Position numbers and translations under genes: made by a program. This document shows positions 1 to 64,000 of a stretch of DNA of 64,000 bases, piece after piece. Origin of the DNA: Petrosia ficiformis (lineage: Eukaryota; Porifera; Demospongiae; Haplosclerida; Petrosiidae); contig OX345636.1 in NCBI GenBank assembly GCA_947044365.1, positions 56,337,746 to 56,401,745 of the forward strand, read 5' to 3'. Below the pieces are notes generated by a model, which had not been told where the DNA came from, made no database searches, and saw only the letters and a list, made by a program, of their open reading frames with translations. Every line of letters starts with the position of its first letter. The first letter of the stretch is position 1.

Positions 1-1192
1 TAATAACATTTGTTATCAGGAAGAGCTATTATTAATCTTCTTAGATACTGAATTTCAGTACAAAATAGTGGACTTACGTATGAGCTATTAACATTAATTT
101 GATCAAAATTGTTTTACAGGAAAGTGTCCCTTACCAAAAATTAGGTCACATATTGCATGGTAGTTATATTTCATGTACATATATATACATGCTTTTTCTA
201 CATAAGCTATAACTATTCCTCTACATGTAATCACATATACACATAGTCACACACATGCTTTTATTGCTTTAACAATTCCTAAGAAATTTTGGATAATATT
301 TAGATATGGGTTCACTTACAATTACAATTTGTATTGATGCAATTGTTAATCATAAGGATTTTACTTTCATTCATTCATTCTATACCAAATTATTAAAATG
401 TAATGGTTATTATACATGTAGACACTTTCATTTTAGAATTTATGCTACCGGCTTAGAGGTATTGCTGTAATTATATTGTAATGGCATGCGACTGTACATG
501 TAATTGTAGTTGAATGTCACATAATTGTAGTTGTAATTAACCAGTGGTAGCTACACTGACAATAATTGAAGCTGTAATTGTAATTGGCCTTTTGTAATTG
601 AACCCAGACCTGGTACACATACATGTAGATGTACATAACCACTATTAATTAATTTATATTCAAATGTCACCTGAAATAATTGGAACAGAGTGTTTGTATA
701 AATGTAGCATTGTTAAGTAAATTCTTAGCTTGATACACCTACTATTATTACACTATATATAAGAGAACAACTACATTTTGTATTCAGTAATAACAACTAT
801 TGATCTTCCAGATAATAAATTCTATCATCTTTTATAATTAATAATGAATATTTTAATAATAATCATTTGTTTCATGTAGATATTCTCTTTTGTATACATT
901 ATACACATGTATCATGTACTTTTATATCTTCATTGTATCTAATTCAGATTATAAAGAGTATCACCATACCATTGTGTATACTTACATAATCTTGTTTGAA
1001 TTCTCATTAGTTTATATCTTATAATTCAGTTACATTCCTCCCTACTTAATCAACATGATGTTAAATGTAGTATCCTATCAAGACACTAAATTGTTTAATA
1101 TAATTATGATTAGTAATTGAGTCATGCATTTCTAATATGAATTGATTATACAAAATCTAAAGAATTACTTTTATTATTTCTTTTACATATAG

Positions 1193-1291
1193 GATGGATA
1201 TACGCCGCTTCATGACGCTGTTAGAGAGAATTCTAAAGATGTGGTAGATATACTATTGCGTCATGGAGCAAATGTGGATACACGGAATAAA
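1193..1291 (+). CDS. Ankyrin-repeat exon 1 (33 aa)
   Basis: This 99-nt exon lies between the acceptor TTTACATATAG and the donor GTTAGT, phase 0 at both ends. It encodes one complete ankyrin repeat beginning DGYTPLHDAV and ending RHGANVDTRNK, with the family hallmarks TPLH and LLxxGA. Symmetric phase means the exon can be duplicated or skipped without a frameshift. The flanking intron matches those around exons 10152 and 19846 almost exactly, yet the exon itself differs from them at roughly 13 and 38 of 99 bases. Confidence 0.85.
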
Positions 1292-4200
1292 GTTAGTTCT
1301 AATAACACACTATACTATAGTATTCATTATGTTATTGTACTAATTCCGGTGGTAATACATATTTTCATTAGTAATTGAATTTTGTGATTATAAAGAAGGG
1401 CTAATCTACTATACAGATCTGTGTTATAATATATAACTACCTTGTATGATATAACAGTTTCACAAGTATGATATTTACATGGAATATGATTTACATTAGT
1501 CTCCAGTAATGTAATGTAAATGAATTAATTGTAAGTACTCTCTGTCTTTTACCATTTTGATGACATAATGATTATAATTATTATCCTTTCCAAATACAAA
1601 ATGACTTTCTTCCTACAAACAGTTTCCATGCGTGACTGAAAACTTTTCACCACAATGTACATGTACATGTGTGTACATGTAGTATTACAATAATATTGTT
1701 TAATGTGGACATTTTTATATACACACAAAAACATGTTATAAATGTCTTGTTTTAGTATACATGTGGTTAATATGTATACAAAAATGTGTACACATGTGTC
1801 TAGTAATTAGTCTAGTGGCACTGCCCCTTCACTGGTAGGATCAAGGGTCTGGTACATATGTTACTAGATTGCTCCATCTCAAACCGCACTTTTATGAGCA
1901 CCACCTCAAAAGTAACAAATACAATCGTCAATGTATAATATGAATGTTATTTATTGTATTGTACATGTACAGCTGTATTTTGTAAAAAGGGACCTTGTTC
2001 AGCAATTAAACACTTACTTTTAATAACTCACTATTCAGCCATTTTGCACAGGAAGCCAATAAATAATAGTGTTTAATAGAAGTTTATATTTCATTCCACC
2101 ATATAAACTTTATGTGTAGGTAGTATTTTAATACAGACATGTTTATATACACATAAAAACCAGTTATAAATGTCTCGTTATGGTGTATATGTGGGTAACA
2201 TGTACAGTAGCCCTCAATAAAATGTTCACGTAGCATTGTTGTAGTACACAAGTAGTACTCTACACTCCATAAAACACTGAAAGAGCATATTATTATGCAT
2301 ACTACACTTAATAAAATAATGAACAGCAGTGACATTTGAGCTCCACCTTCTACTACTAACTAACTCTTTACCTCTACATATACATGTATAACTCTCCCAT
2401 TTTATATAACTAGAGTCTGTAACTTACATGTACTTTGGTGGAAAGAAGTGTTGTTAAGAAAGCTACACATGTATAGATGTTAAATGTACATGTATGATGC
2501 ACTATCAGCAGGAAGATAGCAAGGCTGGTGCTTAAAAGTTTAGTAGTCTAAAGGGCAACATCCACACCTTTGCTTATACCTGTGTAACTTCACATTTTAC
2601 ACAACACAGACTTCTAACTTCCTTAATTAGACAGGGGAGCTTCTAACAAAGTCGTAGATACCAAATACATGTATATGTACATGTATACATGCTTCGTTAG
2701 TCAGAGGAAAGCAACAAAGCGAGTGTTTGAAAGAGCAGTGGTCAGTGCCAATAGTCATGAGGCTAATGTGCTATGCGTTGTACATATATGTACATATTAT
2801 AATTAAAATGTTGCCGTAATTAATATGGTGGAACATACTTAGTGCATACGTACTACAATAACACTTTGTGAACTATTTATTGAGGGCTACTGTATACAAG
2901 AATGTGTACACATGTAGGCTAATGTGCTATGCGTTGTACATATATGTACATATTATAATTGTATAGCTCCAATAATTAATCGAGGGGAAAAAGTTTCGTG
3001 ATATATATTATATATTTTTAATTTCGTAAAACATTATTGGTTACAATTGTGGTTATACAAGCCACACCCACCTGATTTGAAAGTGTTATGATGGACAATG
3101 TTTCATTTGTATCTGGTTCTTATGTATGAGCTTATCCAAACACTGATGTTCAATATATTGTATTATCAGTACCTGACATTATTAAGTTCACATACTATCA
3201 CTGTACTTACAGTGTACTTTGTGAGTGAAGTACACTGTACTTCAAATGTACTACACCATATTTGACATACAAATGTAATGGGAATTAACACACAACTATG
3301 ATTACAGTACAAAGTACATGTAGTACAACTATATATTACAAGAATAATAAAAAACATTTTCAATAAAAATGAAAGAAGATGTAGGGATGTCAAAACCCAA
3401 AAAGCAAGCAAAGAAGGTTGGGAAGCTAACTTAGGACCCAAAATTAAACAAACCACTTCCATATAACCCTACATAAGTGCTTACACCTCTGTACAAAGAG
3501 CTGTAATTATGTAGGGTTATATGGAAGTGGTTTGTTTAATTTTGGGTCCTAAGTTAGCTTCCCAACCTTGTTTGCTTGCTTTTTGGGTTTTGACATCCCT
3601 ACATCTTCTTTCATTTTTATTGAAAATGTTTTTTTATTATTCTTGTTTTCATAGATTTTTTTCTAAACGATGTGAATGTTTTTTTTGTAGATTGCAGAAA
3701 TACTATATATCATTATGAAATCATGCAATCAAAAATGCATTAAAATGTGTTCATCAATGAAGGTCAGTCTTTTGTTTATGTATTGATTATCATTCTCTTT
3801 CACTTACAGATGATGTATATTCTCTATTCACTTACATCACTGTCTGCAGTCCTACAAGAAGTAGTGTCAGTCACTGTGTCAACCATTCAGTATTCCAATG
3901 CTTATCATAGTATACAATATTATTATACAATTGCTTTAATATTAATAATTATTATATTCATTATTAGTATTTGCTCACAAACTCACAAATGTTATTACAA
4001 TGCCAAACACTTCCACCTTTTCAGCTTCCATGTTAAGAGTATACAAATGCGCATGCGTAATTAAATTCCACTTAGGAAAATGGCGTCCAATTCCAGATCA
4101 AATCCTTGTAGTCGTTGAGACTGTCTTCTTTCATAGTATCTGAAGATATCATCTCGATACTTTACGACCAGAATTTTACTATAAATGCGACGGGAATGGT

Positions 4201-7200
4201 GCTAGAATCATCGTGATAGGTCAACAAACAAAAAAAATGATTTGTCTGGAAAATATTAATATGATGAAGATTTTGCCAGTTTTGCCACTCGCCGGTTCTC
4301 TACCTTAACAATAATCTTCGGCCATCTAGAAGGTATTGGTAGTCATAAAAACACTAGATATAAACAGGCATGTGTGTATAGAAACTTATGTGTATAAATT
4401 ACCAGAGATTTCAGCTCATCACTTGCAATTGAAATGCATGGGCGGCCATTTTTTTTCCGTGCCATCCCTACATAGAGAGTACTACCGTACTCTCTGATTA
4501 TACATGTACCACTTAGAAGTGCAGTTGACTATCACCTTATTAAAGTGTAGCTCCCATCATAGTATATAAAGTCAAGTACTATACATTTTGATAGTGTAAT
4601 ACTTGTAGTATACATGTATGTACATGTACATATAGATACAGTAATGTACATTGTACATGTACATGATGTCATTGGAGATGTAGAAAGAAAGAAAGAAAGA
4701 GATAAAGAAAGAAAGAAAGAAAGACACCTGAGGCAAATGGAAAAATGAACATGAGAGTTGCCACATGTACGTGTACATGTACATGTAGTATGTATAATAC
4801 TTGTACATGTACATAACAATAATGTTCATGTACATTGTACATGTACATGTAGGTTGCATGTACATGTATTATACATTTACATGTACAATTGTACATACAA
4901 GTACGTGTACTGTAATTAATACACATGTACATGTGTACATACTATTATGTGTATACTGTACATGTACTTCTTCACTATAATTATTACACCTACATACGTG
5001 TACAATAATACATGTTAAAACTATACATGTACGTCATCTTCATACTATAGTACATATTAGATGTACATGTATATATACTATGGTACTTCTACATGTATGC
5101 ATGTACATGTATGGTTGCTATATGGAAGTGGAATTTAATTTTGTTCCTAAAGCAAGGCACCATCCCAATCTTGTTCCTGTGCTTTTTTGGTTTATATATA
5201 ATTTTATTATTATATCAGTGTTTCTGAAAAGGCACCATTGACCCAAAGAGCTTCTTAATTATTTAGCACTGCACAGTTCTCTCTTTGAGCCACATGGTGC
5301 AGTTAATTATGATTACATTGTCACTAACAGCTTTGTTAACTGGCTCAAGATGTTTCCAATGGCATAACACTCTAACCATTGTTGAGCCAATTTGGCCCAA
5401 GCTTCAAACTTATCAAACCTCAGATTTAAAAAAATGTTTTTATTATATATATAATATAATCACAATATAATAATTATTATTGTCATGTATTGTCTACAAT
5501 TATTTTCTTATCAGTAATTATTGTTCTGCATGTGAGCGCATTCATTAAAATAATAAGACCCTTAATTAATCCTTAGACAACTGTTATGGAATATACAACA
5601 GTGTACATGTATGTGACATTTGGTACCATACTGCATTCATGATCATGATCATGATGTAGCATTCCAAGTGTCATGTTTGTCTTCAGTAGCAAATCCTTAT
5701 AAATTAAAGAAAGTCGTTACGATTATTTGAGCTGAAAATAGACTTAGACGGATTTTAATGGATATCCCCAATTGTTCAGCATTCATAAGGGAGCACCACA
5801 TTGATACTTGGGTTTTCATGCATTTGGGATATCTTCTTGAATGAACCATGTACATGTACACTCTGGATGTATATATATATATATATATGTACATGTAGAT
5901 GGTGTGAGACTGTCAGTACCATCACGATAGGAGACAAAATGACTGATGTAATACATTAATTATCCTCTATCCATTTTAGTATATTGTACATGTCACTACA
6001 ATGTCTCCATAAGTTACATGTACTGTACAACCTCTTAAAAGCAGATGCACATGGTAAATTTGATAATATTTTCAGTCACTATTGATTTCATAGACGTAGC
6101 CAGACCTTTAGGATTGGATGGGCCAGGTAAAGCATAGATCGGCGAGCGAAGCATACTGAAACAAGTTAGCGTTGATAAATTCATAATGTACATGGTCTAT
6201 CGTTCGTGGCCAGGCAGACGAGTTGAGTTGAAACTACTTCAACTTAGGGATGGGCGATTATGAAAATAATTATGAATCAATTATTATTATATGTGCAAGT
6301 ATCACGATTATTGCCATTATTGGTTACCTTACATACAATGTACATGTATGTATGTAGATTCCATTGAACAATCAAATTGATACCTTTTATTAGTTTAGTA
6401 AACAGTGTTGAAAAACTGATTTAGATGTGATAGTACTGAAAACCTGAAGTTATGGCACAATAATCATTATTTTTTGTGACCACGATATAGCCAATATGAT
6501 TATCACAGGAAATTTTCATCACGATTATCAAAATATTCCCCATCCCTACTTCAACTGCATGACCCTAGTTGAATCTGCTTGTTCCATCATCTGTAATACA
6601 CATCTTCATAACTATATCCTTGAGAGCATTCAAACTCTCTGATGTTCTCTAAGTGAAAAAACGATATTTATCACACAATAATTATAGTAGCAATGTACCT
6701 TACACCACACCTACTAATTACATGATATATATTGCCTGAGCCACAGCCCAGGCTGGCCCTGTGCTAGCTACACCTATCCTTGCAGTGACTAACTCTCTAA
6801 AATAAGGACACCTTGCTATTATGTAAAGCAGTCAGAAATATACATGCCACAAATATTTTTTCTTAATTTATTGAAGGACAAAAAAATTTAAACACAAAGC
6901 GAAAATCATCATCTGATCTTTCAATATGGTACCATTGGTGCCAGTCTATTGGAGAAAGAAGAGTAATCAAACATATACAGCAGTTTTCATCGCTGCCTTG
7001 CTAACGAAAAGAATTTACCTTTTAGTATATATACTGAAGGACCTCGAATTTACAAGTTCTAGAGAGAGTTTAAAAGCAGCACGAAAGATGCTGAAGAAAC
7101 AAGGCAAAGGAGATCGTCCCCAGGCAGTAATGTCTTTATCTAATGAGGATATTGTGGCAAACTGGTGCACGGGGCTGTTCGAATCCAGAACCTTTAATGC

Positions 7201-10200
7201 ATACTGTAAGGTTTCTGGTATATTACCGCATGGTATGCGAGGAAGGGATGAACCATAAAAATATTGTTTTGGAGACTTCACAATTCAGTCCACATCTGAT
7301 GGAAGGAAATACATAGAATACACCAGTGAACAAGACACAAAAACAAGATTTTGAGAGCATGAATATGATCATCACACTTTCAAGCCCAAAATGTGGGCTA
7401 CTCCTGAATGTCCCAAGAGGTGTCCTGTAATCATTTTTGAGCATTTTATCCAAGAACGACCAGAAAGTATGTGCAAACCAATGTCTCCATTTTACTTGGC
7501 CATCAACGGACTACTATTGGTTCCAAATGGTATACAGTGTAAGATAATGATTTTGGCCCTTTTTTGGTAAATGTATACAGACAAAATAATGGAAATGTTG
7601 AAAGGGTGTCCTCCTTCCTTTGGATGGTTTAATTGAAGGGGAAAGTATGTACTATTTTCAGACTTGCATGAGTTTTCTGGGATCCTGTAAACCCACACAT
7701 GTACATGTATTCAAGAGTGTATTTGAGAGAGTAGCTATAGTGTTTCTCTTCCTGAATGAATGTACATTCTGATAGTGACATTACCCTTATGATAAGACAC
7801 AAACAGACTGAATGTTATACATTAAACATCTTTCCTGATACAGTACATAGACTATTCATAAATAAATCAAGTCTACCATTCTATTGTAAGCATTACTAGT
7901 ATACAGTGTTCTGAACAGGATTTTACTATTTGTGGTACATGGATTAATTTATTAAAAGATTTAATAGGTGTGGCTAAGTTTCTTGAATCATGGCAAAAGT
8001 TAGTAGGAAAACGATGAGTAATAGTGATGTAGGCTTAATTCCAGAGCTGAAATGATGGACCAGGACCACCACTAAAAAGCCTAGTGAGAACATACCCATC
8101 TAGTATATTGTCTAATATACATGTATCTGTATGTTACAAGCGAGAACACGCAATTAAGGAGGACAATTTTCAGTCCCAATTGGCTTCTTGCCATCAGGAA
8201 AGTTTTGAAAGTGCTTATATGATGGTCCAGACAATTAGGTACCTTATAAGGGCATTATTAAGTGTAGCTGCTGATTTTATAATAGTGATGTGGTAGTTCA
8301 TTACATTTGTTTATCACATCAGTTCAGTTTGACTAACTCCGTCTGTATGTCTGGGACATACATGTACATGTACATTAGCTGAAACCTCCCAATAGCGGAC
8401 ACCTCTCTAAGACGGACACTTTCTTGCAATCCCAAACACACTTCCATAGATGCCCATAGATTGGAACCCTCTGAAATACGGACACCTCGCTATTTCGTAT
8501 ACCGGACACATATCACGCCCCCATTGATATTATAAGATACGAAAACCACTCTATATTGCCATTTAATTTCCTTAATAAGCATGAGCAAAATGCAACAGTT
8601 CATGCAGGGGTGTGGAAATAGTGAGCCAATTGCCGAACATTCTGGCTTGTTTTCACTACTTTTGTCCTGCTCCCCATGTACTTTGTATACAGTTCAGTTT
8701 TAATTTACCGGACATTCACTAGATTTATCGGACAATGTCCTGCATGACTGGGTGTTTCCACACCCCTGAGTTCATGAGTTGGTTTTGGTTTTAGAGCAAC
8801 AGAAACTCACAAAACTAGTACAACTAGTACAACTAGTACAACTATACTCCAAAAATACTTTAGATGAAACACTTCCTTCAATTGCTCATTTAATAACATT
8901 TGGTATCAGGAAGAGCTATTATTAATCTTCTTAGATACTGAATTTCAGTACAAAATAGTGGACTTACGTATGAGCTATTAATATTAATTTGATCAAAATT
9001 GTTTTACAGGAAAGTGTCCCTTACCAAAAATTAGGTCACATATTGCATGGTAGTTATATTTCATGTACATATATATACATGCTTTTTCTACATAAGCTAT
9101 AACTATTCCTCTACATGTAATCACATATACACATAGTCACACACATGCTTTTATTGCTTTAACAATTCCTAAGACATTTTGGGATAATAATCAAATATGG
9201 GTTCACTTACAATTACAATTGTAATTGAGGTCAATTACAATTACACAATTACAATTATGTAGTTGTAATTATACTGTAATTGAAACATTTGTATTGATGC
9301 TATTTTTAATCATAAGGATTTTACTTTCATTCGGCATTCTATACCAAATTATTAAAATGTAATGGTTATTATACATGTAGACACTTTCATTTTAGAATTT
9401 ATGCTACCGGCTTAGAGGTATTGCTGTAATTATATTGTAATTGCATGCGACTGTACATGTAATTGTAGTTGAATGTCACATAATTGTAATTTTAATTAAC
9501 CAGTGGTAGCTACACTGACAATAATTGAAGCTGTAATTGTAATTGGCCTTTTGTAATTGAACCCAGACCTGGTACACATACATGTAGATGTACATAACCA
9601 CTATTAATTAATTTATATTCAAATGTCACCTGAAATAATTGGAACAGAGTGTTTGTATAAATGTAGCATTGTTAAGTAAATTCTTAGCTTGATACACCTA
9701 CTATTATTACACTATATATAAGAGAACAACTACATTTTGTATTCAGTAATAACAACTATTGATCTTCCAGATAATAAATTCTATCATCTTTTATAATTAA
9801 TAATGAACATTTTAATAATAATCATTTGTTTTATGTAGATATTCTCTTTTGTATACATTATACACATGTATCATGTACTTTTATATCTTCATTGTATCTA
9901 ATTCAGATTATAAAGAGTATCACCATACCATTGTGTATACTTACATAATCTTGTTTGAATTCTCATTAGTTTATATCTTATAATTCAGTTGCATTCTTCC
10001 CTACTTAATCAACATGATGTTAAATGTAGTATCCTATCAAGACACTAAATTGTTTAATATAATTATGATTAGTAATTGAGTCATGCATTTCTAATATGAA
10101 TTGATTATACAAAATCTAAAGAATTACTTTTATTATTTGTTTTACATATAGTATGGAGATACGCCGCTTCATTACGCTGCTGAAGAGAATCGTCAAGATA

Positions 10201-13200
10201 TGGTAGATATACTATTGCGTCACGGATCAAATCTGGATACACGGAATAAAGTTAGTTCTAATAACACACTATACTACATTATGTTATTGTACAAATTCCG
10301 GTAGTAATACATATTTTCATTAGTAATTGAATTTTGTGATTATAAAGAAGGGCTAATCTACTATACAGATCTGTGTTATAATATATAACTAGCTTGTATG
10401 ATATAACAGTGTCACAAGTATGATATTTACATAGAATATGATTTACATTAGTCTCCAGTAATATAATGTAAATGAATTAATTGTAAGTACTCTCTGTCTT
10501 TTACCATTTTGATGACATGATTATTATTATCCTTTCCACATAATTATATTGGATAAACACATCATGAGATTCATGAATATATACACATAAAAACCAGTTA
10601 TAAATGTCTTGTTTTGGTGTATATGTGGGTAACATGTACAGTAGCCCTCAATAAGAACTTCACGTACGATTTGTTGTAGTACACAAGTAGTACTCTACAC
10701 TCCATAAAACACTGAAAGAGCATATTATTATGCATACTACACTTAATAAAATAATAAACAGCAGTGACATTTGAGCTCTACCTTCTACTACTAACTAACT
10801 ATCCTTTCTTTACCTCTACATATATAACTCTCCCATTTTATATAACTAGAGTTTCTAACTTACATGTACTTTGCTGGAAAGAAGAGTTGTTAAGAAAGCT
10901 ATAGATGTTAAATATGTGATTCACTATCAGCAAGAAGATAGCAAGGCGAATGCTTACAAGTTTAGTATACCAAAGGGCAACACCCACTCCTTACCTGTAT
11001 AACTTACTCATTTTACAGTTTATATAGACTACTAACTTACTTACAGGGGAGCTTCTAACAAAGTTGTAGATACCAAATACATGCTTCATTAGTCAGAGGA
11101 AAGCAGCAAAGGGAGTGTTTGAAAGTGCAGTGGTCAGTGCCAACAGCCACGAGGCTAAAATAGTGCACTATGCGTTGTACATGTACGTATGTACAGTGTA
11201 CATATTAAAATTAAAATGTTACCATAGTTAGTAGTTAACATGGTGCAACATACATGTACTTAGTACATACATGTACATGTACGTACTACAATAACACTGT
11301 GTGAACTTTTTATTGAGGGCTACCGTATACAAGAATGTGTACACATGTATGTGTCTAGTAATTACATGTAGTCTGATGGCATTGCCTCTTCACTGGTAGG
11401 AGGAAGGGTCTGGGACATAAATGTACATGTACATGTATATTACCAGATACTCAACCTCAAACCACACTCTTATAAGCTCCACCTCACATGTAACAAATAC
11501 AATGTTCAATGTACTGTAAATTGGGAGGGTATAAACCCGGAATAGAATGAAACTGAATGTGGAATGGAACGGAACAGAACCGAACTGGAAGTTGATAACT
11601 ATTATTATATGTTTGGTAATGGAATTTAATATGTAATTTTAATATTATATCGTGCGCAATCGTACGTGTGTACATGTATACTGTACATAACTGCATGTAT
11701 AATAATTGTTACATGTACATACATGTACATGTACAATAATACATGTTCATACTATACGTCATCTTCATACTATAGTACATAGTAGATGTACATGTATATA
11801 CTGTGGTACTTCTACATGTACATGTACATGTACAACTACAGTATATAATCTGTACTTAAAATTAAAAATTTGTGATATTTGATTTAAACATTGGCCACAC
11901 CCACCATTAATTAATTAAACGAATGCAAAATCTGCAGACTCAGAGAAGCCTAAAACTTTCTTGAAACATTTGTAAGATGTTCATGCATGTACTATTAATT
12001 GACTGTCTATTACTATCCCATGTCTGAGTTCACCTACATGTAACTACATGTTACATGCCTTGCTTTGGCAACAAAATTAAATACCACTTACTCATAACAA
12101 CCATACATAAGTAATAGATAGAGTAAAGGCAAAACACAAAGAAGTGATACTTACATGTACGTATGTATGTATGGTTGTTATATGGAAGTGGAATTTAATA
12201 TTGTTGCCAAAACAAGGTACCATCCCCATCTTGTTCCTGTGCTTTTTCGGTTTTGATATATATCAGTGTTTATGAAAAGCTCATATGGCGCACCATTGAC
12301 CCAAAGAGCTTGTTAATTATTTAGCACTGTACAGTTCTCTCTTTGAGCCACATGGTGCAATTAATTATGATTACATTGTCACTAACAGCTATGTTAACTG
12401 GCTCAAGATGTTTCCAATGGCATAACACTCTAACCATTGTTGAGCCAATTTGGCACAAGCTTCAAACTTATCAAACCTCAGATTTAAAAAAAAAAATTTA
12501 TTATATATATAATATAATCACAATATAATAATTTTATTATTATCATGTATTGTCTACAATTATTTTCTTATCAGTAATTATTGTTCTGCACTGTGAGTGC
12601 ATTCATTAAAATAGTAAGGCCCTTACTTAATCCTTAGACAACTGTTATGGAATATACAACAGTGTACATGTATGTGACATTTGGTACCATACTGCATTCA
12701 TGATCATGATGTAGCATTCCAAGTGTCATGTTTGTCTTCAGCAGCAAATCCTTATAAATTAAAGAAAGTCATGACGATTATTTGAGCTGAAAATAGACTT
12801 AGACGGATTTTAATGGATATCCCCATTTGTTCAGCATTCATAAGAGCAGCACCACATTGATACTTGGGTTTTCATGCATTTGGGATATCTTCTTGAATGA
12901 ACCATGTACATGTACACTCTGGATGTATATATATATGTACATGTAGATGGTGTGAGACTATCAGTACCATCATGATAGGAGACAAAATGACTGATGTAAT
13001 GCATTAATTATCCTCTATCCATTTTAGTATATTGTACATGTCACTACAATGTTTCCATAAGTTACATGTACTGTACAACCTCTTAAAAGCAGATGCACAT
13101 GGTAAATTTAAAAATATTTTCAGTCACTATTGATTTCATAGACATAGCCAGACCTTTAAGATTGGATGGGCCAGGCAAAACATACATGTACATGTACATG

Positions 13201-16200
13201 TAGATCGGCGTGCAAAGCATGCCGAAACAGTTTAGTGCTAATAAATTTTTGATGGGCATGGTCTACCGTTCGTGGCCAGGCAGACGACTTCAGTTGAAAC
13301 TACTTCAACTTAGGGATGGGCGATTATGAAAATATGAATCAATTATTATTATATGTGCAAGTATCACGATTATTGCCATTATTGGTTACCTTACATACAA
13401 TGTACATGTATGTATGTAGATTCCATTGAACAATCAAATTGATACCTTTTATTAGTTTAGTAAACAGTGTTGAAAAACTGATTTAGATGTGATAGTACTG
13501 AAAACCTGAAGTTATGGCACAATAATCATTATTTTTTGTGACCACGATATGGCCAATATGATTATCACAGGAAATTTTCATCACGATTATCAAAATATTC
13601 CCCATCCCTACTTCAACTGCATGACCCTAGTTGAATCTGCTGGTTCCATCATCTTTAATACACATCTTCATAACTATATCCTTGAGAGTATTCAAACTCT
13701 CTGATGTTCTCTAAGTGAAAAAACGATATTTATCACACAATAATTATAGTACAATGTACCTTACACTACACCTCCTAATTATGTGAATAATATTGCCTGA
13801 GCCACAGCCCAGGCTGGCCCTGTGCTAGCTACACCTATCCTTGCAGTGACTAACTCTCTAAAATAAGGACACCTTGCTATTATGTAAAGCAGTCAGAAAT
13901 ATACATGCCACAAATATTTTTTCTTAATTTATTGAAGGACAAAAAAATTTAAACACAAAGCGAAAAACATCATCTGATCTTTCAATATGGTACCATTGGT
14001 GCCAGTCTATTGGAGAAAGAAGAGTAATCAAACATATACAGCAGTTTTCATCGCTGCCTTGCTAACGAAAAGAATTTACCTTTTAGTATATATACTCAAG
14101 GACCTCGATTTTACAAGTTCTAGAGAGAGTTTAAAAGCATCACGAAAGATGCTGAAGAAACAAGGCAAAGGAGATCGTCCCCAGGCAGTAATGTCTTTAT
14201 CTAATGAGGATATTGTAGCAAACTGGTGCACGGGGCTGTTCGAATCCAGCACCTTTAATGCATACTGTATGGTTTCGGGTATATTACCACATTGGTATCC
14301 GAGGAAGGGATGAACCAAAAAAATATTGTTTTGGAGACTTCACACTTTAGTCCACATCTGATGGAAGGAAATACATAGAATACACCAGTGAACAAGACAC
14401 AAAAACAAGATCTTGAGAGCATGAATATGATCATCGCACTTTCAAGCCCAAAATGTGGGCTACTCCTGAATGTCCCAAGAGGTGTCCTCTAATCATTTTT
14501 GAGCATTTTATCCAAGAACGATCAGAAAGTATGTGCAAACCAATGTCTCCGTTTTACTTAGCCATGAACTGGAATAATTGGACTACTATTGGTTCCAAAT
14601 GGTATAAGATAATGATTTTGCCCCTTTTTTGGGTAAATGTATATATTATAGACAAAATAATGGGAATGTTGAAAGGGTGTCCTCCTTCCTTTGGATGGTT
14701 TAATTGAAGGGGAAAGTATGTACTATTTTCAGACTTGCATGAGTCTTCTGGGATCCAGTAAACCCACACTTGTACATGTATTCAAGAGGTTATTTGAGAG
14801 GGTAGCTATAGTGTTTCTCTTCCTGAATGAATGTACATTCTGATAGTGACATTACCCTCATGATAAGACACAAACAGACTGAATGTTGTACATTAAACAT
14901 CTCTCCTGATACAGTACATAGACTATTCATAAATAAATCAAGTCTACCATTCTATTGTAAGCATTACTAGTATACAGTGTTCTGAACATGATTTTACTAT
15001 TTGTGGTACATGGATTAATTTATTAATAGGTGTTGCTAAGTTTCTTGAATCATGGCAAAAGTTAGTAGAAAACGATGAGGGATAGCGAGGTAGGCTTAAT
15101 TCCAGAGCTGAAATGATGGACCAGCACCACCACCAAAAAGCCTAGTGAGAACATACCCTGGTAGTATATTGTCTAATATACATGTATCTGTACGTTATAA
15201 GCGAGAACACACGATTAAGGAGAACAATTTTCAGTCCCAAGTGGCTTCTTGCCAATCTTTGTAGTTCATTCATTTTGTATAAATTATAGGTACTGTGTAC
15301 CTTACTGAACTGTCCATTCAGCAATGAACTGTTAACACTACAATTTAATGGGTTCTTTCTTTCTTCATGTAACCATTGTGTGATTATGTCATCATTATAA
15401 TTATCATAACATTATTCTATACAGTATCATTGTTAGTATTGGGTGTGGTTTTATATTTTATATAATCAAATGTGTTTCTATTTATAGTAGTGAATGGTTA
15501 CATGAACAAACTGTCAGTTAATATCTCATTTGTAATTTATAATGTATGGATTGCCATCTTTTCTAATCATCCTCTAAATTAAGGACATCTTCTATAATTA
15601 GAACACATTCACTAGTCCTAATGGTGTCTTCAATATGAAAGTTCCATGTATATTGTGTTATATTTGCTGTTTATTAATTACATCAAATAGTTAATAATTA
15701 TGTTAGTTGAATTAGGAACCAGTGAGCACATTCAAACTCCTTTTACAATCTTTGTTAGTCAAAATGTTCTTAGTGCCTCAAGTAATATACACAATGTATT
15801 GTCACTATGATGATATCAGGCATCATCACCATGCAAATTCCATGTGTACACAAGGAGGTACAGTACATGTTGTGTGTAGTATTTCTACCTATGGATTTGC
15901 TCCTTGTCTTGGAAAGGCAATCGAGTGTTTAAACTGTTAATTGTAGAACTCCATCTTGATGTGGTCATTTCTCATAATGGCACTGTGGTCAGTGTTAATA
16001 TCGTAGATGCATAGCTGTGGTTAAACCACATGCTGTATGTAAACTACACTTGACAGGTGTGGTATAACTAGTAGTTGTGTGAAGACAAGCTAACTAATGT
16101 TGGGTTGTTGCAAAGTAAAAAGTGGTTATTTGGACAAGTGGACAAGTGTTAATTTCTAGTCCTAAGTGAAATATCAATTTAGATACAATTGTTTCTAAAT

Positions 16201-19200
16201 TAATATAATTACTACATGTCATGTGATATTGTAATTTGAAAACAATGGGATCAAAATGTACCTTGAAATGTCACGTGGAAATCACATACATGTAATAGTA
16301 TTACATAAGGAATCACCCAATCCACAACCCACTTAGTTTATCTTAAACTACATGTACGTATTATATAATTTATAGTGAGTGTACTGTATACTGTAGCTGT
16401 TTTTATTCATGCTAAGAGAAAAACTGTTCCATTACCGACGTACATGTATTTAACACACGCGATTGTGGTCAATTGAAGAACACGTAAATACATTTCCGCG
16501 AAATGTTACTGCGAAATTAAGTGAAAATTAACTCCCCTGGAAAAACACCCACTATATGGTACAATTTTTCATGTTAATACTATAGATCATTTTCTTACTA
16601 TACTACATATTACATGTACATAGGATAGTACATGTACATGCATATACATTTACACAATATAGTTATGAGATATTATGCGAGCATAAACAATACTATAGCC
16701 ACCAAACTACATGTACATGTTATTTTAGGTATCAGCTGTGTTTGTATGTACATGTTTGTATGTATTAATTCAGCTATGATAATTTATGAATTATCATTCA
16801 AGCCTTTCAAATGTTGATTACTAACACCTCGAGGATTCTGTGATATCATGATTGTTTTATAGTGACAATATTATATACTCACCTATACAGATTCATTATT
16901 GGTTTCATTTGATAGTATAGGTCACATGTGAAAGTATAATTTCACTCCATTATTTTATTCATATACATATTCATATGCATGTACATGTACATAGTGGAAT
17001 AAAAACAAGAAAATGAATTTTTAGTAATAGTTGGAACTATACAATATTCAAAATTAAATGAATCTGTATAAATACTAATACATGTAATTCTCCCCCTTTT
17101 ATACAAGTCATATTCCCACCTGATTATCTAATGATCCAGGTAACATGTTCACTTTAAGTTGGTACATAGTCTGGTAATTATAGTGTATTTATTAACTGAC
17201 ATACAGTATAATTATATCAATAAAAAGTCACCATACAGTGCAGTAATTACTCAGTTTCTACAGTACATTAAAAGTGGTTTGACAGTAATTGGTGTACTTA
17301 TGAATTACTGTAATTACTGTACTATACTGACAGTAGAAATAAGGTAATTATTGTTACTGTATGATGACTTTTTATTGACATGTATGGTACGTTTATCATT
17401 ACTGTAAAAGTCATTTTTAAAACTAATTTTTAAATAAAACCTGTTCTTGTTATGCAAGCTATGAAAATACATGAAGTTTGATTAGTGTAGTTGTGAGAGA
17501 CATCAAGCTGATAATTATATACCAATGCTAATTAATTAATTAATTAACCATTATATAGATGACATCAAATACACGTATATGTAATTATTACACTTACAGT
17601 CACTATCCTAGCATAATGTTTGTGTTCAGTTGCAAGCTCTTAAAAGTCAAATACATGTGAATAATTTTGCCCCATTTTTGGCTAAATGTTATAGACATGT
17701 ACATTCTGTATTTATTATAATTATGGATAGTGACATTACCCTCATGATAAGACACAAACTGACTGAATGTTATACGTACATTAAACATCTCTCCTGATAC
17801 AATACATTGGCTATTCATAAATAAATCAAGTCTACCATTCTATTGTAAGCATTACTAGTATACAGTGTTCTCAACAGGATTTTAGCACTTGGTAGTGCCT
17901 GTAAAACTAAGATTTATTAGGTGTGACTAAGTTTCTTGAATCGGGCCACAAGTTAGTAGGAAAATAATGAGTGATAGTAGTGTAGGCTTAATCCCAGAGC
18001 TGAAATGATGGACCAGCACCACCACTAAAAAGCCTAGTGAGAACATACCCTGCTAGTATATTGTCTAATATATCCATAAATTAGACATGCTATGAGACCT
18101 TTTAAAGTGGACAATTTTCAGTCTCAATTGACCTCTTGCTAATCGTTTTAGTTAAACACCCTTTATAATATAAGAACAGCTTGCTATTCTGTAAAGTAGC
18201 CACTAAATGTCCCAAATAATATCTTTACTAGAGAATGCTTGCATGCATGCAGTCATTGTGGGGCAAGCCTGAGAAGGAATAACCAAATGAGCAAAAGCAA
18301 GCAGAAGGGAAGAAGAGCAAAATGCAACAGTTCATGAGTTGGTTTTGGTTTTAGAGCAACAGGAACTCACAAAACATGTAGATCAGTTTATCAGTACTAT
18401 CAATCCAATCTCTCCTCTTTAGTCTATGCAGTTTGTCTAGATCTGTCCCTCTCTCTTCTTTTCATCGATCTCTTTTCATCCATAGCTATCACACAATGAC
18501 ACACATGTAGCTTTGTTAATTAATTAATAAAACGTTTTAGTATTTCAACAATAAGATATTTGCGAAATACATACGTACATGTATTAAAAATTTATTGAAA
18601 AGTCAACACGGTTTAATAGAACATACGGAATCATGTATAATACATACACATGTACATACATGTACATACATATATACGTAAAGAAAATTCTCAACCAACT
18701 CCCTAGTGTAGGGCTCTCTCAGGCTCGTCTCAATTCAAACAACAATACATAAATAATATTACATGTATATATTATGGGCAATAGATTGATACTAATATAA
18801 TATAATTGATATAATACTTGAACATTCTCTACATTAATGATGTCTGTTAGCCATCTTGAAGATCTTGTTAATTGTATAGACACTTGATAACAAATGATAT
18901 GCGGTTATGAAGACATGTATGTCTATTAGCAGTAGTGTTGTATTATTATGACAATGATGAGCACTATTAGTTATAGTATGACTAGTTTATCACTAGTTAT
19001 GATTTAATTATCTATAATAATATAGGCTTACTAAAAGGGTTTTAATTTTAGATAACTAACTAAAATTCCCAATTATTGGTGAATTTAGATTTTAGTTAAT
19101 TATAGTTATTTCATCAGACCTGTAATTTACGTAGTTATAGTTTAGCTAAAAGTCATAATGTCTTTAATGGAAGGGGTTTTAGTTATAATTATGTTTAATT

Positions 19201-22200
19201 AAAAACCCTACTCTAATTGTAATTGTAATTGGCCATTTGTAATTGAACCCAGACCTGGTACACATACATGTAGATGTAGATGTACATAACCACTATTAAT
19301 TAATTTATATTCAAATGTCACCTGAAATAATTGGAACAGAGTGTTTGTATGAATGTAGCATTGTTAAGTAAATTCTTAGCTTGATACACCTACTATTATT
19401 ACACTATATATAAGAGAACAACTACATTTTGTATTTAGTAATAACAACTATTGATCTTCCAGATAATAAATTCTATATATCATCTTTTATAATTAATAAT
19501 GAACATTTTAATAATAATCATTTGTTTTATGTAGATATTCTCTTTTGTATACATTATACACATGTATCATGTACTTTTATATCTTCATTGTATCTAATTC
19601 AGATTATAAAGAGTATCACCATACCATTGTGTATACTTACATGATCTTGTTTGAATTCTCATTAGTTTATATCTTATAATTCAGTTACATTCCTCCCTAC
19701 TTAATCAACATGATGTTAAATGTAGTATCCTATCAAGACACTAAATTGTTTAATATAATTATGATTAGTAAATGAGTCATGCATTTATAATATGAATTGA
19801 TTTGACAAAATCTAAAGAATTACTTTTATTATTTCTTTTACATAGTTAGGACAGACACCTACTCATCTGGCTGCTTTTAACAACAGTGTAGATGCACTAT
19901 CTGCACTAATACGTCATGGATCAAAATTGGATACACAGGATAATGTTAGTTCTAATAACACACTATACTATAGTATTCATTATGTTATTGTACAAATTCC
20001 GGTGGTAATACATATTTTCATTAGTAATTGAATTTTGTGATTATAAAGAAGGGCTAATCTACTATACAGATCTGTGTTATAATATATAACTACCTTGTAT
20101 GATATAACAGTGTCACAAGTATGATATTTACATAGAATATGATTTACATTAGTCTCCAGTAATATAATGTAAATGAATTAATTGTAAGTACTCTCTGTCT
20201 TTTACCATTTTGATGACATAATGATTATAATTATTATCCTTTCCAAATACAAAATGACTTTCTTCCTACAAACAGTTTCCATGCGTGACTGAAAACTTTT
20301 CAGCACAATGTACATGTGTGTACATGTAGTATTACAATAATACTGTTTAATGTGGACATTTTTATATACACACAAAAACATGTTATAAATGTCTTGTTTT
20401 GGTATACATGTGGTTAATATGTATACAAGAATGTGTACACATGTGTCTAGTAATTAGTCTAGTGGCACTGCCCCTTCACTGGTAGGATGAAGGGTCTGGT
20501 ACATATGTTACTAGATTGCTCCATCTCAAACCGCACTTTTACGAGCACCACCTCAAAAGTAACAAATACAATCGTCAATGTATAATATGAATGTTATTTA
20601 TTGTATTATACATGTACAGCTGTATTTTGTAAAAAGGGACCTTGTTCAGCAATTAAACAATTACTTTTAATAACTCACTATTCAGCCATTTTGCACAGGA
20701 AGCCAATAAATAATAGTGGCATTATAGATAATAGTGGTATTATAGGTAATAGTGGTAATGCTAGAGAAATGAGTAAATTTACACAATTTATTAATGATTT
20801 CAGTTGTCCATTCATTGTTTACATTATGGATTAAGTTTATTATTCTATAGGTTTTGCTAGAGTTTACGATGATTCTAAAATGTGATAGAATTACAGATAT
20901 TGTTGTACACAAGTTGGGATAAATATTATTCCATTATTCTGGACTGTTACCAGTATTACCTATAATACCACTATTATTTATTATAAGATCTTTATGAATT
21001 AGTATCCTCTCTAGACACACTACAGTAATTAAGGTAGTACCATCTACATGTACATGTAGTAGATGTTCATTTGTACATGTACATGTAGATGGTACTTCCA
21101 TCATTACTGTAGTGTGTACATGTACAAATGAACATCTACTACATGTACATGTAGATGATACTACCATCATTACTGTAGTGTGTACATGTACAAATGAACA
21201 TCTACTACAAGTTTTATAATAACAAGTATAAGTACTAGTATATATGTATACAGTGTATACATATATATTATACATACAGTATGAACATGTAGTCATGCAC
21301 TTAGTCTCATGTGGCTGACATGCAATGTATCATAAAATGAGGCAATGTCGGGGAAATTGTAACATTTCTGCTGGAAGATTTGTCACAGAGCCAATCAAAT
21401 TCGTTTGGTCATATGACTTTCACCAAAAGAAAATGTATTATAGTGTAACTGGAGACTATACAGAACATTCAGACACTTGCCTTGCTGTATTGCAATAACA
21501 AACAACCATTCTGGTTTCTGTGGCTTTATTAGATGATCTTCTATCCAACAAAGTAAGTTAGAATTCTGAATGTGTTCAAATTTTAAAGATATAATAAACC
21601 TATAAAATTTTGTCAAAATCTCACTCATGTAGTGTCATGGGAATTCATCAGTTAATTGACATTATTCTGGACTATTACATTCTTGTTTGAAACAAATTGT
21701 ATCACAGTTTCCCCAGATGCTTCCTCATTTTATCAATATAATTATCAGCCATACAAGACTATTATATACTATATACATTTAGTATGTATAAAAGTACATC
21801 AGTATTTTTGATAAGCTTATATGGCGCACCATTGGCCCAAAGAGCTTCTTATTTGGCGCTGCACAGTTCTCTATTTGGGCCAGTGGTGCAGTTAATTATG
21901 ATTATATTGTCAGTAACAGCATTAACTCTTTGTTACTCGGCTCAAGATGTATTCTCAATGGCACACACACTAACCATTGTTGAGCCAATTTGGCCCACGC
22001 TTCAAAACTTATCAAAAACTCTGAAGTACATGTGTATGTATTAATTTACAGCCTATAAAGGAATTAGTCTCAATGTAAGTACTCTCTGTCTTTTACCATT
22101 TTGGTGACATAATCCTTTCCAAATGTATTGGATAAACACATCATGACATTCATGAAGAAAAATGACCTTCTTAGTTTCCATGCATGACTTAAAACTTTTA

Positions 22201-25200
22201 ATAGAAGTTTATATTTCATTCCACCATATAAACATTATGTGTAGGTAGTATCTTAATCCAGACATGTTTATATACACATAAAAACCAGTTATAAATGTCT
22301 CGTTTTGGTGTATATGTGGGTAACATGTACAGTAGCCCTCAATAAAATGTTCACGTAGCATTGTTGTAGTACACAAGTAGTACTCTACACTCCATAAAAC
22401 ACTGAAAGAGCATATTATTATGCATACTACACTTAATAAAATAATGAACAGCAGTGACATTTGAGCTCCACCTTCTACTACTAACTAACTCTTTACCTCT
22501 ACATATATAACTCTCCCATTTTATATAACTAGAGTCTGTAACTTACATGTACTTTGGTGGAAAGAAGAGTTGTTAAGAAAGCTACACATGTATAGATGTT
22601 AAATGTATGTATGATGCACTATCAGCAGGAAGATAGCAAGGCAGGTGCTTAAAAGTTTAGTAGTCTAAAGGGCAACACCCACACCTTTGCTTATACCTGT
22701 GTAACTTCACATTTTACACAACACAGACTTCTAACTTCCTTAATTAGACAGGGGAGCTTCTAACAAAGTCGTAGATACCAAATACATGTATATGTACATG
22801 TACATGCTTCGTTAGTCAGAGGAAAGCAACAAAGCGAGTGTTTGAAAGAGCAGTGGTCAGTGCCAACAGTCATGAGGCTAATGTGCTATGCGTTTTACAT
22901 ATAATTATGTACATATTATAATTAAAATATTGCCGTAATTAATATGGTGGAACATACTTAGTACATATGTACTACAATAACACTGTGTGAACTATTTATT
23001 GAGGGCTACTGTATACAAGAATGTGTACACATGTACGTGTCTAGTAATTACATGTAGTCTGATGGCATTGCCTCTTCACTGGTAGGAGGAAGGGTCTGGG
23101 ACGTACATGTACATGTATATTACCAGATTACTCAACCTCAAACCACACTCTTATATAAGCTCCACCTCACATGTAACAAATACAATGTTCAATGTACTGT
23201 AAATTGGGAGGGTATAAAACCCGGAACAGAATGAAACTGAATGTGGAATGGAACGGAACGGAACCGAACTGGAAGTTGATAACTATTATTATATGTGGTA
23301 ATTGAATTTAATATGTAATTTTAATATTATATCGTGTGCAAAAAAAAAAACTAAGTTTGTACCTTTATTAGTGGAATATTTACCTACCAAATGTGAAGAT
23401 TCTAGACTGAACAAGTGTACATGTATAAAGATGAGAGGTGAACAGCTCATTATTCTTTGTAACAATAATCAATATTGACATACAATGAAACAAAAGTAGT
23501 TACATCATATATAGTAACTTATTAAGTAACTTAACAAATACATGTGCAGTACATAGGTAACAAAGTATCTACATAAGTGACATATAGCAACTCATTAAGT
23601 ATCACTTACAATGTACATTGTGTAAATAAATAAGTAACGTCATACGAGTAGTCTTGTCACTGGAATCTTCACATTTGGTAGGTGAATCTTCCATCAAGAA
23701 AGGTACACACTTAGATGTTTTGAATGGTGGTGGTAGAGGTTGTGGTGATGAAGATGGTGACAGAGAGTCATATTCATCGCTAGAAATTAAAATGAGTTCA
23801 GAAATCATACCTCTTCCACATTTGTCTTTTTGCACATGCTAATAATATTATTAAGATTATAGTTATTAATTTCTGGTTCTGTTTCGTTCCAGTTTTTATA
23901 CCTTCCATCCAAAATTATATTATACATGTAATCAAATTTGATTAAACACTTACATGTACCTTTAATAACTCACTATTCAGCCATTTTGTACAGGAAGCCA
24001 ACAAAAAAATGATACATGTATCCCATCCTGGATATCGACTTCCTGTACATAATGGTGGAGTGGTAAGCAATTATAGCTAATCATTTATTTGTGGTAGAGT
24101 ACAACTTGTCAATTTTTGTAATTTCAGTCACATAATAAGAGCTATTTATTAACCAATGATCTAAAGTTATTAATACTAGGGGCGGGCGATAGTGATGATA
24201 GTTCGACTATTGTTATCGTCAGCACTATTATCGTGATAGTGATAGTCAAAATTCTCTAATGCAATAGTAAACACACGGGATTGCACAGCACTAATCACCA
24301 CACCCACATTGCCACATGTGTAAACTCTAGGAGAAGTGTAAATAAAATGGAAACTGATTCTGCAAGTGACATAGCTCTAGATTGTGAACTAGAAGTTCTT
24401 CCATTGGAAGGTTCTAAGCATGATGTTTAGCAGTATTTCTGTTTACCTGTAATAGAAGGAAATTTGCAGAACCAGATAATATTAGGTTGTGAATATAAAA
24501 AGAAAATCAAACATTCTGGAAATACTTCCAATATGAGATTCCATTTACTGCTATGTCAAAATTACAGACTCCTAGTAGCAAAATAGTAAACAGAAATCTA
24601 CTGAATCAAAAAAACTGTCCCTTGAATCCCGTACTACTATACCGAGAAACTAACAAATTGAAAGGAATTGTGTTTATATGTTATGATAGTATTCACTGTT
24701 GTTTCGGTAATTACTAACTATCATGATAGTAAAAAAATTCACTATTGCCCAGCCCTAATTAATACACACTTACAAAGCAAGTAACCCCACCTCAATCAAA
24801 CTTCCATCTTGTAAAAGTCTGATATACATTTTGTACATGTATACACTTGTCCTCAAAGCACTTCCTCATATGTAAAGTGAGTGGTAACACCAGACTATCT
24901 AGTAATTATACAATGACACCTTAGCTCACTATGTAGTTGATAATAATCTTTTCACTGAGTACATACATGTACATAAACTCAATGAATGAGTCTTCCAAGT
25001 AGATTCTTAATCTCTCATACATGTACATACATGTAGTGTTGGGCGATTATGAGAATTGATGATATGATAATCATACAGTATATATTCACGATTATCACGG
25101 TTATAATCAAAGAGATTTGTAGTATTCCCACCTTTGGCTTGGACTGATTTTTTACACTTGTAACAAACGGGCCTCTTGTTCTGACTCAATCATAATACAA

Positions 25201-26093
25201 TCTTCTGTTGCCTGTAGTCCCAAGTAAGTCCAAACACAACTTTTTGTGTTTTTTTTTCTTTACAACATTCATTCCCTGAGCTTGATGTAAAGCCATCTTT
25301 TTACTTAAGACACTTTTGTGGTCTAACACAATAATCGTGCATGCGCGATAATCGTGCAAATCAATAATCACCTCAAACAAAAATGTAACGGTTTGATTAT
25401 TGTTTATTATAAACACCGTGATTTAATCGTCAAACTGGTTAATCGCCCAACACTACACACATGTATACATGTAATTATAAATTATTGTTAATCCAAATTG
25501 AGCTAACCTGTAGTATTGAGCAATTATTGAATATTCTAATAAATGAACATCTTTAGAGAGTTCAATTTATCATGTACTGTATGATACAAAGATCATGATG
25601 ATCAACTGAATAAAGAGTGTGTAACATATAAAAACAAGTGTATATTGAGAAAACAAGTGTATATAGAGAAAAAAACATCCCTATATTTGCTTTGTGATGA
25701 CTATGTATTAAGCATTGCTGATGGCACTAGTGTCTCTACCTTTCTGTGTACTCCTGGGGCCTGAAGACGTAAGTGTAAGCCTAATTGCAGTCTAAATACA
25801 CAGATGTCTGATGAACTGACTGAGGTACTCCTTCAAGGTTCTAAATGATGACTTCCTCGTGTCTGAAACTCAACAACTTATCATACTTACTTGTTAAAGA
25901 TTCTTGCATAATATCTATACTGTTTCTCTGCTATATACAACAGTTATTAGCAGTTTTACATCCTTTCTGAATCTGGTCTGTAGCTCAAACGCGCGTTCTT
26001 TTACCCGCCACGCCCATTAATTGACCGAGCCCCCCGGGAATGACGCAACTTCCTTAACTACGTATACAACGAATAGTCGCGCAAGTGACACAA

Positions 26094-26131
<38 letters not shown>

Positions 26132-26598
26132 TAAACCCCGTGGAAAGCAATTATAGGGATGGCCCTACGGGCCATAAAAACATCCCTATATTTGCTTTGT
26201 GATGACTATGTATTAAGCATTGCTGATGGCACTAGTGTCTCTACCTTTCTGTGTACTCCTGAAGACGTAAGTGTAAGCCTAATTGCAGTCTAAATACACA
26301 GATGTCTTATGAACTGACTGAGGTACTCCTTCAAGGTTCTAAATGATGACTTCCTCGTGTCTGAAACTCAACAACTTATCATACTTACTTGTTAAAGATT
26401 CTTGCATAATATCTATACTGTTTCTCTGCTATATACAACAGTTATTAGCAGTTTTACATCCTTTTTGAATCTTCCTGGCTGGTCTGTAGCTCAAACGCGC
26501 GTTCTTTTACGCGCCACGCCCATTAATTGACCGAGCCCCCGGCAATGACGCAACTTCCTTAACTACATATACAACGCATAGTCGCGCAAGTGACACAA

Positions 26599-26642
<44 letters not shown>

Positions 26643-29600
26643 TAAACCCCGTGGAAAGCAATTATAGGGATGGCCCTACGGGCCATAAAAAAGAAGGGCT
26701 AAGCAATACTGGAAATTATTTGTTGTACTTGTATTTTATAACTACACATAGTAGCCACATTCATTAGTGATAATAATTATCTTAACTAATAAGTTCTAGT
26801 GTTGCTTAGACTTCTCTCATGTAGTCTGTTCTCTTGTATTTCAATCTTCATTCACTGGATCATCATTCTGTTTATATTAAGTTTCTGATGATCTACTTTA
26901 TTATAATATTTAGTATATGATCAATGATATAACAAAACATTCACATATTATCCATTGACTACATTACTGATATGAATGTACACTTGAATTGAGCTAATTA
27001 TAAACCTGATACTATTTAAATATCATTAAAAGGACATTGTTTGTATAAATTATAATTATATGTAAATTATGTATAATAATTATCTCTTGGTAGAGATGTT
27101 TACATGTTAGTTTTCATAAACTCATCTTTAGGAATTTACTGTCACAAACTTATTATATTTAGGAATCTATTATTAAATTATATTCATAATATTTTATACA
27201 TAAGTATGTACATGTAAATATACTGTATAATTATAATATAGATAATAAGTGTGATTATATTTTACAGATAATTATAATCACATTATAATTGCTTCATTAC
27301 ATGTCATTATTTACAGGATGGAGATACAGCTCTGGATTTAGCAAAAAGATTTCAAAAGGAGGAATGTGTGCAATTACTAGAAGAGGCTAGGGTGTGTAAA
27401 ATTATGTAATTTTCATTACTTGTCATAACATGAATATATGTATAATGTGTAATTACATCACTACACTATCAGAGTTTCATTTAGAGGGGGGGTGTGGTGG
27501 GAGGGGTCATTTGCCCCCCTTGCTAGAGTTTTGCACATCTTAGATTTTTTGCCAATATGCACACTATTATAGCCCTGTATGTCCCCCCTCTAAAATCTTT
27601 CAAATTCACACTTCAACAAATTTTCTAAATGAAACCTGACCATCATAGTTTTTGATAAGTTTTGAAGCATGGGCCAAATTGGCTCAAAAATGTTTAGTGT
27701 GTGCGCATTGGAAAAACATCTTGAGCCAATTAATAAAGACTTAATGCTGTTAGTGACAATATAATCATAATTAACTTCGCCACTGGCTTGAAGAGAGAAC
27801 TGTGAAGTGTCCAAAAAAGAAGCTCCATGGGCCAGTGGTGCACCATATATGCTTATCGAAAACACTGCTGTCCATACTATATACCCGTATGGGTATACAT
27901 TTTCAAGGTGTTTAATTTTCGCATTTTCAGCTTTTGTAGGGGTTTCATTTTCGCGGTTGGAATAATTATTATTTACCCATTTGCAATTGTTCCCATTTAT
28001 GGGCATAGTGCAATAGAAATTTGTTGACATATTCTGATTCCAAATATAGGATGAAATCATGGAATAAAAAAGAAACTGACATGCTCACAACATGAAGATG
28101 TTTATTTAGTTTAAAGCAGCCCAAAAATCAAAGCTACATGTACTTGCCTAACAAAAGCGATAAAGAGATGCTAATTGTGGGTGTTGGCACTAGACTACTA
28201 AACACTCACCTTGCTGCTTTCCTGTAGCCATCGAAGCATGTTTGTTGTATATACAGCTTTCTTAGATGGTCTTCTGTCTAATTAAGTGGGTTAAAAGTCA
28301 CTGGTATTTAAAATGCAGAAGTTATGCAGGTGAGTATAGAGGTGGGCGTAGCCCTGGAACTATTAAATTTTCAAGCGCTCACCTTACTCTCTTCCTGCTG
28401 ATAATGAAGCATTGGACAATCACTTGTGAAGGCACAATTTCTGACAAAGGAACATTGGGATCCAAAACATCATCAACAGGACGAAGGTATCTGAGCAAAG
28501 CCATGTTTGTACATGTTTCACACTCGCGTACACGTGTAAAAAAAGTGGGTGTGGCATAAAAAAATTTCCTGAGAATTTAATTTTGTGGGAGCCAAAGCAT
28601 AGCGAAAACAGCGAAATTTAGTCCCCCTCAAAAATTTATACCCATACGGACATTTCTGATTACCTACATAATATAGTTCTACCACACAATCTATTGCTCT
28701 ATGTGTACAATATTTATACATTCCTAATCATATAAACCTACTCATATTTGTATAGTGATTATGTTTATTATTAGTACATTAAAAAGTCTGATTCTGTTAC
28801 TAGTATTGAGATTTGGTAATTATTTCCTTTTAGAAGAATCAAAAAGTTGATAAGCATTTGGATAAACCTGGTAAGTAAATATGATATTGTTTTATTGGTT
28901 ATATACACATGTACATGTAGATTGTATTATTAGTAATTGTTGTAATGATTGTAATAGTTATCAGGTCTGGTCTTTGGCCGTGTTGTGTCAAGCACTTTCT
29001 AGGCTTAAGCACAGTTTATGAAGTTATTTAATTGAAGTGCTTCAAAGCCCTTTGTCAATTTAAGCACAAGTGGTTGTGTTAGCATTTAAGCACAATTGAT
29101 AATTGTCAGTGCTTGTGCTTACGTCTTTTGTAGTTATATGTACATGTATATTCTGCAAATATTCATATTGACCACTTTTCCTTGCAACTAAAATGGTATA
29201 CAACTTTCAGACCCTTATCAGCACATGTGTGATAGCAGGTGTATGATAAAAACAATGGCAGCTGTAGTAGCAAAGAAGCTACCCATAATATTTGAACAAT
29301 TAATGTTTATTAGGTCTAATTAAATACCTACATGTATTATAACTGTTGCTAGTTTAAATGATTTCATTGAAAATGCTTTAAAGTAATTAAGTACTCTAAC
29401 AAAGGGCTTGTGCTTGTGCTTGTATTTGGGCTTGTGCTTATGCTTATGCTTATGCTTGTACTTGTGCTTGTATTTGTACTTGTGCTTGTACTTGTGCTTA
29501 TACTTGTGCTTGTGCTTGTACTTGTATTTGTGCTTGTGCTTGTGCTTGTGCTTGTACTTGTGCTTGTACTTGTATTTGTGCTTGTGCTTGTGCTTGTACT

Positions 29601-32600
29601 TGTGCTTATACTTGTACTTGTGCTTGTATTTGTGCTTGTGCTTGTGCTTGTGCTTGTACTTATACTTGTATTTGTGCTTGTGCTTATACTTGTACTTGTG
29701 CTTATACTTGTGCTTGTGCTTGTACTTATACTTCTACTACTTGTGCTTGTGCTTATACTTGTACTTGTGCTTATACTTGTGCTTGTGCTTGTACTTATAC
29801 TTCTACTACTTGTGCTTGTACTTATACTTGTACTTGTGCTTGTATTTGTACTTGTGCTTGTATTTGTGCTTATACTTGTACTTGTGCTTGTATTTGTGCT
29901 TGTGCTTTTGTGCTTGTACTTATACTTGTACTTGTGCTTGTATTTGTGCTTGTACTTGTACTTGTACTTGTGCTTGTATTTGTGCTTGTGCTTGTGCTTG
30001 TATTTGTGCTTGTGCTTGTACTTATACTTCTACTACTTGTGCTTGTGCTTATACTTGTACTTGTACTTGTGCTTGTACTTGTGCTTATACTTTACTAACT
30101 AACCTTGGACATCTTCGAGGTGTTGTTGCCATATTTAACAAAGGCATGGATATATGAGTGTTTTAAAAATAGTAACAGATGGTCAAACAGATACATGTAG
30201 TTTCACCAGTTTAATGAAATGCGTGGTCGACTGTCGCTCAGGACTACTCTTTCGCTTTCTTGTCAACTCTGGGCTCCTCTTTGTATTAGTTGTATTACTT
30301 GTATTACAAGTGCTTTGACCAAATGTTGCTTAACGTCATTAACAAGGAAGTTAGACTAGCACAGGTTGCTAATATTAACCAGCTCCCTGGGACCGACGGC
30401 AGAGGGGATGTTGAACACCTAATTTTCTGAGGGTACAACTGAGTACACTCATAGGCAAAAAAAGGCTAACCCTAGTGGGGCTTGAACCTGCAACTTTTCA
30501 TAATTCACTTTAACCAGCGAGACCACTAGTACCGTCCTATTAGTTGTATTACTTGTATTACTTGTATTACTTGTATTACTTGTATTAGTTGTGTTGATAT
30601 GAGGGTTGTATTATAATGCACATTTCAAAGAACGCTATTTTTTCCATTGCAGATGATATCAAAAGTGATATTTCCAAGCAAGATGAACCAAATGTGAAGA
30701 AGCCAGATGAAACAATACCAGGTACTAAATGTAGTGTCTTTATAAAACAAATAGTACAGTATGACTGAGTAGCATCACGAGTACATGTATCTCTTTCTGT
30801 ATTTTAACTTAATATGATGTGTTATAAACTCTACTATTAAATTCACTATTAGTAGAATGCTGTATTTGTAATTAAGATATAAATAGTTACCACTCTTCTT
30901 AATAGTTCCTATACATAGAACTATTGTATTACATGTATTATTATCAATACATGTATTGAGAATGTCTATAGATGCATTGAAATTTCAAACTTACTCTAGT
31001 GTGACTTGGCCATGGAAAGTAGAGTATAATGAATATCTGTTATTAGTTTCAATTATCATAGGTTATTGGTAGAAGAATACATTTTGTAATAAGTAGATGA
31101 TGTCAACTTTCATACCTTAAGTCTGCTTTTAATTGCATGTACTAATTTTAGCAAATTTAGCAACTAAAATTATTATGTGCTAATAATATATTTAGTGATT
31201 AGGCAAATTAGGTGTGGCTCAGAAATTCACTAAAATTATACAATGCCATGATAAACACGAGCATTTAAAAATCACTGAGTTTAGTGGATGCAGTAGGCTT
31301 TGGTATTTAGCACATCACAATAGTTATGTAAACAATGTGAGTACTACAACAACAATAAATCCACTTGTATCATCAGCATTGAATGTATCAACAGCCACTC
31401 GTGTCAATAGCCACTTGTATCAACAGCATTGCTATGTCTTTTTTTCTTACTCCCTCCACTATAACATCATGTAGTGCTACAGTTCATCTAATGATATTCA
31501 TAAACATGATCTTCCACTACTATGTCCTGATTCATTTCAGTATACCAAACACAGTGTTTTAATAGTGTGTATAGTAGTAGAATGTAGTAGTGGTTGATAT
31601 ACATGTAGTAGGTGTGCTTATTTTAATATTCAAATTACTAAACAATCATGTTTATATTACTATTAATTTTGTAATTGCTGCCAATATCTGATTCATTGAT
31701 ATCTCATGTTTTCAGTTGGAATTCAATAATGAAACATTCTTCTCTCTCAATCCCTAGATACCCCATTTTCTCCAGAAATTCAGGCTTCTCTGATCAGCGC
31801 TCTAAAAGAGGGATCTGGTGATGCTAATGTGTGTCTTTTACTAATGCATGGGGCACCAGCGGTAGGTAAATCTAGCGTTTGTCGTGTACTACAAGGACTT
31901 CCGCCTTTACCAAAACCCCAGCAGCATAGCACAGACGTTTTCGAGAATCCAGTTCGATTAATCAAAACGGGTCGCTTTTCTCTAACATCTGAAGCAGTAC
32001 TAGAACATGTTGACGAGACGAAATTAATGGGAATGATTGCTTCCCATATTGTGGAAAAGGAAGAGGAGGAAAAACACAAATCAACAGCACCATCTCAGCC
32101 ATCCACTAAAAGTGAAAATCGAGACAAACATGCAGAAACACAAACTCCGACTGGTATTGTGCAACATGTTCCAAGTGGAACCTCCCCAGCAAAGAAACAT
32201 CCAACCTCACAGCCAATGTCAGATGTTCTTAGAGGTATTGCCAAGCTGAAGAGAAAAGGGAAATCCTCCTCTGATCTTTTCAAAATTGCCTGGTTTCTCA
32301 TAATGGATTCTGGTGGTCAGCCTCAGTTCACTGATGTACTTCCTCTTATGTTCCCAAAAGTGTCGCTTCATCTTGTAGTGATTCGTTTAGATGAGACGTT
32401 AGATGATAAGCCATTGGTTCGTTACCTCGTTGCTGGTGAAAACAAATATAAGCTCCCAGAAAATCTTGCACTGTCTAATCTACAAATGATACAGAGGACA
32501 TGTGAACTAGCTGAGGCCGCTAGAATCTCTAGTCAGAAGAAAGGTCATCCATGGGTAATGGTCATCGCAACACACTTAGATTGCGACTGTTCTAAAGAAT

Positions 32601-35086
32601 CTTTAGAAGAAAAAAACCGTCGCCTTCGAGAGCTGCTTAGGAGATACAAGTATGTCCTTATAACCAAAAGTAAGGATGAAGTGATTTTTGCCATGAACGC
32701 AATGGCACCCAAAGGACAGGAACGTGATGAGTATACACGCTTACTCCAAGACCACGTTCTGAATGCTCCAAAGGTTCACGAAGATATTCCAGTTCCTGTA
32801 CGATGGATGGTATTCCACTTGGAGCTTAGTCGATGCTCTGACGAGGGTGTGGTGGAGAAATCAGTTTGCTTGGAGGTAGGAGCTCGAATTCAGATGCAAA
32901 ACGATGATGCAATGAATGCTGTCAAATACTTCGATTTAGTTGCCTTACACATGTACTTGCCTGATAAGCTTGGGAATCTGATCTTAACAAGTTTTGACCC
33001 ATTTGTTTCTCGACTCTCTCTAGTACTAGCTGCCTCTTTCACCATGCCAAGAGCTGGTCCAATCAGTGAAGATCGTGAAAAGCTAAGGACCACCGGTATT
33101 CTAACAAAAGAGTTTGTAGAAGAATTGTTTCGTGGGAAGTTCCACCCTCATCCATTCACGGTAGATAAGTTTTTCGCTCTCCTCGAATACCTACGAATTG
33201 CCGTCCAGATTGAAAAAGATACATATTTTATACCCTGTGTCTTACCATTGGATGACCCTAACCCTGTGAAATTTGTCAAAGAGTGTTCTCCTGCATTGCT
33301 AACTTGGGGCAAAAATGTTCTTCCTCAAGGGTTTTTCCCTGCTTTAATCGTGCAGTTGCTTCGAAGGAAATCTGCTCCACATTTTCGTCCTTCCCGTGGT
33401 GCAAAGCAACTTAGACGTGCAGTTTACCTCAATTCGCAAGATGGTGCTCTTCTTGTCGTTGATCAAACCTCGTGGTTTGAGTTGTATTTTTCTGGTGAAA
33501 TCTTGAAATTTCCTCTCATGTTAGAAGCAGTAGAAGAATCTTCACGTCGTCTCGCAGATAGAATGAAGATTCATGGCTATGGAGAATTAATCCGTGGTGT
33601 TCGGTGTCCAGGTGTTAGTTGTGATGCTCCTTTTATTCATCCTGGTAAAATACTTCCACAATGTAATATGGCAGAGTGTACTGAGATGGAAGCTTACCGT
33701 TTCGAATTGTCACCAAAACAGAAGCATTGGATCAAATCAAGTTCAGGTAAATATAGTGTCTTTCTATATAATTATACTGAAATAATGTTGTTTGTCTCAT
33801 TGATAATAGTGTCTGTTATAATAATTATTTTATTAATATTATATATTATAGGTGCTTCCCCTGATGCAAAACAAGGTTACAAGACACCCTCAAATCAAAG
33901 TGAAGGTATGTTTTACAATACTATAATAATAATTAGATAATGGGTTATTAGTGGGGCCAGACAATAATCTGAAATTAATTGAATGCTAGTTGGTAAATAG
34001 TTATACATTTGCCAATCATAACTACAATGAAGGTTCTAAATAACTTTCCATTTTAGCTTCTTGTGTTTCCCTTGTATGCTCCAGCTGTACTTGCATGTGG
34101 GGTTGTTATGGGGAAATGGTATCTGATTTATAAATACTCCTCCCTAGGGCCTGCAGCAATCAGGCGCCAGCTTATATTATGCCGAAATAATGTTGTTTGT
34201 CTCATTGATAACAGTGTCTGTTATAATAATTATTATCATTATAGGTGCTTCCCCTGATGGAAAACGAAGTCACAATAGTACCCCCTCGAATAAGAGTGAA
34301 GGTACATGTATGTTTTATAATACCATGTTTCAATGACGGGTTATTAATAGACAAGACAATTATTTGTTTTGTTTCTGAAGGTATAATCTTTTATTAATGC
34401 TATGTACATGTATATAATTATTTATACATGTGATGATCATAACCCTAACAACATTTTAAGCAACATACCCATTTTAGCAGTAAATATTCAAGTAAACACC
34501 TGATCTAGCTGCATTGTTTTAAATTTGATGCTCTTAACGGGAATTACATAGCATTGTAGGGGCGAGCCTGAGGATCTTTTAGTGTATGGCTGAAATAATA
34601 CATGGGTATATGCTACGATTATACAAAAAAAAATGAAACAGACCTTCTGGTTTAATGCTTATTCATATTGTTACAAACAAAATAATAATTGAGAAGGATT
34701 TGAACCAGCTCCAAAGCACGTTGCAAAAATAAAACAAGATATATAAAGAAAAAAGTATCCCTATGACTGCTTTGTGGTGTCCAGCATTCAGTAATTATGG
34801 CTAACTTTATGATGCCTGAAACACATCAGCCTATCATAGTTATTATTTTGTTTACCTACTCTGTTTACCTTTTAAAGAACCTTTTAGAACTTTAGGAATA
34901 TATTTCAGGTAGAATAGCTAGCTATTAGTTCCAGTTTGTACGTAAGCTACACAGCTTTCTTTCTGCTGGTCTGTAGAGCTTGAGTGCGCGTTCTTTTACG
35001 CACCATGCCCATTAATTGACCGAGCCCCCGGGAATGACGTAACTTCCTTAACTACGTGTACAACACATACTTGCGCAAGTCACACA

Positions 35087-35121
<35 letters not shown>

Positions 35122-38100
35122 TGAACTTGTGGGAAAGCAATCATAGGGATGGCCCTACGGGCCATAAAAAAAAGATAACCAATCATGATCCAAACCAGGG
35201 TCACCCTGCTCCAAACAAACAGCGAAAAAAAAAAAAAAAGATAACTGAGTGGGATTCGAACCAAGGACCCTTAACTCTATGCAAATGTTCATTCATTTCG
35301 TTCTTTCAATCACATGTTCTGGTAACTACACTAAATCAGGCTCATTCGGGTTCACCCCAACTATACTGGAAAAATAACACATCCTTAAATCACACTGCAA
35401 GCTGATGTATTTCAAACCAACTTTTTGGTCATATTGGCCTATGCCCAACATTTACTTAAGTCTTAATTACAGTGTAATTATTATTATTTTATACTTATTA
35501 CAGATCACTATGCAGTTTCACAGACTCTAGAAACAGGTTAATAACTAATAATGTTTAAAAGCTATTTCACATTTTTCATATGTATCTATAGTAATTCATA
35601 ATCATTAATTTGTGATTCTTTTGCTACACAAGTGTACTATAGAATATAGACCCCAAGCCATACATTGTACATTCTTGCATCTAAAGATTTGCTTACACTA
35701 ATGGAGGATAGCAATGGTTGCTATGTAATTAATTGATATTAATTGGATATTAGTTCACATGGAAAGGGGTCTATATAGTATTATAATTATATTATATGTA
35801 ATATATAAAGTTTATAATTGTAGCATATATTTCCTTATTCTAGTGTTTGTGCATGTGTTACTAATTGCTAATTATCACTATAACAGTGCATACGTTATAA
35901 TTATTATATACATTTCAACTTACATTTAGGTTCTGAAGATGTTCAAGCACACACCGAAATGAGTAAAGTGTAAGTAATTTGAGACTGTGTTTATACTGTA
36001 CATCTAATTTCCACCATAGTGTGGAACAAAGACCAATGACTTTTGCTCAAACATAATTTATAATTTCTACTTAAAGTTAAAAACCTAGTGATTACAAGTT
36101 CAGTTGAACAATTAATTCAAATATTCCATGATTTCATTGACCAATATATATTATGTGCAATTTAAGCATGTACATAACTCTAGTTATAATTATAATTACA
36201 GATTCCCTATGAAGAGAACACATGAAGATACTATTGAGTCTCATAAGAGAAGAAAAGAAGAAGAGCATATGCCAGTACGTGAATGTGTTGAACAGAAGAG
36301 ACATCATCAAGACAGCTATGATTCCCAACTTAATGTAAAGAAACCAAATTTAGACATTCAGGGGCCTCTTCAAACAAGTTCATATGGACAGTCAAAACCA
36401 GGCATGTATAATATCTACATAACCATATATACTGTCTGCATTAGTTAATGATAATTATTCACTGTGAGTAATAAATAGACAAAGGTATAGTTATACTATC
36501 ATAAATATGTAATGTGAACATGCTATTATTACAAGCAAAGCATAGTGTGGGCGAGCCTGAGGATGTTTTACTTTGTGCCTGAAATAAGCATATGGATAAC
36601 CAGATATACAGAAAAAAAGTATTCCTATGACTGCTTTATGATGTCTAGCACAACAATCATTCCGGACTTTATCATGCCAGAAACACAGCCTATTATGGTT
36701 ATTATTTTGATTACCTACTCTCCTTACCTTTTAAAGGACCTTGCAGAACTTTAGGAATAAAACCCCATGGAAAACAATCATTGGGATGGCCCTACGGGCC
36801 ATAATAATGTACATGTATATGTATATGCTACTAAAACATATTGATGTTGTTACAAAAGAAAAAAAAGATGATAGAGAAAGGATTCAAACCAGTTCCAAAG
36901 CATGTTGTTACAAAAAATAAAAAGGGTGACTGAGTGGGAGTCAAACCTAAGGCCCTTAGTTCTATGTAAAAGTAGCCAACATACTGCATAACAGGACGGG
37001 AACGTCTGGAGACTCTCATCACAAAACTGTGGCTCTGGCTCTTGAGCTACATTATACAATGACTCTGAGCAAAGTTTACATGTCAAATCGATTCTGTACT
37101 CTATCATAGAACCAGGTAGCAAGGAACATATCAACAGCTATCATCAGACATCACTGTGCACAACAGAGCGCTTGCTCTATCCATTACTAAGTAATTATTG
37201 ATAAATTAATTAGTTAATTTTAGTTAATAACCTGATTATGTCACAATATAGTTTGAGAGTTTCCAGATGTTTGGTCCTGTCCTGTATTAGACCACAGTAT
37301 GAATTATTCCTTTTGATGTAATGATTTGTCTTATATGGATGTTCTTGTGAATAAAATTAGAAAGTCTGTGTTGTAGGGTTGGACACTCCTTTGTGGGTTT
37401 GCCCACGAAGGGATGACCAACCCTAGAACACAGTCTCATATGCTCCTGGTAATGTAACTGAATGTACTTGTGGTGCTGAACTCTTGACAAATCAGTGTAT
37501 TCATAATGTCTTACTAGAAAAAGCCTACTTAGACCTTATTGAATATAATTATTGATAATAATGTTTCAAATATCAAAATAGACAGTAAATGATGAACAAA
37601 GTTAAATTAGTATTGAGAAATGGGTCTGTAGCAGGCAATATGATGGCAAAATCAGTTATGCCCAAAGTTAAGAGTAAAAGTCACATTAGTAGATCCCATA
37701 ATATTAAGTACAGGTCCAGTGAAGGGCTTTATTTCTAGACTGACAGGTTTCATATCCTCAATATTTTCCTTGTTTTCTTCAATATTTCCTAATGAAAGTG
37801 AAGCAACTGGCTTAATGTGTTCTTCCTGTACTAGAGTAGAACGATTTAGTACATGAGAGGTGACGTGCTTTAGGTTTTCTGTCACACGTTTGTATGAATG
37901 AACTGAATCAGAACTACGATGTCTTGTACGTTGCATAATGAGCTGTTCGTCAACACCTACTTCAAACAGCCTTGTAGCTGCAGTGGCACAGCACATAATG
38001 AGTGGTTTGTGAAATAACCCTGGAAACCAGCAGCTGTACAAATATGTGAAACAGTATTTGTCAGCAGGTTGTGTCCAATGGGCACTTTCTGATACCAAAT

Positions 38101-41100
38101 ACAGTTTTTTGGATGGATGAATGCACTGCAAAAACAAAATAGTTAAAATAACTAATTTAATGGTTAGTACAGTTGCAAGGATTTAACAATTAGTTTGTTG
38201 CTCATGATAAATACATATAATACCATAGATACTATGTACTAATTATATTCAATAACAATTGAAGCTATATAATTTTAGGGTGCTGTCTACTCATATTTCA
38301 TGTCAAAGGTTTGGTATAATTTATACTAAAGTATATGTAATTGTATCTGGCCATCAAAAGGATTTGTAAACCCGTAAACACATAATTTAATTATGCATTT
38401 CAATATTTGGTGCACATTATGTCGTAGTAACATCATGCATGTAGCCACAACATCCTCTATGACAATTGACAATCTAAATTGGAACTCATGCTTTTCCTTG
38501 CAACTGTACTAACCAATAAAATGGTTATTTTAACGATTTAGTTTTTGCAGTGTGGCTTCAGGTAAAATGCACCAGCTGGTCTATCTATTGGACACTTACT
38601 ATTGTACAATTTGTACAACCTTATCAAGCACCTACTTGGATCACTGGTATTAGCGTAATGCACAGTTTCTTCCTGTGCTAGTTTTTGATTCTTTAAACCA
38701 CCTTGATTGGTTTTAGAAACTTCAGGAGTATATACCAAAAAAGGAATTCCTTCAACTAATTTCAATTGAGAGGGGTGATGACATAGGCAACGATGTTCCA
38801 CTCCTCCCCTCCAGTGTAATGACATTGGCTTTTCGAGATATGTACTCCCCTGTAGTCTGTAATTCCTTCATCTTACTGTCCAAAATGCCTCTAAAACTTT
38901 CAAAGACAGGATCACTAAAGAAGTTGATATCAGCTCTATCATGGAACTTCATGTTTCTCATTAAGCCACAACAGATTTGATACAATGGATTAGAAGGATA
39001 ATCTGTTCCATCCTGACGTTTTACTTCCAACACAAACCGACTCAGCCAATAATTAATAGCAAACACAGGCATTTGAACCACATCTTCAACTAGTGCTTGG
39101 CCTTCTTCTTCAACAACTGATCTCTGTTTGCCCAATCACGCCATATTCTAACAGCCCAGTCAGTATTTTCTTAGTTTTTGCTGGCACTCCACTTTCCTTA
39201 ACTGAAACCTGTTCTGATGTCATAGGAGGAGCAAAAAGGGAGCAAAACGTGGCAATCTTCGTTTAGTGTTAACTTCTGTGTTTTTTTTGTGGTATAGAAT
39301 CAAGGCGAGGTGATTTCCTCCTAGCAGCTGTACTTCCTTGAGCTGTGGATTTACGTTTTGGAGACCTGGGTTGCTTAGGACCTTTACTGATGTTTTGTAT
39401 AGGTACCGTTTCACTGCCTGCCGCCACTTCATCATCATGTGAGTATCTAGATTCTTCTTCATACATCAAAGATGCTTGAAGATACAAATCATCCTAAAAG
39501 TCATCATTAATAAGTGAAGGGCTAACTAAAATTCCCTTCTTGAGCAATGTTTGTAGCAATATTTTCCTCCATAATTTGCTGACTTCAAAAAACAATGATT
39601 CAATAATTATGGCTGAATATATGCGAGTAATGTTAGTATACTAACAATATAATGAATAATGTGTCAATAAATGGCACAAAAATGTGGCCTAAGTTAGTTA
39701 GATACCTGTCACAGGTTTCTTAGTGATTTAGACCACCTCGGGATTTTTTATATAGTTACCTCGCCTCCGCCTCGGTTACTATATAAACAATACCTTATTG
39801 GTCTAAATCAATTAGAAACCTGTGACAGCTAGGTATCTAATCTGTACTCACTGACACACAGTGATGTAGCTATGAATATAATTATTATACCAAAATGAGT
39901 GAAAATAATAATCATTGTATATTTAACATTTATGAATATAAATATCAAGATGATGAAAGAAGTGGATAAGGAGTAACACATACTTGTTTGAGGATAGGAA
40001 AATGTTACAGACGGTTGTTAAAAGTAGACCGACAGTTATCCCTACGAGTTCTGTTCTCTTTGTGGGAGCCTGAGCAAGTGTTTAACTGGATGAAAGTGTC
40101 TGTTAGTTGAATGGAAATAACTCTGCAGAAACTGCAGAAACTTTTGCAAGAAAGTCAGGGTAGGAGCAGTTGACAGAAAACTCACCATCAAACTGAACAC
40201 AGTTCTTTAGGGTATAAGCCTTATGTTTTGGATCCCAACAATTCTGTAGTGACCTCGTCTCATGATGCAGAAAATTAAGAAATTATACCCACCATTCGTC
40301 CTTATCACACTACCATATAAGGAATTACTGCTGCACCCCACTTACAAAACATGAATAGCTATGTTATACGCTCCTAGTTGTATGGGCTCCTGGCATTACA
40401 TATACATATGTGTACGTGCACTAAGAGCTGGCTGGCTGGCTTGCCGACAAACACAGTATTCTAACCTTGTGAGCTTTAGGATGAGCTATAGTGTCCTGTC
40501 TTTTGCTTAGCTCAGATGATATGAGTTCCATCATGAACATTCAGAGGCTATCAACCTGTAACAGCGTTGGAGGCACTGTGTTTCCAAAACAGACATTCCT
40601 CAATTAAAACGACCTATTCTGAATGTCTGCTGTATTTATATAGAGGGGAGGGGGCACTGCCTCCAATGTGCCATCTCAGCTGGGGATCTCCCGTTAACTC
40701 TGGTTAATAATTATTATTAATACATGTAAGTATATAGTTCAACACTATGGAAAGCAATCTTTGGAATGGCCCTGTGAGGCATAAAAATTCATTTTGACAT
40801 TAATGTTATTAACAATAAATATTAACTAGCATATAATTATAATTGTAACTATTGATGTCACTAATAATAGGTGCGTGCATAATTTATATGTATCTACTTA
40901 CTGGTTACTTTTAGGTACCTCCCATGAAGTCTGCCAAAATTTAATAATTATCATTCATGCATTGTAGAAATTTATGCATGTATGTTTGCTATACATCTTG
41001 TTATCAATCGGGTAATCCTGAATCTTTGCTGGTTATACTAGAAATACTAACTGTTTATTTGAGTAAAATGTATTATATAATACAGATATTTTTTATGGTT

Positions 41101-42026
41101 TAAGGATGACCCAGGGAGTGCGACTCCAGTGAGTTTCTTAATAGAATTATGATAACATATGACTGTGTTTTTTTGCACTAAAAACCTTCATATCATCTGA
41201 TGCATTGTATTTCTTGCTGTAAGAGAGGAAATGTAGTTATCTCCATTTTTCAAATGTATGCAAGTACAAAACCACAAAAAGCAACACCCATCAAACATGT
41301 CATGCACCGTGTACAAGGCATTTTAAGAAAATTTACAAAGCCTTGATTTGAAGAGCTTATTAAATCCTTTTTCTGAGGCAGTTGGAAGGGCTAATAGCTA
41401 GTGACTTGAAATATACTGACCACAGCTATTACAAACACATTCATTAAGCAAAAGGATCTACCTATATGAGATATGGTCAACAGCTGCAAATATTTGTCTA
41501 AACACATGCTCAGAGGAGGCATTACATTACATTACACAACAAAAGTTTATTTAAATACGATTTTGACATAAATAACCTACTTTACAAGGAATGTAACTTT
41601 TATAATTACAGCTCAGCAGTTTTTATATCTATAATGAATTTTTTAACTCTTCCATTATAAATAGGTTTATCATTTGAGGATCTGCTTGACAAACCACCAG
41701 AAATTAAAGATGTCTTTGATTTTGTCAAGTATATCTCTGCCTTATGGAACGAGTTTGGACGTGAGCTTAACGTTCATGAGAATTATCGTGCCACTTTGAA
41801 AAGAAATGTAAGCCTTTCTGATGAAGATAGATTGGAATCTGTTCTCTCCAAGTGGATTGGAAAGGAAACAAAAACTGTCAAATGGAGAGTTGTTCTAGAA
41901 GCGCTAAATGCACTGGAAAGGAAGGATATAATCAAGAAGGTTATTACGTATTTGGAAAAACCAGAAACATACAGAAAGTATATTTCAATGGATGACTTTT
42001 CTCCTTGCCTATTTAGAAGTATGTGA
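1193..42026 (+). CDS. Ankyrin-Roc-COR-Death domain protein (5' partial, multi-exon)
   Basis: Likely an intracellular signalling GTPase. Exons: 1193-1291, 10152-10250, 19846-19944, 27317-27391, 28834-28870, 30653-30721, 31758-33746, 33852-33905, 34245-34301, 35504-35536, 35930-35969, 36202-36401, 41665-42026. Every junction keeps reading phase: 0 after the ankyrin exons, mostly 1 afterwards. All donors are GT except the one at 36402, which is GC. Domains in order are ankyrin repeats, a P-loop GTPase with GAPAVGKSS and DSGGQ motifs, a COR-like region, charged linkers and a Death domain. DAPK1 has this order after its kinase; no kinase is visible here, but the 5' end lies upstream of the window. 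The exons are seen directly; the function is inferred from the domains. Exon usage and the number of ankyrin repeats need RNA evidence. Confidence 0.8.
3339..3645. repeat. Long near-perfect inverted repeat (hairpin)
   Basis: Positions 3339-3476 and 3507-3645 are reverse complements with only a few mismatches, around a spacer of about 30 bp. Mirror-image open frames beginning MEVVCLILGP on both strands are a by-product of the symmetry, not genes. A transcript through it would fold into a stem of about 137 bp. A related sequence with ATGGAAGTGG and GCTTTTT motifs recurs near 5110 and 12,180, so it is probably part of a repeat family. Confidence 0.8.
4681..4725. repeat. GAAA microsatellite
   Basis: A short run of GAAA/GATA tetramers inside a stretch unusually rich in TACATGTA palindromes (about 4,490-5,110). 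No gene is visible in that stretch. Low-complexity frames on the minus strand are artefacts of the repeats. Confidence 0.8.
5208..5425 (+). repeat. MITE family with ends near TTTTTGATAAG (copy 1)
   Basis: A block of about 220 bp containing ACCATTGACCCAAAGAGC and ending near AAGCTTCAAACTTATCAAA. It recurs at 12,262-12,485 (in the duplicated unit), 21,806-22,024 and, inverted, at about 27,640-27,860. In the later copies the two ends are inverted repeats (TTTTTGATAAG). The 61-aa and 86-aa frames inside these copies are the repeat itself. Confidence 0.6.
6245..6548. mobile_element. hAT-type MITE with 8-bp target duplication
   Basis: The ends are inverted repeats (TAGGGATGGGCGATTATGA at the left, CCCCATCCCTA at the right). 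The element is flanked on both sides by the same 8 bp, CTTCAACT. TAGNGNTGGGCGAT-type ends with 8-bp target duplications are typical of the hAT superfamily. It has no coding capacity (304 bp), so it is non-autonomous. Confidence 0.8.
6926..7640 (+). pseudogene. Crypton-like tyrosine recombinase fragment, copy 1
   Basis: An open stretch from 6926 to 7258, then further in-frame protein-like sequence interrupted by stops. Readable pieces include GDRPQAVMSLSNEDI, GMRGRDEP, FGDFTIQSTSDGRKYIEY and FKPKMWATPECPKRCPV. They resemble the central part of the KIAA1958/ZMYM-like, Crypton-derived tyrosine recombinase family; that family call is from memory of its conserved blocks. A TAA follows GRDEP and a TGA follows TKTRF, so it is broken. 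The catalytic C-terminal part is not seen here. It lies within the intron between the first two ankyrin exons. Confidence 0.6.
10152..10250 (+). CDS. Ankyrin-repeat exon 2 (33 aa)
   Basis: A 99-nt symmetric phase-0 exon with acceptor TTTACATATAG and donor GTTAGT. It encodes an ankyrin repeat beginning YGDTPLHYAA and ending RHGSNLDTRNK. Compared with the exon at 1193, eleven codons differ; ten change the amino acid and one (CAT/CAC) is silent. The adjacent introns differ by only a few bases per hundred. Confidence 0.85.
12053..12225. repeat. Inverted repeat around 12,053-12,225
   Basis: The sequence near 12,053-12,112 (CTTGCTTTGGCAACAAAATT, then ACAACCATACATA) is mirrored at about 12,160-12,220 (TATGTATGGTTGTTATATGG, then TTGTTGCCAAAACAAGG). 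It is a foldback relative of the repeat at 3339-3645. No gene is seen. Confidence 0.55.
13311..13610. mobile_element. hAT-type MITE, duplicated copy
   Basis: Same element as at 6245, with the same flanking octamer CTTCAACT on both sides. The shared insertion site shows that it was already present before the 9-kb block was duplicated. Confidence 0.8.
13987..14710 (+). pseudogene. Crypton-like tyrosine recombinase fragment, copy 2
   Basis: Duplicate of the relic at 6926. A one-base insertion near 14,292 (CATTGG where copy 1 has CATGG) shifts the frame, so the first open stretch ends as PHWYPRKG. The TGA after the TKTR block is shared with copy 1, so the sequence was dead before duplication. 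The later block, with MWATPECPKRCPL and SMCKPMSPFYLAM, is still readable. Not expected to be functional. Confidence 0.6.
15700..16010 (+). repeat. Diverged dispersed repeat, partner of 52,540-53,330
   Basis: Short collinear matches link this stretch to 52,600-53,330. Examples are CACTATGATGATATCAGG here against CACTGTGATAACATCAGG there, then GGAGGTA, TTGCTCCTTGT, GTGTTTAAAC and ATCTTGATG. The partner is interrupted by a MITE after GTTTAAAC. A 72-aa open frame lies here, but I do not recognise it. Confidence 0.4.
17600..18380 (+). repeat. Partial copy of the duplication-unit tail
   Basis: This block repeats material found at about 7,770-8,110 and 14,830-15,180 (for example ATAAGACACAAACTGACTGA and AAAAAGCCTAGTGAGAACAT), then 8,584-8,815 (CATGAGTTGGTTTTGG). 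It marks the tail of a further unit. No gene is visible in it, nor in 18,380-19,200. Confidence 0.7.
19846..19944 (+). CDS. Ankyrin-repeat exon 3 (33 aa)
   Basis: A 99-nt phase-0 exon (acceptor TTTTACATAG, donor GTTAGT). It encodes an ankyrin repeat beginning LGQTPTHLAA and ending RHGSKLDTQDN. By eye about 38 of its 99 bases differ from the exon at 1193, whereas the 300 bp of intron directly downstream differ at only about 1-2%. Divergence begins and ends close to the splice sites. Confidence 0.85.
21010..21215. repeat. Compound inverted and tandem repeat
   Basis: A segment containing CTACTACATGTACATGTAG and CAAATGAACATCTACTAC appears once inverted (21,010-21,077) and twice direct (to about 21,210), with a direct period of roughly 80 bp. 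The structure can form alternative hairpins. The 120-aa minus-strand frame through it is low complexity. Confidence 0.65.
21806..22024. mobile_element. MITE with TTTTTGATAAG inverted ends
   Basis: Left end TTTTTGATAAGCTTATATGG and the right end reading the same motif on the other strand (GCTTCAAAACTTATCAAAAA). Same family as 5208, 12262 and 27640. The 86-aa frame inside is the element itself. I could not define a target duplication. Confidence 0.55.
23639..23838 (-). CDS. Possible two-exon coding fragment, minus strand
   Basis: Two candidate exons on the minus strand: 23838-23811 (acceptor TATTATTAG, donor GTATGA) and 23779-23639 (acceptor TTTCTAG, donor GTTACT). Joined in phase they read a Ser/Pro-rich, acidic stretch including DEYDSLSPSSSPQPLPPP. 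No domain is recognised and no neighbouring exons were found. A 21-bp piece (ACCTACCAAATGTGAAGATT) also occurs inverted at about 23,376, so this may be repeat-borne. Low confidence. Confidence 0.3.
24177..24757. mobile_element. hAT deletion derivative with perfect 8-bp target duplication
   Basis: Inverted ends (TAGGGGCGGGCGATAGTG and CACTATTGCCCAGCCCTA), flanked on both sides by ATTAATAC. The interior (581 bp) contains a scrap that reads HSGNTSNMRFHL, resembling the end of a BED zinc finger, which hAT transposases often carry. This suggests an internally deleted transposon rather than a purely non-coding MITE. In-frame stops make it non-functional. Confidence 0.8.
25034..25455. mobile_element. 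hAT-type MITE, 7/8 target duplication
   Basis: Ends TAGTGTTGGGCGATTATGAG and TAATCGCCCAACACTA are inverted repeats. The flanks CATACATG and CACACATG match at 7 of 8 positions. Same end type as 6245 and 24177. The two open frames on the minus strand inside it are not recognisable proteins. Confidence 0.75.
25676..26180 (+). mobile_element. CATCCCTAT-family MITE, first copy of a head-to-tail pair
   Basis: Starts CATCCCTATATTTGCTTTG and ends GAAAGCAATTATAGGGATGG followed by the hairpin TGGCCCTACGGGCCA and ATAAAAA; the two ends are inverted repeats. The interior holds a (TA)n run (about 26,096-26,128) and the conserved block CCCATTAATTGACCGAGCCC. An almost identical copy follows immediately. Confidence 0.75.
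26181..26692 (+). mobile_element. CATCCCTAT-family MITE, second copy of the pair
   Basis: A near-identical direct repeat of 25676-26180, joined with no intervening unique sequence (...CCATAAAAA then CATCCCTAT...). Differences are a few substitutions, one small insertion and a longer (TA)n tract. The tandem arrangement suggests unequal exchange or a dimeric insertion. Confidence 0.75.
27317..27391 (+). CDS. Ankyrin-like exon 4 (25 aa, end of array)
   Basis: A 75-nt exon, phase 0 at both ends, acceptor ATTTACAG and donor GTGTGT. It reads DGDTALDLAKRF then VQLLEEAR, which fits the first part of an ankyrin repeat (DGxTALDLA...VxLL) and resembles a terminal capping repeat. Its introns do not belong to the 9-kb duplicated unit. 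Confidence 0.75.
27640..27860 (-). mobile_element. TTTTTGATAAG-family MITE, inverted copy
   Basis: Begins TTTTTGATAAGTTTTGAAGC and contains, inverted, the same blocks as 21806-22024 (GGGCCAGTGGTGCACCA, ATAATCATAATTAACT). The overlapping 156-aa minus-strand frame is explained by this repeat. Confidence 0.55.
27885..28649. mobile_element. Inverted-repeat element with CCGTATGGGTATA ends
   Basis: The motif CCGTATGGGTATA at 27885 is mirrored at the right end (TATACCCATACGG, ending 28649), followed inward on both sides by AATTTT/TTTCG-rich sequence. It sits in the intron before exon 28834. The 97-aa plus-strand frame inside is not a recognisable protein. The target duplication is unclear. Confidence 0.5.
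28834..28870 (+). CDS. Linker exon (phase 0 in, 1 out)
   Basis: A 37-nt exon between acceptor CCTTTTAG and donor GTAAGT. It reads KNQKVDKHLDKP and passes one base into the next exon. It lies between the ankyrin array and the GTPase exon. Lysine-rich, with no domain of its own. Confidence 0.65.
29407..30091 (+). repeat. Hexamer minisatellite (CTTGTG/CTTGTA/CTTATA)n
   Basis: Nearly 700 bp of the six-base unit CTTGTR with CTTATA and TTTGTR variants, inside the intron between exons 28834 and 30653. The six-base period keeps plus-strand frames open and gives spurious proteins of alternating L/V/F or C/L/Y up to 249 residues. The flanks (28,970-29,120 and 30,300-30,340) contain the related words AAGCACAAG and AAGTGCTTTG, so the array probably expanded from part of an inserted repeat. 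Confidence 0.9.
30472..30530 (-). other. tRNA-like relic (B-box and acceptor-like pairing)
   Basis: On the minus strand the segment has CTAGTGG at its start and CCACTAG at its end (a perfect 7-bp acceptor-like stem), a D-arm-like TGGTTAAAG and a B-box-like GGTTCAAGCCC. At about 58 nt it is too short for a tRNA, and the T-stem 3' strand is missing. It is probably a tRNA-derived SINE fragment or a decayed tRNA copy. Confidence 0.35.
30653..30721 (+). CDS. Linker exon (phase 1 in, 1 out)
   Basis: A 69-nt exon between acceptor TTCCATTGCAG and donor GTACTA. It reads DDIKSDISKQDEPNV then KKPDETIP, a charged linker leading into the GTPase exon. The following intron (30,722-31,757) shows no other coding sequence. 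Confidence 0.65.
31758..33746 (+). CDS. Roc-type GTPase plus COR-like exon
   Basis: A single 1,989-nt exon (acceptor TCAATCCCTAG, donor GTAAAT; phase 1 in, 1 out) holding the enzymatic core. A P-loop GAPAVGKSS lies at about 31,850. An insert rich in Ser/Thr/Lys follows (32,060-32,270). The switch motif DSGGQPQF lies near 32,305 and a G4-like THLD near 32,570. DSGGQ and THxD fit Roc/ROCO-type GTPases better than NACHT ATPases. After about 32,790 comes a COR-like region (VPVRWMVFHLEL, then FVEELF and FALLEYLRIAV), and at the end a Cys-rich stretch (CPGVSCDAPFIHPGKILPQC). The ATG at 31829 is internal. Uninterrupted, so probably functional. Confidence 0.8.
33852..33905 (+). CDS. Duplicated small exon A
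   Basis: A 54-nt phase-1 exon reading GASPDAKQGYKTPSNQSE. It and roughly 70 bp of upstream intron (TTGTTTGTCTCATTGATAA) are repeated around 34245. Both copies keep phase, so both can be included. Confidence 0.65.
34245..34301 (+). CDS. Duplicated small exon B
   Basis: A 57-nt phase-1 exon reading GASPDGKRSHNSTPSNKSE, a paralogue of exon 33852 with one extra codon. Acceptor ATTATCATTATAG, donor GTACAT. It extends a Ser/Lys-rich linker after the COR region. Confidence 0.65.
34756..35170 (+). mobile_element. CATCCCTAT-family MITE, full copy
   Basis: Begins TATCCCTATGACTGCTTTG and ends GGAAAGCAATCATAGGGATG then GGCCCTACGGGCC and ATAAAAAA. It includes the shared GACCGAGCCCCCGGGAATGACG block and a (TA)n run. 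It lies in the intron between exons 34245 and 35504. Confidence 0.75.
35236..35345 (-). other. tRNA-like SINE candidate (B-box, T-run)
   Basis: On the minus strand an exact B-box, GGTTCGAATCC (35262-35252), is followed by CACTCAGTTATC and a run of T, like a pol III terminator. An A-box-like TAGTGTAGTTA lies about 60 bases upstream. Similar B-box-like words recur on the minus strand near 34,695, 35,185, 36,885, 36,935 and 50,850, mostly beside CATCCCTAT-family MITEs. Folding and a repeat search would decide. Confidence 0.35.
35504..35536 (+). CDS. Linker micro-exon
   Basis: A 33-nt exon, phase 1 in and out (acceptor ACTTATTACAG, donor GTTAAT), reading DHYAVSQTLET. It is supported only by splice signals and phase continuity. 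Confidence 0.5.
35930..35969 (+). CDS. Linker micro-exon
   Basis: A 40-nt exon (acceptor CTTACATTTAG, donor GTAAGT), phase 1 in and 2 out, reading GSEDVQAHTEMSK. Its strong donor and phase fit make it more credible than its length suggests. Confidence 0.55.
36202..36401 (+). CDS. Basic linker exon with a GC donor
   Basis: A 200-nt exon (acceptor TATAATTACAG), phase 2 in. It reads a basic, His-rich stretch with KRTHEDTIESHKRRKEEE, which may act as a nuclear localisation or interaction segment. The frame stays open to a TAA at 36446-36448. Only a GC donor, CCAG|GCATGT, leaves the one base needed to enter the Death-domain exon in frame; the nearby GTATAA would not. Confidence 0.65.
36619..36803 (+). 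mobile_element. CATCCCTAT-family MITE, internally deleted copy
   Basis: Starts TATTCCTATGACTGC and ends ATTGGGATGGCCCTACGGGCC with the middle of the element missing. It lies in the last long intron. Confidence 0.65.
37374..37425. repeat. Short strong hairpin
   Basis: A 52-bp imperfect palindrome beginning TAGGGTTGG and ending CCAACCCTA. Read as RNA it folds into about 22 pairs with two mismatches and a four-base loop (UUUG). Whether it is transcribed as a small RNA precursor or is a tiny inverted-repeat element cannot be decided from sequence. Confidence 0.6.
37652..39487 (-). pseudogene. Crypton-like tyrosine recombinase relic, split by a MITE
   Basis: Minus-strand blocks in order: a basic N-terminal piece with RRKSPRLDS (39487-39220), INYWLSRFVLEVKRQDG (within 39135-38752), VSKTNQGGLKNQ and CLIRLYKLYNS (within 38825-38538), and TRLFEVGVDEQLIMQRTRH followed by SYKR (within 38137-37652). 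The last block carries the H-R...Y signature of the tyrosine recombinase active site. The family is KIAA1958/QRICH1/ZMYM-like, derived from Crypton transposons. Frame changes between blocks and an inserted 429-bp MITE show it is dead. It lies antisense in the last long intron of the ankyrin-Death gene. Confidence 0.65.
38124..38552. mobile_element. MITE with CACTGCAAAAAC ends inserted in the recombinase relic
   Basis: Inverted ends of about 30 bp (CACTGCAAAAACAAAATAGT at the left; the right end reads CACTGCAAAAACTAAATCGT on the other strand). TG lies on each side, a probable 2-bp target duplication. Removing the element rejoins the recombinase reading (FYLKPH side to the next block), so it inserted after or during decay of that gene. 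No coding capacity. Confidence 0.75.
39698..39841. repeat. Palindromic inverted repeat
   Basis: Left TTAGATACCTGTCACAGGTT mirrors right AACCTGTGACAGCTAGGTAT, and the centre contains TTACCTCGCCTCCGCCTCGG. The whole 144-bp segment folds on itself. It lies in the long GC-AG intron. No gene. Confidence 0.7.
40728..40786 (+). mobile_element. CATCCCTAT-family MITE, 3' end only
   Basis: Only the right end is present (GGAAAGCAATCTTTGGAATG then GGCCCTGTGAGGC and ATAAAAA). It is a decayed fragment. Nothing else is recognised in 39,850-41,660. Confidence 0.5.
41665..42026 (+). CDS. Death-domain exon
   Basis: Entered in phase 1 after acceptor TTATAAATAG. The sequence begins GLSFEDLLDKPPEIKDV, then ISALWNEFGREL and, near the end, VKWRVVLEALNAL followed by IIKKVITYLE. 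These are the helix signatures of a Death domain: a W before helix 2, then W(x)VLLxAL and a closing YL. The frame stops at TGA 42024-42026. A strong donor (AGAA|GTATGT at 42019) just before the stop would instead join the open exon at 42340-42533. Death domains mediate homotypic assembly in apoptosis and innate immune signalling. Confidence 0.8.
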
Positions 42027-42242
42027 TTCATTTTTGATTTTGATATTTCTTTAGAATTCCTCCTTTTGTAAAAGAACCTTTATTTTTTGGAAAATAATTT
42101 TTTTCAACTTTTACTTTTCTCCTTGCCTATTTAGAAGTACATGACTCATTTTTGATTTCATTGTAATTTTGATTTTGACATTTCTTTAGAATTCCTCTTT
42201 TTGTAAAAGAAACCCTTCCTTTTTTTGAAAATAATTTTTTTC
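41997..42242 (+). repeat. Tandem duplication at the end of the Death-domain exon
   Basis: Words such as CTTTTCTCCTTGCCTATTTA and TTTCTTTAGAATTCCTC appear twice, about 118 bp apart. The second copy has GTACAT where the first has the donor-like GTATGT. The duplication includes the last codons of the exon. Confidence 0.75.
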
Positions 42243-42339
42243 AAGTGTTACTTTACACTCCATTATCCTTTGTCATGTAGTATAGCTAAAGGTATGTGTG
42301 TTTGTCTATGTATATATATAAATTTAAAAATGTGGTTAG

Positions 42340-42533
42340 TCTCGAGCTTATCCCTAGACCTTCCACACCAATGTTCTAAGGATGAGGCTACAACATGGTT
42401 TGAACAACAACAATCTACTGCTACTTGGCAGTTGCAGAATTTATATACAAAGAAAATCAGCTTGTATCAAACTTTACAATGTAATGATGTTGCATTCCCT
42501 GATTTTTGTATTGTCCAATCAGATTGCTCATGA
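42340..42533 (+). CDS. Possible alternative last exon of the ankyrin-Death gene
   Basis: If the donor at 42019 is used, the acceptor GTGGTTAG at 42339 brings in 194 nt exactly in phase. It reads SSLSLDLPHQCSKDEATTWF and continues for 64 residues to the TGA at 42533. The segment has ordinary protein composition but no recognised domain. The acceptor lacks a good pyrimidine tract, so this isoform is a hypothesis that RNA reads would settle. Confidence 0.4.
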
Positions 42534-43052
42534 TCAGTTGAATTAATTAATTGATCATATGACTTTGTATATTCAAAAGGGAAAAAAGTGACAAAAAAAG
42601 ACTTGCTTTAATAAAGGCTGCGAAGTGTCTATTATGCAAGTACGTAATTATATAGGTGGAGTGAATCAGGTGACAGTCACCTGATTATGATACCACTATA
42701 CCAGGAATGTTGATTAAAGTTGCCAGACTGTTTTTTTGCCATGGGGCGTGGCAGTCAGGGGACGAGACTAACCAAATGATAGTAGAGCAAAAAAATGCTT
42801 GGTATTCCAGACATGTAATTATTATGACGTACGTAGTCACAAGAAAGATGGATGTACCAAAGCGTACGTCACATGAAAAACTCGTACAAAAAAACGGTAT
42901 CGAACGGGATACCGAATTAAGTGAAAAAACGGGCTAGAAACGGAATATTACAGATACGGATGAAAAACGTACTACGTCCATATTGAACGGATTTCACGTT
43001 TCCCGTTTCTACAATACGACGGACGTTACTGGTCGTCCGTTTCTTTGAGAAT

Positions 43053-43226
43053 ATGGAGGCAGTAGCAACACAGAGGAGAAAAAGGACAAGAAAGGCTATG
43101 TTTTGTCTACATTGTTCCAAGAACGTCCCAAAGAGTACCTTTTACCGTCATAAGACAAAGTATAACAACCAAAAGTCGAAGAAATGGAGAAAAGAAGGTG
43201 GAAATCACTATGATAACCTACCTTAT
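43053..43226 (+). CDS. Hypothetical exon with CxxC...H motif
   Basis: It begins at an ATG and reads a basic stretch with FCLHCSKNVPKSTFYRHK, a possible zinc-binding C-x2-C ... H motif. The frame closes just after a GTATGA donor at 43227. An alternative phase-1 donor at 43198 would join an acidic Ser/Glu-rich stretch starting DDQSESSSRD at 43544. Neither junction leads in frame into the gene at 43599, so it is either a separate small gene or a transposon-derived fragment. The upstream region 42,534-43,050 has many ACGG words but no recognised feature. Confidence 0.35.
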
Positions 43227-43598
43227 GTATGATAATTCTGTACTGTTGTTGTGTTGTAGGTTACTGGTACACAATGACATTAGCATAATAAATTTTTTCC
43301 TATATATATAGTAATGTGCATATGTGTATATAGTTTCATGTTTATTTGAAGTATAATTATAATTATAGTCAAATTAATTTAAGTCAATTGTATAGTAAGC
43401 TAAAGTATGCAAGAGTTTTTAACGTGCATGTTTGTATTCTGTAATGATATGACTGACAGTATTCCACTAGCAAAATAACAATTATTACAGTAATGATTAT
43501 ATATACTGCACAAAAATTGTTATAATTAGTTTACTTTTTAAAGATGATCAATCTGAATCTTCATCAAGGGATTCTTCTGGCAAAGAGTCTGAAACCGA

Positions 43599-45612
43599 AT
43601 GCAAGACCGAGAAGCAACGATCAACCCAATGACTGACCAAACTCTTAAAGCAAAGAGAGTTCCCAAAGAATTATCAGTATGAAACACAATCATGTATATA
43701 TATGCGATAGGGCTGAGCTATATATTTTCAATAGTGCGATCTCAAATGTTTGGGTATACTATTAAGTTTAAACTTCTTGTTGTAGTTACTTATGAAGCAC
43801 AACCAGAGATAGAATTACTACATGTGAACAATATAATGTATTGCAATATTATACATAATGTATTTTCATGCTGACCACAGTAAACACTGCATCTGTTGCT
43901 CTGGTTGAATAATTGTGGTTTCTTTTACAATTCAATAGGCAACTGTAAAAGCTCTGCATGAAAAGGCAGATCATTCTTTGAGGTTCGATGGATCAACATC
44001 GTAAGAATGTAGCCATTAAAACACTTTCTAATTATGTTCTTCACAATTACCAGTTACAACTCTGAAGATAACACCTCTGTGAGGAGTATATTATTGGAAC
44101 ATCTCCGCCAGAAATTTAATGATACTTACACTCTCCAGCAAATGAAACGTAAGTATAATGTATCACTGTTAGAATAAGGTAAGTAAAAGATATCTAATCT
44201 TTAATTGTGTAGTGCATAAGACCGTCTATTGTCGTACATGTATTACCTAGATGTCCCATCTTTGGGTAGTACACTTTATTTATTTTCAGTATTACCTAGA
44301 TGTCCCATCTTTGGGTAGTACACTTTATTTAGTATTACCTAGATGTCCCATCTTTGGGTAGTACACTTTATTTAATTCAGTATTACCTAGATGTCCCATC
44401 TTTGGGTAGTACACTTTATTTAATTCAGTATTACCTAGATGTCCCATCTTTGGGTAGTACACTTTATTTATTTATTTCAGTATTACCTAGATGTCCCATC
44501 TTTGGGTAGTACATTTAACTTGTTTCTTTTTAATTTCAGCTGGTATTATCCGGTTGGATGTCTCATCTAGATGAGTAATAGGGTTTATATTATGGTGTTT
44601 AAACTACCATTTTAAAGTGTTTTCTAGAGATACAGTACATTCCCTGTGATGGATGCTGTTAAGGTCATGTTGCAATGTGGAGTATTGTTGATCACTGAGA
44701 TTGTGCTGCTAAACTTTTGTATTTATGCAATTACCATGTTTGTGAGGATTTACAAGGAGTTCCGAATTCAGGAAAGCTTTTTAGATATATACATGTACTT
44801 CTTTAAACACACATGCATGTTTGTATTTTTGTTCCAAAGGTGCTGTACACAGATATTATGAAAGTCGTCGCCGTCTCTTTAATGATTCTTGTCCATCAAG
44901 AATCCCTATTGTTAGTGCAGTAAAGGAACGAACAAGGAAGAATGAACGGAGGAAGAAGGTGAGTTACTATTTTTGTTCAGTTTAATCTAGGACTGTAGTC
45001 AAACCACTGTAAGCACTATAAGGGTTAATCCATGCCATGCCATTGTTGTTTATTTGGTAAAACAAAACAAAATAACTAATACTATACAAATAATACCTCC
45101 CTTCATATAGCTCTACACAAAAAGGAAAGCTGTATTGAAGGGAGAAAAGGAAGAAAAGTTGTGGGAATCGATCAATTACATGTACATGACTGAAGAGAGT
45201 GATGAAGAAGGCACTATCAAACGTCGTTCATTGCCTTGGAGATCAAGAAGTATGTTTGCCTCTCTTGTATCTAGTTAATTACATTGATTTTTCCCTCACA
45301 GAATTGAATAGATTAATAAAAAAACTGAATTCCCGCTTGAAAAATCCACAAATGTCTGATTATTTAGAGGATTCATCAATTCCTCCACCCTCGCATCTCA
45401 AGTGTCCTGAATGGGCTGTGGCTTCAAGTGCAGTTATTAATGATAGAACATCTTCTCCTAGCAGCTCTGTAGCCTCTACATCCCCTAATAATAGCACTAC
45501 TGATCCTCTGCTAACACAACCACCAGAGTTGCCAAGGAATGAGTTTCCAAATGATTTGATTCATGAAGACTCCTTGTCAGATACAGATGACAGTGACTAT
45601 TATAATGAGTAA
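43599..45612 (+). CDS. Six-exon gene, possibly C14orf93-like (267 aa)
   Basis: Exons 43599-43676, 43939-44000, 44054-44148, 44840-44958, 45111-45249 and 45302-45612 splice with consistent phases (0, 2, 1, 0, 1) to the TAA at 45610. Donors are GTATGA, GTAAGA, GTAAGT, GTGAGT and GTATGT. The product reads TLKAKRVPKELS, then LLEHLRQKFNDTY, then AVHRYYESRRRLF followed by a basic helix (VKERTRKNERRKK), then LPWRSR, ending in a Ser/Thr/Pro and acidic tail. The RYYESRRR block recalls the C14orf93 family, recalled rather than searched. Start ATG 43599 is the earliest in-frame ATG after a stop; the M ten residues downstream is possible. A nucleic-acid-associated role is guessed from the basic helix only. 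Confidence 0.75.
44241..44517 (+). repeat. Six-copy tandem repeat of about 45 bp
   Basis: The unit TATTACCTAGATGTCCCATC with TTTGGGTAGTACACTTTATT is repeated from 44241, 44290, 44333, 44381, 44429 and 44481. It lies inside intron 3 of the six-exon gene. Several units include CAG before the repeat, giving repeated cryptic acceptors. Confidence 0.9.
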
Positions 45613-45990
45613 CAGTACTATCTTGCTTTCAGACTTTCAGTAATAATTATTATCCATTATCTCTTCTATTTATTAAAGAACAAGGTATATAGAGAAAAAA
45701 GTATCCCTATGACTGCTTTGTGGTGTCCATCATTCAGTAATCATGGCTAACTTTATGATGCCTGAAACACATCAGCCTATTATAGTTATTATTTTGATTA
45801 TCTACTCTGTTTACCTTTTAAAGAACCTTGTAGAACTTGTAGAATATATTTCAGGTAGAATAGCTAGCTATTAGTTCCAGTTTCTACGTAAACTACACAG
45901 CTTTCTTTCTGCTGGTCTGTAGAGCTTGATCGCGCGTTCTTTTACGCGCCACGCCCATTAATTGACCGAGCCCCCGGGAATGATGTAACT

Positions 45991-48900
45991 CCATATGAAC
46001 TACTTTTTAATAATAAATAAATAAATAAATAAATAAATAGATAAAGAGATAAATAAATAAAATAAAATAATAATAATAATAATAATGGACATGTACATAG
46101 CTAGGTATTAAGAAGTCAGTTAATTAAATGACCTTCGGCAAGCTGAAGGTCATTCGGGTATTCATTGGCTGGATGGTGTCGGGATGATCTAGCTCCCCTA
46201 ATAGACATAATAGAGGCTCTCAAGAGTGCAAAACTTAGTCGGCATCTTATCCAATTTAAAGTCACAGCATAGGAGGCTTCTCTTTTTTCAGCTATCATTG
46301 ATGCAAGTCTTTTGTAAAATGTTGTTGCAGCACGTCCCATTCCACCTGTTGTGGACAACACCAGTGGTGTGAAAGTTGCATGTTCAATCTCCCGCACTCG
46401 CTGATCGTATTGCCTTCTCTTTTCTTGCTCATGCTTGCGATATATGGACGAAAGGGAACCGTGACGATTTGATTGGGCGCTAGGGTTGAATACCCTTACA
46501 TCAACAAATGCCTTTTCAAATCTGCCCCCCCAGAATCCATACATTGCAACATCAAGTCGAGCACCGTCTTCAGTGATGGCAGAGCGGTAAGACAGGGACT
46601 CGCCTGAAAGCGGTTGCAGGTGGGGTTCAGTTGTCACTCCATGACAAACTTCAGTCAGCAGCATGGCAGTGATATCTCTCACTTCATTATGTCTCACTGC
46701 TGGGAAGCCTCCTGTTTTGCATGTCAGAGCATGTTCAACATTGAATGGATATCCACAGCTACAGTGAGATGGCAAATTCTGTAGAGGCCAACCATATCTG
46801 AGGGAGAGGCTGTCTCTGAAAGCAGCTTTTGGTAAAGCAAAGCCATGCTCAATGATGGGGAGTGCTGTAAGCCAGGTGGAGGCTCCCTTTTCCTGGGAGA
46901 GTTCGATAGAACGTTGGAGAGGGATCGATAGATTACGTTGGAGTTCTTTCGCATCTTCCTTCTGCTTTGTGTATTTAGCATACTGGGTTCTCTTCTTAAT
47001 GCTCTGCTGAACTGAATGGCAATCACCCAACTGATGGTCTTGATTGATGATTCTGTCAACAAGTGGGGCACTGATTTGCTGTGACGCTGCTCGCTGTTCT
47101 TTTTTTGAGGCAGCAGGATTCATCAGGCCCAAACCACCAAGTCGTGCTGGTAATGCAAACATTTCTCGCATATATTCACCTGGTGCAGGTTGTCCTGTGA
47201 GTGCTGGAATAAAGTGTGAGTGGATTGCCCTTTCCAAAGGCTCCAATACACCATCCAGTTGGTCTTCTTCCCAATCAATTACCCTTAAAAGGTAATTCCA
47301 TTTTGAAGATAGTCCATGAGTAAAAGCAGCATATGCTGCATGTGGTTGGGTTTCGGCAATTTTGCTGAGCCGTTCCACTTCATTTGTCCAATTTACCACT
47401 CTTCTTTCCACATACTGACGCACAAACGAAGAGGTACCTACTGCTCCACCCAGGTAGCGCTCCCCTTCAGTCGAAATTACTATTCCAGTACCTTTAAATA
47501 CCTCTTTTGCAGCCTCAACATGATGTGGCTTTGCTAGAACATGTGTCTTGGAGCTGTTCGGAAAGTATCCATACATTGGACCAACCTCGGCCAGAAGATC
47601 CCACCACCTCCTGAGTCTCTCTAGGCTCGATCCAGCAGCAGAATCATCCGCATACCATATTTGCTTGGCAATACCATCCAATCTGCGGATCAATGGCTGG
47701 GTCCCAATGGCGTACATAGCCATGGCTAACGGGTCCCCTTGTGTAGTCCCTTCTTTAGATAGTATGCAATGTCCGTCAACAAACAGCTGCGAGTTATTGC
47801 GATAAGTGTTAACAAGGATGTATGACAGAGCAGGACAGACTGTTCTACAATTAAGTAATGTCACCTGTCTGTTCAAGCAGTTGAATGCATTTGATGCATC
47901 TACCAGTATCAACGCCTCAGTATCTTCATCTAACAGAATCTGTTCTACCGCATGGACGGCTGCCTCACACCCAGCATCTTGACCAGCGCATAACTGGATT
48001 GCACCAACTGCATCCTGCAGATCAACTTTCACCACTTTCATGACTGCCTTTCCAATAATCCTTCGCATTACTTCTCCTATCCCTATAGGGCGAACTCCAG
48101 GGCACTTATTAAGGGGAATCAGACGACACGAAGTGTAGGCCTGCAAAGTAGATGGATCAAGGAATGTAGTACAAATTCTTCGAGCTATTGCAGCTATGGC
48201 CTCACACAAGTCATTGGACTTTTGCCGGAAGGCAGTACATAATCGTCTCCAACTAAATGCATCAAGTCCAGAGGGTCCAGCTGCCCCTTGAGTGTGAAGA
48301 GCAGCAACCCGAATGGATTCACTGGTAATGTTGTCAAAAATAACAGGGTGGAAGCTGTCATTGTCTATATCTCCTATTAGAGCTTCCAAATGTGCTGGCC
48401 TTGGGTCCGGGTGTTTGTCATTCAAGATATCTCTGACAGTCTTTCCTGATGTTTCTTCAACTGTTTCATCTAGGCTCAAAAGACCTATGTCAGAGTTATT
48501 GGACAAAAACTTCAGAGCAGCTCTTACACGCCCCTCCAGCATCATTTTGGAAAATCTGCGAGCTGTTGAACCAACGTCTGCTGTATGTCTTCCTGATGAT
48601 TGAGAGTTAACAAGTGACCTCTGCAGAACTCTTCCTTCTTTAAGAAGGTTTGTGATATCTCCTTTCTCCCAAAGGCTTAGTCTGCGCCAAAAACAGGAGA
48701 TGTGTTCATGTGTTTTAGATTTGGCATGGGGTTTTTGGAGCATTAGAGAAGGTAGGGTCATGGCAGCTTTCAATGCAATAGCTTCCAGGTCAGATTCCAG
48801 GGCAAAGGCATTGAAGAGACGAGTAAGCTCAGCTACAAATTGCTTGCCACATGCCCCAGATGGAACTTTAAATAGGTTAGGTCTCCAGTGAACCACTTGA

Positions 48901-49304
48901 GCATAGGCACTGTCAATCGCTTTTGTAAATTCATCTTCTGATAGATCTCCCCATGATGAAGACATTCTTGATACTGATTTAAATGATGGAAGAGTTTGTG
49001 TCACATCCATACTTGTAATAGCTGTGTCGATCTCGTTAACACCGCCATCCATTATGGCGCTAGCGTTTACACCTCCTGACTCAGCAGTGGAGATATTCAG
49101 GGCATCTTGAGAGTCAACAACATTATCTCTGTTAGTTATAACCGGTGTATCAATACTTGGGTGAGATGATGAACAAGGTCCATCATCAACTACGGACATA
49201 GAAACAGGAGCGAGGGCGATGTTACAGCAGTAGCCCTTACTGGATGGTAGACAGTCAACACAGGGTCTATCCGACTTGACACAGAAGCAGGACATACAGC
49301 GCCC
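45991..49304 (-). mobile_element. Non-LTR retrotransposon with 11-bp target duplication
   Basis: Inserted in a MITE and flanked by the direct repeat ATGATGTAACT (45980-45990 and 49305-49315). It reads on the minus strand: only 9 nt precede the ATG of the long ORF, and the 3' side carries a simple-sequence tail of TTA/TTTA units (46,014-46,090 on the plus strand) before the terminal 20 bp. The short leader suggests 5' truncation or a very compact 5' end. The intact ORF and clean target duplication suggest a fairly recent insertion. Confidence 0.85.
46116..49295 (-). CDS. Reverse transcriptase with C-terminal zinc motif and RLE-like endonuclease (1059 aa)
   Basis: One uninterrupted frame from ATG 49295. 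A Cys-rich N-terminus (CFCVKSDRPCVDC...CC, residues 4-25) is followed by a reverse transcriptase: motif A VDASNAFNCLNR near residue 465, motif B TTQGDPLAMAMYAIG near 517, and the catalytic YADD near 546. The C-terminus has CSCGYPFNVEHALTC (about 845-858), then RHNEVRD and LDVAMYGF...DVRVFNP (about 910-935). These fit the CCHC plus restriction-like endonuclease arrangement of early-branching non-LTR elements (R2/CRE-like group). No apurinic endonuclease domain is seen. It would copy its own RNA by target-primed reverse transcription. The clade assignment is tentative. Confidence 0.85.
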   Translation of the reverse strand: MSCFCVKSDRPCVDCLPSSKGYCCNIALAPVSMSVVDDGPCSSSHPSIDTPVITNRDNVVDSQDALNISTAESGGVNASAIMDGGVNEIDTAITSMDVTQTLPSFKSVSRMSSSWGDLSEDEFTKAIDSAYAQVVHWRPNLFKVPSGACGKQFVAELTRLFNAFALESDLEAIALKAAMTLPSLMLQKPHAKSKTHEHISCFWRRLSLWEKGDITNLLKEGRVLQRSLVNSQSSGRHTADVGSTARRFSKMMLEGRVRAALKFLSNNSDIGLLSLDETVEETSGKTVRDILNDKHPDPRPAHLEALIGDIDNDSFHPVIFDNITSESIRVAALHTQGAAGPSGLDAFSWRRLCTAFRQKSNDLCEAIAAIARRICTTFLDPSTLQAYTSCRLIPLNKCPGVRPIGIGEVMRRIIGKAVMKVVKVDLQDAVGAIQLCAGQDAGCEAAVHAVEQILLDEDTEALILVDASNAFNCLNRQVTLLNCRTVCPALSYILVNTYRNNSQLFVDGHCILSKEGTTQGDPLAMAMYAIGTQPLIRRLDGIAKQIWYADDSAAGSSLERLRRWWDLLAEVGPMYGYFPNSSKTHVLAKPHHVEAAKEVFKGTGIVISTEGERYLGGAVGTSSFVRQYVERRVVNWTNEVERLSKIAETQPHAAYAAFTHGLSSKWNYLLRVIDWEEDQLDGVLEPLERAIHSHFIPALTGQPAPGEYMREMFALPARLGGLGLMNPAASKKEQRAASQQISAPLVDRIINQDHQLGDCHSVQQSIKKRTQYAKYTKQKEDAKELQRNLSIPLQRSIELSQEKGASTWLTALPIIEHGFALPKAAFRDSLSLRYGWPLQNLPSHCSCGYPFNVEHALTCKTGGFPAVRHNEVRDITAMLLTEVCHGVTTEPHLQPLSGESLSYRSAITEDGARLDVAMYGFWGGRFEKAFVDVRVFNPSAQSNRHGSLSSIYRKHEQEKRRQYDQRVREIEHATFTPLVLSTTGGMGRAATTFYKRLASMIAEKREASYAVTLNWIRCRLSFALLRASIMSIRGARSSRHHPANEYPNDLQLAEGHLIN

Positions 49305-49599
49305 ATGATGTAACTTCCTTAACTACGTATACAACGCATACTCGCGTAAGTGGACACAAGAAAAAAAAAATAAACATACATCGAACCCGTGGGAAAGCAA
49401 TCATAGAGATGGCCCTGCGGGCCATAAAAAGTAATTATTATTATGGCCCGTAGGGCAGTTGCTTTCCACGGGGTTTAATGTATATATATTATTTATCAAA
49501 CAATGTTTACCATAGAAACAACGAATCCATACATTTTCAATTAGACATTCAAATCACGCACTACGACAATATTTTCCAGTATTTTTATAGAGTCATATG

Positions 49600-49640
49600 A
49601 CCGGAAGTGTTATTGCACGGAAAATCACCTGACCGGAAGT
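49600..49640 (+). promoter_or_regulatory. Paired ETS/GABP-like sites
   Basis: ACCGGAAGT occurs at 49600-49608 and again at 49632-49640, 32 bp apart, about 80 bp before an ATG with a strong downstream splice donor. ACCGGAAGT is the consensus for ETS factors such as GABP, common in TATA-less animal promoters. Function is inferred. Confidence 0.45.
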
Positions 49641-49720
49641 TTTATTGTATTGCGTGTCACATGCTGCTAAGTAAAAATTGTGTAGAAAGAGATTACTCTC
49701 TAATTTCTTTAGTTTTGGCG

Positions 49721-49765
49721 ATGGTGAAGTTAGTAAACATGAGTTGTGATAAAATTATGAACGAG
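49721..49765 (+). CDS. Possible first exon of an unidentified gene
   Basis: ATG GTG AAG ... followed after 15 codons by the strong donor GTAAGT. Reads MVKLVNMSCDKIMNE. An acceptor CCCGAGATAG near 49,860 would continue in phase 0 into an open frame (LLFWDLTCEMLQDYH...), but that frame soon runs into a palindrome and MITE sequence. No domain recognised. Confidence 0.3.
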
Positions 49766-49972
49766 GTAAGTTATGTTTATGATAAAATGTGAAAGTAGAG
49801 AAGTTTATATATGTGCAGTGCTGAAAGTCTTTTTTCGGGTTGGAGGTTGCCCGAGATAGCTACTGTTTTGGGATTTAACTTGTGAAATGCTTCAAGATTA
49901 CCATCTTTATCATGATAGTATGAATAATAAAGTATTGCTAAGTAGTAATAGGCAAAAACAAGCATTATTTGA

Positions 49973-50090
49973 TAAATATATTATCGCACAGATACCCGGG
50001 AAATATTACTCAGCGTGCCACTCGTCCTTCGGACTCGTGGCAACGCTGTATCCAACTCGTAATATTTCCCGGTATCTGTGCGATAATATA
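49973..50090. repeat. Palindrome with C(TTCG)G core
   Basis: ATATTATCGCACAGATACCC is mirrored by GGTATCTGTGCGATAATAT. An inner hairpin GTCC-TTCG-GAC lies at the centre. The whole segment can fold back on itself and resembles other palindromes in the window with TTCG cores (55330, 56308). Confidence 0.7.
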
Positions 50091-50982
50091 TATATATTAT
50101 ATAAATTATATATAATTATATATATTCTTGTGTCACTTGCGCGACTATGCGTTGTATACGTAGTTAAGGAAGTTGCGTCTTCCCGGGGGCTCGGTCAATT
50201 AATGGGCGTGGCGCGTAAAAGAACGCGCGCTCCAACTCACACGACCAGCGCTGCAGCAGGAAGAAAGCTGCCTGTAGCTAAGTAGCTTACGTAGAAACTG
50301 GAACTAGTAGCTAGCTATTCTGCCTGAAATATATTCCTAAAGTTCTACAAGGTCCTTTGAAAGGTCAGGAGAGTAGATAATCAAAATAATAACTATAATA
50401 AGCTGATGTGTTTTAGGCATGATAAAGTCAGCCATGATTACTGAATGCTGGACACCACAAAGCAGTCATAGGGATACTTTTGTCTTCATTTAAATTTGTA
50501 AAGCAATCATAGGGATGTTTTTTTTTCTCTATATACACTTGTTATTATTATTATTATTATTATTAACTACTAATAAGGATTAATAGGGAGTTGAAACGGG
50601 GTGTGAAACGGATAATTCTACGGACTTTTCACGGCAAACCGTTCTCCGGAGTGGTCCCACGACGGAATGTAACGATTACCGTCTTCTCTGCAAACGGAAA
50701 GATCGTCATTAACGGTGTAAATACGGATAGAATTTCCACCCGTGGTCAGGTGTCCAACCTTTGATGTTACTTTAAAGGATGTTTTAGTGTATGCCTATAA
50801 TAGTACACGGGTAGTTGGGTGTATGCTATGAAGATACAAAAGAAAACCGAGAGGTATTCGAACCAGACACTGCAAACCAGACATGTACATTCATATACAA
50901 ACCGACATTTTCATCGTTACACGTCTGAGTAGTCATATAATTATGCTGTAAAGTTGCGTTTGAACATTGCGGGTTGCGTGTA

Positions 50983-51021
50983 CCAGGAGCTTCTACATGA
51001 GCGGCGCTCATAAGCTCCTGG
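50983..51021. repeat. Short hairpin beside a tRNA-like B-box
   Basis: CCAGGAGCTT and AAGCTCCTGG form perfect arms, with an inner TGAGC/GCTCA stem. About 140 bp to the left, at about 50,850, the minus strand carries GGTTCGAATA, so the region 50,830-51,060 may be a tRNA-related repeat. In 51,060-51,760 nothing is recognised apart from an unassigned 96-aa plus-strand frame. Confidence 0.5.
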
Positions 51022-51765
51022 AACGCAGCTGAAATCGACTGATACAGAGCCCGCATAACCCAAAATACGACAAACTACAAACCAATGACATTCCAGGTCC
51101 GCTAACAACACTCCATACTACCAATGTTTTGTGTGCATATATCTACAGCATCCAGGTCAGCGTACTAGTGCTAGACAGCACTGATATTTTTTCTGTATGC
51201 CAATGATTTTATTGTTAACCCTTAGAGGACTGAGCTTGCTTTTCAAAATGCTTCCCACTGGCGTCTCTGCTGCATATATTTTGGCCACTGTTCACTTTCT
51301 CTACCCCAACCTTGGCTCCTTTTCCGACATGGAGTACTACTTCTACCAATTTCGTTACCGGGACTTGAAAGTAGGAAACTTAATTAATGTGGTCATTAAT
51401 CCTGAGTACCGATGTCACATATATATGACATTTGACCCTTACGCAGTTCAGAGCATGATTGGGTTAAAGGGCCAACCTTTGAACTAACTAGAAACTTGAA
51501 GCACATTAATTGGTGCACTTCCTGAATTGTCAAATTTCCATACATACCTAATGTTTCACAGGCTAAATTATCACTGAAATTGGTTCTGGGATGCTGGCCT
51601 TTGCAATTCCCTGTAATCAATTGTGGATGGAGTTCCGACCCTCCATCTCAACTGTCTTAAACCTTTGCAACTCCATTATGGTAATAAATCTAGAATTGCT
51701 AATTATTATCCACACAAACAAAATTATAAATCAAATTATAAAAAAAACAATAATTACTATAATTT

Positions 51766-54700
51766 TTATATTTCTTGAGATTCTTTTTGTTTATTGTGTG
51801 GATGTGTTTGTGACAATAATTGTAAAATATAAGGAGTTAGTTCATTCACCTGTAAAAGAAATAGGAAAGAAATGTATTACATTATAATATTATGTCTATG
51901 GAATTATAATACTAATTCCATTTTTATATAATATGACAAGGTTCAAAATGGTGATGATCGATATTTATTAATATTGGCTTTTGGGTATATTGATACACTG
52001 GATTGGGCAGTTTAGTAAACTTGGTTTCACACAAACAGACAGACAGACAGACAGACAGAACACCAGATTACAGTAACCCTTCGATCCACCTATATACGTG
52101 GGCAAGAGTTAACAATTTTTATAGAGGAAAGATTATCACTATGATTGCTTTGTTGTTATTATGTCAGCTATTACATCAAGCTGCTGTTTATTGTACTAGC
52201 TCAAATTCATGTTGTCTTATGAAATGCCCCACTCATAAATTGATGATTTCAACCATTGTTTAGCCTAGCCTTGTGCCATACTTAGTCCGTATTGTCACTT
52301 TATAAGTACATAAAATTTATACATGATAACACTCACTGATAATCTTCTTTCTGGTACATATACATCATCTTCTGTGAGAGGAAGAAACGATAATAGATGT
52401 TCATAATGTAACATGATGTATATACCTTCTTGAGTCTTCATAGTTTCCAAAATCCAATACACTATAATATAAAAGACATTCTTTAAAGAAGTACATTATG
52501 ATACACAATTATTATGAACAAAATAATTATGTGATAATTACATGTACATACACATTGTGTTTCTTCATGTTAAAATGAAGACAATAAGTGAGTTACAAGT
52601 AATAGTTATAACATACCTCCAAGTGCCACATGGAATAAATTGTCACTGTGATAACATCAGGCCTGAGGGTGTGGTGTCATTGCAGAGACAATATATTTCA
52701 TGTGTGCATGAGGAGGTATGTTATAACTGTTTCATAGCATGGAAATGAAGCATTGAAGTATCCTTGTTGTGTGGAATATTCCTTTCCAGTATTTTTGGAC
52801 TGGTTTGTGAATTGCTCCTTGTATTGGAAAGAAAAGGCAAGTGTTTAAACTAGGGTTGGGATACATTTTGTTATTACATTGTATTGCCTGAAAGTGACTT
52901 GCAATTATTGCAAATACTCATTGATACTATCTATGATAGGAAAAATAGGTTCATTTTTTAAAAGATGACAATTCCGATCCATGTTTAGAAGGGCATACAG
53001 CTTAAGATTAGGTGCAATAGTATTTTTGAATTCCATAATTATTATTATAATATCTATAATTTAACACAATATTTTGCCATTGTAATAACATTGGTAGACC
53101 AAAATCATGTGATATGATTATTACAATGTATGTGATATATTAAAACTATTACCCAACCCTACATGTAGCTGACAATTGTAGAATGCTATCTTGATGCAGT
53201 CAGTGCCAACATTTCTCAAAATGGCACTGCAGTCATGCAATGGCAACATGTGAGATGAGGCACTGTGGTTATACCACATGCTATATGTTAGCATTGCTGG
53301 CCTTTTGATATTCAGCACTACATGCTACATATCAAGCATTTGGAATGAATGAATAGTCATTAAGTTCCTTAAATAAATTATTTATGGAATTAAGTTCATA
53401 CTTGAAGGTACATGTATCTGGTAATAGTTCCCAAATTTGATGTAGATGAGTTTGAAGAACATCTCCTTTTGAAAAATGAATCAGAGCTCGATGGAATAAA
53501 GCACATTGAAGAGGAGGAGATATCTGATAAAGATAAGAATATTAATCAAACATGTACATGTACACGAGAGCTTGTGGATGAGATCAAATAATTATATTCA
53601 CCCTCACATAAAGCAATGTTGGGTGGCTGTTTTGAGCCATACATTTAACAAGATATAATATTATGGATAAAAAAGTATCACAATCATTGCTTTGTGTTGT
53701 CGAACATTCAGTAATCATGAGTGATTTTTTCATACCCGAAGTACAACAGCCTATTATTTTGATTATCTACTCTTCTTACTTTTTAGATGTTCTTGTAGAA
53801 CTTTAGGAATATATTGCATCTAGAACAACTATTAGTTCCAGTTTCTATGTAAAGCTACAAGCAGCTTTCTTTCTGAAGGTCTGTAGAGCTCAAGTGCATA
53901 TTATGCACCTCGCCCATTAATTAACAGAGTCACAACTTCCCTACATATACAATGCATAGTCACGTATGTGTCACACACATAAATATTCATTAAACCCCAT
54001 GGAAAGCAATTATAAGGATGGCCCTGTAGCCCATAAAAACAAATTAGGAATACCTGAGAGAAGACTTGTTTCATCACATGAATAGCGTCATCCCACAACT
54101 CATTATCCAATAGGATAGTCAATGCTTGTAGTTCAACATTAGGATAATCACTGTGTGTATGGAATATAATTAACAGATCACATGATCACTATGCCTTATA
54201 CATGTACATGTACAAGACTACAAGACCAGTCAACTCTATCTAATTAACTGATCACGTGATCAGATGCCTCATACATGAACACGTATGTACAAGTCCATTA
54301 CAATCCTTCTAATTAACAGATCACATGATCAGTATTCATGTATAAGTGTCTGGTGATTGTAATAAAATTCCGCGTCATTTCAAATAAAATATATTACAGA
54401 AAGATGGCGGGTGAGAATTTTACACACTAAGCATGTATACAGAATTTCCCTCATTATTCTTAAATATGTATTTGCTTCCAGAAATACTATCCATGGATCT
54501 ACACTTGTTCCGTAATTAACATATGCCACAGTAAAGAGGGTGTGATCCACCAAACCACAGGCCTATAGACCAGTTACACATACCTCTATGGAAGATAAAG
54601 GTTTTAAAAAAATATTAATTAAGATGCAAGCAGAGGTACAATGGTTCAGGGGACCACACCCTTGTTGCTATGACATATATTAATATTATTATGGAACATA

Positions 54701-55159
54701 AACTACATTTACCAATCTTTTTGCTGGTCATGAATGAGGAAAAGTGATAAATATAAACTTACAATTGCAATATGAGTACTATCAATCATTAAGACAGCTA
54801 TGATCTTGGATGCCACACCCACTGGATCACACCCATTATCAGATACTGCATTCAGTGGAACTTGATCAAATATATATACTTCATGTTCATCTATTAAATG
54901 ATTATCATAATTATATAATTATAATATTACATGTTATATATCAACATACCATTTCTGAGTGATTTATATGTAATAATTACATGTCCTTGCAGTAGCCACA
55001 CACCCTCTACCTGTCTGTGATTCTTCAACAACTCTCTGAGATTCTAAATAAATGCACAAACAAAATTATACAATGTGTCAAATATTCAATTATTCTAACC
55101 TGAATACTTCTCAGTGATGGCCAGGCTTCAACGAGTCTGTGAACCTCGAACAAACACAT
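51766..55159 (-). CDS. Eight-exon gene of unknown function (224 aa)
   Basis: Minus-strand exons: 55159-55100, 55043-54950, 54890-54763, 54562-54441, 54150-54054, 52480-52426, 52371-52337 and 51849-51766. Phases between them (0, 1, 0, 2, 0, 1, 0) all fit, and the frame is open from ATG to TAA at 51766-51768. The last acceptor is textbook (CCTATTTCTTTTACAG). The product begins MCLFEVHRLVEAWPSLRSIQ, passes through DNGCDPVGVASKIIAVLMID, VNYGTSVDPWIVFLEANTYL and DYPNVELQALTILLDN, and ends LTPYILQLLSQTHPHN. It looks like a soluble, mostly helical protein; there is no signal peptide or recognised domain. Intron 5 (52,481-54,053) contains several repeats. The model is strong, the function unknown. 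Confidence 0.75.
52034..52060. repeat. ACAG microsatellite
   Basis: About six copies of ACAG/GACA. It sits in the last intron of the eight-exon minus-strand gene, next to a fragment (about 52,120-52,265) distantly like the CATCCCTAT MITE. Confidence 0.7.
52851..53161. mobile_element. MITE with TAGGGTTGGG ends
   Basis: Left TAGGGTTGGGATACATTTTG and right ATTACCCAACCCTA are inverted repeats. It interrupts a diverged repeat whose empty form is seen at about 15,935 (GTTTAAAC then the continuation with ATTGTAGAA). The flanking octamers do not match (GTTTAAAC against CATGTAGC), so the target duplication has decayed or the boundary is off. Confidence 0.6.
53428..53591 (+). CDS. Possible orphan last exon, plus strand
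   Basis: After GGTAATAG the frame reads PKFDVDEFEEHLLLKNESEL and continues with acidic, protein-like sequence to TAA at 53589-53591. It lies antisense in intron 5 of the minus-strand gene and next to a repeat shared with 15,700-16,000. It is probably a transposon-borne coding scrap; no family recognised. Confidence 0.3.
53674..54040 (+). mobile_element. CATCCCTAT-family MITE, diverged copy
   Basis: Starts GTATCACAATCATTGCTTTG and ends GGAAAGCAATTATAAGGATG, GGCCCTGTAGCCC, ATAAAAA. It stops only about 14 bp before the donor of exon 5 of the minus-strand gene. Confidence 0.7.
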
Positions 55160-55329
55160 ATCTTGCAAAACGAGTAACGACTTTTAATGACACACCCACA
55201 AACAAACGGCACTGCACTCGCGGCCCGCTGCCAGTTGCCACTTCGTATTAAATTATAAAGCAGTGTGGCCGTGGCTAGGCTTGCGCGTATATAGGCTTAT
55301 ATATAATTATAATAATATAATATAACTAG

Positions 55330-57240
55330 CTTAACTACCGCCTTCGGCGGTTTAAGCTAGGCAAGTGCATAGTATATGCTCTAAGCATAGTAGTGTATTA
55401 TTGTCATTAATTATCTAGAATCAATTAAATTTACATACCACGAATGAATGTATTATAATTTTTGTTTAATAAATGAATAAACTAAATTTTATGTCTCTCT
55501 GACTCTGTTACATATTCTCTGTAATCACGTTCTATGAGGGGTGAATATTACCAAAATTAGGATACACTTTTCATTGAGTGGAGAGGCGTGACTTTGTCGT
55601 CGAGTGGCATGCCAATCCTAAGATTTCCTGAACTCTCCTGCTACTACTGTCTCCAAAGCCTTTGATAGTTTAAGCTAGGCAAGCGTAATATGGTTTTTAA
55701 AAGCATTATTATCTAGAATCATAATTAATTTTATTTATTTATACTACGAATGAATGTATTATAATTTTTGATTAATAAATGAATAAACGAAATATTATGT
55801 CTCTTGCTCTTTCTCTCTCTCCGACTCTGTTCAATCTTCTCTGTACTTGTCTTTCCAGTTCTGAATGCCTTTGGTAGTTTAAGCTAGGCAAGCATAGTAC
55901 CTTCTGAGTGTAGTACATTACAGGCTCTTTATATGTCTATCTCTGAGACTATGCTTCCTTCTCTATATCAGTTAGTCTTGTCTGTGTTTGTCTATGCATG
56001 AGATTCTCTATCAGAGTAAGATGGGCTTCTTTAGTGTTGTCTGTGTTTGTCTATGTCTGTCTCTATTCAAACATCCTGAACTCTCATTCTACCACTGTCT
56101 CCAAAGCACTTCTCCCTCTCTGTCTAATTCTGTCGCTGATTATTGTCTATCTCTTCTCCAATCTTCTTTATGAACGCGCACGCACAAATGATTTACTGTC
56201 AACGCCTTCTTTTATTACGTCACGCCAATCAATGCGTCCCGTCAATGTCTAATTTTCTGGGTCTTGGTTGCGGGTGATATCGACAGACAGACAACGGTAT
56301 TATTATGCTTAACTACCGCCTTCGGCGGTTTAAGCTAGGCAAGTGCATAGTATATATAGTAGTGTAGTATTGTCATTAATTAAAAGGATTATTATCTAGA
56401 ATCAATTAAATTTACATACCACGAATGAATGTATTATAATTTGTGTTTGAATAAACTAAATTTTATGTCTCTCTGACTCTGTTACATCCTCTCTTTAATC
56501 GCCTTCTATGAGAGGTGAATAGTACCAAAATTAGGATACACTTTCCATTGAGTGGAGAGGCGTGACTTTGTCGTCGAGTGGCATGCAAATCCTAAGATCT
56601 CCTGAACTCTCCTGCTACTACTGTCTCCAATACGGAAGCCTTTGATAGTTTAAGCTAGGCAAGCGTAATATGGTTTTTAAAAGAATTATTATCTACAATC
56701 ATAATTAATTTTATTTATTTATACTACGAATGAATGTATTATAATTTTTGATTAATAAATGAATAAACGAAATGATATATCTCTTGCTCTCTCTCTCTCT
56801 CCTAGTTTAAGCTTGGCAAGCATAGTACCTTCTAAGTGTAGTACACTACAGGCTCTTTATATGTCTATCTCTGAGATGTTAGCTAGGCTTCCTTCTCTAT
56901 ATCAGTTAGTCTTGTCTGTGTTTGTCTATGCATGAGATTCTCTATCAGAGTGAGATGGGCTTCTTTAGTCTTGTCCGTGTTTGTCTATGTCTGTCTCTAT
57001 TCAAATATCCCGAACTCTCATTCTACCACTGTCTCCAAAGCTATTCTCCCTCTTTGTCTAATTCTATCGCTGATTATTGTCTATCTCTTCTCCGATCTTC
57101 TTTATGAACGCACAAATGATTTACTGTCAAAGCCTTCTTTTATTACGTCACGTCAATCAAAGCGTCGCGTGAAGTCAACGTCTAATTTTCTGGGTCTTTG
57201 TTGCGGGTGATATCAACAGACAGACAACGGTATTATTATA
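55330..57240 (+). repeat. Tandem duplication of about 980 bp
   Basis: The block starting with the palindrome CTTAACTACCGCCTTCGG at 55330 is repeated from 56308. Both copies contain TTATTATCTAGAAT, TGACTTTGTCGTCGAGTGGC and TAATTTTCTGGGTCTT, and end with GACAGACAGACAACGG. Each copy holds two overlapping short frames (MSMHEILYQS and MRFSIRVRWA) that are shadows of the repeat. No gene is seen, and nothing is recognised in 57,240-57,680 apart from a C/G-rich tract near 57,392. Confidence 0.8.
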
Positions 57241-57683
57241 TAGGATTATTATAATATTATAATATATATAATTATATATACGTCTAAGTGCAACCACACC
57301 CTAGGCTCTACAAAGTACTATACTAGTGCACTACTGAATTGCCGCGAATTCAGAATAAGGCGTAACGCATTGGAGTTTAGTCTCGCGGCCCCCCCCCCCG
57401 GGGCCGACGACTCCGTTACATAATTACAAGACGGTCTCGCACTACACTAGCACACAAGATCTTAATTAAAGACTAACCATCTATAGGATCTTTAGTTTTC
57501 GGCTAAGATGCGGTGACCCTTTGATTAGGTCATTTTGTAACCCGGGGTGTGCTAAAAGTTCCGCATTACGGCTATTACGTACTACGTGCTGCGACGAAAC
57601 GTATGTGACGTTTGCAGGGCTAGGGAGGTACGTCACGACAATCACACCCACGCAAACTGCACTGCACTAGAACAGAGGGGCGT

Positions 57684-57966
57684 TGTTAGGACTTAACTCA
57701 GATTTACCAAAATAGATCATCAAAAGAATAACAACCAAGTTGATATTAATATACACACAGACACACTGAAAAAAAACTAAATTGTACAAAGTATTTATAG
57801 AAAACTAATGTCTAGAATGTTCTAGAACATAACATGTGGTCCTACATGTGCTAAGGAATGATCCAGAAAAATAATTATAGAAGTGTTAAATGAAACATGT
57901 GACATTACAGTACAAGAGTACATAAATTAATGAAATAAGTACAAAACACTCACTTAACACCAAACA
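57684..57966 (-). repeat. 3' LTR of the BEL/Pao element
   Basis: On the element's strand it starts TGTTTGGTG and ends CCTAACA. Matches 63685-63967 base for base by eye. It contains no obvious gene. Confidence 0.92.
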
Positions 57967-58023
57967 TACCGCCGGTCATGACCGGAGGTCATAGAGTAAA
58001 GGATGGTACAAATACCATAATGT

Positions 58024-61000
58024 CTACAGTTCTTTAGAGTTAGTAGGAATCAGTAGTACAATCTTATGGATTGGTCTCTTGTAAATTCCCTTGGCAGTCT
58101 TCAGCGTAACAACTCGTACTAAATTGTCATTACCACGATGAATTTCAACGACTTTAGCTATTGGCCACTTAGTTGGAAATGTAGCTTCGTCACGCAATAT
58201 CACAATATCACCGACAGATACGTTTCTAGTTGGATGAGACCATTTGTAGAACTTGTTGAGTGTTGTGAGATAGTCAGTGGACCAACGTCTCCAAAAATGA
58301 TGAGTGAGATTTTGGCACAAATGCCAACGATGTTTCAAGGTCAATGAAATACTAGAGGATGGGTTATCGGGAAGTGTGGTTAGTGATTGGCCAACCAGAA
58401 AATGTCCTGGAGTGAGTATATCTGTCACACAATCATTAACAAAATTCACAGGGATTAACGGACGACTATTCAAACAAGCTTCAATTTGAACTATGACTGT
58501 GGTCATTTCCTCAAAAGTCAACTTTACATCAGGTGTGATTACACGTCTCAAATGGGTTTTCATACTTTTTACTGCCGCTTCCCACAATCCACCGAAATGT
58601 GGAGCACGTTCAGGGATAAATTTCCACTCTATACTTCTTGATGCACAAAATTCAGAAATTTTGCGTTGAGCAATTTCAGTTTTCAGGAATTCAAATAGTT
58701 TCTTTAGTTCATGATTAGCTCCAACAAAGTTTGTCCCATGATCACTCCAAATGAGGTTAGGATAACCTCTACGGGCAACAAAACGACGTAATGCAGCTAT
58801 GAATGCTTCACTAGTGAGATCAGAGACCAATTCCAGGTGAACTGCCTTAACTGTTAACGAAACAAAAACGCATATATAAGCTTTAACAACAGTGGGTTTC
58901 CTGACATAGCCATGCTTAATGTAAACTGGACCCGCATAGTCCACTCCGACGGTTTCAAAAATAGTGCCTGGAGTTACACGTTCTGAAGGTAGTTGCCCTT
59001 GTAATTGAGTGAGAGTCTCACCAGCATGGCGTCTACAAATGACACATTGACGAGTAATCGAGCGAACAGCCTTTCGAAGATTGATAATATGGAAACGAAG
59101 GCAAATTGAGGATATCATAAGGGTAGGTCCAGCATGAAGCAGACGAATATGTTCTGATCTGAGGATTAGTTTCGTTATGGTATGCTTTGCATGAAGAACA
59201 ATTGGATGTAATCTTGTGTATGGTAATTTAGAATTACCTAGACGACCTCCAACACGCATAATACGTGAGGAATCAATAAAGGGATTCAACGATATCAATT
59301 TACTGTTGCTTGGCAATTTACAATTTGATTTGAGCGATGCAATGTCATTGGGAAAAGATTCCAATTGAGAGTAAGACAACCAATAATTCTCAGCATGAGA
59401 AAGTTCAGCAACAGTTAAATATGGATGATTTGTAGTAGAGTTTCTTTCGCCACGACAGTTGTTGATGAAACGATAAATCCATGCAGTGACACGTTGAAGC
59501 TGAGGAAAGGTAGAATAACGATCCACTGGTATGACAGGCAACACCAATTCACAAGTAGTTAGCAGACTAATCTCCCTTTCTTCTTCACTCACTTCAACAC
59601 GAGGGATTTCTTCTTGTCCTGGCCATCTGGAGGTTTCCAAGTACAACCATTTTGGACCCTTCCACCAGAGTTCATTACTCACTAATTCAGATGGGAATAA
59701 TCCTCTAGAGGCGCAATCAGCTGGGTTTTCTGTACTATTAACATGTCTCCAATGGTTAGGAGGAATGCAATCTACAATATACGATACTCGATTACCCACA
59801 TAAGTCTTGAAACGCCTTGATGTGCCAGTGAGCCAATTGAGCACAATTGTGCTGTCAGTCCAAGCAAATACATTAGATAACGGCATTCTGTATACTTCTT
59901 TGACATGATGAAGCAATTGAGTTAACAGATAAGCACCACACAATTCAAGGCGTGGAATTGTAAGACGTTTAATGGGTGACACCCTGGTTTTAGCTGTTAC
60001 TATGGAAATATGAATTCTCCCTTCTGAATCTTCTCCACGTAGGTACACGACACCAGCATATGCATTTTCGGATGCGTCACAAAATCCATGTAGCTGTAAA
60101 GAAGTGATGGTGACATCTTTGGGGAAGTAGTAACGAGGCACATGACAACCTTTGAGAGATGGCAATTCAGATATCCATTGTAACCAAGTCTCTTGAATGA
60201 ACGTTGGTACCGATTCATCCCAATCTATATTTAATTCCCACAATCGTTGTAACAGCATTTTCATCTTAATCACAGTAGGAGAAAACCAACCCAGGACATC
60301 AAATATCTTGGCAATATCTGATACAAGAACACGCTTTGTGATGGTTTCAGGTGTAGACAAATTATTCACTGTGAGACGAAAATGGTCAAAAGTAGTATTC
60401 CATTCAAAACCCAAAGTCTTAGCATATTCTTTAGAGCCAGAAATTGTAAGGACTTCATAGGAGTCTCTAACACCAGGATCAATTCTCTTTAAGACTGCTA
60501 ATTCACTGGAATTCCATTTTCGCAAATGAAAACCACCACGGGAGAGGAGAGCTTGCAATTGGTGATGTAACTTGATTGCATCTTCGTTGTTGTCAGCTCC
60601 TGTAAGACAATCATCAACATAAAAGGATTCTTCAACCATTTCTGATGCTTGTGGATATTCGTGGGCTAGGTTGATAGCATTCTGCTTAATAGCCATATTG
60701 GCAGCAAACGACGATGCAGAAATGCCAAATGTGAGTCTCGTCATTCGATAATCCTTTAGGGGTTCACTGGGATTGGATCTCCATACAAAACGATGTAGAT
60801 CCTTGTCATCATTAGTCAATTCAACGGCTCGATACATTTTACTAACATCTGCAGTGAGAGCGACACGATGCAATCTGAAACGAAGTAACACATCAACCAA
60901 TGGTGGATGAACAGTTGGTCCAACAAGTAAGGTGTCATTAAGTGACACACCAGAGGATGATTTGGCTGAAGCGTCAAATACAGCACGCACTTTGGTAGTG

Positions 61001-62802
61001 GAGCTAGACTGCTTATAAACAGCATGCATAGGAAGGTAAAATACCATGTGTTGAGGTTTCTCTAGGTCATTCACAGGAACGATTTCTGCATGTTGTAAGT
61101 CCGTATACTCTTTCATTACAGCTTCAAATTCTATAAATTGTCCCTTAACATTCAGAGAACGCTCAAGTGAGAGGAACCTTCGAACGGCTTGTGAACGAGA
61201 TTCGCCAAGGGTTTTGGCATCAGATCTCTTTGGTAAGGGGACAACAAACCTTCCTACTTTATTACGAAAATGGTTTGATTCAAAGTGGCGTAAAACCGTT
61301 CGTTCTTCCATTGATAGATTGGAGATCTTGGTGGGAGATTCTTCAATTTCCCAAAATTTTCGGAGAATGTCGTCTCCTGATTCAACCAGTGCATGATGAG
61401 TCGCAACTGAGGATTGAAGGATGTCAGATTCTGCATTTCCACAAAGTACCCAACCAAACATTGTTTCCAGAGCAATAGGTGATCCAGGAGGACCCTTCCG
61501 CCGGCCATGACGCAATGCTTCAACAAAAATATCGATGCCTAGCAGGACATCTATACGACCAGGTGTACCAAATTCAGGATCTGCTAAAGCCAAGTCTCTA
61601 AGGTGATTCCACTTTGAGTTGAAGGGGACGGGATGTATTGGAAGATCACAAGTCACCTTGGGGACAACTATTGCTGTTATATTCATAGACCCCTTTGTGG
61701 ATGAGATTGGTGTGATCTTGAAATTGGCAATTGACTTAGTTGGATAAATGGAAGTGTGACCTCCAATTCCAGAGATGTTTACAGATTGCCTTGCACGGGG
61801 AAGACACAGGGATTGAACTAGACGCTCTGAGATAAATGAGGCTGATGAACCATTGTCCAATAGAGCTCGTGCTTGTGTCGAAGACCCATCAGGTGCAGCG
61901 ACTGAGATGCGACAAGTCATCAATAGTGAATTGGATTTCAACTTCACAGCAGCATTCGACGACACTTGATTGGAAGAGACCTCCTGTGTAAATGAGGGTG
62001 TAGATGGTTCCGATCTTGGCTGGGCCTCTGTGTGTAGTAGTGTGTGATGTGGTTTTTGACACTTCCTACACCTGTAAAGTGACCTGCAGTTGACTGCAAA
62101 GTGACCTTTCATTAGACAATTAACACAAATGTTATGTACCTTGACAGTGGATAGTTTTCCTTCATGGGACAGCGACTTGAATTTGGGGCAGGCATACAAG
62201 GGGTGCTTCACTGGCTTGCAGAGAACACATTGACTTGCTGATTCATGGCTAGCAGTAAATGAAGTGACTGGTTTGGATGTGGGAAATGACCTCTTCAAAT
62301 TAGAGGTTTCCCATTTGGAAAATTTCTTTAAGGGTATGGATGACTCAGATGCTTGAGCACGACTGTCAATAAAATCTAAAAGGTCCTGAAAAGGAGGTAC
62401 GTTGACCTGAGATTGAGTATGGCGTTGCCATTCAAACATGGTGGTAGTGTCCAGTTTTAACTCAAGTAGAGAGGTGATAAATGGAGCTGAAGGTTCATAA
62501 TCCATCGACCTTAGAGCACGAATGTGTTGCTGCACGGTGTCGTGCAGACGACGCAGCTCCTTACCATTACCCTCACGAAGAGGTGGGGTTTCGATTATCA
62601 TCTTGACATAGGTCTGATGAATTAATCGAGGACGATCATAACGAGATTTGAGATAGTCTATGGCTTCTGTATAATGTTCACCAGAACGAGAAAGACCTTC
62701 AATGGCATTTTTAGCTGATCCATCCTTCAGAGCATTTTGAAGATAGACCAACTTTTCAGCATCAGACAAGTTGGTGCGTTCATGTACTGAAGCACAAAAT
62801 TG
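58024..62802 (-). CDS. BEL/Pao pol: Zn knuckles, protease, RT, RNase H, integrase
   Basis: Open from the codon after a TGA (62803-62805) to the stop at 58024. Counting residues from 62769: gag-like helical region (1-150); Cys/His clusters (about 176-243, including CVNCLMKGHFAVNC); aspartic protease ALLDNGSSASFI near 305; reverse transcriptase with FYVDD near 718; RNase H GFCDASENAYAG near 893 and AWTDSTIVLNWL near 968; integrase HHCC ending CVICRRH near 1240; catalytic D, D and E in VGVDYAGP (1275), WSDHGTNF (1340) and GLWEAAVKSM (1396); and a C-terminal domain typical of BEL/Pao. All key residues are present. There is no ATG at the start, so translation would depend on passing the TGA or on a different transcript. 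Confidence 0.92.
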   Translation of the reverse strand, partial: QFCASVHERTNLSDAEKLVYLQNALKDGSAKNAIEGLSRSGEHYTEAIDYLKSRYDRPRLIHQTYVKMIIETPPLREGNGKELRRLHDTVQQHIRALRSMDYEPSAPFITSLLELKLDTTTMFEWQRHTQSQVNVPPFQDLLDFIDSRAQASESSIPLKKFSKWETSNLKRSFPTSKPVTSFTASHESASQCVLCKPVKHPLYACPKFKSLSHEGKLSTVKVHNICVNCLMKGHFAVNCRSLYRCRKCQKPHHTLLHTEAQPRSEPSTPSFTQEVSSNQVSSNAAVKLKSNSLLMTCRISVAAPDGSSTQARALLDNGSSASFISERLVQSLCLPRARQSVNISGIGGHTSIYPTKSIANFKITPISSTKGSMNITAIVVPKVTCDLPIHPVPFNSKWNHLRDLALADPEFGTPGRIDVLLGIDIFVEALRHGRRKGPPGSPIALETMFGWVLCGNAESDILQSSVATHHALVESGDDILRKFWEIEESPTKISNLSMEERTVLRHFESNHFRNKVGRFVVPLPKRSDAKTLGESRSQAVRRFLSLERSLNVKGQFIEFEAVMKEYTDLQHAEIVPVNDLEKPQHMVFYLPMHAVYKQSSSTTKVRAVFDASAKSSSGVSLNDTLLVGPTVHPPLVDVLLRFRLHRVALTADVSKMYRAVELTNDDKDLHRFVWRSNPSEPLKDYRMTRLTFGISASSFAANMAIKQNAINLAHEYPQASEMVEESFYVDDCLTGADNNEDAIKLHHQLQALLSRGGFHLRKWNSSELAVLKRIDPGVRDSYEVLTISGSKEYAKTLGFEWNTTFDHFRLTVNNLSTPETITKRVLVSDIAKIFDVLGWFSPTVIKMKMLLQRLWELNIDWDESVPTFIQETWLQWISELPSLKGCHVPRYYFPKDVTITSLQLHGFCDASENAYAGVVYLRGEDSEGRIHISIVTAKTRVSPIKRLTIPRLELCGAYLLTQLLHHVKEVYRMPLSNVFAWTDSTIVLNWLTGTSRRFKTYVGNRVSYIVDCIPPNHWRHVNSTENPADCASRGLFPSELVSNELWWKGPKWLYLETSRWPGQEEIPRVEVSEEEREISLLTTCELVLPVIPVDRYSTFPQLQRVTAWIYRFINNCRGERNSTTNHPYLTVAELSHAENYWLSYSQLESFPNDIASLKSNCKLPSNSKLISLNPFIDSSRIMRVGGRLGNSKLPYTRLHPIVLHAKHTITKLILRSEHIRLLHAGPTLMISSICLRFHIINLRKAVRSITRQCVICRRHAGETLTQLQGQLPSERVTPGTIFETVGVDYAGPVYIKHGYVRKPTVVKAYICVFVSLTVKAVHLELVSDLTSEAFIAALRRFVARRGYPNLIWSDHGTNFVGANHELKKLFEFLKTEIAQRKISEFCASRSIEWKFIPERAPHFGGLWEAAVKSMKTHLRRVITPDVKLTFEEMTTVIVQIEACLNSRPLIPVNFVNDCVTDILTPGHFLVGQSLTTLPDNPSSSISLTLKHRWHLCQNLTHHFWRRWSTDYLTTLNKFYKWSHPTRNVSVGDIVILRDEATFPTKWPIAKVVEIHRGNDNLVRVVTLKTAKGIYKRPIHKIVLLIPTNSKEL

Positions 62803-63549
62803 TCACCAAAATTGTTTCCAGTTGAGTAAGTTGCCATCAAAAGTAGGGACTTCCAATTTGGGGAGCTTAACTCCAGTACAAGTACTATCTACAACAGGTG
62901 TAGGGGTAGATTTGGTTCTTAGACTGCATGAGTTGATTAACTTTCGGATCACATGAGAGCATTCGAATAGCATTTTTTCAAGTTTTGAGTGAGAGGTGAA
63001 TAAACTACGGACTTCTTCTTCATCGTCCAGCATTAGTAATCTGCCATTCAGTTCAGCTAATTCCCTTTTGTAGTCAGCTACTTGCTCTTGATATTGTTGC
63101 ATAAGAGATATATCATCAACATCTTCAGGTAGGGAAGTTACCGTATTATGAAGATTGAAAGTGCTTTCTTCCAAATAAGATAACTTACGAGAGAGTAGTC
63201 TGTGGTCGTCAGTCACAGTGGGTGTGGCCTTAGAATACAAACGTTCAATACGCATGTTCAACTCGGCGACAATGTCGTCATGTTTGTCCAATATCTCTTG
63301 TTCTTTTTCTAGGGAATCTTCATCCTCATCATCCAGAAGATCGATTAGCTGGAAGTGGTAGTTCTTCAATTCGGAATCCAAAGTTTCAAGTTTTATGGCT
63401 AACTGCCGCGCGTGACCTGGGGTTCCAGGTTGCTCAGCGACGTCCTCCAACTCTTTAATACGGCTATCCAATCGAGTAATTGAGGCTCGTACTACTCCTC
63501 TTCTTTTCCTCAGTTTGGAGACTTCGCGGCGTAAAGATTCACCATCCAT
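62803..63549 (-). CDS. BEL/Pao gag-like N-terminal ORF, ends at an in-frame TGA
   Basis: Starts at ATG 63549 (MDGESLRREVSKLRKR); the frame is open further upstream, but only into the primer-binding site and without an ATG. It is rich in Glu/Lys/Leu heptads, so probably coiled coil, and ends in LPKLEVPTFDGNLLNWKQF followed by W and TGA. LPKLxxPxFDGNxxxW is the conserved entry of BEL/Pao gag, which normally runs on without a stop. The downstream frame is in the same phase, so the TGA is either a single nonsense change or a programmed readthrough site. Confidence 0.85.
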   Translation of the reverse strand: MDGESLRREVSKLRKRRGVVRASITRLDSRIKELEDVAEQPGTPGHARQLAIKLETLDSELKNYHFQLIDLLDDEDEDSLEKEQEILDKHDDIVAELNMRIERLYSKATPTVTDDHRLLSRKLSYLEESTFNLHNTVTSLPEDVDDISLMQQYQEQVADYKRELAELNGRLLMLDDEEEVRSLFTSHSKLEKMLFECSHVIRKLINSCSLRTKSTPTPVVDSTCTGVKLPKLEVPTFDGNLLNWKQFW

Positions 63550-63662
63550 GTCAGCAAAGTTCAAGTGGAAGCAGGCAAAATAGAGGGCTGTAACAGTGAG
63601 TAAAACCAAATGCGAGAGACTATCTGAGAACAAGCCAATGAGAGTGCGAATGATCTTGTTAT

Positions 63663-63680
63663 ATCCGGTTCGGCGGACCA
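63663..63680 (-). promoter_or_regulatory. Primer-binding site of the BEL/Pao element
   Basis: Four bases after the 5' LTR the element reads TGGTCCGCCGAACCGGAT, complementary to a tRNA 3' end finishing in GGACCA. The C1:G72 pair implied by that end suggests tRNA-Tyr, but this needs comparison with the genome's tRNAs. Confidence 0.75.
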
Positions 63681-63684
63681 AAAA

Positions 63685-63967
63685 TGTTAGGACTTAACTC
63701 AGATTTACCAAAATAGATCATCAAAAGAATAACAACCAAGTTGATATTAATATACACACAGACACACTGAAAAAAAACTAAATTGTACAAAGTATTTATA
63801 GAAAACTAATGTCTAGAATGTTCTAGAACATAACATGTGGTCCTACATGTGCTAAGGAATGATCCAGAAAAATAATTATAGAAGTGTTAAATGAAACATG
63901 TGACATTACAGTACAAGAGTACATAAATTAATGAAATAAGTACAAAACACTCACTTAACACCAAACA
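63685..63967 (-). repeat. 5' LTR of the BEL/Pao element
   Basis: Carries the element's promoter; 283 bp, same sequence as 57684-57966. Followed on the plus strand by the target duplication GGCGT (63968-63972) and then unique sequence to the window end. Confidence 0.92.
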
Positions 63968-64000
63968 GGCGTTACCCTGACCATTATCTCTGCTGTTTAA

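Follow-up and report, generated by a model that had tools for sequence, protein, structure and literature searches.

Largely separate histories of ankyrin exons and their flanking introns in the sponge Petrosia ficiformis

Ankyrin, Roc-COR-like and Death-domain exons in the window

The window, meaning the whole 64,000-nucleotide stretch of Petrosia ficiformis DNA that was analysed, contains three 99-nt ankyrin (ANK) exons on the + strand, spaced 9-10 kb apart with one repeat per exon. Exon 1 (1193..1291, 33 codons, phase 0, DGYTPLHDAVRENSKDVVDILLRHGANVDTRNK) and exon 2 (10152..10250, YGDTPLHYAAEENRQDMVDILLRHGSNLDTRNK) belong to the exon class that we call A, and exon 3 (19846..19944, LGQTPTHLAAFNNSVDALSALIRHGSKLDTQDN) belongs to class B. 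Each is bounded as AG + 99 nt + GTTAGT and matches Pfam Ank. In addition, the three exons are in frame, and when joined they match Pfam Ank at 5.9e-29.

The exons lie between intron blocks on the same strand that appear homogenised. The upstream blocks (573..1192, 9532..10151 and 19218..19845) differ at 5 of 610 bases between units 1 and 2, at 10 of 608 between units 1 and 3, and at 11 of 608 between units 2 and 3, that is, by 0.8-1.8%. In the downstream blocks (1292..2071, 10251..10542 and 19945..20718), 4 of the first 330 bases differ between units 1 and 3, and 8 of 287 between units 1 and 2, where the comparison is limited to about 280 bp past the exon because the common block of unit 2 ends there. 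The exons differ at 13 (1 vs 2), 38 (1 vs 3) and 36 (2 vs 3) of 99 bases. Thus, the exons are far more diverged than the introns around them, as the initial annotation had claimed, although its figure of up to about 5% for the upstream introns was too high. Between exons 1 and 2, 11 codons are changed, 10 of them by replacement, at exactly the positions it had listed (1, 3, 8, 10, 11, 14, 15, 17, 26 and 28); between exons 1 and 3, 23 codons are changed, 4 of them silently. It had also placed the edge of divergence near the splice sites. In 20-bp steps the change at the donor is indeed abrupt, and the first 40 bp 3′ of the exon carry no base difference in any window pair, although a 7-base gap interrupts unit 2.

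A long open Roc-COR-like (ROCO-like) exon is found on the + strand at 31733..33746, with a P-loop (GAPAVGKSS), a DSGGQ motif and a COR-A-like part; 31733 marks where the frame opens after the last stop rather than a mapped splice site, and 33746 immediately precedes GTAAAT (33747), which by eye could be a donor. The 735-aa frame taken alone had no match in PDB or Pfam. However, a profile of this frame and 33 relatives matched 12 PDB sequences (best 7.4e-8), of which 11 are named LRRK1 or LRRK2 and one is named non-specific serine/threonine kinase. COR-A was matched at E <= 0.01 in 11 of the 34 family members, under the Pfam cut-off in the five shown. The P-loop and DSGGQ of the Roc part were recognised by eye, and Pfam Roc appeared only at E 0.17, in P0033. 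Judged by the family profile only, a COR domain is present and the protein is ROCO-like. At least 33 proteins are homologous to the frame, all of them without names. As a control, pN/pS of this exon was 0.35, 0.35 and 0.50 among three copies, and the exon is under purifying selection.

Further downstream, a Death-domain exon lies at 41661..42023 (+ strand, an open frame with unmapped splice sites; Pfam Death at 3.2e-7 with 30.8 bits, the cut-off being 22.6), and three further sites on the chromosome carry copies 99-100% identical to it. A Pfam scan of seven sequences, namely six window frames plus the three ANK exons joined, gave no NACHT or NB-ARC domain, and no kinase turned up in the scanned frames; the window does not include the 5′ end of the gene. 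Predicted splicing would join the ANK, Roc-COR and Death exons in one transcript.

Exon classes and copy number on the chromosome

The donor-side intron motif occurred 113 times and its reversed control 0 times; among the 100 places listed, 92 fall inside an 11-Mb stretch of a single chromosome. We read 79 distinct units, 78 of them with an open frame. Motif-based class rules assigned 29 of the 78 to A, 36 to B and 13 to C, superseding a first split of 33/31/15 of 79. The two main classes, A and B, sit in the same introns. Both flanks were of the common type in 50 of the 78 units, 49 of which are A or B, and one or both flank tests failed in 16 of the 65 units classed as A or B. Unit L073 is class A by rule but looks unlike the other A units; the main tables, based on the 50 units, do not include it.

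Across units, almost no variation is seen in the first 40 bp after the donor, but a 24-base intron motif served to find the units, which partly builds in the constancy of the first 24 bases. Likewise, filtering at 93% flank identity lowers the intron divergence, and this is offset only partly by a search that started from the exons. In that search, scored against the places listed for C1 (99 for the donor motif, 82 for the upstream motif), the donor motif stood at the exact offset in at least 45 of 51 B cores and in 24 of 24 A cores, and the upstream motif in at least 40 of 51 and in 24 of 24, respectively. The upstream motif has 82 places on C1 (another count gives 83, with one on C18), and at 75 of the 82 the ANK donor motif follows 185-210 bp later. 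Among the remaining 7, 3 are beside a B core, 2 have the donor motif at 213 bp, 1 is the A unit L080, and 1 is left. A mobile element amplifying the intron with a captured exon was also considered and ruled out, since the intron block is hardly ever found apart from an ANK exon.

The ANK exons form 37 groups on the + strand. At least 19 of these are within reach of a Roc-COR or Death match among the matches listed, a count that misses diverged copies. An identical 1301-bp unit stands at two places separated by 3.9 Mb; the Roc-COR exons after it match the copy in the window at 91% in one case and 98% in the other. Meanwhile, copies L069-L071 have almost none of the common intron sequence and still encode an ANK repeat. 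The contrast between exons and introns recurs in dozens of units over about 10 Mb and is neither chance nor a local assembly fault. An error that joined haplotypes, which had been raised as a possible source of the pattern, would be unlikely to repeat it at dozens of loci.

Exon history apart from intron history

The main comparison was based on the 49 A or B units with both common flanks. Between the classes, dxy was 0.358 in the exon, 0.019 in the upstream intron and 0.033 in the downstream intron, with Fst of 0.67, 0.14 and 0.06, respectively. Fixed differences, counted without the last 20 bp upstream, were found at 10 of 99 exon bases and at 0 of 749 intron columns, and 49 of 66 intron polymorphisms were common to both classes. 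In the exon tree the class label changes once (support 100), while it changes 11 times in the upstream and 9 times in the downstream intron tree; the introns reject A as a single clade (p-AU 0.036 and 5e-8). Furthermore, linkage (r2) falls from 0.36 within 100 bp to 0.02-0.06 in larger bins, also across the exon (one bin of 7 pairs stands at 0.11), and all four gametes occur in 55 of 137 close pairs. Linkage decay and four-gamete pairs together point to exchange in short tracts. Introns have been exchanged, or exons swapped, between copies, and introns and exons have largely separate histories.

If young duplicates had been under strong positive selection and had exchanged nothing, this would nearly account for class B, where four-fold diversity (0.010) is at or below intron diversity (pi 0.013-0.030) and replacements fall in five codons. 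The initial annotation had held that selection alone suits the first pair of window exons better than the third. This split is broadly right, but selection also falls short among A exons, where four-fold diversity reaches 0.116. Even in B, pS by counting is 0.047 against 0.0185 in the introns, with codon 28 contributing 0.52 of 1.15 silent changes per pair. Between A and B, four-fold divergence is 0.216 (21.6%), against 1.9% in upstream and 3.3% in downstream introns. Silent divergence is thus far above that of the introns, and no intron difference is fixed between classes, so selection on young duplicates alone fails for the third exon, as had been proposed; as a full explanation it is highly improbable. 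The proposed remedy, either homogenised introns with protected exons or replaced exons, is supported as a pair, and the data do not separate its two members.

The separation is incomplete. Without the last 20 bp upstream, intron Fst is 0.071 (permutation p 0.002), so class and intron are not wholly unlinked. Class-linked differences in the upstream intron reach an Fst of 0.55 at -20 to -1 and 0.20-0.22 at -80 to -41, and intron distance correlates weakly with exon distance (0.34 upstream, p 0.003; 0.14 downstream, p 0.013). Within the exon, A-B dxy is only 0.059 at bases 67-77, and part of the last third is nearly common to both classes. These two results bear on the idea that exons were overwritten from spliced RNA. 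Such cDNA-templated conversion should stop exactly at splice sites, and the sharp donor-side step fits it; however, the class-linked variants extend into the upstream intron and the nearly common bases lie inside the exon, and we regard this idea as very unlikely.

Functional constraint on the introns, through splicing or regulation, while the exons drift and are selected, could also keep introns alike, and the almost invariant 40 bp after the donor, 24 of them the search motif, would agree with it. However, constraint alone would not shuffle intron variants across exon classes, and L069-L071 encode the repeat almost without these introns. We give this possibility little credence.

The explanation that we consider probable is that recombination homogenises the introns and diversifying selection preserves the exons. 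The units would be single-repeat ANK exons of a large clustered ANK-ROCO(Roc-COR)-Death gene family, the copies of which may trade DNA in short tracts by ectopic recombination and, presumably, gene conversion. Exchange of introns would be neutral and would keep copies about 1-3% apart whichever exon they carry. Exchange of exons would be resisted, with diversifying selection holding different binding surfaces apart, and exon mismatch (up to 38% in the window) probably halts heteroduplexes at the exon edges. Against this account stand the residual linkage of class and intron, the 16 of 65 A or B units that fail a flank test, and the count of at least 19 of 37 groups with a Roc-COR or Death match among the matches listed. 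In addition, intron distance is flat along the chromosome (0.021 for pairs within 20 kb, 0.022 beyond 3 Mb; Spearman -0.17). Ordinary conversion favours neighbours, and a recent burst of dispersal fits this better.

Thus, one unit may instead have dispersed recently over the chromosome end, with its exons then replaced by ANK exons drawn from a pool that is older and more diverse; the introns would be alike since they are young. The flat intron distance, the abrupt step at the donor and the identical 1301-bp units, followed by Roc-COR exons of unequal similarity to the window copy, all favour it, and possible donors exist as ANK exons in other intron contexts (among L069-L076). However, the shared polymorphisms and the linkage decay within 100 bp ask for intron exchange too, and we consider dispersal with replacement unlikely, although more plausible than the other alternatives to homogenised introns with preserved exons.

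The principle is already known, and the scale and the protein are new. In the human red/green opsin genes, divergence peaks at exon 5 and the introns are homogenised by gene conversion (PMC3924837). The pattern there is the same: conversion keeps neutral introns alike, selection holds exon differences, and the exon peak is abrupt. In the sponge, flanks are likewise far less diverged than exon silent sites and introns are exchanged irrespective of exon type, apart from the weak class linkage. Unlike the opsins, which in that account involve two genes, two key residues and a pigment, there are about 100 exons here in 37 groups on one strand, with probably a binding surface. In snake three-finger toxin genes (ASSET), introns are also highly alike while exon segments differ and the molecular surface is altered (PMC2474615); there, segments switch inside exons, whereas in the sponge whole exon classes differ and single codons vary within a class.

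Selected codons and a possible recognition repertoire

Pooled pN/pS, obtained by counting in a type of test that recombination disturbs, was 1.20 for A-A, 2.07 for B-B and 1.34 for A-B pairs, and so is not below 1 in any of them. Replacement to silent changes at codons 1, 3, 8, 11 and 12, a set picked after the data were seen, were 19:1 in B and 23:0 in A. At these five codons 12 of 15 bases segregate in B, against 77 of 732 in introns (p 1.4e-9), and 13 of 15 in A, against 94 of 731 (p 4.6e-10). The 36 B exons show 30 combinations at the five codons, and the protein of codons 13-26 is identical in 29 of them. Replacements are in excess at a few surface codons within each class, and the rest of the class B scaffold is nearly frozen. 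A mutator targeted to chosen codons could concentrate change in this way. In 30 of the 31 units assigned to class B by the first split, codon 3 reads CGG, CAG or TGG, as CpG decay would produce. However, codons 1, 8 and 11 carry changes other than CpG transitions, and replacements dominate as selection predicts and a blind mutator does not; we find this mechanism scarcely believable.

The variable codons would be positions where an ANK repeat touches its partner. Comparable repeats are found in fungal NLR proteins, for example in Podospora, where ANK, WD and TPR repeats are highly conserved, concerted evolution was suggested, and positive selection acts on few sites, mostly of the concave surface (PMC4986451). 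That work describes, like our data, ANK repeats selected at few sites in a receptor-like architecture; its genes encode NACHT or NB-ARC, whereas the switch-like domain here is ROCO-like, each repeat has its own exon, and the homogenisation signal is in the introns.

The presumed domain set also resembles ROCO proteins of the DAPK/LRRK type, of which LRRK1/2 were matched by the profile. DAPK1 combines ANK, Roc-COR and Death in one protein. The sponge family differs in being expanded and in having hypervariable ANK exons, and we do not claim membership of DAPK. No published account of this gene family was found in the titles and abstract openings of the best matches, which is weak evidence.

Tentatively, the sponge might possess a natural germline counterpart of a DARPin library, though we would not yet expect so much: dozens of ANK-ROCO-Death receptors, with exon cassettes selected at paratope positions and reassorted between genes via shared homogenised introns. 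A role in recognising microbes or non-self is suggested by codon position and architecture. If true, an early-branching, symbiont-rich animal lineage would have a repertoire for microbes, symbionts or non-self built without Ig domains, LRRs or NACHT, and binding of microbial or self ligands by the ANK arrays would add a further scaffold to the few animal gene families built for diversity. Meanwhile, the locus is a large natural case of exons held apart within DNA that is being made alike, and its copies are numerous enough, within a single genome, to measure tract length, edge sharpness and per-codon selection.

DARPins are the nearest engineered parallel, which makes binding directly testable. 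In both, variable residues lie on a fixed ANK scaffold, though here it is natural and germline-encoded and codon 8, a position that we take to be framework in DARPins, varies as well. By alignment, exon codons 1, 3, 11 and 12 correspond to residues at which the repeats of DARPin D12 are not alike. At these four codons of DARPin practice, also a post hoc choice, 10 of 12 bases segregate in both classes (p 1.6e-8 and 1e-7).

ANK exons of the window and of chromosome C1

The three ANK exons of the window (starts 1193, 10152 and 19846, + strand) are each 99 nt long and in phase 0, with AG before and GTTAGT after. By protein motif, exons 1 and 2 belong to class A and exon 3 to class B, the two main exon types. 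They differ by 13, 38 and 36 per 99 bases, in agreement with the exon figures of the initial annotation. The upstream introns, for which it had given up to about 5%, an overstatement, are closer (5/610, 10/608 and 11/608 differ). There are 0 base differences over the first 40 bp 3' of the exons, with a 7-base gap in unit 2 (a unit being one exon and its flanking intron). A profile of the three exons found no further ANK exon in the window, except one chance-level match (E 2.7). In addition, the 9-kb units contain a duplicated frame of 111-113 aa (6917-7258 and 13978-14313), and its first copy had no Pfam match.

The genome searched was a single assembly of 191,215,263 bases in 29 contigs, with 63,279,122 bases in C1, on which the window occupies 56337746-56401745. 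A donor-side intron motif of 24 bases occurred 89 + 24 times with at most 3 mismatches, and the reversed control gave 0. C1:50.9-62 Mb holds 92 of the 100 places listed (113 in total). We read 80 of the 113 motif units, 79 of them distinct, and found an open 33-codon frame running up to the motif in 78 of the 79. By the rules PLHxAA...DILLRHG (class A) and PTHxAA...ALSALIRHG (class B), each with close variants, there were 29 A, 36 B and 13 others. Meanwhile, an exon-first search found 51 copies of a 42-base B core, 38 of them exact, and 24 of a 39-base A core. The donor-side motif stood at the exact offset at 45/51 B and 24/24 A cores, and the upstream intron motif beside 40/51 and 24/24. The copies L011-L015 and L075 at C1:50.9-51.9 Mb have exons of a third class (EEVLHTLITYGS and close variants); their introns are related to the common type and more diverged, and their exons are also variable at codons 1, 3, 8 and 11-13.

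Divergence and history of exons and introns

The main comparison used units with both flanks of the common type under a 93% identity filter, which 50 of 78 passed (23 A, 26 B, 1 other). In these units, which were selected also by flank identity (a bias that the exon-first search offsets in part) and were found via the intron motif, so that the likeness of the first 24 bases 3' of the exon is in part a product of the search, upstream-intron pi was 0.019 in A and 0.013 in B with an A-B dxy of 0.019, the downstream values were 0.032, 0.030 and 0.033, and those of the ANK exon were 0.158, 0.075 and 0.358 (23 A, 26 B throughout). Four-fold sites differed at 328/2837 (0.116) for A-A, 54/5285 (0.010) for B-B and 1170/5425 (0.216) for A-B. 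The A-B silent-site divergence is 6-11 times the intron divergence; A-A four-fold divergence is raised above introns as well, and that of B-B is intron-like. Applied to a less strict set of 26 A and 27 B units, a counting method, which ignores recombination, gave pN/pS of 1.20 (A-A), 2.07 (B-B) and 1.34 (A-B), with pS of 0.133, 0.047 and 0.282 and intron values of 0.0245, 0.0185 and 0.0247, respectively. By this method B-B silent change is 2.5-fold above introns, and codon 28 holds 0.52 of the 1.15 silent changes per B-B pair.

The histories of introns and exons are largely distinct. No fixed A-B difference occurred among 749 intron columns, counted without the 20 bp next to the exon on its upstream side, against 10 in the 99 exon bases. 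A-B Fst was 0.67 in the exon, 0.55 in those 20 bp, and 0.071 in the introns, which is small and above shuffled labels (p 0.002). The exon tree requires one class-label change (support 100), and the upstream and downstream intron trees require 11 and 9; both intron trees reject class A held together (p-AU 0.036 and 5e-8, respectively). Furthermore, linkage between intron sites fell from an r2 of 0.36 for sites up to 100 bp apart to 0.02-0.06 in larger bins, including across the exon, except for one larger bin at 0.11 (7 pairs). All four gametes occurred in 55 of 137 close intron-site pairs. Upstream and downstream intron distances were not significantly correlated (0.15, p 0.10). Each correlated weakly with exon distance (upstream 0.34, p 0.003; downstream 0.14, p 0.013), which disfavours complete unlinking of introns and exons. 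Five class-B units carry foreign upstream sequence from about 80 bp off the exon. Taken together, these patterns suggest to us that segments of about 100 bp move between units.

Two explanations could account for this pattern. First, introns may be homogenised in place. This is favoured by intron polymorphism common to both classes: 49 of the 66 non-singleton polymorphisms in the 749 columns occur in A and B alike. Second, exons may have been swapped into a young, dispersed intron frame. This is favoured by intron distance, which is flat with physical distance from <20 kb to >3 Mb, disfavours simple local conversion and points to exchange over megabases or recent dispersal. L023 (C1:56465538) and L060 (C1:60375357) are identical over 1301 bp at 3.9 Mb apart, and the Roc-COR exons 3' of them match the window copy at 91% and 98%; thus an ANK unit and its downstream exon lack a common history. 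Exons would resist exchange partly through mismatch too great for pairing. Opsin genes show such a pattern for selection under gene conversion (PMC3924837), with divergence that is low where exchange is neutral and peaks sharply where difference is favoured. The sponge units repeat the pattern over about a hundred exons.

Variable codons of the ANK exons

Within-class change concentrates at codons 1, 3, 8, 11 and 12, with 19 replacement and 1 silent variant in B and 23 and 0 in A. Here 12/15 bases segregate in B versus 77/732 intron bases (p 1.4e-9), and 13/15 in A versus 94/731 (p 4.6e-10). The remaining 28 codons did not differ significantly from introns in B (14/84, p 0.10) and did so in A (33/84, p 1.7e-8). 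Among 36 B exons there were 30 five-codon combinations, and 29 exons have the protein of codons 13-26 in common. All four two-state combinations occurred for 9/10 codon pairs in B and 10/10 in A, which implies either reassortment of the codons or recurrent mutation. In addition, class B codon 3 is CGG, CAG or TGG in 30 of 31 units (first classing). CAG and TGG are CpG-decay products of CGG, and methylated-CpG decay may feed this variation.

Codons 1 and 3 encode the residues before and after a conserved Gly, and codons 11 and 12 the two after Ala-Ala. The matching residues differ between the repeats of DARPin D12. Codon 8 is variable in the sponge exons and is not known as a DARPin variable position. 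In ANK complexes, beta-loop fingers contact targets and inner helices can add to this (PMC8229355). Fungal NLR ANK repeats likewise diversify at surface codons (PMC4986451).

Downstream exons and other elements

Two further + strand exons lie 3' of the ANK exons. One is long and open and carries a P-loop (31733 to a putative donor at 33747); the other encodes a Death domain (41661-42023; Pfam 3.2e-7). The long exon is, judged by its sequence, ROCO-like. When it was combined with 33 relatives in a profile, this matched 12 PDB sequences (best 7.4e-8), of which 11 bear the name LRRK1 or LRRK2 and one is labelled non-specific serine/threonine kinase; the matches fall at profile positions 337-520, where COR-A matches relatives as well. 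COR-A was found in 11 of 34 members, under Pfam's own cut-off in the five members shown, and gave no match in the window frame alone. Among three copies of this Roc-COR exon (window, L081 and L082; 656 codons), pS was 0.046-0.083 and pN/pS 0.35, 0.35 and 0.50. The Death exon and its flanks are 99-100% identical in four places, including the window. Thus, diversification of the ANK exons contrasts with apparent conservation at the signalling end.

On the C1 + strand beyond 52 Mb, breaks of >60 kb separate 37 groups of one to five ANK exons. Among the BLAST matches listed, 19 of the 37 have a Roc-COR (12) and/or Death (10) match in the same group, and 18 have neither, although diverged copies are missed. 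Order, strand and repetition suggest that ANK, Roc-COR and Death exons form one transcript.

Several other elements were seen in the window. A long 6/12-bp tandem repeat (GCTTGT/GCTTGTACTTGT) lies at 29406-30092, between the ANK and Roc-COR exons. There are also a frame at 38755-39135 (- strand) that matches the QRICH1 domain (1.3e-14), a 48-bp tandem repeat of 5.8 copies at 44240-44517, and a 1068-aa frame at 46116-49322 (- strand) whose reverse transcriptase match (PF00078, 9.9e-5) is sub-threshold. Finally, the stretch 57684-63967 resembles an LTR retrotransposon of very recent origin. Its direct repeat of 283 bp (57684-57966 and 63685-63967) is 100% identical and flanks two long frames (58024-62802 and 62803-63693, - strand).
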